Positions 1-64,000 of a stretch of DNA of 64,000 nt are shown one piece after another (positions within the stretch are counted from its first letter, which is position 1; every line of letters begins with the position of its first letter). The notes under the pieces were generated by a model. The model made no database searches. It was not told the origin of the DNA and saw only the letters and a program-made list of their open reading frames with translations. The stretch comes from Branchiostoma floridae (taxonomy: Eukaryota; Chordata; Leptocardii; Amphioxiformes; Branchiostomatidae). The stretch is from contig NC_049982.1 in assembly GCF_000003815.2 (NCBI RefSeq), forward strand, positions 19,658,953 through 19,722,952. The letters are read 5' to 3'. The translations under genes and the position numbers were made by a program.

Positions 1-265
1 CAAGGATCATCAAGCTTAATGAACACCACGCTACCATATGCCGTCGAGTGGCGTCGACCTCTTAAACGCACATTACACAATTAAGTGTCTGATTTTACTA
101 ATCAGATGGACATCCTCTGTGTCATTAAATAAATACACCACTACTTTCCCATAACATTTATATTATATAACCATTACTCTCAAATACAACCGACTATAAA
201 CATACATACCATCCACAAAAAAGCAATAAATATTTCATGGAGGTATGAGGTCCCCGAACTCTAGT
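1..265 (-). mobile_element. Repeat copy, inverted relative to 5365-5600
   Basis: Read on the minus strand, this block matches about 230 bases at 5365-5600, apart from scattered substitutions and small indels. Shared landmarks are a GAGGT..CCATGAAATATTTATTGC start, a GTCGGTTGTATTTGAGAGTAATGG core cut by small changes, and a TATGGTAGCGTGGTGTTC end. It is truncated by the window edge. No coding sequence is visible, so it is probably one end of a non-autonomous element whose fuller copy lies in intron 4 of the ependymin-related gene. Confidence 0.7.
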
Positions 266-901
266 TTATCTATGTATTATTTACTGTAGTGATCAATCTA
301 TATGATCTAGTAGCAAATGATGGGATCGATAAATGCAAAGTCCGGATGTTCATCGGACATTTGTATGTCTGTTTCCGTTTTCATGTTGTATAGTCATTGC
401 AATATTTGTGGAACGGCGGAACAATTACAGAATTTCATCTTGATTCAGCCTGTATTGAGATGACTAGGGTTTAATAAAACATATGGTTGATTATTTTGCC
501 TGAATGTTTTACAATTTACGAGCTTAGCGTCTAGTTGTGTCAGTGACATAAACATGGACTGCGCCTATCGTGCCAATGCAAAACATCCCAATGACTGCCC
601 CAACTTTGTGCTCTAAACTCAGTGTTGTATATTTTGCCGTTCTGTCCAATATTCTGGTGTGATTAAGCCACCAAAGCACAATTTTCATAGAACAGTTGTG
701 TATTTTATCGAGTCACATGTTGGGATGCAATATCACAATTAAACACATGAATATCTAAAGTTTGTACTCTTTGATGTTTAGAAGTGGTATCGAGCACCTC
801 TTGTATAAGTAACGTTAGCCATTACCTCTCCACGGGTCAGACCTTCACGGCAGCTTGATTACATAAAAGCTCTCATGTACGCATAAAAGTCCTCTCAGTA
901 A
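266..901. other. Non-coding stretch, nothing recognised
   Basis: AT-rich sequence with no long open reading frame, RNA gene or tandem repeat that I can support. It lies between a repeat copy and a TIR element, upstream of the ependymin-related gene. Confidence 0.5.
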
Positions 902-1681
902 TACCCGCCTCACATTATATACGATCTTCGGACGTACTTCGCGATCGCAGGAAGGTCGGCTGATTTTAAGATCTTAAGATGGTCTTGCGTATTTTTCGCC
1001 CAGAACCTGTTCCCCTCACATATAAGCGAGCCTCGTGCGATCGACGGCGAATAAATCTATGATAATGAACCTCCCATGACCTCTTGCACGCGGACAAGGG
1101 AATACAAAACGTTCCTGTTGTCGGAATCTTTTTAACCAATGAATGGAATGCGCGGGCATTATAGAAATGACGCAAGAAAAGAAAGTGTGTCGCAAAGCCA
1201 GCCTACATACTGCCACAGGAGCCACAATGTTAGAATTACCCTCACATTCCCAGAAATTCAATATTTGTTAACAATCGGAAGTCGGGTGAACGTCGCCCGA
1301 ATGTCGCCCGACTAACGGGCGTTCGCCATCCGATTTGCGTTCGATGATTAATAACTATGTCTGTGCTCGCCTATCGGTCTTCAATCGTTGGATTGACGCA
1401 AGACTATTGACCGATACCCTTGCGAGGTACGCACGATTTGCACGCACGATCTGCGACTCGGTAACGAGCTCTACGATCTTGGATATCTCCTGCGACTTGT
1501 CGCTTATGTTTAAGAACATGTTTCGCTGCACCGCGACCGCCGTAAGACTCCTGAAAATTGCCGGCGATCCCTAAAAATCGCAAGATGATCGTGAGAACAC
1601 CGAACGTCTTACTCACGAAAATGTCATTTAGAGCTCGTAAACTAGTCTTCCGATCGAATCGCGCCTAATGTGAGGCGGGTA
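902..1681. mobile_element. TIR element with TAA target-site duplication
   Basis: The left end TACCCGCCTCACATTA (902-917) is the exact reverse complement of the right end at 1666-1681, giving perfect 16-bp terminal inverted repeats. Both sides are flanked by TAA (899-901 and 1682-1684), as a 3-bp target-site duplication. A 3-bp TWA duplication is characteristic of PIF/Harbinger transposons. The 780-bp interior is richer in CG dinucleotides (repeated GATCG, CGCGATCG-like words) than its flanks and has no transposase-sized ORF, so it is probably a non-autonomous Harbinger-type element. Superfamily assignment rests on TSD length alone. Confidence 0.7.
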
Positions 1682-3370
1682 TAAGGGGCCGGTCACGTGA
1701 AGATCGTACGAAAGTCTTGGGATAGTCGTGGAAATGTCCTGCAAAATTCAGCTGCATTAAAGGCTGTGTAAGTTACTGTAAAAGCGGTCTTCGGTTCTAT
1801 CACAACATTTTACAGCGTCAACATAGTACGACTTTCTACGATTACGTAATGTGATTGTTACGTAAATCAAACTTTTTTCTTTTGTACCCTTTCTTGCAGA
1901 CACACTCGTAGTTTCCTACTGTTGTGAACCCAATATCGCTACAGCATGTGTGCAACTGTAGACGTGATTTCAAGGTTCGACGTCTTTTCTTCTGTTACAA
2001 ACAGGCGATTTGAATCTCAACCTGAGGCTATTGAGCATATAGCACAAAGTTGTCAGTAAACCACATAAATCATTGACCTATACATTACAGTAAGTGATAT
2101 GTACGGGAATATTGTAGGTGGCGCTCCAACTGGCGGCAAGGTTTTACATGTATACGCGAGCTCCTCGCGTGGGTTCCTCAGTTTTATATCAACTCATGCT
2201 TTAAAAGTCTTAAATGCATGTGAAGGCGTCCGAAACCTCTTGGAAAAGTGTATTGTCTATTTTCACATTTTACAAGTCTGGACCACATCCCCTAACATCG
2301 TCCAATCTGCAGTACCCTTCCGTTTGCCGGCAATGAAACATCCGTCAAGCCAAATTTCGGTCTTATCGGGATTGTGAAAATCGCACAAGGCACACAAAAA
2401 GGTTAGAACTTTGTAGGTTGCTTTGACTTTGTTTGAAAAATGCAACTGTTGAAAATGAAGATGACAATTAACAAAACATTACACAGAATATAAAAGTTAT
2501 ACTTTAAAGATTATGTTTCCTTCACGATATACCGAGATGTGGTCGTCTGTACATTCCCTGTATTTGTCACTCCCTGAAGGGATAGCACCTCCAAATCTCA
2601 AGCCCTTCATTTGTGATAGAAGAAGATGCTGAGGCTAGGTGTGCTTGGTTTTTGTTTGTTTGTTTGTCTACCAAAAAGTTCCAATCTTTCTTTCAACGCC
2701 GTAAGGTAAGTGGTGTAATATAACCATGGTCACCAGGGGAGCTACTTGATGTACTGAATTCCTGTCAGGGTCAAAACTACTTATTTCATCCATATAACAT
2801 GAAACATCCCAATTCAGATTCTATTCTGCATAGCTATATATAAATCTAAAGCTATTATATCCCCCGAAAAGGTAATAAACATCCCAAAGTCATGTTTCCC
2901 AACATTTGTACAACCTAGCTAGAAATACACAAGGTCGCTTTTCAAAATCATGCAGTAGTAGATCTATCGTTACTATGTACTACTGTCAAAATACAGCTAT
3001 ACCTAAAAAAAATTCTTTGACAGAGGTAACAACGGAAAATGAGTCATGGAACCATCCAATGGCTGACTTCTTATTTTTTGTTGTCAGAAATAAGTCGCCG
3101 GGTGTAGCTAGCTGGTGTGTACGGATAAATGGTACCCAGACATTTGCGTATAGCAGGTCACAAGAACTCACCTGTCTGTTCGCAAATATCAGGGTTCAAC
3201 GTCTGCTCGAATGTTAAACCTGAGTAACCTTGTGGGAATCAAACAGCTGCTACTGACTCATGGTCAGCAGATCTCCCATCACATGATATTCTCACCGGTA
3301 AACATCTAGGGTATAACACCGGAGCAGCTGGATTGCCGTACTCACGTTACTACAGAACTTTTCAGCAGCC
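1682..3370. other. Upstream flank of the ependymin-related gene
   Basis: No coding exon could be supported here. The short ORFs present have no recognisable family and no splice context. The stretch probably contains the promoter and 5' UTR of the gene starting at 3371, but no TATA or initiator was convincing. Confidence 0.4.
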
Positions 3371-6300
3371 ATGTTCGCAGCAGTGCTAGTCATGGCAGCC
3401 ATGTTGGCCTCGGTGTCCGCCCAACCACAGCCTTGCTGCACACCCAACCAGTGGGAGGCCACTATGGTGGAGGTATCAAAAGTTTGCGGTTTTCTTTTAC
3501 CTATCAACTCAAGAGCATACACCATCCATTTCCGTTGGGGCTTTCTTATTGTGCCTTCATGTACAAACGTACCAGCATATCTATCGTGCAAACAATTAAT
3601 CTAATGATTGCTATATTGTACAATGACAAGTTCGCAAGTTTAAATGTATTTATAGTTTTAAGTTTAAATTGTCAAGAATTGTACATTTATCACTTGATGC
3701 AAAGATTACAATCGGTTTACTAAAGACATTATGTGTATTGATTCGAACTACTGTTTCATTTCTTATATAAATTTACATGTGATATTCCCCGATCAACTTG
3801 AAATGAAAAAAATATGTTCTGACTTGAATTACGGGAATATCCTGCTATTACTGGCGACAGGGACATGAGTCTAAACAGACATACTTTTAATATATTTGAC
3901 ATGAGTCTAAACAGACATACTTTTGATATATTTGACATGAGTCTAAACAGACATACTTTTGATATATTTGAATTGTAACGAGACAATACAGTATGCTGCA
4001 CCAAGATGCTAAACGAACATTATCGCTAACTCATCTCCGATATCAAGAAACTACGTGAGAGATGGCAGAATCCACAGTGTTGTTTATCTCCCCGTGAACA
4101 CACAGGCCCAGGGCTATGTGCTGAACATGGAGCCCAAGACGCTCGTTGGGACAGTGGAGGTGTCGTACGACTTTGACAACAAGAAAATGGCGTTCAACCA
4201 GATGCTCAACAACTCGGGAACCCCAATTCTGAGCAAAGTCATTATCGACTACAAGGAGGTGGGAATTAAAAGGGACTTTGCATGTAGTTTGATGTCTGAT
4301 AAATGGTTATTTCAAGTTGTTAAATTGTAATAGTGCTGCACGTATAACGTTACGTACGTCGAAGAGACATGATCATGAGCTAGATGCTCGACGAGCGGCA
4401 AGTTTACTGGCTGGAAACCAACTACTGGGCCGCAAACTACATACATGTATATGCCATGAATGGCGCGTATCAAATACAGTTTGTGACATTTATTTGCGAA
4501 AATGATTTTACTTATAGTGATATTTTTTTTTATTGATTGATAATCGTGCACAGTTCCAAGAAGCATGTATTAAATGCATTTAAGTTCGCGGGGATTTAAT
4601 GGACGTTTTACTCTCTTATGTATTTCTCTATAGATGATGTGGGTAAGTTAATAATAGCTTTCGACAAGCTATCTGTTTTGCATCTCTTACTTAGGGGAAA
4701 ATGTACACCATTTCTGGCGGTGTGTGTACTGAACAGGACGCGCCCACTGTCGACATGCCGCAGCAGTGCATCACGGGTGAGTTACCCTTCATACATGGTA
4801 CATGTAGTATGTACACGTAACGTAATCTCCAAGCAGATCCTACAATGGCATAAGATAGTATCAAACTGGCCATGGCAAGGAGTGTAGTCACCCAAAAGGT
4901 GTCCATTTGCCATGCTCCCCGGTAGCGAAACACACTCCTTAGCCGGCTTCACTCCTCTGCCAGCTTTTGATACTATCTTATGCTACCGTAGGATCTGCTT
5001 GGAGAATACATGTAACGTTTTACTCTGTTAGACTGTCAATTCACAATGTGGTGCTGTAACAAGTGTCAATGGCGATAAGAATTTACCGCCATTCCCCCAG
5101 CTGGAGCCGTGTATGAGAGAACCATTCGGCTAGGCGGGCCCGACGGCCTGGAGGTGAACTCCTTTGGCCTGTGGAACGTCCAGGGGGTGGCGTACGGAAC
5201 AGCCCAGATGACGTCATCAGACTGCCTCCCTGTCACTGAGGTTCTCATAGCAGAACAGACAGGACAAGGTGCGCTGTTTTACGTGCCTAGTTATCAGGTT
5301 CTGAGTCGGACTTTTTTGGCTTTATAATGTGCGTTTTGATGACATACAACAGTTCTGATTGTAATACTAGAGTTCGGGGACCTCATACCTCCATGAAATA
5401 TTTATTGCTTTTTGTGGATGTTATGTATGTTGATGGTCGGTTGTATTTGAGAGTAATGGATATAACTGTTATGGGAGAGAACTGGTTTTTATTTAAAGAC
5501 AAAAACAATGTACGTCTGATTAGGAAATATAAATATGTGACACTTGAAAGTGTAATGTGAGTTTAATAGATCAACACCATATGGTAGCGTGGTGTTCTTG
5601 AAATATCCTTCAACCAATACCTACATGTAGGATACGGGGACAAGTTGATGCCAGATATATATCATAGCCACGCATAGAGTCATAACGCCACGCGGAGCAC
5701 AAAATCTAACAGCGCAAACGAAGTATAACACATCAGGTCCCCAAAGGCACAAGTGGCACAAATCACCTCACCATCTGCTTGGAGATAAGCTCATTAACAA
5801 ACGCTTAAAGCCTGTTCCAATATATCGCAGATATAGGGGTGATTTCTGATATTATTACATTGATTATAACGACAGATACGGCCCCAAAATCTCATCGATC
5901 CGAGCTTTCATCACACCCCACAAACACAACAAGTATGAAACCAATCCATCCTGCCGTTCTTGGGTAATCTTGTACACAGACCCAAACAGCTGTCATACAA
6001 ATCACCTCACTATCTGTTGGAGCTAAGCCCATTAAGAAACGCTTAAAGCACGATGCCTGTTCCAACATATCGCAGATATAGGGGTGATTTCTGATATTAT
6101 TACATCAAACATACGAGAAAACCAAGGAACCAACGTGCATCGTAGGACGACTGTGTACACCGGGCACACCAAACCATATTTCAATATCGCAAACGGGAAC
6201 AAAATATAGGTGCGAATACCACAGACAGTAACCACTCATTTTCCAAGACAGGCATTATGTTCTACATACTGGGTAAAATCGCAACTGTATGCTTTGTCAT

Positions 6301-7888
6301 AATATGACATATGACAAATTCACTAATGACATACAAGAAATACAATACAGGATACAAACACATCATCAACACAACCAAAAGGACATGAAATATCCGACAA
6401 CCAATACCTACATGTAGGATACGGGGACAAGTTGATGCCCGATATATGATAACGCAAGTACTTACCAACACAACATCAGCATAAGCCACGCGGAGCACAA
6501 AATCTAACAGCGCAAACGAAGTATAACACACCAGGTCCCCAAAGGCACAAGTGGCTAAATACAAAGTTATTTATCATATTCAAATTGTCCAGCATCGGGA
6601 AACAGTTGCCCAGCATCGGGAAACAGTTGCTTTAAGGAGTTAAATGTTACATTACCCTAACCAGTTGCTATACGCAACAACTGTTCAGATAAGGGATAAC
6701 CTAACACATCCACATATTAGATATGTAATACATCCAATTACATACTAACGAAACTTCCGCGTTACGCAAGGCGCACCACAAAACATCTAACAACACAAAC
6801 GAAATATAACACACTGTGTCCCCAAACGCACAAGTACATACATGCAATTTATTATCACAATCAAAACTGTCCGCCTCCCAAAACAGATGTTCTAGAATGT
6901 TGGGCTGGGCAAACAGCGGTGCCAACTGTTGCCAACAAATATTTCAAACAGTCCTAAGCAGACATAAATAAAACTACTGGGGGTTTCCCAAACAGCTGTC
7001 ACCTCACTATCTGCTTGCAGCTAAGCCCATTAACAAACACATAAAGCACGATGCCTGTACCAATATATCTCAAATATAGGGGTGATTTCTGATATTATTA
7101 CATCGATTATAACGACAGATACGGCTCCCAAAATCTCATCGATTCGAGCTTTCATCACACTCCACCAACACAACAAGCATGAAACCAATCCATCCAGCCG
7201 TTCTTGAGTAATCATCTACACAAACAGAGACACATAACAGAAAATATAACCTCCATTCCATGACATTTCATGGAGGTAATAATGAGGCAGCCTAAAAGAA
7301 CCAGGCAAAAACTAGAACTCATAGCCGTCGGGAAATTCACATTATGAGTCCCGGCCCCCAAAACAAGACTAGTACTGTAGAGACAGCCAAGAAGGCAATG
7401 TTCGATACTCTACGGAAGGCTACAGGTAATTGTTCTCTTGGTGATTGCTGTTACTGTTAAGGGATATCAAAGATAGTCAACGCTTTGGCTTAAGTAAAAT
7501 GCTAACGTTAAATATATCTTCACTCACCTATCTTTGTAATTTTCCCTCAGTACTTGGGTCGGTGCAGGCCATTATATTTGATGGGGTGACCACGGGCATC
7601 AAGGACCCGAGTGTATTCGACCCTCCCAGCCCACCCTGCAACACCATTCCAGATGTACATGTAAGGTTATTCAGACTTGCACATCGCCAAAACCTGTCGA
7701 AAAGTTCAAAACTAAGTGCATAGACTGATCTTTAGAAATTTCTATAACATTTTTTATTGCCAGACTTGTTGTGTTCGGGTTCCAAAATTCTTTCCTTGTT
7801 TACGTTGTCGTTTCAGAGGCAACGTCGAAGTGTAGGGACACCATTCTTCCAGAGAGCCATTGGACGCTTCAATATTCCGGGCTTCTGA
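3371..7888 (+). CDS. EPDR1-like: Ependymin-related secreted protein (EPDR family), seven exons
   Basis: Secreted or lysosomal ependymin-type glycoprotein of the EPDR fold. Exons: 3371-3472, 4048-4258, 4695-4776, 5101-5268, 7387-7425, 7551-7660, 7817-7888 (TGA). Exon 1 encodes a signal peptide (MFAAVLVMAAMLASVSA) followed by QPCCTPNQWE, the family's N-terminal Cys-x-x-x-QWE block. Exon 2 carries VEVSYDFDNKK, exon 3 GKMYTISGGVC, exon 4 SFGLWNVQGVAYG with SSDCLPVTE, and exon 6 the hallmark GIKDPSVFDPPSPPC. These match vertebrate EPDR1 in order. All downstream junctions agree in phase. The exon 1/exon 2 junction does not: exon 1 ends in phase 0 and exon 2 needs two extra bases, so a small exon or a different splice is missing. 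The predicted length of about 260 residues is somewhat longer than human EPDR1 (about 224). Exon 5 (39 nt) may be optional. Intron 4 is swollen by a repeat of about 1.9 kb. Confidence 0.82.
3862..3969. repeat. 36-bp tandem repeat, three copies
   Basis: Three consecutive copies of a 36-bp unit beginning GACATGAGTCTAAACAGACA and ending TATATTT, nearly identical (one A/G difference). It lies in intron 1 of the ependymin-related gene, just upstream of the poorly resolved exon 2 acceptor. Confidence 0.9.
4826..5005. mobile_element. MITE-like inverted repeat (CTCCAAGCAGATCCTAC family)
   Basis: The left arm TCTCCAAGCAGATCCTAC, running on into CATAAGATAGTATCAAA, is repeated in inverse at 4960-5005 (TTTGATACTATCTTATG then GTAGGATCTGCTTGGAGA). 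The arms are about 45 bp around a 90-bp centre with no coding capacity. It sits in intron 3 of the ependymin-related gene. A related copy lies at 31252-31366. Confidence 0.8.
5365..7285. mobile_element. Composite repeat / candidate non-autonomous transposon
   Basis: The block opens with GACCTCATACCTCCATGAAAT (the complement of one end of 1-265) and closes near 7262 with ATTTCATGGAGGTAATAATGAG, an inverted version of that opening. Inside are direct repeats: one unit at about 5600-5770 recurs at 6388-6555; a second at about 5759-5999 recurs partly at 6000-6115 and again at 7005-7235; and a 21-bp unit is doubled near 6590-6630. No transposase or reverse-transcriptase ORF is visible. The whole insertion fills intron 4 of the ependymin-related gene. 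Classification is uncertain. Confidence 0.6.
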
Positions 7889-10800
7889 ACGACGACGACA
7901 GTGAAATGAATAAGCAACATGTACATGTCATGATATCTCCAACCAAAAGTAGCCGCGGACCATGTCATTGAATAACTGCTATACATGTAGTTGTAAACAG
8001 AGCTCGAATGTTGACATTATTGCTACCGTGGTTTCTGTGGCGTTTCAATCAAATGATACTTGATCACAATACGATTGTTTCCTCATTAACTATGCAAATT
8101 GTATCATAACTTGCACAATTTCTATCCTAAGATTGCAGAATTATTGTCTCATAAGTTCCATATGTCACAAAGGTAACATCTTATCAATCTTGCAAAAATT
8201 ACCATGTAAGAGACAGGCCAAATTGAATGAAAATTAATTCTACAATTGATAACTTCATTCATAAACTAACCAACAAGCGCACTGAAAACATAACCTGGTC
8301 GAAGGTATTAGTAATTCTGTACGTAAATTGGAAACAGTGAAACCAGTTCCTGGCACATTGCCGCTTGCTGTTTGTAGTCTCAACTGAGTCCCCCACACAC
8401 AGTGCACTCCGGCATTTACCTTCCCACGACATTTTGACCCGATGGTCAGTACGGGGCAAGCAAACACTTGCCAAATGGCAGGGACATCAGTTTGCTATTA
8501 CGATGTTTTTGCTACTTTCAAAGAGCTCGATGAGTTGTCTATATCAACCTGTTCTTTGATTTTCCAAAACATCCTGTTACAAGACAAGATTAATGTTCAG
8601 ATAGTGAGACATGGCTGCGCAAGTACAGCTACAACATGTAGATGGTTGCCTAGCGGATGAATAATGCACTGCAAATGCATAAGTATCGTCAATTCACCAT
8701 CACGATATAACTATTAAAGTATCGATTGTTTTTTAGTATTAAACGTCAATCGGTCATACAATAGTCCACGTGCGTAAAGATATCTTAGCTGACAAAGCAT
8801 TTTATTCGATCAGCTTTCGACAGGATAAACAATCACACCAAGAACACACAGCCTAGTGTACGTAGCTGTCAGCATGATGCAGAAGAGGACGCAAACGGTT
8901 CCCTGAGAATCTCTGCCCTGCAGTATAGGGCTCTTTAGCAGTCAGTTGTTCCTTGACCCACAGGTAGAGGGCGCTCGTGTCCGTTACCTCAAACTGTACG
9001 CACACTGTTAATCGGTTTGAAACTTATCACAATATCAGCTAGGGACTTGCAAATCCGAAAAAATGACGTTTTCGCTATATTGGACCAAAGCGGACCATGT
9101 GTAAAGGAGCTTTAAAAGTGTAGCGTTAGCTGACTACGGCTGTGAATAATTTTAATGCATTAGACCTAAGATTGATAGGGACTTGAAATCTTAACTTCTA
9201 CATCTGTAAAGACAAATGACTTTGAAGAATCTGGTACGTCATCACAAGACAATACTGTAGTTCTCAAAAGACCATAATTTAATCGTCAACAGGTTTACAG
9301 AGGAGGGTACTTCGTGGAAAAATACAAAACTTTTGTACAAGAACATACATAGTTGACAAATAGTTGCCATAGTACACATGAATGAACATGAGAAAATATA
9401 CTATAGACTCTTTTGCACTGATAATATGCAATCTCTCTAGAGATATGGCCAGCAAAATGACAGCCAATGGTGTGAAAAAGGCAGGTAGGTACACTCAACT
9501 CTTTTGCAATTACAATATTTACATTGACATATCTGCTTTTACAATTAGCCATAACAAGACTTAACAATAACTTCTACCGTACTATTCAACCTTAAAAAAA
9601 CATTAGAACAATCTCAATATCGTTAACAGTCCATATAGCTAAGCGAAGCGAGGATTGAATGGAATGTTCTTGTCAGACAATCAAATTCATCATTTCAGTG
9701 CTACACAATATAGAGAATAACCAGACACTTAAAACCCACTTCACCCTACAGGTCAAACTAGAACAATACTTGAAAAAGCAAAGAAAGCTGTGAGGGCTAG
9801 TGGGGGTTTTAACCCAAGATGAGTGTCATTACATCTCATTTTCCTCTTGGCCCCCTTATCTCAATGTGATTACATGACTGATTGTACAGTAATAACATCC
9901 AAGAGCGAACCCCAAACTGTAAAGCATAAATGGGGGTTGTAACCACCCCCTCCCTACACTCCAAGGGCTCCAGCTGTTTTTGGACTCTTTGTTTTGGCTT
10001 TCTATTCTTTTTCATGTCCGCTGGCTGAACATGAAAGACAAGGGGACAAAATAGAAAGCCATGTCAATACCAAAGAAACAACAACAGCCAGAGCCAAACC
10101 TCTGCTTGGAGAGTACCCCTCCCCACACCCTTCTTATCACAGTCAGCTATATCAGTATATGGGCAAGTTTTTCCATTATCAGACCAATCTTTTATCTCTG
10201 TCATTTGATAACAGAATAATAGGAACAAAGGATTTTTCTTATAAAGGTGGGTATAAAGTTGGAAATACATTACATTACATTGCTCTAAACTACAGCTATT
10301 AGTAACCTCTATTGAAGAATGGCCAACGACTATACAAATGTGCTACCTTTCTGATGAGACTTAGTTTACGGCACAACACTTTCATTGCAAAAATAAAGGT
10401 TCCCTGCTCTTTTCATTTATACATGCACAGCAGTACGTCATTTTGATAGACCTTAAGCACTAGTTACATGCATTCTGCAGGACTAACACTGACAAACTAT
10501 ATTGCTTATCAACATTACAACAGATGTTCCTCCAGCGGCCATTGCTATCAGCTCCTTTCTTACAAGTAGACAGCTAGGAACTCTGCAGTAAACATTGCAC
10601 AGTTACAAAAACAGACAGTGTGCATCACAAGTAAGTTTTCACTGCTATGGCACAAAATGGCAGACCCTCCATGGCCCTGTGACATAATTTCATAACTTTT
10701 TGAGACTTCCAGAACCTTAAGGTATTTTCAACAAATCTTTTCCTCTTTTCCTAAAGAAAATAAACTCCATCTGAGTGTTACATCAACTCATTATTCCACC

Positions 10801-10989
10801 AGGTGCAATAATACTACCAAATTACCACATTGCCTTCATGATTGTCTTAGCTATATATCAGAAGTGTATATACCTCGGGATTACTGATGCTGCATTGTTA
10901 CATATCTTCCCATCATGTTTTTTTCCTCATGTGGCCATATTATTACATCTGGTGGAATTACAAGAGTTCGTGTTACCAATGCTTTAGAG
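7889..10989. other. Intergenic DNA between convergent genes
   Basis: Contains the 3' flank of the ependymin-related gene and generic AT-rich DNA. Near 9990-10080 there is an imperfect hairpin (GGCTTTCTATT against AATAGAAAGCC, with TTCATGTCCGCTGGC inside). At 10098-10115 is ACCTCTGCTTGGAGAGTA, a lone terminus of the MITE family seen at 15558 and 28383. No gene could be supported. Confidence 0.5.
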
Positions 10990-11425
10990 TGAAAAAAAAA
11001 TGTTTATTTTTGTCTACAAAGGTGTTACTGGCTTTAACTCTGTAGCTTTAAAAAAATTCCATCTTATGCTGTCTGTAAAGGTGTTACTGACTTTAACTCT
11101 GTAGATTGAAAAAAAAAAAAAAAATCATTTTCTGTCTGCAATGGTGTTACTGGCTTTAATTCTGTAGATTGAAAAAAAAAAAAAATCATTTTTTTCTGTC
11201 TGCAATGGTGTTACTGGCTTTAACTCTGTAGATTGAAAAAAAATCATTTTCTGTCTGCAATGGTGTTACTGGCTTTCACTCTAGATCTGTAGATTGAAAA
11301 AATAACATCTTTTTCTGTCTGCAATGGTGTTACTGGCTTTAACTCTGTAGATTGAAAAAAAAAATCATTTTCTGTTTGCAATGGTGTTACTGGCTTTAAC
11401 TCTGTAGATTGAAAAAACAACAACA
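10990..11425. repeat. Minisatellite, seven copies of a 55-64 bp unit
   Basis: The phrase GGTGTTACTGGCTTTAACTC followed by TGTAGATTGAAAAAA and a TTTCTGTCTGCAA spacer recurs seven times. Copies differ mainly in the length of the A-run and in a few substitutions; the first two are the most diverged. The array is intergenic, about 0.9 kb downstream (3') of the end of the minus-strand SLF2/SIMC1-like gene. The ORF visible through it on the minus strand is a by-product of the repeat. Confidence 0.92.
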
Positions 11426-12302
11426 TCTGATTTCAGAAATTATACGCCTAGGTTGGTAACTCTTGAAGCAACAGTTTGTGGTGAAGATTACAACTAGAGC
11501 CATGGCTCACTCCACTTTTAAATATACACGTCATTTATGTGCACAATGAAGAAATGTGCTAACAACAATTTTAAAAATACTTTACAATAATATCATGGTA
11601 ATTGACCAGCAATGTTTCTTCTATGCTGCATGTCTGCACATTTAAGATAATAATTTCAATTATTGCAGATGAGGTCCTAGAATATATTTCAATATACCTG
11701 AACAACATGTCACATTTATATTATGTCTAGTGTTAGTCTACATACACCTTAACTGTCACCTTGCAACAGCAACCATTCCTCATTGAAAGTCTTTTTGCTG
11801 TTACATCACTCATGCAAACTAAGAAAAGGGCCAATCACAGCTGCACATGTCACAGATCAACTTTTCCAAATGTGTGCTAACAATACCACATGCAGCCTGA
11901 TGTTGATTTGAGTTTGGATCCACGCATTGACTCAATGAGTCATGTTGGTTGCTGGATTTTGGAATGTAGCCTCTTTTTATGGAGATATGTTTTCTTCTTT
12001 ATCAAAACTCAATGTTAAATTAAAAAGTTTCATCACAACAGCAATTTGACTGACCAGTGCAACAAAACTTTTGAAGCATAAAAATAGTAAAAAGTACAAA
12101 AACAGAGAAATTTCTCAGAAGCATTATATGTACATACTTTTCATGCTTGACATGAAATGATACAAAACTGAATTATCTTTGTCAGCAATGTTTGTTGAGC
12201 ATTGTATTTTCTTGACAAGCTTGTTGTCTGTCTGAATGTGATGCATTTTTTTCTCCTCATCAAACCCAACTACTTCAATCTACAAACTCTACAGTCTAGT
12301 CT
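11426..12302. other. 3' flank of the SLF2/SIMC1-like gene
   Basis: AT-rich sequence lying downstream, on the minus strand, of the stop codon at 12303. It presumably includes the 3' UTR. I did not find a convincing polyadenylation signal close to the stop and see no other feature. Confidence 0.45.
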
Positions 12303-15300
12303 TTATCTTCTCTCTCCTCTCCTCCTGCAACCTTGCTGGACAGACTTTCCCAGGACCACCATTTGCTGGAGGTAGTTGTGTGTCCTTTTAGACAGAGGTG
12401 AGCACAAGTCTTCCAGGCGGAGCTTCAAGCGCTCTACTTCAGTTGGCATCTGTTCCAGTGCCTGCAGATCTGACGATGACAAGCTGTGCTCCGTGAATGT
12501 AGAGGGTGTCATTCCTCTGGGGACGGAGGATGTGGGGTGGTGTTGACCTACACATGTAGGGAGAGGTAAAAGTATAAGTCAGTCGTACAGAAAAGAACTG
12601 TTTCATTCAATCGTAAAGACCAGAACGTTATTCTATCAATTAATAATCTTTTAATCATGATTCAAAAAGCTACTTCATAACATACAAAAAATCTACTGAT
12701 TTCATCTACGATTTGAAAGTCATTCCAAAACTACACACCATAAGTAGATGAACCTTCTCCTTGCTGCCTAAACCCATAACAAACAGAGAATTGGTGCTAG
12801 TAGCCAAATAGCTACAGTGTGTTTAAAGTCAAGCATGAATAAAAATTTCAAGATGTTTTGTCAGATAGTCTTACCCATCTTCACTCTGGTGTAGCTCTGA
12901 AGGATGAAGAACAACGACATGGCCAGTTCCTCGCACGCTTCCCTCACAGGCGCCATCTTGTCGTCCCCTACCTCCTCAACCTCCGCTAGTGCTCGTGGTT
13001 TGCACTTGAAGAAGGATCTGGTTATCTTGGTTACTGAGAGGGGCAGCCCCTGGGAGTAGTCATTGCACTGATTAAAGAACATCACCTCCAGGAACCTGTG
13101 ATGGCAGAGTTGTACAACATATTACATGTACTGAAACACTGTCATCCAGGCCTTTATACAGACATGCATACAGTATCGACTGGAGGTCAGGACTAGGCTT
13201 ATATATATATCACTCCATAGAACTCTATCTTACATTGCTAGTTCTAAGTTGACAAACTTGATACCAGAGTCTCTAGTTAAAGAGTCCGTAAAAGTCAAAC
13301 TTCTGCAATGTACCATAACCCGGCCATTTGGTTTCCATATTAGGAGAATGGATTAAGCTATTTCCTGCTTGGCTCCACAATAATGTCCCGCAAATTTTAC
13401 CCTTCGGTGAGTCAGCTTCTGAGATAGCCGTGGGAGACTTCCATAAACAGTTTTAAGAGTAGCATGTTGAGTCCAAGATATATTCTGTGCTCTGCGAAGA
13501 AAATTTGTGTAGGTCCCATCTAATCTGTTTTGGAGTTGGCAAGTAAGTGTCCAGGTTTCTGCACCAGCGTTCCCGCCAGGCATACGTCTTTACGTCTTTG
13601 GACGCATTTTTTTCTGGAAAGACGCACTCGGCTCGGCTGAATGCGTCCATAAAAAAATCTGAAAGAAAGGCTGACCTGTACCACCAGTGTACAAAATGTA
13701 TCTGGAATCTTTAAAAAAATCTGTCTTTATAAGAAGGAATCCTACCTTTACAATTCATACTTCAAATTCTTCACTTTCCGGTCATCCCAGTAGTCTGGGC
13801 ATGGGGCGGAGCGCGGCACGTTTTACAACTAGCGGACCCACGTGCGACACAGACTGCCACGCGCCAGTCTGAGCTGTCCATTGCGCAATGTAATTTTTTG
13901 TAGTCCGTGAATACATCTGACAGTCAGGATTCTTTAACACTGGAAGAAATCTTATGCAGATTTTATATTCTGATTTTAACATGATACTTACTTGTCCTCA
14001 TTTTCACGTATTTGTTAAAGATTTGTGGGCAATACTAGTATTGAACAAACTGTTCTGCGCGAGTGTTGCACATCTCAACAAATGTTCTCACGCCGTGGGC
14101 AGTTGATTGGCAGTCGGTATCTTTGACAACAGGCCGCCGGCGCCAAGCAGTCTAGATTGGCCACCAGGTCCAAATCCAATCATCTTTATAACCAATCAGC
14201 GTTTCATAAATGTAATGTTGTACTCTGTCATTGGTCACCAGGAAAAAACCAAAAGTTTCCGACGCACGTGACGTTGTTTTGTGATATTGGTAGCCGCCCG
14301 TGTCGTCTGGCAAGTTTCTTTCCTAGCTGCTAACAATTTACTATTAAAGTTTCCCCATTTATCCAAGTTAAAAAAGTGGTGCGCGGCAAATAAGTGAAGA
14401 ATCCAAAACTATAAACTTTATTTGTTATTTCCAAAATTTCTTTTGTTTCAAAAAGACAACATTTGTGGCAGAAATGGGGCCGCAATATTGTTGTCAAGTG
14501 TCGATCGAGTCGGCTGTGCACTGGCGTTGGCCTCCGTGGCACATGGCGCGGCACGCCCCCCTCCCCAGACGGACCGTCGATCGCAGCGCCAAGCACGTTG
14601 GACGTATTTCTGGCTACTGCTTCAATGCTACACCGGCACTGATCACTGCCAAAAAGGCAGCAGATCGTCCTCCTTCGAGTAATGTATAACGTTCTTGGTC
14701 TATTTAAAAAGAAATCCAGCCAAAGATTTCACGCCGAAAACAGGGTTACCTGAGGTCGCAGGAAACAAATGCACGCTCGTGGAAAATGACGGCGCGGCCT
14801 TGTAAAACCCCACCGATTCGAAAAATTTGAGTAAAATCATCGGGAAAAATTGAACAAAACACAAAGTGTGATGGCGTCGTTATTTTATCGTCTCGGAAAA
14901 CTATTTGATGCGGGAGGGCGCAACATCGATCGCACGAGGTAGACATTTTTTTATTCAATGACGGAAAAAATTGGCAGAATTTTTCCATGGGCTGACGAAC
15001 TGGCTAGAGCCCTGTTGCGAAGCATCAAAAATCCAAAATTTTCATGTCTGGACAAATTGTACCCGGGCCAGATCACGGAAGGCTGATTCCCTGTGCTTGT
15101 AGTTTTTTTTTTTTATATATATATATATATATAACGTATTTTTGGGGTTCGAGAGGGCGGTCGTCGATTACTGAATATCGGGAGTAGATATTAAAAGAGG
15201 CAACCAACAGCCAATGTCAAGCGCATGATTTTCCTCTCAAATTGCAGGAAATTGTGTTTTAGAGAGTTTGAAAATCCAAATTTTCCCGGGGGAGCATGCC

Positions 15301-18300
15301 CCCGGACCCCCCTAGAATGCGAGCGCCTGCGGAGCTCGTCTCGCGCCTCCGGCGCTCATTACGCCCCTCCCAAATATTTGGACGCATACTTTCAAGAACC
15401 TGGCGGGAACGCTGTTCTGCACCATACAACAGAAGAATAGGTTCCCACTAGTGAACACTTGGACCTTTAGTTTGTTAAGGATGTTAGACTTCCAGATTTT
15501 GTCCAATTAGATTTATGGGTACTTATGTTTACCGGTAGCTGACAAAATCTCTCTAAGTACTCTCCAAGCAGAGGTTGGTGGGAATAATTGTGACCTTTTC
15601 CATTCATAATTTTTTTCGACCGGCCTTCCTTGGTAAAGGAAAAGGTCATGATTTTTCCCACCAACCTCTGCTTGGAGAGTACCTTCTTGCTCAATATTTC
15701 ACACCACAGTTATACTAAATATTGGCAAATGAAAATCTGACATGTTTACAGACTTTGCTGGAGATGTTGCCCACGGAGTAAAGGAAACTCCAACCTTTGT
15801 TCACTTCAAAAACAACACATTTAGTAGAATGGAATTTTCAGTTTCAGTTAAGTTGAAGTCCTCTTAATTGGTACTTCGTTTCCACATTAGTCAGTAACAT
15901 TGTAGATGATGAGTAAGTCCACAGAGAGAGAACGGAGTATGTCTGCCTACCAGAGCCTGAGCTGGTGAGCTTGCATGGTCTGCAGCAGCATTCGACAGTC
16001 CCTCAGTCTGTAGAAGGGGTTAAAGGGCTTTGTTAACACATGAAAGAAAAATGGCATAAAACATTGTACTTTAAGGCTGCACAATAAAGACATACAAGCA
16101 ACCATGAGCTTTTTTTAGATGCTCCAAGAACCCTTAATACAAAAACCTAGCTCATATCCTAAAACACATATTTACCTGTACCCCATGTTTAAGTCCAGCT
16201 TTAATGCCAGTCCCAGTCAACTTCTCTTCCAAAACTCAGCTAAACCACATGTTCGATAAACTCTGAGCTAGCAATCTAGTTATGTAAGCCTTACACAATA
16301 TGGTGTATTATTAACCTACCTTGGCAAACAGATGTAAGAAGTAAGCAGCTCATTCCCCATCGTCCGACAGTCATTGTAAGGACTGTCACTGGCCTCCTCG
16401 ACTAATAGCAGCAGTTTCTGTAGAGATTGTAGGCATGATGGGGCATTCACCTGTGCGATGTTCCCAAACGACACTGTACGGCTGGCCCTACTTGAGGATT
16501 GAGACCTCTTCTTAGGAGTATTGCAACTGTTATCAGTGACTGTCAAGTGTTCTAGTTCTACAGAGTTAACAGTCCACCTGAGAATTTCCTCAACTTTTTG
16601 GTAATGTCTTTCGGAGGAAAACTGTCTCACTAGGGACTGCTGCTGAGACTTCAGATGTCTCCTAAGGTCATTCTCGCACAATTTCACCAGGTATTGCAGA
16701 GCATGAGCATTGTTGTAGAAAGACACAACATTCAAAGGTGCCGCAGATTCTTCTGTGAGACCTAGATTCTTGCACAGAGTTTGCAAAAGTGTCCAGAACC
16801 ATTTGGTATCAGATTCTGACTTGATCTCGAAGGGATGCAAATTCTGGACATGTTCAAGGACCTGAAATGCTTCTGATGTAATGGTCTCACTTTTACTTTT
16901 CAGAAGGATCTCCTTTATGATGAACTTTGTTGTGTCTGGTGAGTTTGCACGTAAACGGGTAGTGAAGGACTTTATCAGGTACAGATAGGCGTCATAATCT
17001 TCTGCATCCTCACAAGAGTTCAGCATGTTGGAGCGATGCTGACCAAATGTCTTCTTCTTCTTCTTGAGTGAGGACTGAGGCCTCGACACGGACGGACCAC
17101 AATCATTGGATAGTTTATAGTCTGTCATCAATGTCTGTGATTTCTTAGGTTCCATGACTTTTCTGGGCTTCCTTCTCCATTGCACGGGAGACTCTGCGCA
17201 ACTTCTTGTGCTGTCGCTAGTTCTTTCATCACACGGCTCCTTCTTGATGACAGGGACGGCCACACTAGATGTGGCAGATGGGAAATAGGCATCTATGATC
17301 TCTAGATCAGGTAGGTCATCACTGCTATACCTTTCTTTCACTGCTGGACAGTATGATATCAACTCCAGGTCAGGGAGTGCATCATCACTCATGTCTTTGG
17401 AGCTTATTCTGCCATCAGAGATAATAGCTGAATCCTCTTCTGACTCTGCCTGGCCTTTACTGCTGGTGTGATCATCACTGACCACTGCCACTGACTCCTT
17501 AGTATTGCCAACATGGGGCAAACGTTCCATTCCTTTGTCAACACTTCTTCTGAGTGTTTCCAGTGATGATGCAGCTTGTGTTTCAATAACAGAAGGTGGA
17601 TCTTCCAAGGAAAGCTGACACCTCCTTTTCTTTATTGCCTCCCGAACTGCATAGGTACAAGTAGATGACTCAGTAGATGTGTTGTTTCGGTTGGCTCTGG
17701 CTCCACCAACAGGGTTATCAGTGTCAGAGTCATCCGACAAAACTATGGGCTTTCTGTTACCCGACCTCTGGCGCTTTCTTGGTGTTGCCCAGTCACTCGA
17801 ATCTGAATCTGACACTCTTTGCCTTTTCATCAATTTAGCCTTGGGGCTGTGCCGAACAATTTCTTCCTCAGTAAGTCTCTTCAAGGCTACACGACAGTCC
17901 TTCATCTTGATGCAGTTTTCGTGGACACCATTCACAGTGGGGGTGCTCTGTTCTGTTGTGCCTACATTACCTCTGTGTTTTGTCGGAGTGGATAAGGATG
18001 GAGACCCACCACGGGATGACTTCCTCTTGCTTGGTGACTTGGATTTTGCAGAGCTAGACTTTTCCAACAGTTTAAAAGAGCCAGCCAAAGTTTTACTTGT
18101 TAGTTTGTGTGAGGAGACATCTTCTGTGCCACCTTCAATGTTTGTCATATTCGCTCTTTTCGTCGGGTTCTCATCTGACAGCCAGCCGTGAGACCCTTTT
18201 CCGCTGTCAGACAAGCAGCCACCTATAGACTTGGTACATACAGATGAAAACGTCCCTATGTAATCGCCTTGCAGTGAGAATGTTCCAGGTGGGAGATGAG

Positions 18301-21300
18301 AGGAGTCACTACCGTTTGGGGAGCAGGCCGTTCCATTCGGCAGATGAAGAATTGTACCTGCTACACCTGGGCGGAACTGCTGGTCGGTAGCCTGGGTCCT
18401 GTTGAAGTCCTGTGCAAACTAGAGTGAAGTACAGAGAAATAATTTATAAATGTTGGTGATTTACATGAATACGTAACTAAGCTCAAGCGTAGTCTATTGA
18501 CACACACATTCATAGCATATTCAACAAAAAGTTAAGATAAAACATTGTCTACGTGCGTCAATACAATGTAGTACATTTTGTATTCACAATGAGACTGCAT
18601 ATAGTATGTAAGCAAACACCCAATCCACATTCCAGGTAACGAATATGAATTACAGTGTGTATATGGAAAGAGAAACACTGCTGTTCAAACATTTTCCTCT
18701 GTCAAAACACTATCTTGTACATATATATCTTGGAATACAGATTTCAATATCTACAAGTGGTCATATGTTTTAGCCTGGATGCCAGACCAGGAGGTGAAAA
18801 GGAGTGCTTAGCTTTGGTTAGAGATGTCTTCACAGACAGGACATACTTTTTTAAGGAGAGCCACATCTTGAATAATTTTTATGTTAAAAATCACATCCAT
18901 TATCAAAAAGAGCAGGTGTCCTTCCAGGTGTGTGGATTAAACCTTACAGCCTGGTCTTATGCAGCTTGTACTTACTTAACTTACTGTACAAATTTGGTAA
19001 TATGCCTTAAGGCAGTTTATCAGCTATGCAAAACAACAAAATCCAATACAGACCAAGCCAGTTCCTTACAAGTTACAATAGGAGGACTGTATGCAGCAAA
19101 TTTGACAAGTCAGGATGAATGTTGTTACTGTTATTCATTGGTGAAAATGACTTGAATGTAAAATCGTCACATTTCTTGTCAAATGCCAATTGATATCAAA
19201 ATGACTTAAGGCTTCTTAAGAAAGTGGGCTTTCATAGCATTTTCTGATAATTTATGTAAGTGGGTCCTCATTTGCATATTGAATGTTCAATGATATTCAC
19301 CTGCACATAACTTCCAAATGGCACAAGAAATTCCCATCATTTACCGAAAGATTATAAAATTTTCTCATTAATCATGCAAATGAGGTCTTCATTTCCATAG
19401 TGTTTATCCATCAATGTTTTTCTCAGTTACAAATGTCACATGTTGGAATAGTCCTATAAATATATCATGGATGGAGACAAATCTCATGTTGTTGTACCAC
19501 AATAGGTTTTTAAGCTTATACTAACCTACACATGGTTGTCCGACTAATGTCGCAATCATGGGGACACATTTTGACCTATTGCAAGCCGTGTAGCAGATCT
19601 AAGGGATCCTAAGGATAAGGCACAGCAGAAACCATTTCATACAATAATGATCGGTCAAATTGGGCTATGAAAAACTTTTGTCTAAATTGGACCTAACGTA
19701 GCTTACCTTTGTTTGGGTAATTTTAAGGTAACTTTGTCTAGATTGGGCTGAAAGACCTACTCAGGTACTGGGGACTTAGACCTGGAATCTGTTCCACCTG
19801 TTGTGGCTTTGAAAATAAGTTGCTGCACAAATTTGGGTGTTGAACATAAAGTATATCAATGATTGAACCTCTTGACAAAGTACCCATCCATCTGTGAGCA
19901 CTCCTCTGTAAGAAAATAGGAACAGGGAGGGTCTCACCACTGTCTAGCCTGTGTTTACACAATCTCTTCTGGCTGGGGTTAATGGCCCCCTATGTGTCGG
20001 CATCTGTAGTGTAGGGCAAGCTGCTAGGAGCGTGATTTTAGTCAGGCTAACCATTGTCATGCCAGATTGTCATGACATACATGTATTGTGATTGTTGCTA
20101 GGACTCAATTTGCAATAGAAGGAAAATGAGTCATTTGTAGTGTTTACAGTTGAAACTCTATGCATACACAATGTACATACATGCATACCTGCAACAGGTA
20201 ACAACAAAAGAATACTTTTGACAGGTCATTTTGAAAGACAACATTGTTGCTAAGGTCAGATAATGGTACTATGTTTCTGCTAGTGGTAGTAAAACACCCT
20301 CCAAGTACAAAAGGTGAACTAAGTGGAAATACGAAATCCCTGTTCATGTTCTTGGCACGTTACTTTGCTACCTCGCCATTATAATTAGTATACACTAAAA
20401 TAAATCCAGACTAGAGGCCTGACACATGTTTATGAGCGTGCTCGAAAGCAAATTTGTACAATACATCTTCACAAAAATCCTGTCACATACAAGCAAGCCA
20501 TTTGGTAGTTACGTGCCATTGTCTGTTACCAGTACTCATGTTAATGCATTCACTGGCTGCAAAATAATGTAATGTGAATTGTGATACAGTTTTGTACTTA
20601 ACATGTTGGCATTGCTACAAAATACTCATTATGGGTAAAAATAATCATGGTAGCCATGGAATAGGGTTTCAAAAGGCTGTACCACTTAGCACTATTCACC
20701 TGGAGGCTATACTCCTTACAAAAAAAAAAAGTCCAGATATCATATTACTTTTGATATGGCGACTTGTTTGCCAATATACAGTGTATGGCTGTCCATATCT
20801 TTAGCTGACAAGAATTATTCTTTGAAGATACATGTATGTAGTTGTGGGGAACAAATTTGTAATACTGGTTCACCTTTATCTGGGGGTAACCTATATCCAT
20901 TGTTTTTAAAAAACAAGATGTATCAAGGAATGTCAAGTCGACGGTGGTTTCAAACTGCAATGTTTTGAAAATATCACAATTTTAAAACAACCGTTCTCGA
21001 CTTGATATTCCTGAATACCGTTTTCAAAAACAACGTATATAGGTAAACCAGCGTTAACTAAAGTGAGGTTTATGACTTCATTAATTCATGTGTTTCAAGA
21101 CACCTAAAATCTATCTACAATTTACAAGGAGCACATCCAAGATTCCTGGAGCACATGTGTGTGAGATATAATCAACAATTGACATGTCTCAGAACAAGTT
21201 TTACAAGCTTGTGACCTACATTGCATATTTCCAGACAACCTGACTACCAGCTAGCATAATTATATGAAACCTAGCATTTGTTGAACAGAGGTTGCTATCA

Positions 21301-24300
21301 GGAGGACAAGGCAAGTTTTACTGCCTTCTTGGATATTGCTACTAGTATATACGTCATATATTTCTGTACATACATAATTATAAAGTAAGGATTATAATAT
21401 ATCCCCAGGACTGTCGCCATTGCAGGATACACAATGCGTTCACTTCGGGTCTCTACACTATTCTGCTCTCATGATTCTTCAGAGCTTATGTACGTTGTAC
21501 CTTACTTGTCTAGACAACAATAAATTATGATTACACTGTATCATTAAATGCTGTTACCAAGATAACCCAGCCATTAAAATAACAATGACTGTTTGAAAGC
21601 AGACTACTGGATCATGGAGTCTGCTGCAGGTGTTAATAGATTAAAAGCAAATGGCTTCATGATGCATGGATGATATGTCAACTGACACCTGTTCCATACT
21701 CAAACTCAACATAGCCACATACACTATTCCTACAGGATTCATGCAAACTGTGAGAACATGGTGGGATAATTCGTAGGTGGCCCTTATAAGGAAGTGGTAT
21801 AACATAAGCATGTACCGGTAGATATGTTCACACGTGTAGGCAGGCAGGCTGCCCTATAGACAGTTGCAGGTATACTAACAAAGCAATCAAACTAACCGGT
21901 TCAGACAGCTGTTGCCCTCCCTGACCATTCCAAACAAGATGTGTCCAGCTCACCAAACAAGATGCACCTGATAGCAGACTTTGGTCAGCCAACATGCTCC
22001 ACAAAACACAATACACACTCCCCAGGGAATAGCAGAAGCTATTGTTTGGGGTCACATGATTCATTTGCATGGGCAGTGCCACCTGACTCTAGGTGATTGG
22101 TCCAGCAGGACCAGAATGATTGCATCATGGGGAAATACCTGTGAGGGTCTAGTAGGGAGCATTAACTGGGTGTTAAGGTCTGACCTAAAATGTACCATGC
22201 AAACAAAAGATCAGAATGTTTTATGATTTATAATCTAGCAGAGGTCCTACTGATCACACATAGTTTGATAACTTTATACTTATAGCAAAAAATACTAGCC
22301 TACATGTGTGACAAAATAAAAAAAAATAATTTCATACTACATTGTAAATGTATGTTGGTATCTTGTGTATGTTCTTACTGTTATATACTAAGAATCAGTC
22401 TTTTGATCATTCAAGTGGTTTCAACCCGAACATTGCGGTATATTCTTGACTTGTTTCACTTGGGTATTTTCCTCTCCTCAGCACTTCTGTTAATAACTAC
22501 CTGACAAGAAACATAACTGTGTGATGAATGGAGTATTTAAGCTGTGTTCATCTAATATACAATGTGCAACTTCTTCCTGTCAAACCACTTTTGTAACACT
22601 TGAATAAGCATGATATAAGCTTGAACTGCTAAAATACAGGGATGACAAGATCAGCTTGTGTAGTTAATATACTACTCTCACCTCTCAAATAGAAGTACCA
22701 CCTGGAATAAAAGTAACCCCCTCCCCCAGAAAATTACCAAATTGACATGTAAACTTGCTACTTCTGTCCAAGGAAAGGTGATAAGCAGGTAGGTTCTTTT
22801 TATTTGTTTATGCCTGAGTACCATATCAGTTAACTGTGTAAATAAGGAAGAGAATAACTAGACATATTTTGTTCGGTATACTTATTAATTTTTTTCCATT
22901 TTGTAATAAAAGTTGATATACAAAATAGATCTGATTTACAGTATCCGTAATTTTGAAAAATTGGGCAAAGATTCCCCGCTATTACCCCTTACCGGGGGCC
23001 AACGGTGCTTTCAAATTCAACAAGTGAAAATGTACACGATACTTGTGCATGTACATGCATTTTCTACTTGGAAATTGAAGCAAGTGATCATGGAAAATTG
23101 TTGTACAATATATTATCACTACTTAGTTTCTGACATTTTCTTTAGACATTACCCCCAACTGAAGCACATATTTACACCCAAAATGAGCAAAATATGGTTT
23201 TGTCCATTAACTCCTGTTCAAAAGTGCCGAAAACAAAGTTTTTGTGAGACGCTTCGATGCCAAGTTCCCGCAGTTCACACTGAACAGAGCATGCTGTAAA
23301 AGTAGCTCATCGTATTGAGGCCTCACATACTAATAACAACTAATATGTTACAGATTTCATGTCGACGCTAAAAACTGCTAAATTGAGAAAATGTTACAAT
23401 TATTTACGAAAATCAACACTCAAAATATACATGGCCGTCCGTGTCCATTGTCACCTCAATATAATATTTTTCACGCGCTCAATTTGGAAAAAAAAAATAA
23501 ACGTACTGATACGTTTATTTGAGAGGCGAGAGTACATACATCTCCTTTGGCTTATAATATACTGTACAACGTCCAGTAATCACATAAGCACAAAAAGTGT
23601 TATCAACTTAAATAAATGACAAAGATAACATCTTTATGCACATGGTAAATATGTATAATCAATCAATATATGGGCTAGCCATTATCGAACATCAAAGAAA
23701 TAGATTACATTTGGAAATAGTTATCTCTAATGAGGTATTTAGATATCCAGGTTATTGATTTTTGGCCCCAGGGGCCCTGAATTGTATCTAACACCATGAA
23801 AACCTCTTGTAGACCCTCCCTGACACATAATAACAGTGTCACAAGACACTGACGCATAGTACTATAAATAGTTGACATGGGGACGAACCAAAAAGACCTA
23901 CATGAGGGTATTGAAGTGAAAAAAAAAGGAAGTGGCAAAGTCTAAAATCTATCTATTTTCAACAAAACTGAATACTAGTATTAAAATCATTGCGAACAAA
24001 AAAGAATAAAAAGATTTATTGTATATGTCCCACTGACAAATAAGGTTTAATTGCAAACAAAACAGAATGAATGTTGAAAGTTGTCACAAGTAATGTGCTA
24101 AGTAGTCTACAAGCTAACACAATTAGTAACACTGGTATGTTATTGGGTCATACTTACAACATTCCCAAACAGTGGGAAGGAACAGATATGTCCCCTGAGT
24201 ACAACTGCCTCATGTTAACCCTCAAGACTCAGACATGTTGACATTTCAGATCGCTCAGGAATCAGTCGTGTTGATTTACAGGCCTTTCCAACCCATATAG

Positions 24301-27300
24301 GCTTAATAATGATTTGCGTCATGAGAACTAAACATGAGAAGGCTTGAGTGCTGATATTTCTAGGCCAAAATAACGGCTTGTTTTCAAACTGCAGATTACA
24401 CTTATGGTTATATCAGACAAGGTTCAAATTTCAAAATATACATTTTGCTGATGTACCTGCAAGACATAAATTTAACCTAAAATACTACCAAAATGCCACT
24501 TCCTCTGTCTATCTTTTTTGTCTCTCTTGTCCTACTAAAAACATTGTATCGCTATCATACATACCACGGATTAGACTCAGAGTGTAAGTGGGTTTCATAA
24601 TACTGCCACTGCCATGAAGAAACTTGGCACAATTAACTGCCACTACCTTTAAACATTAAAGCTGCATACAAAGTCATGAGAAAACAGACGTATACTGTCA
24701 AGAATTCTCAATTGACTTTGGCCTGTTAAAACCACGTAAAAATGATGTAAAAATTTACTGCTGGCGTAGCAAAAAAAATTGCGGGAATAAAATGGTGGCG
24801 TTCTAGTCTGTCCGTTCAACAGATCTGGGCTATTATGCAACAGTTCTTGACAATAGATCACACTTTTACACAAGTTGTAGGTCACCAACAGAAATTTGAA
24901 ATTGCTGTTGACTTATGCTCGTGTTGTTGTGAGCACGTGTGATTATTATCTATAAATCTGGCAATGAACATAATGTTAACAGTTATGTTTTTCCCATGAC
25001 CGCTGACCTGCCCCGAAAAAGAACTGAAACCTTTGACCTTGTTGTCTTCAAAAGCATCGTCATCGAGGCCTTTTTAAAAATGCGTTGAACACCAGGATGT
25101 CCGAAGTGTGCATACCTCGGAAATTACCTTGTACCTGGGTAACAATGCTGTCTCCCACAGGTGGCTATTAAAATTTAAAAGCAGATTTAGCAGCCCTATG
25201 TGCAAATCATTAAAGATTAAACTCTTTTTTTGTAGTTCTGTATAAAATGGAATATTCTTCCTGTCAAAATAGCAATGTTTTTATAGAACTGTTGCAATTG
25301 TCCTTAGTTACTATTAATTTCTGAACACAGGGAAAACACCTGCCTGTCATCTGAAGTAAAATAGACAGAATAGCTTTGATACACAGAAATGACTTACCAA
25401 ACATATATCTTGTCCAATATCCATACATATACATCCCCAAGTAAGAGGTTAACAAAAACTAGAGAGCACAAAAAATAATTCCAGTCCTCCTAAAACGTAT
25501 GCAATAGTAGTAAAGACAAGATGCTTCCTGGCCAATGTGAAAATGTGCAAATTACATGTAACTGTGTCAAGGCCATATGCTCCGGATCCATCAAAGCCAT
25601 AAACACGATGGCACAGCCAATACTTGTCCGTAGTATCTAGTACTGTGCATGTATAGTACTCAATCAGAGATTGACCTTGGCACCTATGAAATTTCTTCCC
25701 ATTCCATGATTTTTTACCGGTAGGTACACCACAAGTAGACATGTACATCATGGGCACATCAAACATAGCAGAATTGCAGAGGTGTTTCAGTAATGCTTTT
25801 GTATGCGATGATGGGGTGGTGTAAAGTGCATTTTACTTCAAGGGGAATCAGTGGTACAGATTTTAAAAAAAAACTTCAATGCAGAGATGTCAGATTGGGA
25901 CTTGTTAGGTTTGGCAAAATTTCCTTCACTAAGCTGTCAAAACAAAACCCAGAAAATGGTTTTGATATGTTGGAGGCATTCTAATAATCATACAACTAAT
26001 AAATGGCACACACAAGAGGCACGTATCCTCACCTTTAATGACTCTGCACATACTCTCTGTAGTATCAAATCTTCCTCCTCCAGGAGTTGTTTCTGAGCAT
26101 TGGCCTCTGCCTGTGACAACATTAGAGCCACTTCCAGGTCACTGTCAACCTCTTCCTCAGACTTCTTCACTGGAGATTTCAACACCTTGGGACTTGATGA
26201 TCCTTTGCCCTTTCCTTTGCCCTTTCCCTTGCCTTTATTTGGGGAGTGGAAGGTAAGGTGTGATGTGTCATTGCTGAAATTCTGGATTGCATCATTTGTT
26301 TGGTTCAAGGGCAAGGCAGGTGTGTCAGGATTGCACAAGGGCTCCACTGGGACCCCTTCATCACTTTCCCCATGGTTGACTGCTGTTTCTACCTTAGGTT
26401 TTGTCAAGTTTTCCCACATGGCACTGTCTGAAGAGGACTGTGAGCATGAAGCAATGAATGACTTACTAACACTGTTAGGAAGTCCACTTGGCCCAGCCAC
26501 TGCAGCCTCTGTGATGTTTCCATGACCTTGGGAAGTCTGCTGTTCTGCCCTTGACAGAGCAATGGCTTTGGCAAGGTCAGGGTCATCATCTGACTCTTGG
26601 GAACTGTCCCTGTTATGAACCAAATCTCCCAGAGACCTTTGAATTGCAATTCTCAGGGCTTCCTCCTCACTCATGCTCTCAAAGTGTGAATGCTCCTGAG
26701 ATGCCTTAATGGCAGCCTGAAATTCTTCATCTGAGTCTGCAAGACTAGGCTCCATCTTAAACACATCAGATTTCTCAGTAGACACCTGGTTGGTATGGTA
26801 ACTAAGTGTCCTGTCCTCCAGCTCTCCAGACACTGCATCTGGCCCTGAGCTGCTGGTACTGTTACCCATGCCTGTTTCCCTTCCTACACTCTCTGTTTTA
26901 CAACCAGGGCCACCCTCCTCTTTCAGACAGGTGAGTGTGGGGCTGGCTGAGATCCCATTGACAAGTGCCTGGTGGTCTTCAGGTTCATGTTCTGTCTTGA
27001 CAATTGGACTGGCACAACTTCTGGTACACAAGAGACCTAAAGAACAGTACACATATAATTAGATAGGGAAGAGTGCATGCAGCAAGCAAACTAGCAAGCA
27101 AACAAACTTGGGACAAAACATCCAAGCAAGAGCCTGAAGAGGATAGTAAAAGACAAGGCTTTAACACTGGGAAATGGTCATTCATGTAACTGCATAACAC
27201 TGCAACCTCTACTACAGTACTAAGATCTAGAGGATACCAGTTTGACCTGTTGACCTATATCAGTTTATGAATATGAAACAACCTTGTGGAAGGGTCTAGG

Positions 27301-30008
27301 CCTAAGGCCACAGCAAGTAAATTTCATGGATGACGTTACTAGTAGCATGCTCACTTTAACTTTTGCCAAATAAAAAATAAAAAATAAATAAAAATACCCT
27401 TTGCAGATGGTGAACATGACGATAAAATACATGAAGCTATGGCTGTAGTTATTGACACTTGGTGTCTGTTAAGGATGTCATCCATATAATTTATTTGCTG
27501 TGGCCTAATGTCAAACAAACAGAACAGCTCATTTCACAATGGGATGTTTTAGGACAACCCCCTGGACTTACCGATATTTCTTGAAGTTGGCTTGTAGCAA
27601 GAAATTTGCAGCAAGATCTTGCTGTCATGCACATCCAGGAAGCAGGTAAAAATTTTATTATGTGCTCATGGATGTTATCATAATACCAAGTTTATGTGAC
27701 CTAATAACCTTCAAGCCCTGCATGCTAATTCCAAACTGATATCTTACAAATGGAACTCCCTAGAATTTGACCCCATTTGCCCTCTCCTAAAATCACATAA
27801 CCAAAGCCAGTGTCAACTTCCAGGCTTTGGGGATGATAAGTCCTCTGGGTCTGCCAGTCTAGAATGGTGATCAGAATCTAAGAATGATTTGGGACCATGC
27901 CATTCCTGTGGACAATATGCCCTTGTCCACTTGGGTCCTGGCTATGATGGGGCCACATAGGAAATACCAGTATATCTGTGTTTGGATTCATATCATCCCT
28001 GGGGGCCTTATTTACATTTGATATGGTGTTCCAACTAGCCTTGAGTTTTATGGTCCAGCCCTGGGGCTCCATAATTTGATGAGAAAGAATCAAACTTGCT
28101 TGCATATGCCGCTGTTGAAAATTCGGAACAACTGTTTTCAAACCAAACTGGCAGACTTTAAGTTCTTTTGTTTGAATTGACATATAAAGTTGTTGATGCT
28201 ATGTTAACTTACAGTACACGTGCAGTCTATGTGCATTATTGTTGTGTCTTTTTCGCTATTTTTTTTTTTCAATAAACTTAAGTTTCCTTGGGTTGGCATG
28301 ATATAAATAAAACACACTGTATTCCGCATCCCCCCTTGTCACACAATAATCCCGTTCATGATTCTTCAAAGAGCAAAATTTGTACTCTCCAAGCAGAGGT
28401 CGAATCGCGCAGATATATAGTAGTAGTCGAAAAAATTACACTCGCGTATTTTTCGACTACTACTATATATCTGCACGATTCGACCTCTGCTTGGAGAGTA
28501 CAAAATTTGAGCTTGGTGACACCATTCTCATATGAACACGTACATTCCAGTTACCCTGAGTGACCCCCAGTGGAATCACTCCCACACCAATGATATGGTG
28601 CCACAGAAGGCCTCTTCTTGGATGGGGGCCAAGCAATTTGTCAACTGTCATGTGGAACCATGCAAAAATAACATAATCACCTCCATTTTGTTGAGTTAGG
28701 AAACAAGATTTGCATTGAATTTTGTAATGTCTATGCCCATGAAGCAATATAACACTGAACCAAAGGACACTTATACTATCACAACTTGGAACAGGCAGGG
28801 TGGCCGCTACAACTACAAGCAGCATAGAGGAGAAACTGACATTGATGTATCTCTCCTCTGACCTACTCACTGCCACTACTTCCCTCGAAACAGGTGTCTG
28901 TCCTCAGGCTGTGTCCCTCTTTTGACCTCCTTGCTCTGACAAACAACTTGGCACAACCCAACCATGAAAAATTGACAAGATTATGACAAGGCAGAAGACA
29001 TGCCTATACAAGCCATAAATCTAAGACATTTTTTTCAAACTCTTGTTTTAGACAATACCATAGATTGTCATTGGTCTCTGGTTGAAACTGGGGCCCTGCT
29101 CTACAGTCTAGGTTCTGACTTCTGAAGTTGTCAGGGAATCCTTACTTGGCTAGCATGAGTCCCTGTTTCTTGTGAAAAAGATTGGTTAGCCTGCTCTTTT
29201 GTTTCTAAATCATTGGCAAGGACAATGGGATTTTATGCACTGCTGAAAGCCCCATAAATATTCAAAGGACTGTCCGATTCACAAAACCTTTTCCATACAG
29301 AAGGTGAGAAGCACAATTGTTCCTTGAACTAAAAGACTTAGAAAGTGTGTCATCAGCATGTACCTAAGCTGTTTTAAATCAAACTTGCTCCTACTTGTGA
29401 TCATCTCACTACGCTGACAAAGTCCAAATCAGGATCACACAATCCCCTCAATTACTGATTAGTTTGATCCAGCACGGCAACGCAGGGGAATCCCCGGCTG
29501 CAACGGTTGCTGATTATAACCACGATTTTCTTCCACACTCTCCTAGTCCTTCTAATATCTCTCAACAATATTCGACAAAACAAACCAGCTAAGACAAATT
29601 ATAAACAGTTGCCAGTTTACCTTTAAGTGAGATCATGCTGAGTTATGTTTACATTTTTCGGCACACTCCCATTTATTTCACGGCACGTGCCCTGAAGAAT
29701 GACTGTGCCGCCAGTGTACAGCGGCATGGTTTACCTGCACTGTCAGCTTCCCTCTCACCACAGGTACGGTCATCACTGCTGTCTTCGTCTTCTGAGATGT
29801 ATATGGGGTCATCGGCATTAAGAACATGCAGAGTCTTCGCACGGCTCCCTGTCCGTCCGACACCGTGCCGGGAAGGACCGCGGGGCGACCGCGAGCGTGC
29901 TCGGGCACGTCGAGTCCTCGGGGTGAAGCTCGGCTTCTCGAACGCCTCCTCGTCTGAACTGATCGTGATCACTTCATCCCCTGATGAGAACGATATGGGC
30001 TGGCTCAT
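12303..30008 (-). CDS. SIMC1/SLF2-like: SLF2/SIMC1-like SMC5/6 recruitment factor with SIMs and UIMs
   Basis: Six minus-strand exons: 30008-29735, 27036-26033, 18418-16320, 16007-15951, 13095-12875, 12547-12303. Every junction agrees in phase, and the 3900-nt CDS encodes 1299 residues. Exon 1 carries SUMO-interaction motifs VITISSDEE (residues 13-21) and PIYISEDED (68-76). Exon 2 has four ubiquitin-interacting motifs with the Phi-x-x-Ala-x-x-x-Ser core, at residues 197-204, 219-226, 246-253 and 392-399. Exon 3 adds a basic, Ser-rich stretch, further SIM-like patches (PIVLSDDSD 650-658, DLELI near 777, DLEIID near 798) and, from about 898, an all-helical region continuing to the C terminus. 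That region resembles the FAM178/SLF2/SIMC1 Nse5/6-like domain. In vertebrates SLF2 and SIMC1 direct the SMC5/6 complex to lesions or viral/SUMO sites in the nucleus. The UIMs are not something I know from the vertebrate proteins. Joining exon 1 and exon 2 to exon 3 rests on phase and strand, not on a transcript. Confidence 0.78.
13565..15414. mobile_element. Possible transposon bounded by 16-bp inverted repeats
   Basis: CAGCGTTCCCGCCAGG at 13565-13580 recurs as its exact complement at 15399-15414. The 1.8-kb interior has an unusual base composition, with CG-rich blocks (about 13800-13870, 14510-14600, 15285-15370) and TTTGGACGCAT words near both ends. It occupies intron 4 of the SLF2/SIMC1-like gene. 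No intact transposase is seen; boundaries and class are tentative. Confidence 0.45.
15107..15132. repeat. Poly-T followed by (TA)n microsatellite
   Basis: A run of T (TTTTTTTTTT) followed by about ten AT dinucleotides, in intron 4 of the SLF2/SIMC1-like gene. Confidence 0.85.
15558..15681. mobile_element. MITE-like inverted repeat (TACTCTCCAAGCAGAGGT family)
   Basis: TACTCTCCAAGCAGAGGTTG at the left is mirrored by CAACCTCTGCTTGGAGAGTA at the right. The inner arms GGTGGGAATAATTGTGACC and GGTCATGATTTTTCCCACC extend the palindrome. It is 124 bp long, non-coding, and in intron 4 of the SLF2/SIMC1-like gene. Confidence 0.85.
18419..26032. other. Large intron 2 of the SLF2/SIMC1-like gene
   Basis: 7.6 kb with a splice acceptor CTCTAG on the 18419 side and a donor GTGAGG at 26032 (minus strand). 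The ORFs here (for example 18655-19155 and 22913-23299 plus, 25449-25766 minus) have no recognisable family, skewed AT-rich composition and no splice context, so I do not call them genes. It holds one TAGCCTG-type element at 19945-20049 and several poly-A runs. A small additional exon cannot be excluded. Confidence 0.6.
19945..20049. mobile_element. Small TIR element, TAGCCTG...CAGGCTA, copy 1
   Basis: Starts TAGCCTGTGTTTACACAATC, contains TTAATGGCCC and GCTGCTAGGAGCG, and ends TTTAGTCAGGCTA. The same succession of words occurs at 38897-39003. Termini TAGCCTG and CAGGCTA are inverted repeats. About 105 bp, non-coding. Confidence 0.7.
27037..29734. other. Intron 1 of the SLF2/SIMC1-like gene
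   Basis: A 2.7-kb intron with donor GTAAAC next to 29735 and acceptor TTCTTTAG next to 27036 on the minus strand. It contains a near-perfect MITE at 28383-28500 and an (AAATAAA)-rich run near 27365. No coding exon is supported. Confidence 0.6.
28383..28500. mobile_element. Near-perfect palindromic MITE
   Basis: A 118-bp element of two almost identical arms. The left begins TACTCTCCAAGCAGAGGTCG and the right ends CGACCTCTGCTTGGAGAGTA. The arms include GATATATAGTAGTAGTCGAA against TTCGACTACTACTATATATC, leaving only about 20 bases unpaired in the middle. It shares its termini with 15558-15681 and with the lone end at 10098-10115. High arm identity suggests recent activity. Confidence 0.92.
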
Positions 30009-30347
30009 ATCTCACCGGTCCAACTACCATATCCTCCAGGTTCAGGGAACAACAGCAACCGTTGAACATTCGAAAAAATCAGTTCCTGTCAGTTTCGGAG
30101 GGTCCGCCATGATGAAACAAACACTGCGCGCTGCATGAAGGGAAAAAAATTGGCGGGAACACAATGGCTGAACCCGGAAGTAAAAAATAACGACCTTAGC
30201 TAAGGTCACTAAGGGAGCGGCTGTCAGGTTTTCAGCAAAAAAATTCGATGATCGCATATTTTGGCATTTTAAAGGACATTGCCTGCAAGCTGGAATCATT
30301 GTAGGCATTTGGAAGGCTGGAGGAATTGGGACGGTGTCGGCTGAGAT
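30009..30347. promoter_or_regulatory. Divergent promoter between SLF2/SIMC1-like gene and HDAC
   Basis: The two start codons (minus at 30008, plus at 30348) are 339 bp apart. Within lie ATTGG (30149-30153, an inverted CCAAT box) fused to TTGGCGGGAA (30150-30159, E2F-like), CCGGAAGT (30174-30181, an ETS/GABP consensus) and a perfect 16-bp palindrome GACCTTAGCTAAGGTC (30192-30207). No TATA box is evident. CCAAT, E2F and ETS sites are common in TATA-less bidirectional promoters of genome-maintenance genes. Transcription start sites are not visible from sequence. Confidence 0.6.
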
Positions 30348-33300
30348 ATGTCAGAGTCGAAAAGGTAGGGGGGTTACGGAAGGGGCGCTCCGAGTTGACG
30401 ACACGGTTTCCCCAAAAATGGGGTTCCCGGTGGAACGCAGTTTGTTTTGGACCCCCCGCAGCCATGTCCCTCTCGGGGAGCCAAAGGCGCGCAAATTTGA
30501 TTTGCGTTTCATATTGTATGACCCTTCGCGATGGGAAGCTGGAAGATGGGAGAACATTTACAGACGTTGTGTGGAGGACATGATTATGCAAACTTCATTT
30601 TCTCAAATTTTACACGAAGGCGGAAATGACGTTCCTGATTACACCGGTGCACCTGCCACCAGTACCAGAAATGTTCCCGCCAGACGTAGACGTTTCCGTC
30701 AACTTTTACAGTCGCTAGCTGTAACATAAATTCAAAAAATATTTCACGGATGAATTAGTCAAATTATGTTGTGTAATTTTATTATAAGATTTTGTCATTT
30801 GTTAGTTGTAGCAAGGACGTTTTATCACATGTGATATAACGTTCTTGGTTGTAGCTAACCAGAAAATATTCTCAGTTATGATCCCGCGCTCAAAAATATC
30901 AACAATGCCATTAAATGGATGTTAGAGAGTTTTTTTATCATCTTGTTTCAAATTAAGATAATCAATAATCATGAAAGAGAACTTGGATTCCTCACTTTTT
31001 CATTCTCAAAATAGGTAAATGTTTCAGCAAGGAGCCTGATAAAAGCTCCTTGGTTTCAGGGGCTTCAGTAATTACATAAGTTGGTCCTCGGCTATAACAT
31101 TATAATGTCCTTGGTCTGAGTTTATAAAATCTTTACAAGGTGCAAAAGGAAACTTGATAATTAAGTGATATCATATGACATGTTGCAGAGCATACATGAC
31201 TTATTAAGCTGCACCATACTTTGGTTTGATAAAGCAGCTGTGGTTTGTTAATCTCCAAGCAGATCCTACGGTGCCATAAGATAGCATCAAAGCTGGCCGG
31301 CCAAAGGGAGTCAAATGGGCACCAGAGTGGGTTTGATACTATATTACGCCACCATGGATCTGCTTCGCTATTAGTGGTTTGTGTCTGTTTTGCAAATGGA
31401 ACTGTCTCTGTGCCTCTGCAACATATAATCCTCTATTCATCACCATTAGGAATGACCCCTCACCGCTACAACAGAAGAACTACAGAACAGGGCTTGTCTA
31501 CGATGAGCGAATGACACTTCATAAATGTAGCTTCGATCTGTAAGTACGTCTAGAATATTGTATTGAAATTTAAATTGAATAGAAAATAAAAACAGTTGTA
31601 CAGATGGTATGGTGGAGATCTATTTATTGAAGTGATAAACCTCGTGATTTATATTTCATGTTGCCATAGCATAGAGATTGTTGCTACTTAAACATGCATC
31701 AGTAACAAGGTGTAGTCAAGATGGGTCGTCCAATTGTGTCAGCTGCTGAGTTTCATGCTCATTTTGTTTCCATAGCAACCATGTGGAACATCCGGATCGA
31801 GTGTCCAAGATGTATGACTACCTGCAGGAGGAGGGGCTAGTGTCCAGGTGTGTCCGCATCATCGCTGGACCGGCCACAGAGGAGGTGGTCCTTCTTGTGC
31901 ACAGGTAAGAACTGCAGGGATCTCTTTTCTGGAGGAATTGCTCATTATTGTTACTACTAGAACACAAATTTCGAGGTGAGAAAATTCCTGTGTTGAATGA
32001 TAGTTAAAAACTTAAACATAGAACAGTAGCTATCTGCATCTATCATTGTAAGCATTCACCATTCATCTGATGAGATTTGATGCAACAGGTATGTGCAGAC
32101 TTGTTGGCAAAGGAGACTTGATGTGATGAAGCTTGGATTCAGGATAGTTGTGACCTATTTTTTTTTAATCGAATTGAATTTCTTTATTTCAGGTATACAA
32201 CCCATAGTAGAAGCCATACAAACATAAGAACAGGAACTACTGTAATTCCTGATTTTTTCAATGTACTGTTATGTTCACGGTTTTCACGGTGACGACTGTA
32301 ACGTGAACTTATCATTATTGATAAGAAATAAATCGCAGACTTTTTTCCTGCGCACTTGCCTCGACAGTGAACATTTAGTTCCGAGAACAAGTTAAATTTT
32401 CTCAGACTGTGAAAGTTTGGTACCGAGAAGACAAAGTGAATTACAGTATGCACACAACAATTATACACATTAAAAAAAAAAAGAATTTCTAAACTGACAA
32501 TCTGACCTCAGAAGACCTTGTATAATAACTCCAAAAAGTAGTTACTCAAGCAACTGGATATGGTTTTGAAAAGGTCAGACGTTTCGGATAGAATCCACTA
32601 TCCAGTATGTCTTCATTCATAGTTAGAGTATAAAAGACCTGTTTCTTCCAGATCACTTCAGTGTCACTGACGAAGGATAGTGGATTCTATCCGAAACGTC
32701 TGACCGTTTCAAAATCATATCCAGTTGCTTGAGTAACTACTTTTTGGTGTATCTTATTACCTGGATGTCTAACCTACATCGACGTATCTTGTATAATACT
32801 ATTACTGGTGTTATATAGCCTGTTAATGAAGGAATAGAATGTCTTTCTGCATCTTGCATCGTGTCTGTAGTGAGGTGAAGTCAATCATAGAGCTTGCACT
32901 ACAGCCTCTTGGAAACTTACGAAGTATCCAAAAACTATTCATAGTGCTGATTTTTTTTATCATACATACTGCTTCCTTCCTGCACAGCCCAGAGTACATT
33001 GCCCAAGTCCAAGCCTGGCAGAAGGAAGCTGAGGTGGATCCAAACCAGAACCCTTGCAAACTGGAGGAGGGAAGCCCCACCTACCTGAGCCCTCATGTGT
33101 ACAGCTGTGCCATGTTGGCGGTGGGCTGTGCCATCAAACTGGTGGAAGCTGTTCTTCAGGGGGAGGTGGACAACGGGCTTGCTATTATCAGGTTGGATCA
33201 TTTGTACCTTCAAGATTCATGTCCAAAATGTATTAGTCTAGGCGATTGGTACAATATATAGCTAGAATTGCTCAAAATGTGGTAAAAGCATGAAACTTGG

Positions 33301-36300
33301 TATGATGAATCCTGAGTATGTACTAAATATTTTCAAGGGTGGAGCCAACTCAAAATGCAATTTCTTAGCAACGGTTGCTAGGTAACCAATTTCCCCAGCA
33401 AATAGCTACATATTTACGTGGCCCACTGCCAAAATGTCCATGGCAGTTTAGTGGCATTTTTAGTGTAAGGAGCCCCAGAGAATTCGGATGGTACCCAGGC
33501 TAATCAAGTCTGCACAGTCAGTGATAAGTAATCAATGATAAGTAATATAGAATCAAGGTACTAGCCTTGGTGCTGAACAGTCAGTTATCCATAAAATTCA
33601 TTAGTAAGGTTCTTTAGGCACAACCAAGGAGTACTTACTTCCAATTTTCGATGTCGATCAGATACCATCATCAGGGTAGAATGACTGGAAACCACTTCTT
33701 GCTGCTACTTATAGCCGATATAGGTGGTGCTGCAGCAGCAAGAATGCCGTCCCAAACGTGGCCCAGCTCTGTTCATGACTGGAGCTGATTTTCTTATCCA
33801 GACTGCTTCCTTAATCCGGCGTTTTTTTGTTTTCCTATCTGTTGATGACTCTAGCCCCCTCCCAGTTTATTACACAATTGGTTCTGTTGATATGACCTCT
33901 GATTTGTTCTCTACATTGAAACGTTGGAAGTAAGTACTCCCTGGTTGTGCCTAAAGAACCTTACTATATGAATAATTGCCAACCTGAAGTTATTTACGCG
34001 GATATTCATAGAATTGTTACACTATTAAAGTATTAGTGATATATCTTTTGCCAAAAGTATATGAATCATTCATTCATTGTGCATTTTTTTGCTTAAGTGT
34101 TTCTATTCTTCCGTCCCTGACACCAGACCCCCAGGCCACCATGCTGAGATGGACGAGGCTGTGGGTTTCTGTTTCTTCAACAACACGTCCATCGCTGCCA
34201 GATACGCACAGACAGAATTAAATGTCAAAAGGTAGCTGACAGGCCTTGTTCTTATACGTTATAGGGACATGACAGTTGACACACTACTGCCTAGGTCATT
34301 GTCCTTGATGTTGGAATATTACATTGCACACCTGTTTGGGTTTATTCATTTGTATAATAATTTTTTCACTAGCATTTATATATTACAGCCATATATTGTA
34401 ATGGTGTCAAACGTTTTATCCACTGTACAGATGCTGACTGAAATGTCTTTATACTGTATGGCCATCATGTATTTAGAGTGCTGGACCGGTAGCTTCTATC
34501 TAGATATTACAATGTATATTCTTGTAAAGAATGCCAACTTTGAGATTTTCTGTTAGCTTGTGTTGAAGTTATGACTTATGTTTTCAATCTTTTCACACCG
34601 CAGAATACTAATACTGGACTGGGATATTCACCATGGCAATGGAACCCAGCATGCCTTCTACACAGACCCTAGCGTACTGTACCTGTCGCTACACCGTTAC
34701 GACCAGGGGAAGTACTTCCCGTACATGGACGCATCCAATTTCTCTGCTGTGGGGGAAGGAAAGGGCGAGGGCTTCAATGTCAATGTTGCATGGAATAAGG
34801 TTAATCATTTTGAGTAAAAGTAAAACCGAATACGTGTATGTTCATCTGTTGCCAAATGTTGTACTGTTGGCTGTTTCTCAAGCAAATATAGCAAGATTTT
34901 TCACCAGAACTATTGTAGAGTGGAATTTGTTATCACCAAGCACAGTATCTTCTCTGGATAGCTTTAAAGAACGCTTGCAGATAGATGTGCAAAAGTTAGG
35001 TGTGACGGATCGTTCAGTGTAATATAACCAGCTGCTGCCGCGCCACGTGTCTGCGAAGCTGGTGTGTTACGCCGAATGGCGGTTATACCTGCTATATAGA
35101 TACAGATACAGAAGCAGCTGCTGTAAGTCTTGTATATATCATTGCATCATAATACATATCATATATATATCATAATACATTGCAACCATCATTCAAGAGT
35201 TGTCAGATGTGTTTGATTCATCAAACGTCTTTTAGTCAGAATGTAAAACAAAGTAAAAAAGAATTTTTGGTACCAGTTCCCGAGCATTTGAAGCTCCAGT
35301 GTGACATTGATTGCATGACTCTTGCTGCAGGGTTCGGAGGTCATAGGAGACTTGGAGTACATAGCTGCATTCCACAGAATCGTTCTGCCTGTTGCTCAGG
35401 AGGTAAGAAACTGTTACCCACAGAAACGACATGAGTTGAATCCTGTTTGTCAGTGTTTGAACATAAACATACTTATCAGCAAAATACCTAATTCAGTAAT
35501 TGTGAAGGATAGTGTGTTGTGCCTATTTACTTATTTTTTTTACTGATTGTGTTGCAGTTTAATCCAGATTTGGTGTTAGTATCCTGTGGTTTTGATGCTG
35601 CAAAAAAAGACCCCCTTGTAAGTAACAATCATCTGTCTACTGTGAGCTTTAAGATATTGAAAAATAGTAAGGTTGTTCATAGGCTCTTATTTAATTGCCG
35701 ATTTCTTGGGAACAAAGGTCACATTTTACTTTACGATTAGTTTTCCCCAAGGTAAATGTAATGTCTTCAAGTTGTTAAGTTGATACACATTTTCAGGGAC
35801 ATATCTATTAATTGTTTCATCTGAAGATCTCAGGAGAGATAGTTTGATGTGATGACTACTGAATGTACAATATTGCCCTGCCCACTCCAGGGGCGGTGTA
35901 ATGTTACGCCGGGATGCTATGCATACATGACACATCACTTGAAAAGTCTAGCACAGGGTAAACTTGTGCTAATATTAGAGGTGAGTACTTGCATTATTAG
36001 AGGCATATTGTGCCACAGTCAATGACATCCCTCTATGGCTTTGCCTGTGTTCTAGATATAATGCTTATATCCACCTTGAAAAACAAGAATTTTGCAAGAA
36101 TAAATTAGTTTCATTTGTACCATCTGTCTGAGTTGTATGGATGTTGACCTGTGCTCTATGAACTCTGATCTGTGCTGCATGACTGTTGATCTTTGCTCTC
36201 TGAACTCTGATTTGTGTTTGAACCCTGACCTTTGCTCTATGAATTCTCCTGTTTGACCCCTAACCTGTTCTGTTCTGTAGGGTGGCTATAATGTACAGGA

Positions 36301-36703
36301 GATGTCGCAGTGTATGGCGGCCTGTTCCAGGGTACTGCTGGGGGAGGCCCCACCCACTGTTGCCTCAGGGATTCCTACTAGAATGTGAGTAATGAGTTAC
36401 AGTTTGTATGAACTGCTAATTTATCCTGTAATAAATGGGTTTGCTCTTTCAAGCTTAATGGGCCCCCAAGTGGCTTTTTGAGGTACTGCAGCAGAACTTC
36501 CTTTTTTGATATCTCATGTTCTGGACATGCTGTGGTCATGATGTTTGAGTGGTAGATCATAAGCTCTCCTTAGTAATGTGACATGTCTTCGTATGTTTCA
36601 CTCACATAGTTCAGAAACAAGTATTGCCAACACCATCCAAGCCCATCGGAAGTACTGGAAATGTCTGCAGGACCACAGACCTTCTTCCCTGCCTGATGAC
36701 TGA
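30348..36703 (+). CDS. HDAC6-like: Single-domain class IIb histone deacetylase, HDAC6-like
   Basis: Zinc-dependent lysine deacetylase. Exons: 30348-30364, 31450-31539, 31776-31904, 32988-33191, 34127-34231, 34604-34799, 35331-35402, 35558-35617, 35891-35980, 36281-36384, 36610-36703. Phases all fit and the 1161-nt CDS encodes 386 residues. The tiny first exon (MSESK plus a split Arg) is chosen because ATG, donor GTAGGG and phase fit exon 2. Catalytic features are complete: [17 protein letters not shown] (His151, His152), DWDIHHGNG (zinc ligands Asp189, His191), GFDAA (Asp284) and GGYN (Tyr324). The DPL at 289-291 has Leu where HDAC10 carries its polyamine-gating Glu, so it is HDAC6-like rather than HDAC10-like. 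The protein ends soon after the catalytic domain ([19 protein letters not shown]), with no second domain and no ZnF-UBP in this window. Histones, tubulin or other proteins could be substrates; sequence does not say. Confidence 0.93.
31252..31366. mobile_element. MITE-like inverted repeat in HDAC intron 1
   Basis: TCTCCAAGCAGATCCTACGG with CATAAGATAGCATCAAAGC at the left, and GTTTGATACTATATTACG with GGATCTGCTT at the right. Same family as 4826-5005 but more diverged at the right terminus. Confidence 0.75.
32531..32747. mobile_element. Inverted repeat with 73-bp arms in HDAC intron 3
   Basis: Arms at about 32531-32604 and 32675-32747 are near-perfect complements, for example CCAAAAAGTAGTTACTCAAG against CTTGAGTAACTACTTTTTGG, and GGTCAGACGTTTCGGATAG against CTATCCGAAACGTCTGACC. 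The spacer is about 70 bp. The right arm begins inside a hammerhead-like core (see 32663-32704). Penelope-like retroelements carry inverted terminal structures and hammerhead motifs, so this may be a remnant of one; no Penelope reverse transcriptase is present here. Confidence 0.8.
32663..32704 (+). ncRNA. Hammerhead-ribozyme-like core
   Basis: Stem I GTCA (32663-32666) can pair with TGAC (32701-32704). Between them come CTGACGA (matches the CUGANGA core), a perfect 6-bp stem II GGATAG/CTATCC with loop TGGATT, GAAA, and CGTC giving a minimal stem III and a GUC cleavage triplet. One extra A (32674) between CUGANGA and stem II departs from the canonical fold, and stem III is too short for a stable monomer. 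Dimeric hammerheads with very short stem III are known from Penelope-like elements. Activity is unproven. Confidence 0.4.
33602..33966. mobile_element. TIR element in HDAC intron 4
   Basis: Terminal arms of 43 bp (33602-33644 and 33924-33966) are inverted repeats with one mismatch; the right arm begins TTGGAAGTAAGTACTCC and ends AAAGAACCTTACTA. The 280-bp interior includes a 69-codon ORF without a recognisable domain. On the minus strand, next to the arm, CTGATGATGG and CATCGAAAATTGG resemble the CUGANGA and GAAA blocks of the element at 32531, so the two may belong to one family type. Confidence 0.75.
34870..35118 (+). mobile_element. LINE reverse-transcriptase C-terminal fragment
   Basis: The translation contains [18 protein letters not shown] followed by [11 protein letters not shown] and a stop at 35020-35022. 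This is the FF-x-R-T-I-x-x-WN-x-LP...F...RL signature seen at the C-terminal end of many non-LTR (CR1/Jockey-type) ORF2 proteins. It is followed by a short 3' tail ending in TATAGATACAGATACAGA, as LINE 3' ends often do. It is a 5'-truncated dead copy in HDAC intron 6, same orientation as the gene. Confidence 0.72.
36131..36270. repeat. Degenerate tandem array in HDAC intron 9
   Basis: Phrases of the type TGACCTTTGCTCTATGAACTC recur about five times in imperfect form, with units of roughly 25-30 bp, right up to the exon 10 acceptor. The repeated TGACCT-like words are a by-product of the unit rather than evidence for binding sites. Confidence 0.6.
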
Positions 36704-37051
36704 TAACATGTACGGCCCACCAGCAGCTACGGGGTCCTGCTCCAAATCAGTTCAGAGGGCGCTGTCCGTGTCGATGTCAGCAAAAAAATTTCAGTGGTCT
36801 GTACTTTCATGCAAACTTACACCATTGAGAAAGGAAAGAATTACATCACTAAATTGTATAGGAATTCCTCACCTTTCCATGTCAAGAACTTCTCTTTACT
36901 GTCACATCATCAAGTTGTTTCAAAATATCATGTCCAGTACAACAATAGAAATAATTTTGCAAATTCTTAAAGATTCATTCCATCCAATTTGGTTTGGTCA
37001 ATAGCATTTATTGTTTTAACTTTTGATGATGGTATATACATGTAGATGATA

Positions 37052-37057
37052 AATAAA
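37052..37057 (+). terminator. Polyadenylation signal AATAAA for the HDAC gene
   Basis: First good AATAAA hexamer after the HDAC stop codon, about 350 bp downstream in an AT-rich 3' UTR. Inferred from position and motif only. Confidence 0.55.
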
Positions 37058-40000
37058 ATTTTCCAGCCAGATTAAATGCCTTTTAATGTTACCAAAATTC
37101 AGAGCTTTTTCCATTAAATTTTGTTGTTGCCATTGTTTTTTTCCAAATGTATTTGGTTTCCTAACAGTAGATCTACATCTTGTACTTTCATGTAAAAAAA
37201 TTAAGTAAAAATTAAAATTCTTGGATGAGAACCCAAGCTCCCCTTATCTGAGTGAAAATCAACTTCAAACCAAAGTTGCAATTTTTAACAAAATATTACA
37301 TCTTTAGAAATTTCCACCCTTCAACATGAGTAAACCACTCAGCTGTGTGTTGTGGTGAAGTTATATATGACCTAGAGACCAATAAGTGCTTTTTTGATAG
37401 CAGAGACATTATTTGTCAGAAACAATGCTAGAATGCAGACTAGCATTTGATACTGCACAGTTCCAAATTTCTACTGCTACACTGGGAGCTTTGGGTGCTG
37501 AAGGTTGAATGCATGTAGATTTTCATGTGTTGATGCAAAAGTCTGTGACTTGCATTATTTGGTTAGAACAGCAAAAGTTATGCTGAGAAGTGTACCAAAG
37601 AAGTAAACAACTTTTTTTTTAAAGTCTTAACAATTTAAGTCTGCAATGGTACAAGAGTGTTGGGGGTGATTTAGCACAATATCTGAGTATTTGTTACTCA
37701 AACAAATTGCAACCTTGTCATGTGAATATCAAGGTCATTAGCACCAGGAGACATATTAAGAAGAATAGTAGCAACAGTTTTAAGAATCAAAACACAACTT
37801 CCACCTTCTGGCCATGGCACACTTCTTGAGTAGCAGCTATGAGCAGAAAACATTTAGGACCTATCACATATAGCCTCAGATGCTTGTTTATCATTATATG
37901 GTATAAAGATGTTTACTGAAATAATGACAGATTAGTAAAAGATATTGCTTGGGTGGTGTGGGTGTGATTTGTAAGCTAACTTGTTTTTGTCAAAGATACT
38001 GGCAGCTGTCGAAGTAGAATTGAAAAATGCACTTTTAAAAATGTCTTATTCCTGTAAATACTGTATAATTATAGAGAATTTTATGCACAGTAGATGCCAT
38101 AAGTATATGTACCAATATGTACAAAGCGAATGAAGAATTTAATAATGTTATTTATTGTGGTCTGGTGTTGTGACCATCTCCTCTAGAATGCCCAAAACGT
38201 GGCTCATTGTGTGCAACTCCTGATTGTGTTTATGTGGAATAAATATTGTTTTAATCTGCAGTCCTGTTCGCTATGTCTGATGTTTGTAGGTCAAAAAGTT
38301 CAGTTTGCACCAGAGGAAGGAACTTCACCATGTCAGAGATTGTGCACCAACATCTCACCATCAGACCTTTAGAGAGACTTGAATCTTCTTTCTGTGCATT
38401 TATTTATTTCATTTAAGCCCTGGTCAAAAAGCTCGTACTACGTACCTGCAATAGTGTGTCCCATAAATTGCACGATTGCAGGTAAATCTACTACATGTAC
38501 TACTAGCTAAAATTAGCCATTGCCAAGCATCACGCTTTGTTCATTTTTATCCAGTGTTGTGCAATGTAATGTTTCCCTTGTGTCTATTCTGAATAGCCAC
38601 CTGATCATTTTTGTGCTTCTTTACCCGACCAAATGTGGACCAATCTGACCCCCAAAACAGACTATAGCTGAGAATTGTTCTGATTATGAACGGACCGTAG
38701 TGAAGCCTGCTATGGGGGGGAAAACGCAAGACTGGAGAATTTTGAACGTTCAAAATCTATTTTAACTCTGTGAAGGGCACAACACTGGAGCCCACTATAC
38801 AAGGAGTTTTAACCAAGAACCTTAAGTCAAAACCTCTAATTACAACACCTCGTAACTGACAAAATTTACTACTCACAGTGCAGAATGGTAACTGGCTAGC
38901 CTGTGTTTGCATAATCTCTCAATGGCTGGCATTAAGGGCCCACTCCTCATGAGGTAGTGACAATTGTACGGCTGGCTGCTAGCAGTGCGGTTTAGTCAGG
39001 CTAGACTGGCGTACTTTCCCTTTCCACAAGAGGAAGGGAAAAGTAATGACACAGTAGCTGTGATAATGATCAAAGCATAGACTTCCAAAGAGAAGTGCAC
39101 AATGTGTGTAACCTATGTGAATGTACATTATACTCACTCACTCATCCTCGCCGCATATATTTGTGTCAGACCTTGCTGATACACCAAGTTGCAAAAAATG
39201 ACAAATATTGTGTTGAAAATTTAATCATCCCACTGCAACAGCATAATGACAAAATTTTTGCAGTATTTACTTGTAAAGAGATACTGTTAAATCTGTGTAG
39301 ACCACTTGTGATCCTACAAAGCACACATTGTGATGTTCATGTAGCTTATCAAATAAGACACCCTGCGATACATAGGGCTAACTTCTGACAGTTTGTTACT
39401 CTGTACTATATCACCATGGAGAGAAGTACCATTCTCTGCTCAACAAGGAAGCAAAAATCATTAAGAGTAATTGGGAAAAGTAAATATATCTTTTCCCAAT
39501 ATGGTATAAGCCATATATATGGGAGGAGATGGTCATGACAAAATCTTTTGTTTCAAATTGTAACATGTCTGCAACTCCATCCCTGGGACCTTACATGGAC
39601 AGGTTCATCCACACCATCCTATTGTATACTGTTATGATTGTTATTATAATATTTGCCATTAGATACCAGATTGTGCATGAATACGCAGTCCCCATCTTCC
39701 CTACACATCCATCATCTATATGCTAATCAGCGTCACAATTGCTTATGGCTGCAACATACATTGTACATGTAATTTCTCTCTTTAACACTGAGAAATATGT
39801 CTCCATCTTAGCAGTGTGGAACAGACAGAATCATGCCCATTGTCATTAGCCTAGTAACAAACTTTAAAGCCATCATAGGACATTATTCTGATAAAAGATA
39901 CTTTAGGAACTTTTGTCTTCATGTTCATGTATCTTTCGGTCTGTTCTTAACACAATTCTCAAAAAACAACTTAGTGTGCTGAAGTTGGAATTCTAACAGG

Positions 40001-42020
40001 AAGTACTCCTAGCATGTTGTCTAATGAAAACAATTTTGCAAGGGGTATGGTATGAAAACTTCATAGCATTTCAACAGACACTGACAATTAGTGATTATCA
40101 AATATTGAAGACAGCAGTGTTATATTTTCTTCCCTACAGTAGATTGCACTATGGTCAACTTCTATAACAATTTTGAGTAACTTCAGTATAAAGATGCTAT
40201 CAGCTGCCAAAAAAGCAATTTTGAAAAGATCTTGCACATAGAGCCAATACCATTTACCCCCTGAACAAGTACACTGTACAGGGGTAATAAGGAGGATTGA
40301 AATTATAATAGTCTTTGCATAGTAGCTGCGGCAAGGACTTTGAAAAAGCATTAAAAAACAGCTACCATAAAATAATGCTACCTTCGTCATACATTCACCA
40401 CACAGGTATGTATTTCTGGCTTCAACTGAGACATTGATTTTGTTTATAATATGTAATTCATAGTGAGTGCTAGTATGGCCCAGGCAATGTTTCCCAATAT
40501 AATGCTTGAATTTCATGTCCTTCATGTACATACAAAAAAACACCATGCCGAAATAGAAATTTGCAATGTTCACTGTTAAATGTCTGCTATTTGATGACAA
40601 CATACATATCTTGCTAAATATATAAACAATATGTGTACTACATGTGAGTGTCTGGTGCACTGAAATGTCTATGGCAATAAAACATTCACACTGCATCTCA
40701 ATTAGTAGCAGTGTATACAGTGTAACTTCAGCCTACACAAGCATAGTATTCTGAGTGTCTATACAATGCAAATTTTCTTCATCACATACAATAAAATATG
40801 CTTGGCCCAATTTTGCAACTGGCTATCATGATCATTTATGTATTAGATTAAAAAGTCTCTTGCTTTATGAACATGCATTTGTGACTGCAGCAGTATCATG
40901 ATTGCCAAGCTACAGGATGTGCATAGACTGTGGATTGGAAAATGGCTTATACATGTCTATTTAATGGCTTATAAAATTGTCACATCATGAGCAACCTTAC
41001 ATCTACTTCTCTGTACATCTGCTAGACACCTTTAAATTGGCTCGGACAATTCAGTTAATACCTATATCTTACACATTGCTTGTGCCCTGTATCTAGCTGG
41101 AACCATATGCATTACTCTCCTGTATGCCTATTATTCCTAACAATTAACTTAAGTTTTTTCTTTCCATAAATTTTGACTTACATTGGCATGAAGATTTCTC
41201 AGGCTCAGCAAAAAGCACTAAAGCTTTCAGAAAGGTTGGTCAAACAGAATTCTCACTACAATCCATGTTTTCCCTTCCTTGTTTCATCATACATTTTCCA
41301 TATCACTCGAACATCTAAACTAATATTTTGCACATGTCCCATGAGTTCTATTGGCGATTTGATCTAGAGTTGATTCACATATCTGTGCACTGTGTACATG
41401 TCCCAAGCAAATCCTCATTGGCTGTAATGGCCACAAGCAGATTTTATCCAAAGAATGTTATATGGTCACTCCTGCACTTAGAGTTGCAGTTAGGATATAC
41501 AAACGATGTTAAAACGGCTGCAAAGGCAAATAGACCTCAGACCACTCACATTAGATAAACTACACTTTGCAAATCTTTGTCATAAGCAGGAAAACCTCCA
41601 AAGAGCCGTCAGTGGGACACCAGGTCAAAGCTGGCTCCTGTCTTTACAGTCAACACTTGCCACTGTCTTTAAATTAGGGCAAACAGCCCTCTTTCCTTGT
41701 CTTTGTAATCACCATCTACATTGACCAAGTAACAAAGATACACATGATATACCTGTCCATTAGTTTGCACCAAAATAAAAACCATTTAGCAAATCATTCT
41801 ATTCAGCAAATTTTTGCCATCTCTCTTCTGAAAATGCATATTTGAGGCACTACAATATGTACAATTGTTAGCTTTTCAAGCAATCCTACTGACATACCTG
41901 GCTTTCATCTGTTGCCTACATTTCATTGAGAAGCTACTTTATACCTTTTTCAGGTAAGTGTATCTCTGCCCCCCTCACCACCCTGTACCTCCTACATACA
42001 TGTATCCTACAATGTCATGA
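37058..42020. other. Region between convergent HDAC and EXOC6 genes
   Basis: About 5 kb of AT-rich DNA between the HDAC polyadenylation signal and the EXOC6 stop codon. The right part is probably the EXOC6 3' UTR, which would include the 202-codon minus-strand ORF at 40088-40696; that ORF has no recognisable domain and I do not call it. It holds a TAGCCTG-type element at 38897-39003. No other gene is supported. Confidence 0.5.
38897..39003. mobile_element. Small TIR element, TAGCCTG...CAGGCTA, copy 2
   Basis: Second copy of the element at 19945-20049, same word order (TAGCCTGTGTTTGCATAATC, TTAAGGGCCC, GCTGCTAGCAG, TTTAGTCAGGCTA) with substitutions and length changes. Confidence 0.7.
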
Positions 42021-45000
42021 CTACTCCTGTATGCGGTTGCTGCCCCCATTCACGAGTTGTCGCAGCTGTTTCAGGACGGCATCTAGCAGCTTCCTTCTGT
42101 CTCTCTCGTTCTTCTTCAGGGAAAACAGATTCTTCTTCTTGTCAGCCTCTCTCATTCTGTCATGCAAAAGGAGAGAATCACATACAATCTTTGGCAAAGG
42201 CTAAACAATACTAAACAATTAAATGGGGTAGGGAATTTCCCGAGCAGCCTCGTAACCCCTGCTTCGCCTATTGAGTCAGTGAAGTCAAGCTTGCTTAAGC
42301 TTGATGTTTCTGACTTAGGGAGAAGAAATGCTGCTACAGTTATCGCTATGGGCCGCTCTTCATCACCATGATGATAACATCAGGCCCTACGAACCTGATT
42401 TAGAAAAAAAAAATAATATGTACTTACCAATATACCACGCAAGTTGAAGGAAAAAACAATGATGAATCAGCAGAGAAAAATGTACATCCCTCAACATGCT
42501 ACAGGGCAGAGTTTTGAAAAGAACTAAACTGTAACTATAACTTTACAGATAGATGCCTGACAGATATTCTGTTTCAATGCAAACAAAAATAAAAATTTGG
42601 AATAGACATAACTAAGGAGGCAATCATCAATTGCAAGTAAGTACTGTTAGTGTACAGTATCATTCTAAGCATTGGCAACTGTTCTTGAAGTGTCTTATCA
42701 ATTTTTCATGCCCCTACACATGTACAAACTACAGAATGACACCACTTAAGTTTTCTTTTAATGCTAGTCTCTAACAACTTGAAGGCACTTACTTCTCTAG
42801 AATAGTGATGGCTGTGGAGGGGTGTACTCTGACATACTTGTTCCTCTCCTGGCCATAGTCTGACAGGTACAGTGACCAGTCCCACGCCATGAACAAATCT
42901 AACAGCTGGGGGAAACAAATCATTTCTCCATGTGGGTTAACACATTATGTGCACGACACCTAGCAATACGCTAAAGTACTGCACAAATGAAGCTGATGTT
43001 CCAACAGTTACACTCATAGATTACACATGTATCTGTTCTACATGTATGTATGCAATACATAAAAAATTGAATGCTATTTGTAGGGACTAAATTTCTGCTA
43101 GTGGCAACTATTTCCATACCTAACAAAACAGCTTGGATTGGCTGTGCAGGATGTGCTTAGGTCTACATGATCAAAGGTAAATGTATCAAAGGTAAACACA
43201 TCTTTAAACTCAACAGTCTGCAAGTCTTGCTTGCAAATTGGAAAAAAAGTGATTTTACTACCCGCAAAGCTGCAATCACTGGTACAACTAGCAGACTTAC
43301 CTGTCTGAGTTCGACAAACGTCATCTGTAAAGCACCGTCCTTAAACCCTGGCACTGGCTCTGAGTCCACAAACTCTGCAGCAGCAAAAATTGAAAGGTTA
43401 TACAAACAGTGATATACTCTACAACTACCCCCAGGGCTCGAAATTCATTTTTGGGATTAGGTGCACTGGTGCACCCAGCTAAAAAAATTGGGTGCACCAA
43501 AAAGTTTTTGGGTGCACCACTTAAATTTAAGTAAATGACCTAATGATAAAACTTAATCACAAGCTTCAAATTCTTAAACAAGTACCATGGCAGACATTTT
43601 TATTATCTTTTTAGCACTTAAATGTCAAGAATATGATGTATACTAGTATACTTTGATATCTTAAAGACATAAACGTAAGAAAATATTTGGGTGCGCCCTG
43701 TGCACCCACAAAAAATAATTGGGTGCACAGCTCCAATTTTGGGTGCACCTGGGTGCACATGCACCCAGTATTTTGAGCCCTGACCCCAAAACATATATTA
43801 TGAAGATGGTATCAAAAAGCCTGTACCTAAGCCGCAGTATTTAAAAGTATCACTATTAGATGAGTGTGTGAAGATCTTTCTAATTTCTACTGAATGTGAA
43901 CTACGACAACATCAATGAAGGCAGATTGACTGTGGTGCCCCTGTAAACAAGGCACTGATTGGCTCACATTGCATTTGACAGTGAAATACAACGTCAAACT
44001 GCTTCAAGCATACGCATCAAATCATTCAATCAACACTTCACTTTACAAGTGTTGACAATGCAGACATTCAGAGCATGTCAAATGTTTGTCATCTTTCTAT
44101 AACAGAGTCAATGCACAATGACTTTCATTCTTAGGTAAGTGGGTAGTCGACGTGCTCGTGCATCGTCAGGGTTATACAACCCCCTATGGGGGGCATACTC
44201 TTTTGTTAGTTTTCACCCTTGCCCACCCCTTTATGTTACAACTGTATGACAAGACTCACGTTCACACTGGATGACGTCGAGGTTGAACTGCTGCAGCGCT
44301 CCCATGCTGACCTGCCTGACCTCGTTGTCCAACAGGAAGGTCATGAGGGAGGAGGCCAGGTGTTTACAGGCGGACATGCAGGCTGTTTGGGCCACTTTAC
44401 CCTGCGGACAAAACAACATCTCCAGTTCAGGGTCATTCTGTGAACAAGGTCGATGGGGTTCGTCCAAACATTTAGACTGGGGTAAGTCCCTACAGTTTAA
44501 TTTCAGTGTTGGATATAAAGTGTTAGCAATTTTCCATAACATCATAATCTATGTCTAGATCATCGTGATGTGTCTAAAGACAGTCATTATGACCGTTATT
44601 ACTAATATCAATACAACATGTTTGCCAAGTTGTGGCCCTAAGATTAAGACTGATTAGTATTGAAATGACAATTGTTGAAATGCAAGTGTAAGCACATTTC
44701 ATAAAAACGTGGTATAAAATGAGTGGAATGTCTGTATGGTGTAAATTAAAGAATCTTGATGATTGATGAAACTGACTGAGTCAAAGTCAGAGGAGTTCTG
44801 ACCAGTTTGGGCCAGTGATACCTACAGGAAGGTTGGTGAAGACAGCAAAGGTGCTCTGCAGAAAGGCAATCAGGTCCATCAGGTAACCGCTGGCATGGCC
44901 ACGGGGCTCCTGTAAGGTCCAGTTGTAGCAGGCTGCAGGGAAAACAACTTTTCTCACTTAGACTGACATGTCACTCGTTTGTTGCAGGTTTGAGTACAAT

Positions 45001-48000
45001 TAGCATTAAATTTTGTGTATTGTATTGTTCTAAAACATACCAACCCAAAAGTATCATAACTTATTAACAACTTTGATTAAATAAACATCTCAGATGAGTC
45101 TCAGATGAGTTTGACAGGATATGAACATACTTTTCTTATGATAGATTATTCCCTTAACACCCAATACAGCCATGCATTTTATTTCCTTTTAAATTTCAAT
45201 ACACTACCTGTACTGTAGATGGTCCCCGAAACCACTGCCTGTCAATTAAGTGTGGCTTGCAACATTGAGTACAACCCATGTATTGGTCATTCTAGTTTCC
45301 TTTCCACATTCCAGACAGTGGAATAAAGTTAAAGTCACAAACCTAGATCCAGGAACTCGTCAATCTTGGTGTTGAGTTTTGAGTAGATCTGACTCTCAGC
45401 TTCTTGTCTTGTGTCCTACAGAAATACAAAAAATAGAGCAAAGAATGAAGATTAGGGATATCTAATAAAAAAGTTGATTCTCCAGTGTGCAAAATACTTT
45501 TTTGAGCCAGGTTGAAAATGTGCTTGCGCTGCGCAAGTGGGTATTTTGCAAGCTGTTCTCGTATCAGCTCTTTAGACAGCTATGTTACACAGTTGCTAGC
45601 TTACTCCTTAAGTTGTAATCCATTATTAATGAATAAATCTTGAATGTATATAACCTTGAATGTATTAGTTCCCTGCAGCCTGGCTGTGTGCACACTGTCC
45701 CCGACTGCACCTGTCATGTTGGAGATGAAGTCCTCCAGGTACACACAGGCTGTCTCCAGGTGGGTTGTGTTTATGGAGATCTGGACCAGCTGGGAGCATA
45801 CAAACATACAAACAAACAAAAGGTCACTGAAATTGCCTCAATAAAAAAAAATGTGACATCATTTTGACCTCCCCCAAAAGAAAGAAAACATTCTTGACCA
45901 ATGCTGCTAGTTGCTCCATTGCTAGAAGGAAGGCATCTCTTATTTTCAATACATTGAAATGCTTTAAAAAGAAGAAAATCCAACTGAATATTGTCTCTTG
46001 GATTGTTTGATTGGTAGGTTTAAAGTTTTCCCCAGCACTAAAAGACAACATAAATAGGACTTAAGAGTAAAAACTCCTACTCCTGATCTGTTCACATGAT
46101 GCTTTTCACAAAGCCTTCATTCTGGAAGGAGGATAGACCCCTACCTCTGCCATCCCCAGGGTCTGTTTCTTGATGTGTGAGGTGAGACAGCCGCTCAGTG
46201 TCCTGGTCAGCAGCAGGTTGGTGGACTTCCTCACCATATCATCGATCTCTGTGTGACTACACAAACATGATACAGCATAGAGTTGACATTACTGAGGAAA
46301 TCATTCAAATATTCAAAAGCATTCAAGCAGTTCCATTGCAAGTGGGAAGCAAGCATGATGACAGTCAATACAATGCTCACAAAAATATTAAAATCAATGG
46401 TTTAAAGGACACGCTGGTTTATAAACGATGCCCTGCTTAGAGATCAAAAGGCAGGTATTGTGATGAGGACATCCAAATCCAATTAATTAGCACCAGTGAC
46501 AATTGCGCTGGCAAACCAATCCTGAACAGTTATCCAGAAGACAAATCAGGGAAAGGTTCCCAAGAACCAATCAGAATCAAAGATAGATTCACTCATGGGA
46601 AAGCAGCAAACTACAGCAACCAACAGCCATTCAGCACTAAGGACAGCTCCAAAGCCAATCAGAACTGGGGAATGATACACAGATCAGCACAAAGGACAGC
46701 CCTCATCCATACCCTAACCGCACACAAAACTGACATTAACAGTTGATCAAGTCCAGAGGACCAAGACTCTTGGGGCAAACTACATACAACTGATGGTTGA
46801 GCTAGGTCTACACTGACATCAGGTTGACAATAATATTACCATTCATTCATTCAACATAAAAAACCACCTTACACTAAAGGCAACATACAGGACATACTAA
46901 CCTTAAGTTGAGATCTTCAGAGAACTTGATACAGGCATAGGCAAACTCCTTGATCTGCTTGTACACCTGAGGTACAGACCCAGAGAATGGGAACCTTTTG
47001 GGGAAGTCCTCCTGTAGGAAAAAATGTCACAGGGAACATTTCAATGTCAACTGCAGTTATGAAAGGAGTAGGTTCAATAGACTTACAACCTGTTTTCAAA
47101 TGTCCCCTTTCTCTATGCAGTTTTGACAAAGGAAGCACCAACTTTTACTTACTAAAGATCTCCTTCAAAAGCCATCAATCTTACTGACAACAATTCTTTT
47201 ATCATTCCTTATCTCTGTTACGCTTGCTTCCACCTATTTGACAGCTCTACCAAAACAAGCCATTGTACTCGTATATAGTTGTTATATCAGAACAATAAGG
47301 ACTACTCACCTTTTCCAGGGCTTCGTCCTGGTAGGGGAAACTCCGAATGATCTCGCTGTACTCTTCTTTATCAGCAACATAGAGAGGTGCGCATGTGTCT
47401 GACTCCAGGATCTCTCTATATGGGGACAGTACATTTGTCATCTTCACTGGGTACAGCCACAGGCATACATCAGGTATGAGGTGCTTCCATCCTATGCTTA
47501 ACTATGTAATCAGCAGAATAGCAGATACTGGCGCAAATCACTAAACACTGTTCAGATGGACATTTTTATTGTACCTGAATATCTGCAACCATCTCTTCAT
47601 GAGGATCTCGTTGTACTGGTCCCTGATTTCCATGAGTAGGTCGTACAGTTGGGATACAGGGAAGCCATAACCCTGGACAAAAGAAAGTGGAGAAATTAAA
47701 AAATTTAATATATCATAGCCTATCCATATGCCATATGCCATAGTCTCATACAATGGGACAGAAAGTTACCATGATTATGAAAACATGTATTTTTACATCA
47801 TGCTATTTGAAAAGGAAAGCATGATGTGTAAACTGGACAATACAACAAACTATTAAGTCACATTTTTTCTGCACATTGATACCTACCGCTAACGTATCTG
47901 AGAAGAGCACTATGAGGTTCTTGATTTCCAGCATCAATGTTGCATCAGTGCAGTATGCCTGAGGAGGAAGAAAAAAAAACAGACAAAATCAGTTCCAGAC

Positions 48001-51000
48001 TCTTCAAAGCCTTGAGCCAAGAAAGCTTGTCATGAAGTAACAAAACATAATTGAATGCATGTTTGGTTACTCCGGCTTAATGGATAGCTTACAGAGTGAG
48101 TCCTGAGGACGGCAATGATTTTAGAGAGGGCCATGTCCCACAGCTCATCCATGAACTGTCTGGACACCAGGCCCTGGGTGGTGTTCATCACTGTGTCTTC
48201 CACAACAAAGAACCTACAAAGGCAACAACAGATATTGATGCACAACCAGGTTAATGTATACTGTATCAACAGTAGCACATTTGTCTTTACAAAAAAAAAT
48301 AGTTCATCACACAAGAAGATGAGCCATGAAAACACACTGGAGATTATTTCATGGATTCTACAACTACAAGATGGCTGTAGTGTACTGTAGAATACTGTTT
48401 ACATAAAAATGTACCAGATGAGTGTGATGTACCTACCCTATTATCTGGTGGAAGTAACTCTTGTAACCTTGCAATGTTTCATGCTGTAGGAAAGAGGATG
48501 AAAACTTTTATTCTTCTTCAGCTCTGTCACAGTCTTGATCTTATCTTGAATCTATTGCCCATCCCAATACTAGTGCCGCTACCCTAACTCACAATGTAAT
48601 TTGTAAAGGAAATGTGTTTGATTACAAATTTCTGTTAAGTCTAATGTCCTTTGTAATTTGTGTTAACATAGACCTAATAAATTATATGTCTACATTTTTT
48701 TCTAATAAGCTTACCACTTATTAACAATAGAGTGTGATTTACCTCCAGCATATTCATACCAACATGCTATCGACATGCAAAAGATACAGGTTTCATATTT
48801 CAGTGCATGAATGTATTGTTAGCCTGTTCAAGAGATCTGTATGTTATGAAAGATGGGAGAATTCAACATTCCTACTATGGTACATTGGTAGATAACAAAT
48901 GGCTCAATCCTAGTTTCTAAACGGTCATGACTTATAACATCAGCACTACAACTATACAACATTGTTTTTCTTACCATGTTAGACTGAGGTTGAAGTGCCA
49001 GCCTAGCTTGTTTTCTTCTCTGTTTTCTATAGTAATTTTCAAACTGCTCTCTGGCACCCTGTAAGCCAGAAGAGAACCTTTGCATCAGCATGTGAAAGGT
49101 ATGTACATGAGCGCCCCCAGCAAGTTTCAGGAGAGCTGCATGTTACAAATTACCAGGTAAAGAACACACACAGATATCATTTCCTGTATCTTGTTGAAAA
49201 TGAACCTCACTGACCAACTGGACAGGACAAATGTACTGTGAAATTCTTTTTCATCCCCTGGACTTTGAATGGAAATCCTGTTGAAGGCACAACGATCCTA
49301 GGCGGGTCCAGGGGCATGCTCCCCGTGAAAATTTGAAATCAAGACCCTCTGAAATCCTATTTACTTCATTTTGGAGGCAAATTTTGTTGCTAGACGCAGC
49401 TCAGTTCAATTAATATCTTTACATGCCGATTTTTGTCCATCACAGAGGACGGAATGGAGACATTTTTTGCCTGTTTCCAGCAGCAAAATTGTGTCAAAGG
49501 ACGGATGCTAGAACCCTGCTGTGAACATATCATTTACGCAAAAGTTACTCTCATTAGTAAGTTTAAGTTTCGAATGATTGTCTCACCAGCACTGAGTAGA
49601 TGTGCATACATCTGTAGACTGGGGAAAAGTCAATCATATCTTGAGCACTCCTCTCCTGCAACAAACATCCCACATTGTTACCAGACAAGTATGTATTTAC
49701 AAAATAGCATTTCAAATTATTCTGCAGCATCTATTTTAGTCGTCATAATCTGTATTGCTTTAGGGTGTTAATCAATCTGTAAAATGTTTGTTTTATTACT
49801 TTACTTTTTTTATTACTTTACTATGTTAAGATTTAAAGCTGTGTGTTTGTTTTAATGCCTGAATATGCAATTCAGCGTGCTACAGGGCTGCAATATATTT
49901 GGAGATTGAAACTGCAATCAATAAAATATCAATAAAAAGGACAACATTCAAGTTAGATCTAAAACTTACCTCATCCTCATCTTCATCATCATCATCCTCA
50001 TCTTCCCCATCCTCATTTCCAAAGGGGTTTGTCTCCTCCTCTGCTTCCTTCTTCTCTTCCTGAACTTTCTTGTTACCTGATTTTTTCATCAGGTACTTCC
50101 TCACAAGAACTCTATCCAGGTCCTTCTGTTTGAGTGCCTTAAAAGGAGAATGGTACCAACAGTAAAATGATTTCTTCACTGGATAGGAGTAAGTAGGTCT
50201 TAAACAGATATGAGCTACAAAACAGATGAAAAAAATATTGATGTTTCCAACAACTTTCAGCAGAAATATCAGAACTGATACCAGTACAACCACATATGGT
50301 ATAATGCATTTTCATTGACTATAAAGGCTGCATGCACAGTCAAACTGGTTCAGAAAGCTGTTCATATTTGTTATCATTACATTAGTCATGTCCTATCATC
50401 TTTCTTTCATGTATCTTTAAGCCTTCTCAAATAAAGAAGCAAATGGAATATCTCTGGTGGCTACGTAATTGTGTACAGAATATATGAGCAACGCCAGACG
50501 CATATGAAAGTATTATTAGAGTTGATAGTTTTACTGAAAGTGCTGTCAATGGCACATATATTGTGCATATAAGTTAACATATAACTTACATGGCTCATGG
50601 CATGCTCCCCTATCCTCTCAGAGTGCTTCCGTATACTCTCTAGGAAATCTTTCAGGTCTGACATGGAGGCATCTTTGATACTTTCTCTCAATCTCGGAAT
50701 GGCGTCTGCCATTATTTTCGAGAATCGATACCTGAAAAAAAACACAAAATTATACCTTTATTCAAAACACACAAAATTATACCTTTATTCAAAACACACA
50801 AAATGATACCTTTATTCAAAACAACTATCTTTCTAGATCTCCAAGGAGATGCTAAGATAAGCTGCTGTCTTACAATATTCTGGCAATGTTACAACAAAAT
50901 ATATCAAGTCACTATACTGTAATTCTTTAAATGTTAATGACAATTTTCAATTTACCATAGTTCTACTATAGAATTGTTATAACCACGAAAATCTCATGTC

Positions 51001-54000
51001 TCCTTGTATATATATATATATATATGTATACCGCAAAATTAAAAACTAAATTAGAGCAGGGCGGGACAGTGATGTGTGCATGTAACGCATGGCAATAAAA
51101 TTCAACAATGGCTGATAACAGTAATAGTACAATTATGACGATATTTCGTCCTCAGTTTTCATAAGTTCTTTGATTGAACAATAACATGAGCTACTGGCTC
51201 ACCTGCTTACTCTTGGTAAGTATGTGTGTTCTAGCTGTTCAAGGGTCTTCAAGGCTGGGTAGTATCTGGGAAAATGATAAATGCACTGTCAGCATGTCAA
51301 TTTTACGCTTCCTCTGTTGCAACATAGAATCTCCTTTAAAGTGGAAGGAAGATTGGTACATTCAACAATAGCTGATTATAATTGGCATTCTTCTCAATAT
51401 ATCTTGTTCAGATCTATTCTAAGGGTCACTGCCTTGTAAGTTTTGAAAGCCACTCTAGGAGCAACTAGTACAATCCTGCTTCAGTGTTCTCTAGTGCTTA
51501 CTCAATGCCCATCCCATTTTTATAAGCTATTTCAGAGTAGATGGAGACTTATGCCATATGCAGTATTCACATAAACAACAGACCACATGAATCATGATCG
51601 ATCTACAATACCTTTTCTGGTCCATCTGTTCCTTAAGTTTGATGTACATTTCCAGAACAGGCAGACAGAGGGACAGGCTTTCCGTAGCGGACGTGATGTT
51701 CTTCTGGATTCTCCTGCACTGTAGGAGCTCCTCACTTTTCTTCACCAGCTGTAACATACATCATCTTCAGGGCTTGAAATACAAAGGTGCAACATGCAAT
51801 TTCCAGTCTGTTTTTAAGATGTGCAATTTTTGTGTGCACATAACAATATTCTGAATGTGCAATTTTTAGATGTAGAAAACATGCTGGAGTTGGACAGCAA
51901 GACAACAAAACTTCAATTTCCAAAACAATATATGTACTACATATTATTTTGCATGTAATTTTTTCACAAATTGCATGAAGAATTTTTGCCATCATGCAAT
52001 TTTGTATGCACCGGTAACTGAAAAAAATATTTTGAGCTCTTATCTTATTCTTATAGCAGCCTTTGGTCTTACTGAAGGCCTGTATGTAATTCTTGAGAGA
52101 AGACATATGTATATAACTTACTGTAAGATTACGAAAGCGCTGGGCTCAAATGTACAATTGCATATCTTGACAAAATACAGAAGATAAGCATGACTATAAC
52201 TATATGTATAAGCCGAAGTAATGCCAACACTATCTGTCAGTTGGGAATGCAGAGTAGTCTACAAAGATTACTCCACAATACAGTAATGTATTGAGGACAA
52301 CAAATCACATGCAAGCCATGTCTCATGTGTGACACTATTGCTAATTCTAACCACTGCAGTGTCATCCACTCAGACATGGGCAGCCACAGCATCAGCAACT
52401 TCTCAAAAATAAGATATGCTGTCACAGCTCAACATTCTCCTTTTTACCTCCTTTGACGATTCCTGTAAGGCTGCATTGCTTTCTGTCACCAAACTCTGAA
52501 AGGAACAGGCAAAAGTTTATCCATTGGAAAAAGATGTATGCACAAATTTTCACAAAAGTACCTAAAAACACATCAAAAACAGCAGGAGCCAAACCAATGG
52601 TTGAAGAGTACAAAATATGCATTAATAATATGACAAAAACAACAACACTCAGGTGAAAGAAAGGACTGTTTTGTCTGTCTCACCTGTAACTTAACTGCCT
52701 CGGAGCGAACTTTGAGCAGTTCTGTGATGGAGTCGATGAAGCCCTGGTAATGGTGGTTACACATGCGCTCAATGTCACGGTCATGGCTACGTATTCTGGT
52801 GTTCAGCTTCTCCAGGAACGTCTCATGTCCCTCATTGTCATAGACAGCTCTGGTAGGAGGGGAAAACAACCCAATCATTCAAGCTCATAACACCAGAGGT
52901 CTAAAGCTTGTTCTGGGAGAAAGCACACATGCACACTGACCCCTAGCTCTAACATGCCACTACCTAAACCAAACATCAAAGCATTCAAAGTCTTTTCCTT
53001 CCTTATAATGATGCTTTGATTTTGAACTTGTCACTGCTGGAACAGAGTCTGTGTTTAGCTTGAAGAGGAGATGATGACATATCGCAGAGAGTACACCACT
53101 GAGGCAGTATTATCAACTATTATATATAAAAGTAATGAGGCTCCATTGGCAGGGGTACATGGCCAAGTCATATATCGTATACAGGAAAGACTTGGGTGGT
53201 GGACCCCGGGTTGTTATAGCTTATGAAGCTCTATTAGACCAATTGATTTTAGAAAGAATCCTACATAGTACTGGAACTGAGGAAATGTTTGCGGTACTGT
53301 GGTTTATATTCAGGATTTTAGCAATGATCACTTTGCCGCAAACTCAAAATTTCAAAACCATGGCAAAAATTTTAGTTCTGTTTTCCCCTGTTTAAGCCCT
53401 ACAAATATGTACTATACAATGTATTAGGGCGTGTTGCAGGCATTTGTTAGTGTTACAGTGAAGATGAATAGTGAATACCAACAAAGCACAAAATGAAATA
53501 GCAACACTGCAGATGGTTAATTCACTTTGACAGTAGTTAAAATTGTATATATGTGTGACAGTCACTGTAGTTGTGTGACAGCTGTTGAAATTGTGTATCT
53601 GTGAGACTGTAGTTGAAATTGTGTNNNNNNNNNNNNNNNNNNNNNNNNNNNNNNNNNNNNNNNNNNNNNNNNNNNNNNNNNNNNNNNNNNNNNNNNNNNN
53701 NNNNNNNNNNNNNNNNNNNNNNNNAAAAAAAAGAAAAAAAAAACGAAAAAAACAAAAAAAGAAAAACAAAAAAAAAAAAAAAAAAAAAAACAAAAATCGC
53801 TGACAATCAGCCGGTACCCCGACTGATGAAATTGTGTTGGAACTTGGAGGGGAAGAGGAATAGGAGGGGTGTTTGGGTTCTAAGTTCTATATCATCTAAG
53901 ACGTTACATTCCATTTGTTTCCAGTACCAGTCCAAGAGGTAATAGTCTAATACTAGTGTAGAACCGTCTTCAACAATTGTCTAATCATCAATTCCTTACT

Positions 54001-55273
54001 AGTACTAGTAGTAATTTTCTTTTTAACAACTGGCTAAGTCCAAGCTGTCATAACTCATTAGGAGGGGAGAAACAACAGTACAAGCATACGCCAATGAAGG
54101 TTAGACATCCAGGTAATAAGATATGCCAAATAGCTGATTACTCAAGCAAAATTATGTCCAGTTGCTTGCCTTCAGTAATTATTTTCAGTATTTGGCGTAA
54201 CAGTACAATAACCCATAATTTGTTTTTATGGAACAGTGAAAACATGAAAATTATGAACACTAATTGTTCTCTCTCTACTCATTCTTGACCATTCTCTCCA
54301 TGTACTGTGGACATGACCTATAACCACACTGAGGCTCTCAATAAGTCTTATGTGACCAAAAATAGCATGACGTGATGTTCTAACCAAATGCAGTCCTGTG
54401 AGACCGTCTGGGGAGGGAGGGTCGCACTGCACGGAACAGGAAGTTGATCATCAGCATAATTTTGCGTGCAAGCAACATTAAAACATTCCCCACGACGCAT
54501 CATATAGTACTTATTGATCCATTACGTACTCAGTGGAAACCATGACGTGTCCTACGCCTATTTCATTCTATAGCAGGCTCCGTACAACCGTCTATCTATG
54601 ACAGTTTTCGCACAAACATTGCAACGTTAGAGTACAACCATCGACCCTCCTATCATGACTATCGCTGGGAACAGGCAGAGCAAGGACGTTATACTGCAAA
54701 GAAAGGCGCAGAAATCATCCGTGTACCTCGTTAGAATATGTCTATGACATGTTTACCTCAATATCCCGCCTACCAGCCCGGGCTCGGAGCTTTCTATCTC
54801 CTTCAAAATGCGCTCGTGTTCGGTGCGGAGCTCTGCGCTCTCGGCGCCCTCCGCCATGTTGGTTGGATCGTGTTTTAGTGGGGTGACAGAAATATATGGG
54901 AACGTGATGGACTGCTGGGAACAACGCAACTTCCGCCCAGCTATCTCCCTCTGGGATTCAGATATTTTAAAGCGCGGAATTTTCAAACGTGACCAGGAGA
55001 AGGTGTGAAGGATACGAGAGTAAGAGGTATCCTGCCAAGTTGACTTCAAGATAGACAGACTTTTCTCGCACATCAATAACCACACGGGCCTTATAGTTTA
55101 AAATACCTGCAGACAGGGCCAAGCGGTGCATCAGTCGCCTCTATCTCGCTCACAAGGAGCTCGTGTTGCGCTTCAATCGCCTCTAATCTAGCCTTCTCTT
55201 GACTGGCGGCGGCGTCTTTGGAGACAAACTTCACAGCTGCGGAAATTTTCTTCCAGTGATTGGAAGCCGCCAT
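42021..55273 (-). CDS. EXOC6: Exocyst complex component 6 (Sec15), two alternative first exons
   Basis: Sec15 subunit of the exocyst, the Rab11/Sec4 effector that tethers secretory vesicles at the plasma membrane. Minus-strand exons: 54857-54757 (1a) or 55273-55107 (1b), 52849-52684, 52495-52448, 51748-51612, 51265-51203, 50731-50590, 50137-49970, 49655-49587, 49058-48975, 48483-48437, 48213-48093, 47958-47887, 47672-47575, 47415-47310, 47011-46902, 46256-46145, 45789-45655, 45415-45343, 44932-44826, 44401-44260, 43374-43301, 42905-42793, 42156-42021. All phases fit: 807 residues with exon 1a, 829 with 1b, against about 804 in human EXOC6. Collinear landmarks include EHERILKEIESS, RNITSATESLSLCLPVLEMY, SMSDLKDFLESIRKHSERIG, DFSPVYRCMHIYSVL, FENYYRKQRRKQARLALQPQ, ELWDMALSKIIAVLRTHS, GYGFPVSQLYDLLMEIRDQY, KVAQTACMSACKHLASSL and SMGALQQFNLDVIQCE. 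Exon 7 encodes a Lys/Glu-rich acidic loop containing NPF (256-258). A 100-N gap lies in intron 1. Confidence 0.97.
43433..43782. mobile_element. Inverted-end repeat (AGGGCTCGAAAT...TTTTGAGCCCT), copy A
   Basis: Begins AGGGCTCGAAATTC and ends ATTTTGAGCCCTGA, with many internal GGGTGCACC/GGTGCACCC words, themselves inverted repeats. It lies in EXOC6 intron 20. A related copy with the same ends lies at 51769-52040. Confidence 0.7.
50742..50822. repeat. 27-bp tandem repeat, three copies
   Basis: Three consecutive copies of ACACAAAATTATACCTTTAT followed by TCAAAAC, with one T/G difference in the third. The array begins about 10 bases upstream of the EXOC6 exon 6 acceptor (exon starts 50731, minus strand), so it abuts the polypyrimidine tract. 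Confidence 0.92.
51006..51026. repeat. (TA)n microsatellite
   Basis: A short run of TA dinucleotides in EXOC6 intron 5. Confidence 0.85.
51769..52040. mobile_element. Inverted-end repeat, copy B
   Basis: Begins AGGGCTTGAAATAC and ends ATATTTTGAGCTCT, with internal repeats of ATGTGCAATTTTT and GCATGCAATTTTTG. The ends match copy A at 43433-43782; the interiors differ in sequence but both repeat a short word. It lies in EXOC6 intron 3, between exons 3 and 4. Confidence 0.6.
53625..53724. other. Assembly gap, 100 N
   Basis: Exactly 100 unknown bases, the usual placeholder for a gap of unknown size. It is bordered by a GTTGAAATTGTGT/GTGACAG repeat on the left and an A-rich low-complexity tract on the right, which would explain the assembly break. 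It lies in EXOC6 intron 1, downstream of both alternative first exons. ORFs that run through it are meaningless. Confidence 0.98.
55107..55273 (-). CDS. EXOC6: EXOC6 alternative first coding exon 1b
   Basis: Starts at ATG 55273 in a GCCGCCATGTTGG context and encodes MAASNHWKKISAAVKFVS and onward to EATDAPLGPVC, ending in AG before donor GTATTT. It leaves the same phase as exon 1a (54857-54757) and would splice to the same exon 2. Human EXOC6 also uses alternative N termini, which supports the call. Its leading helix (HWKKISAAVKFVSK) is basic, while exon 1a is acidic (MAEGAESAELRTEHERILKE). Confidence 0.72.
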
Positions 55274-57391
55274 GTTGGAAAATGACGTCTCGGAAAGTCT
55301 CGTCACATCTCGCCAGGTGTGCAAAAGGGGCGGAACTCTAAACATCAAAGATCAAAGAGATCTGTCACAATAGCGCAGGTGAGGCGGAACAACGTGACAA
55401 ATGACTTCTCAGAAGGAGCGCTATTGCTGATAAACGTTGCATTACCAACAATTTCATGGCGTACTGTTGATTTCTTTAATGTTATGTTACCATTCTGTCT
55501 GGAATCACGTGATCTTCTATGTAACGTTAATGGCCTATATGTTGTTGGTTCGGGCCATGTTCCTTATTTTCATCGCATATATTCACAAAACGTGGCAAAA
55601 AACAAGTGCGAGTATTAAAGGAAGTTGCTACACATTGATCAGTGTTGACTCTTTCAACCTCCTTGAAAGAAAAGAAGCAACGATTTAACGCACGTCTTTT
55701 TTTCCGAAACCAAGAAACCTCCTTGCCGAAACCAAAACGTTTTCATGGAATTCTCGTATGTAAAGTTAACGAACGCAAGTTTGATAGCTGGTACTTTCTG
55801 CTGTTTCCCTAGTCTCTACCAGACTGACTATGTTGGCTATTAATTCATAGGGTACGGAGAATACTTTAACCAAGGGGAAACATTAACCCAATACTGCAAT
55901 AGCGCGTGGACCAAGGAGGTTTTATAAAACCACCTTGCGTGGACTGACTCCCCTGGTCAATTTCCCATTTTTTCGTACCCTCGTGTCGTAGGAAGGCCTG
56001 GTGGTGGGTATGTTTTGTAATAGACATGAATATATCAAACCAAGGAGGTTGAACCTCCTTCATCAAACCAAGGAGTTTCATCAAAAGGCTCCTCCATCGC
56101 ACTAACCCGAGAAGATTCTCTTTTCTACATCAGTTTCTGATATATGATCATATATCTGGCCAATGCATTGAAATGCAACTTGTCAAATGTGTGACGTGCA
56201 ATGTAAGCCAAGGATTACTTATCTCATGTAAAGAAACAAATTAGCTTGGAGTCCAGCTTTGTTGGGCCTTATATTTTCAGCAACAGAAATGTGATTTGAT
56301 AACGTTAATAACGTTGGTAACGTTATCTTTTACAACTGGATGTTTCCTTCGTATCTTGTAGTTTATCCAAGGAGCCCGTTCACTTTGGTTTATCCAAATG
56401 ACATTGTGTAACGTAAAAAACTCTGTGAAGAATGTGGACAAACCTTTTTGTATGCATACGAGAAAGACTACCATGTAACGTGACGTAAATGGTAGAATTT
56501 TTTTTTTACTTCAATCATGGATAGTTCTTGCAATGACGACTATGCCCGCACCGCGGCGCTCTTCTGAAGGATTTCGGGTGTGGCTCCGCAGATCGGAGCA
56601 AGAAAAACCCCAAAATGCTTTGCGGCTAGAATCTTGGGGTCCTATCGCCATTTTGCTGAGCCTGTCCTCCGAGAACCTGGCCTGGCGACTTCTGTCTGCG
56701 ATATCCAGACAGAAACCTGCAAGGGTTAGTAGTACTTGTATTTACAAGGTATGAAACATCTCTCCATTTCTTAGTACTTATTGTTAACGGGACAGTTCTC
56801 TTTAACCCCCTTCGAAGATGAAACTTTGCCGACACGTTGCGATCGTGCATGCATGTTTTGTTGACGGACTTGAAGCTGGTGACATGACAGTATTCAGTTA
56901 CACTAAAACAGCAGGTTGTTGAGCGTGTTTTCAGAATCTAACGTTAGTAGAAATGCAAATTTATCGATTTGCTGCTCCCATTGCCAACCAGGACATGGAC
57001 CGCACCGAAGTCTATACGTTATAGCTCAACCCTTTGATGGAAAGATAATTTATGAAGTTGTTCACTTGTTGTTTTTTCATTCGATTGGATCACATGACCT
57101 TATGGAGCATTGAAATATGCTTTGAAATGGGTGACATGGGCGACTGCTTGCCTTAATGCATGTTCTTCAGGGGTCATAAACTGTCAACCTTTTTCAAATA
57201 CACATACTGTACTTTTTAAACTTCATCAGAATAAAAATATGATAGATATTTGTGTGAGATACAATGTAACGTTTAATACATTGATATGACCACCATGTAT
57301 TACTATGTTCTGTTAGAAAGACATTTTGACATGTTGGAAACCAGGTTATAAAATCTTATATGCTACTGAGTTTTTGTTACTGTTGTCACAG
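55274..57391. promoter_or_regulatory. Head-to-head region between EXOC6 and the zinc-finger/homeobox gene
   Basis: Contains the EXOC6 upstream flank, several AACCTCCTTG/CCAAGGAGGTT words including a palindrome AAGGAGGTTGAACCTCCTT (56043-56061), a 67-bp copy of downstream zinc-finger coding sequence (56410-56476), and a plausible 5' exon of the plus-strand gene ending at donor GTTAGT near 56728. That exon holds CGCCATTTTG, a YY1-type motif often found just after transcription starts. Start sites cannot be fixed from sequence. Confidence 0.4.
56410..56476 (+). pseudogene. 67-bp copy of the zinc finger 8 coding segment
   Basis: Matches 60033-60099 at 66 of 67 positions; the single difference is CTTTTTGT against CTTTCTGT. 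It would encode the finger core KKLCEECGQTFLYAYEKDYH but is followed at once by unrelated sequence. It has no open frame of its own beyond the copied block. Confidence 0.85.
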
Positions 57392-57696
57392 AAATGTGTG
57401 ATGACAATTGGGATTTATTGGATTGTTATGGTAATCTGTGGAAAAATGATAGACTAAGTAAGGGATCAATGATTCCATCAAGAAAAGATGTGAATGGAGA
57501 AAAGCAGCCACTTCTAACGTTAGTAGGTATACTCCCTAGTTGTGATCATTCTGTCTTGATCAAATGTGTTTTTCTTTGTGTTTTTCAGGTGTTCTTTGCT
57601 CCTGAGATGTTGAGAGAAACTGAACTCTTCATATACTATGACATACTGAAGAAAGACACTCAAACTGGAAGTTGGATGAACATTGAAGATGCTTAA
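57392..57696 (+). CDS. Short upstream ORF across two predicted exons, possible PR/SET remnant
   Basis: Acceptor GTCACAG precedes 57392 with ATG at 57394. The frame reads to donor GTAGGT after 57531 and resumes after TTTTTCAG at 57589 in matching phase 0, stopping at 57694-57696. The tail VFFAPEMLRETELFIYYD resembles the closing strand of PR/SET domains (V-F-F...G-x-EL-x-x-x-Y). The stop codon prevents fusion to the large ORF that starts 83 bp later. It could be a uORF in the 5' leader, a degenerate PR domain or chance. Confidence 0.25.
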
Positions 57697-57778
57697 GTTG
57701 CAGCCAAATCTTCATTATATCTTTTGATTCAGACAGAATGCTTTAAATGTTGAAAATGATATAGAGGAGCAAAGCTAT

Positions 57779-60700
57779 ATGAAAAAGATGGATGCCTCTG
57801 CCAAACAAGTGGTTGACACTCCTGTCATTTCGGACAACTCTGATATAGATACTGTGTGTCAGGAAGCAATAAATGAGTTGCTCAAGAAGACAATGCCGAC
57901 AGAAACGGATATCACTTTATGCAATCACGATGACAGTCTGCTTACAGAGGAAAGTGGGGATGTGAGGGAGGATGACACGGGAACTGTTGAAGAAGAAAAG
58001 CAATTGATAAGCAAAAAAGCTGTGTTTTGTAAAGAAAGTTGCGTAAAACTAAAAGATGTGGTCAGATCACAGCCATCACCACAACCATCAACCTCTACAA
58101 GAGAGTGTCCTGTACAGAGGGAAAAAGATGCGGATCCTGAGCAAGTGCCAGGCACTTCTATGAGTAACATTCTGTATGATATCGGTCTAGAGGTTGTCTC
58201 TGACTTTATGCAGAACAGTCCTGCCAAGCACTGTCCAAAGGAAACAACTGACAAAATGTCAAAGAGCAAGGGTAAGAATGCAGCACAGCAGGAAGTGAAG
58301 AAATACTACTGTCGAGAATGCCCAGCTTACTACTATGACTTGGGCTGCATGTATCGGCACTTGAAGAATGTACATAAGTTGTATATTCCCACTGAAGAGT
58401 TGAGGACTTACTACAGGAGAACAACTGTACGAAGAAAGGGCAGCAAGATGCACAGTGAGCTCAAAGACAAGGAAAGTATGGCAGTTGGAGTAACAGGAAC
58501 AGACTCAAGTAAAGGGAACGTTGAAGGAGAAGAAAAGGTGGCCACAAATATGCCAAAGAACTCCACCATGATGAGCTACAGGTGTACCCTATGTCCATAT
58601 AATACATTTAACTATGCCAAGTTGTTACTCCATGTACAGGTCCTACATGGGAAAGCACAGATAGAACAAGACGTCGTTTGTAAAGTCTCCTCTCCAATTT
58701 CACCATTCGCTACTGAAGACAAACCCTTGAACAAAAAGCCAGTCCTGCTATTAAAGACAGAGAACAGGTTTGATGCACAGTCATCTGAGACAAAGAAACC
58801 TGTGCACATGAATGTCATACCTGTGAAAAGAATTGTCCTTGTCAAGAAGAAGAGCAGGGCAGACAACATTGGAACAGCAGAAGTGCAGCAGCCAGTTGTG
58901 AAGAAATTGGAAGACTTTATTGCTCTTGCCTGTCCCTTCTGTGAGGAGCGACCTAAAGACAAGACAATCTTGAAGAAACACCTAAAAACTGTACACAACA
59001 TGAACATTGTGGAAGAGTGTAAACTTGCACAACTCAATACTGTAGACAGTCCTGACCTACAGGAGGTAAGAGAGACAAGAGTAGTTGCAGAAGATGTCTC
59101 GGAAGACAAAAAGGCCTCTGCCTCTATGGGACAAACATGCATTTCAGAAGAAGCTCAAACACAGGAAAATGAGCTGTGCAGTAGTGCCTTCGAAAAAGAG
59201 CTCCAAAAGGACCTTCCAGCTGCTTACAGTTCAGAAGAAAGCAAGGTTGGTGACAAAAACAGACATGAGCAGATTGAAGACAACCATGCTGAAAATGAAT
59301 GCGCTGAAAGAGAAAACACATCTTTTGGGGACACTGAGGTTTCCAGGACAACTTACTCACTCTCACAGCTCATGCCACTTGTTTGCAAGTTGTGTTTACA
59401 AGTTCATGTACGTTGCTCTAGCATTGTTAGGCACATGAGGTGTGCTCACAATGTTCAAGTCCACTGTCAGGAGAAGTTTGACATCCCATTGTCTGGACAG
59501 TACTTCAATGGACGAGACTGTAGATTTTGCGGTTATGTGGCAAGGGACAAGATGACATTCTTTGTCCATCTAGGCCACTTCCATAAGATAGTTCACTATG
59601 CAGCACTTGCAACTAAGTATCAGAAACAGTTGGAGACGTCCAGAAGTGAACGCAAAATAGTACCCAGGTCTGAGTCTCTCAAGTGTCTGGATTGTGGTTT
59701 CATAACAACAAGCCTAAGCCACTATCAGAGGCACAGGAGGGAGAGCCACATTTCCAAGCCCAGATCTTGTCATTTCAAGTCGGATCAGTTGAAAAATGAA
59801 AATGAGAAAGATGCAACGAATGCTAATGAAGACACAACCAAGTGTACAGCAAAGTCTTTGCCACCTACTAAGAGTATGCGCAAACAATTGTGTGAAGAAT
59901 GTGGGGAAGCCTTTACGTATGCTTATGAGAAAGACTACCATGTTTTTAAAGTCCATAAAAACAAGCAGAAAGAAGAACCTGATTGGGGTAGGAGAAGGAA
60001 AACCAGAGAACCTGTTACTACCGGTAAGAGTAAACGTAAAAAACTCTGTGAAGAATGTGGACAAACCTTTCTGTATGCATACGAGAAAGACTACCATGTT
60101 TTTAAAGTTCACAAAAACAAGCAGAAAGAAGGACCTGACTTGGGTGGAAGCACACCCAGAGAACCTATTATTCTAGATGTGTCTCTGCCTGTAAAGAAAG
60201 AAACTGATGAAATTGTAAAAGTGGCAAGGAAATGTACAAAGAGAAAGAGGAAGGAAGCAAAGGGGGACAAGGAGGAAACTAAAAGAGTAGCTAAAGGTAA
60301 AAGAAGGAAGGTTGATGAAAATAGATTTGATGATGGAGCTAAGGTTAAGGTTGGAAGGTCAGAGGTTGTAAGGAAGGTGGTGATGAAGACTTCCACGGCT
60401 ACAAGAAAATCAAGTTCTGGCTGTTACAAGCACAAGAAGAAATTCATGCCTGCCAATGAAACAACCCTAAAGGAATGGGAGCATCTTCTGAAGGCAAGCT
60501 ACGCCTGCAACCAGTACCCAAGCAGGGAGGAAATACAGAGACTGGCCATGGAGACTGGGCAGGAGTTTGCACTGATAAGGACATGGTTTGCATACGAGAG
60601 ACAAAATCAGAAGCTTGGACCACGACCAAGGAACGTGTACTACAAACAGTCCACAGACCACACAGCATACATGGAGAAGGAATTGCAGAAAAATCCAAAG

Positions 60701-63436
60701 CCGACAGTTCAAGATATGAGTAGAATTGCAGACAAGACAGGGTTAAGTCGGGGGTTAGTCATCTATTGGTTTAAAAAAAGGCTCAACTTAGCTGGTCTCA
60801 ACTTAGAGGAGCTTGTTCCAGAGACAGAGACAACAGCCTCAGCAGGTCCTGTTTCATCAATGGATGATCAATCATCCAGCAAGGACCAAGAGCAAGGGGA
60901 GTTAGTGCAACTCAAGGTACCGCATCTGGATATTAGAGAAGTACACTGCAGAAAATCCAGGCAGTCCAGGAGAAAGGGTATTCCAAAAAAGAGTGAAACA
61001 GAAGAAGACCAAATTGGAAAGTTCACAACAGAACATAAGGAAGGAGATAAAGATATTAACAACAAACCCAGACAGGATGGTAGCTGTGTAAAGGACATGA
61101 CAGACTTTGATTCAAGCAGCATAGAAAAGGCAGGGGACGGAAATGTCAAGCAGAAATTGCAGAGGCGGCCAATAGATGAACTTGTCTCAAAAGTTGCTGC
61201 TCGAGTTATGTCAGACAAAGACATGGTAGATAAGGGTGATTGTACTGTCTATTTTGACAGTAAGGAGAATGAAGAACATCCTGAAGATCATGACCTTCCA
61301 GAGATGGAGTCATTTTCAGATGAGATGTCAGTTCCTCGAACAGAGAAGGAAGGCCAACAAAGTATCAAGAAACCTGAGAAAGTCCATGTGAAGAACTTAA
61401 TCACACCCATGAATTTAAAGGCACAGAGAAAGTCAATGGTCAGGATGGTGAAGCAGCAAGAGGAGAGTGTTGAAACATTGAAGAAAAGCAGTTCAAATGT
61501 TCAAATGATGAAACAAAGCAGGTCAGGAAGGCCGCCATGTTTAGGAGGTCCCAATGTGTTGAATTTGAGCATTAAAGAAAAGGAGACAGATCTTCCAGCT
61601 CAAGATCAACCCCTTGTTCCTACCTGTGCACAAAATGATGAAAAACTTTCTCCGAAAAAGTCAAAGATATCGCATCAAAAGGCCAGAGCGCTTGCTAACA
61701 TGATACCTTATTATTGTTGCCTCGTCTGTGATCCAACCCCAGTAAGATCCCCTGATAAACTGGAAGCCACAGCTTTCACACAATACAGAACCCTCACGCA
61801 ACACCTCAGAGAGAAACACAACATACAGTCCAGGTTTGAGCATCACTTCACCATCAAGAAATTCCCCAATGTTAAAACAAACACTCAGGAAAAGTACCAG
61901 TGCCAGTATTGTCCCATCTACTATCACATGCCTGGGTTCTTGGTAAAACACCTGAGAGATAAACATGGTGTGAAGGACCAGATTGTCAAAGGGAGTGCCC
62001 ACTTTGAAATAGTCAAATCAGAGATTATGGAAAATATGGGAAGTGGAAAGATGGTAAAAACAGTGGATAAAGCTTCAGGTGTCCCTCCCAAGTCTAGCCA
62101 TGGATGGACAGTTACACAATACTGTTGTGCGCTCTGTCCAAAGTCTACAACTAAAGATAAGAAGACAAGGTCTGCCTTCCTGCAGTTCAAGAGTTTGGAG
62201 GACCATCTCATGACCAGTCATCAGGTGATGTCAGACTTTAACATGTACTGCACCAGTCAGCAGGTCCCAGTTCTGGAAATCAGCAAGCACGATGTTGTCA
62301 CGTATGCAAAGCATCGCTGCAAGCTCTGCAACGCCCAGTACAACTACATTGGTTTCATGGTCAGGCATCTGAATGAGAAGCATGAATTGAAGGACTTGGA
62401 TGTGAAATGGTCTAACTTTGTTGAAGTCGTTACACCAGACATGAAAAGCTGCTCTGAGGACTGTGTTCAGAGGGAACCATCATATAAGGCATTGGGAAAA
62501 GTTGGCACGAACCCAAACTCCAAACAACAACAGGTTGTACAAGAACAGTATCCCAGCCCTACAAGTCCTGCAAAGCCAATAAGAAGTGCCAGTAATTTGT
62601 CACCGTCATCTTCAGCTCTTGATCTGTCCCTTCCGCAAAAGAAGTTGAAGTCTGCTCAAAGTGGCCACATTATTTATCAGTGCACACTCTGTAAATCTTT
62701 CTTTCGTTTCTACACCAATGCCACTGATCACCTTGGGACCAAGCATGCCAAGTATGGAACTGACTGTGAAGAGCACATTAAAGAGAGGAGTGCAAAAATA
62801 GTGGAATTTGGACAACATCAGAAACAAGACAACTCAAGCTCTGCAAATCAGGAGGCAAATGAAGGTAGTTCAAGTCTGACCAAGAATTCCACTGTGGCTG
62901 CTTGTGATGCAGGCTGTAACCTGTCAAACCCTCCTTCAGAATCATCAGGAGGATTTGTTAGTGAGGGATATTCCACTGACTTTTCCACCTTAGATGTTTC
63001 CTGTCTGGAAGCAGAGGGGGTCATATATGAGTGCTTGACATGCAAAGCAGTATTTCCCAAATGGGCCCTTCTCGTTAGGCACTATGAATGTTGCACATGG
63101 GACAGCTCATTGCACCTCAATGCAATTGTGCGAATACCAAAGGAGGTGATGGAGTCTTTTTTTGCTAAATATGCATCAGGATTTGAGTGCAGCTTCTGTT
63201 ACATGACCATTGAGGATCAGACAATGCTGGCATCTCACTTGCAGATGCATACTCAACCACATATCATTCTAAGGTGTGAAGGAGAAGAGGATGAGGAAAG
63301 GAAAGACTCGGACTATCCTATAGCTACAAGTGCAGCAAAAATTGCCCAGTACACACTTACACCCCTTTCTCAATCTGTAACAATAACATCACAGGGAGAA
63401 ATGTCAACCACAAGCCAAGACCTAAATCAAAAATAG
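57779..63436 (+). CDS. Large C2H2 zinc-finger protein with two atypical homeodomains
   Basis: One uninterrupted 1885-codon exon. An in-frame TGA at 57725-57727 lies upstream, so ATG 57779 (MKKMDASAK) is the first usable start unless an upstream exon splices in after 57732. Eight C2H2 fingers lie near residues 174, 266, 382, 534, 579, 634, 700 and 754. Two homeodomain-like helices follow: HD1 about 890-947 ending IRTWFAYERQN, and HD2 about 960-1003 ending VIYWFKKRLN. Seven more fingers lie near 1310, 1371, 1447, 1510, 1634, 1750 (apparently Cys2-His-Cys) and 1802. LNLS (1261-1264) and LDLS (1614-1617) resemble CtBP-binding motifs. The finger-homeodomain-finger layout recalls ZEB, ADNP and ZHX proteins, but I see no sequence identity that fixes orthology. 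It is probably a nuclear DNA- or chromatin-binding regulator. Confidence 0.9.
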   Translation: MKKMDASAKQVVDTPVISDNSDIDTVCQEAINELLKKTMPTETDITLCNHDDSLLTEESGDVREDDTGTVEEEKQLISKKAVFCKESCVKLKDVVRSQPSPQPSTSTRECPVQREKDADPEQVPGTSMSNILYDIGLEVVSDFMQNSPAKHCPKETTDKMSKSKGKNAAQQEVKKYYCRECPAYYYDLGCMYRHLKNVHKLYIPTEELRTYYRRTTVRRKGSKMHSELKDKESMAVGVTGTDSSKGNVEGEEKVATNMPKNSTMMSYRCTLCPYNTFNYAKLLLHVQVLHGKAQIEQDVVCKVSSPISPFATEDKPLNKKPVLLLKTENRFDAQSSETKKPVHMNVIPVKRIVLVKKKSRADNIGTAEVQQPVVKKLEDFIALACPFCEERPKDKTILKKHLKTVHNMNIVEECKLAQLNTVDSPDLQEVRETRVVAEDVSEDKKASASMGQTCISEEAQTQENELCSSAFEKELQKDLPAAYSSEESKVGDKNRHEQIEDNHAENECAERENTSFGDTEVSRTTYSLSQLMPLVCKLCLQVHVRCSSIVRHMRCAHNVQVHCQEKFDIPLSGQYFNGRDCRFCGYVARDKMTFFVHLGHFHKIVHYAALATKYQKQLETSRSERKIVPRSESLKCLDCGFITTSLSHYQRHRRESHISKPRSCHFKSDQLKNENEKDATNANEDTTKCTAKSLPPTKSMRKQLCEECGEAFTYAYEKDYHVFKVHKNKQKEEPDWGRRRKTREPVTTGKSKRKKLCEECGQTFLYAYEKDYHVFKVHKNKQKEGPDLGGSTPREPIILDVSLPVKKETDEIVKVARKCTKRKRKEAKGDKEETKRVAKGKRRKVDENRFDDGAKVKVGRSEVVRKVVMKTSTATRKSSSGCYKHKKKFMPANETTLKEWEHLLKASYACNQYPSREEIQRLAMETGQEFALIRTWFAYERQNQKLGPRPRNVYYKQSTDHTAYMEKELQKNPKPTVQDMSRIADKTGLSRGLVIYWFKKRLNLAGLNLEELVPETETTASAGPVSSMDDQSSSKDQEQGELVQLKVPHLDIREVHCRKSRQSRRKGIPKKSETEEDQIGKFTTEHKEGDKDINNKPRQDGSCVKDMTDFDSSSIEKAGDGNVKQKLQRRPIDELVSKVAARVMSDKDMVDKGDCTVYFDSKENEEHPEDHDLPEMESFSDEMSVPRTEKEGQQSIKKPEKVHVKNLITPMNLKAQRKSMVRMVKQQEESVETLKKSSSNVQMMKQSRSGRPPCLGGPNVLNLSIKEKETDLPAQDQPLVPTCAQNDEKLSPKKSKISHQKARALANMIPYYCCLVCDPTPVRSPDKLEATAFTQYRTLTQHLREKHNIQSRFEHHFTIKKFPNVKTNTQEKYQCQYCPIYYHMPGFLVKHLRDKHGVKDQIVKGSAHFEIVKSEIMENMGSGKMVKTVDKASGVPPKSSHGWTVTQYCCALCPKSTTKDKKTRSAFLQFKSLEDHLMTSHQVMSDFNMYCTSQQVPVLEISKHDVVTYAKHRCKLCNAQYNYIGFMVRHLNEKHELKDLDVKWSNFVEVVTPDMKSCSEDCVQREPSYKALGKVGTNPNSKQQQVVQEQYPSPTSPAKPIRSASNLSPSSSALDLSLPQKKLKSAQSGHIIYQCTLCKSFFRFYTNATDHLGTKHAKYGTDCEEHIKERSAKIVEFGQHQKQDNSSSANQEANEGSSSLTKNSTVAACDAGCNLSNPPSESSGGFVSEGYSTDFSTLDVSCLEAEGVIYECLTCKAVFPKWALLVRHYECCTWDSSLHLNAIVRIPKEVMESFFAKYASGFECSFCYMTIEDQTMLASHLQMHTQPHIILRCEGEEDEERKDSDYPIATSAAKIAQYTLTPLSQSVTITSQGEMSTTSQDLNQK

Positions 63437-64000
63437 ATGTCCACAGTCTAAAGTCGTAAAGCAACGAAAGGTAAAAACAGGAAGCTGAGGAAAGATTGAG
63501 AGCAATGAGAAATATGTATGTGATGAAGGTACAGATCTAGACCTGGAAGTTCCAAAAAGTAACGAAGAAAGAGATAAAGGAAGTCAACTTTGTAAGATGT
63601 ACTGACTATGACTGTACTGATACTGTGAACTGATACTGTAAAAAAGCAGCTGCAAAAGTAGCGAGTAATTGCAGCAGATTGCAAGAAATATCGGAAAATG
63701 TCTACTAATGCCAATGTTTCAATATTTTCACATCAGAATAAAGATCATGACAATCAAGTCATCCAGATCAATTGCTGTTACAGTCGCCAGATCAACCAAC
63801 TGCCAATAAATAGAATACATGTAGTTGACATTCCACGGCTAGAATGGATTATCTTTGAAGACGTTCATCAGTCACATATAAGTAAGTCTATAGACTGTTG
63901 AAAACTAAACATTTTTAGGTACATTTTTTAAGAGTCACTGATGAAAGAATTATGTTATTCTATTTAATGGTTTGTGGTACCTCACCTCACCTCACCTGTG
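63437..64000 (+). other. 3' UTR and flank of the zinc-finger/homeobox gene
   Basis: Downstream of the TAG at 63434-63436. An AATAAA hexamer at 63737-63742 is the first strong polyadenylation signal. A 67-codon ORF at 63698-63901 has no recognisable domain and overlaps this signal, so it is not called. The window ends in a CACCTCACCTCACCTC short repeat. Confidence 0.5.

Follow-up and report, generated by a model that had tools for sequence, protein, structure and literature searches.

The window (the whole stretch of Branchiostoma floridae DNA analyzed here, 64 kb) carries on its minus strand six predicted exons, which join into a single frame of 1299 amino acids, which begins with an ATG at 30008 and ends with a stop codon at 12303. 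All exon joins have GT/AG borders, with out-phases 1, 0, 2, 2, and 1, which bears out the phase-compatible six-exon model of the initial annotation; judging by its sequence, the locus is a real gene, probably a single one, and its exons were probably assembled correctly in that model. The predicted exons and the motifs within them are, in gene order:

29735..30008, minus strand: exon 1, with the start codon and the SIM-containing N-terminus, residues 1-91, phase 1 out (frame, GT donor, codon score)
29946..29972, minus strand: SIM 1, VITISSDEE, residues 13-21 (good pattern)
29781..29831, minus strand: weaker second SIM candidates, LHVLNADD (60, by pattern) or IYISEDED (69, by eye), residues 60-76
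26033..27036, minus strand: exon 2, the UIM exon, residues 92-426, phase 1 in, phase 0 out (frame, codon score)
26693..26728, minus strand: UIM1, EEFQAAIKASQE, residues 195-206 (core pattern; no Pfam match)
26627..26665, minus strand: UIM2, EEALRIAIQRSLG, residues 216-228 (core pattern; UIM_2 at 14.8 bits, under the cut-off of 21)
26543..26584, minus strand: UIM3, DPDLAKAIALSRAE, residues 243-256 (Pfam UIM at 26.2 bits as a 30-aa piece, above the cut-off of 21)
26105..26143, minus strand: UIM4, SDLEVALMLSQAE, residues 390-402 (core pattern; no Pfam match)
26033..26074, minus strand: degenerate fifth UIM candidate, EDLILQRVCAESLK, residues 413-426 (spacing; no Pfam match)
16320..18418, minus strand: exon 3, with further SIM-like patterns followed by the start of the Nse5-like helical domain (residue 897, 17008)
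17279..17749, minus strand: internal SIM-like PIVLSDDSD (650), VAVVSDDH (736), LELISYCP (777), and LEIIDAYFP (798) (mostly by eye)
15951..16007, minus strand: exon 4, Nse5-like domain, 57 nt (frame, SIMC1 match)
12875..13095, minus strand: exon 5, Nse5-like domain (frame, SIMC1 match)
12303..12547, minus strand: exon 6 and the stop codon (frame)

The family assignment comes from the C-terminus. According to phmmer, the C-terminal 403 residues are similar to human SIMC1 (7t5p_A; E 1.6e-15, residues 27-331 of 403), with 29% identity over the matched segment, and by this similarity the locus is a SIMC1 homologue with an Nse5-like C-terminus. The initial annotation had described a FAM178-type C-terminus and had connected the protein with SMC5/6. 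The connection survives via the SIMC1 match, whereas the FAM178 profile (CANIN/FAM178, PF14816) is absent from both the spliced protein and the C-terminal domain up to E 10, a limit that is nominal, as HMMER filters drop most matches above about E 0.1. The SIMC1-type domain appears to be present in a single copy: three matches, a count to be read as a lower bound, were found and scored in the genome, all of them at the present locus. In a Pfam scan of the spliced gene model zinc-finger families are absent, and the single-sequence AlphaFold prediction for the exon 3 part of the Nse5-like domain is poor (pLDDT 46.8).

The N-terminal arm preceding this domain begins with the putative SIMs. Of the two proposed initially, the first, VITISSDEE, follows the pattern well, while the second, either LHVLNADD or IYISEDED, is weaker. 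Across the protein, the acid-flanked SIM pattern matches seven times, including three times (1003, 1095, 1096) within the helical domain, and hence such patterns carry little information. When exon 1 is compared with the N-terminus of human SIMC1, the score is equalled or exceeded by 127 of 1000 shuffles; as the similarity is not significant, exon 1 is tied to SIMC1 by architecture alone.

The UIM core was scanned for as phi-x-x-A-phi-x-x-S with at least two acidic residues among the five preceding ones. Four cores, at residues 197, 219, 246, and 392, are found, all within exon 2, and this number is beyond chance: when the exon 2 protein was shuffled 200,000 times, two cores occurred in 58 cases, three in one, and four in none, and shuffling the whole protein 20,000 times never yielded more than two. 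In the six frames of the entire window there are five such motifs, including the four of exon 2. The degenerate fifth candidate, LQRVCAES (residues 417-424), has Val in place of Ala and Cys at the next hydrophobic position, and the use of a second in-frame donor of exon 2, at 26054, would remove part of it. Searched against the genome, exon 2 has one strong match, namely itself. In PDB, phmmer finds 19 sequences for this exon, of which 18 are DNMT1 chains, with alignments that, as shown, fall on the Gly-Lys repeat present in exon 2; the remaining one is a weak match (E 0.096) of the stretch with UIM2 and UIM3 to chain 4xkh_E of ZFAND2B, which we take to be the tandem-UIM peptide of that protein.

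UIM4 and the fifth candidate resemble the UIM pair of RAP80 (UIMC1), which reads hybrid SUMO-ubiquitin chains through a SIM followed by two UIMs (PMC7692841; PMC12751080). The Ser residues of the two are 25 residues apart, which is the RAP80 spacing; an ungapped comparison with UIM1-UIM2 of RAP80, with the RAP80 letters checked against 2rr9, gives a score of 56, equalled by one of 2000 shuffles; and a 48-residue piece containing both is predicted by AlphaFold, from the single sequence, to form one helix (residues 7-47, pLDDT 92.7). As the peptide is acidic and helix-prone, the predicted continuous helix is mild support for a RAP80-like pair.

This resemblance may also be read as the trace of two neighboring genes on the same strand, where exons 1-2 would be all or the 5' part of a small SIM-UIM gene of the RAP80 type, and exons 3-6 would be SIMC1 with its first exons unseen in the 7.6 kb of intron 2. 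The 5' half of RAP80 likewise places a SIM ahead of the UIMs (PMC7692841), and intron 2 is not only long, but also contains four polyA-like signals on the strand of the gene. Nevertheless, we consider two genes unlikely: a zinc-finger pattern has no matches in the minus-strand frames of intron 2, no AIR-like frame was seen there by eye, and the best codon score in this intron is near zero. The phmmer search of UIM4-5 against PDB (E up to 10) also returns nothing, including no RAP80 chain. Retention of intron 2 adds 14 further residues, with a stop at codon 441, and such a read-through product is a possible short SIM-UIM isoform; skipping of exon 2 breaks the frame, with a stop at codon 128. 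The genome yielded no separate RAP80, although the searches for it are weak: the RAP80_UIM profile (PF18282) has no matches in the protein, in the UIM pieces, or in the genome, with the 14 control genomes being equally empty, and human RAP80 pieces match only twice, at E 3.4 and 7.8, both times in the later, zinc-finger-bearing part of the query.

Coding signal around the exon 2-exon 3 link points the same way. When exon 3 is excluded from the training of the codon score, its frame is the best of three from about 18400 onward, and a polypyrimidine acceptor of phase 0 before 18418 adjoins the start of this signal. As exon 3 is coding up to a phase-0 acceptor, an upstream coding exon with a phase-0 end is expected, and exon 2 is such an exon. 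With a training set made up of exon 3, one SLF2 exon, and the 57728-63433 frame, but not exon 2, the latter receives +96.4 bits over 334 codons, and the weaker exon 1 receives +15.8 bits over 91 codons; exon 3 itself starts with 87 codons that score about 0, although it belonged to that training set. In introns 1, 2, and 4 there are 102 ORFs with 35 or more codons, and the best of them scores +7.1, a low value that is partly built in, as these introns doubled as the background set, whereas the high score of exon 2 is not. The 7.6 kb between exons 2 and 3 contain no other convincing exon in the minus-strand frames by codon score. Thus, the frame, the codon bias, and the absence of a rival exon favor one gene, in which exon 2 would be spliced to exon 3.

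Even in a single gene, the UIM-like stretches might be weak or functionless, that is, helices that arose by chance in an acidic arm, in which case the SIMs alone would target SMC5/6, in the manner of human SIMC1. Pfam is indeed more reserved about the four canonical cores of the initial annotation than the pattern that bears them out: the UIM cut-off is passed by UIM3 only, and as a fragment at that (18.8 bits in the whole protein), while UIM1, UIM4, and the fifth candidate have no Pfam matches either as pieces or in the whole protein. However, all four cores have the Ala and Ser residues and the acidic lead, they make up four of the five six-frame motifs of the window, and four in one exon were not reproduced by any of the shuffles. 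Taking this into account, we regard functionless UIMs as quite improbable.

The same genome also allows us to place the gene relative to the other SMC5/6 cofactors. In the assembly that holds the window, the CANIN profile matches once, at C4:13,198,494, on the contig of the window and some 6.5 Mb away from it. A joined piece from this SLF2 locus (C4, about 13.19-13.20 Mb) matches both CANIN (2.8e-16) and human SLF2 (7t5p_B; E 3.3e-8); a second piece, of 45 residues, matched nothing. As the only CANIN match of the genome lies there and none lies here, the identity of the present locus as SLF2/FAM178 is ruled out.

For SLF1, the human tandem-BRCT query matches two adjacent exons on contig C11 (E 7.0e-13 and 0.002), at a locus whose coding pieces comprise a BRCT tandem, helical segments, and ankyrin repeats. 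When the BRCT pieces are joined, they match SLF1 (8ir2, 1.9e-35) and, slightly better, TopBP1 (4.7e-37), yet TopBP1 has a separate gene of its own at C4:6.26-6.28 Mb and the ankyrin repeats fit SLF1, and therefore we read the C11 locus as an SLF1 homologue. Profile PF23294, used as an SLF1 probe on the genome, found only TopBP1, while the joined SLF1 pieces do match it, demonstrating that an exon-by-exon genome search easily misses a gene; the absence of SLF1 suggested by this probe is ruled out by the BRCT query match on C11.

According to these matches, SIMC1, SLF2, and the SLF1 homologue are three separate genes here. This refutes the initially proposed single pre-duplication SLF2/SIMC1 protein, the more so as SIMC1 and SLF2 are the Nse5-like and Nse6-like halves of one heterodimer, with SLF1 as an alternative Nse5-like partner of SLF2, in the human study (PMC9708086). 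An ancestral SLF2/SIMC1 (FAM178) protein replacing the RAD18-SLF1 relay is hence hardly tenable: its C-terminus is truly of the SMC5/6-cofactor type, but it has no CANIN match, and both SLF2 and SLF1 are encoded elsewhere in the genome. With the SLF1 homologue retaining tandem BRCT and ankyrin repeats, the suggested bypass of that relay is not supported either, and direct reading of ubiquitin by SIMC1 would be an addition to it. What stands of the earlier picture is a SIMC1-type protein joining SIMs and UIMs, which is the best reading, and not the idea of one SLF2/SIMC1 family.

We put at about 0.7 the probability that the locus is one gene, a SIMC1 homologue, whose Nse5-like domain would act with SLF2 on SMC6, and whose arm with SIMs and four to five UIMs would bring SMC5/6 to doubly marked chromatin or DNA. 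By analogy with the human protein, the most likely partner of the C-terminal Nse5-like domain is SLF2, whose gene lies elsewhere on the contig, and the SIMC1-SLF2 pair would dock on SMC6, the neck of which is contacted by SIMC1-SLF2 (PMC12656486). The long N-terminal arm could bind SUMO by its SIMs and ubiquitin by its UIMs simultaneously, and SMC5/6 might in this way be brought to chromatin or DNA bearing both modifications, as RAP80 brings BRCA1-A to hybrid chains. Several weak sites on one arm would favor multiply tagged targets, similarly to RAP80 on hybrid chains (PMC7692841; PMC12751080).

Comparison with known proteins shows how this architecture is composed. With human SIMC1 (C5orf25; 7T5P), the amphioxus protein shares the Nse5-like C-terminus, the N-terminal SIM patterns, the long N-terminal arm, and an SLF2 gene as the likely partner; it differs in the predicted UIM array of the arm and in the SIM itself, VITI here versus FIDL and VIDL in human SIMC1 (PMC9708086). 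The term UIM does not occur in the two searched main texts on human SIMC1 (PMC9708086; PMC12656486). RAP80 has the same order, an N-terminal SIM followed by UIMs, and the same spacing in the UIM4-5 pair, but the present protein shows neither an AIR (by eye) nor zinc fingers and carries an Nse5-like domain instead, and hence it would recruit SMC5/6 rather than BRCA1-A. Tandem BRCT and ankyrin repeats belong to SLF1, and on the coding strand of the amphioxus SLF1 gene (6,874,090-6,884,222) the UIM core scan is empty, its two matches lying on the opposite strand or about 5 kb upstream. SLF2/FAM178A (CANIN, Nse6-like) is a partner in the same complex, yet a member of a different family, as CANIN is absent here.

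A UIM array placed between the SIM exon and the Nse5-like domain of a SIMC1 homologue thus appears to be new, as we found it nowhere described. Similarly, the initial annotation knew of no description of UIMs in this family, and none was found for SIMC1, SLF2, or Nse5 in the accessible parts of the literature searched, mostly outside subscription journals. SIMC1 and the UIMs of RAP80 are both mentioned in one paper, but in separate sections.

A more tentative extension concerns linkage. The K63 selectivity of RAP80 is due to the rigid helix between its two UIMs (PMC7692841), and it is possible that the present protein is an Nse5-type loader reading both SUMO and K63-linked ubiquitin in one polypeptide, by a RAP80-like UIM pair and three further UIMs, and that it directs SMC5/6 to hybrid chains produced by SUMO-targeted ubiquitin ligases. 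It has been proposed from human work that SUMO is read by SIMC1, and other, ubiquitin-linked marks by SLF1 (PMC9708086; PMC12656486). If the above is true, vertebrates have split the reading, SIMC1 being responsible for SUMO, SLF1-RAD18 for ubiquitin, and RAP80 for hybrid chains on behalf of BRCA1-A. The field still lacks an answer to how SMC5/6 is directed to DNA that is damaged or foreign; a SIMC1 naturally equipped with UIMs would demonstrate that a single loader is able to read the two signals, and it would provide a ready test protein for the recruitment of SMC5/6 by hybrid chains.

Finally, the two Nse5-like proteins of the genome can be compared with each other. SIMC1 and SLF1 have been named distant paralogues in human work based on structure and SLF2 binding, SLF1 being described in that study as devoid of sequence-detectable Nse5-like regions (PMC9708086). 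Here, BLASTP of SIMC1 against SLF1 yields only a 15-residue block with nine identical residues (E 0.001, for this single comparison). However, hhalign of a two-row SIMC1 alignment against the SLF1 pieces of the same genome (joined by eye) gives a score of 38.6 over 123 columns of the Nse5-like domain (P 9e-5, probability 59%), a value reached by none of 200 shuffles (the best one having 24.8), with 12.7 for the reversed sequence. This distant similarity provides sequence-level support for the paralogy of SIMC1 and SLF1, previously argued from structure and SLF2 binding.

Both SLF1 and SIMC1 of B. floridae contain a common sequence block (AYQVLKQVQTLHP vs. AFQVLEHVQNLHP), and the hhalign match between them spans 123 columns; together, these observations provide sequence-level support for the paralogy of SLF1 and SIMC1. 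The regions concerned are:

L015, the SLF1 locus (G000:C11:6,874,001-6,884,000), and window 16832-17008.

Two other loci of the same assembly contain open frames:

L019:1033-2253 (G000:C1, about 8.49 Mb), long frame of 406 codons
L010:2710-3693, minus strand, frame with a tandem repeat at the TopBP1 locus

The 406-codon frame has two UIM-like stretches, QQVLELSRKE and AVRLAVQRSI, preceded by an acidic SIM-like stretch; its similarity to exon 2 of the SIMC1 gene, the UIM exon, is weak (E 0.3), and its Pfam UIM score is just 10.2 bits (cut-off, 21 bits). At the TopBP1 locus, a BRCT-like stretch is followed by an 18-residue unit repeated about 12 times in tandem with hardly any variation; this array may be either real coding sequence or an intronic satellite.

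Three features of the window lie 5' of the SIMC1 start codon or in the first intron of the gene:

32830-34817, plus strand (opposite to SIMC1), exons of a histone deacetylase gene
30042-30110, minus strand, upstream ORF of 22 codons, MADPPKLTGTDFFECSTVAVVP
about 27816-27941, minus strand, 42-codon frame in intron 1, distinguished by codon score

The histone deacetylase and SIMC1 genes are arranged head to head, and therefore a promoter region near 30.1-30.5 kb may be common to both. The upstream ORF stops 33 bases 5' of the SIMC1 start codon. The 42-codon frame, whose coding-like score (+7.1 bits) is the highest among 102 intron ORFs, is a possible alternative exon.

The far end of the window contains a homeodomain frame:

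57728-63436, plus strand, 1902 codons in a single open frame, homeodomain matches

The homeodomain matches come from Pfam (4.9e-14); several zinc-finger-like stretches are seen by eye, the Pfam C2H2 match being sub-threshold.

Finally, repeats were found in two SIMC1 introns and at one separate position:

15557-15682, intron 4, inverted repeat with 48-nt arms
28369-28514, intron 1, inverted repeat with 66-nt arms
10099-10115, one lone copy of the repeat end

The stretch TACTCTCCAAGCAGAGG, common to both inverted repeats, occurs in the window in five exact copies vs. 0.02 expected (the expectation allowing up to two mismatches), and the intronic repeats look like small inverted-repeat (MITE-like) elements.
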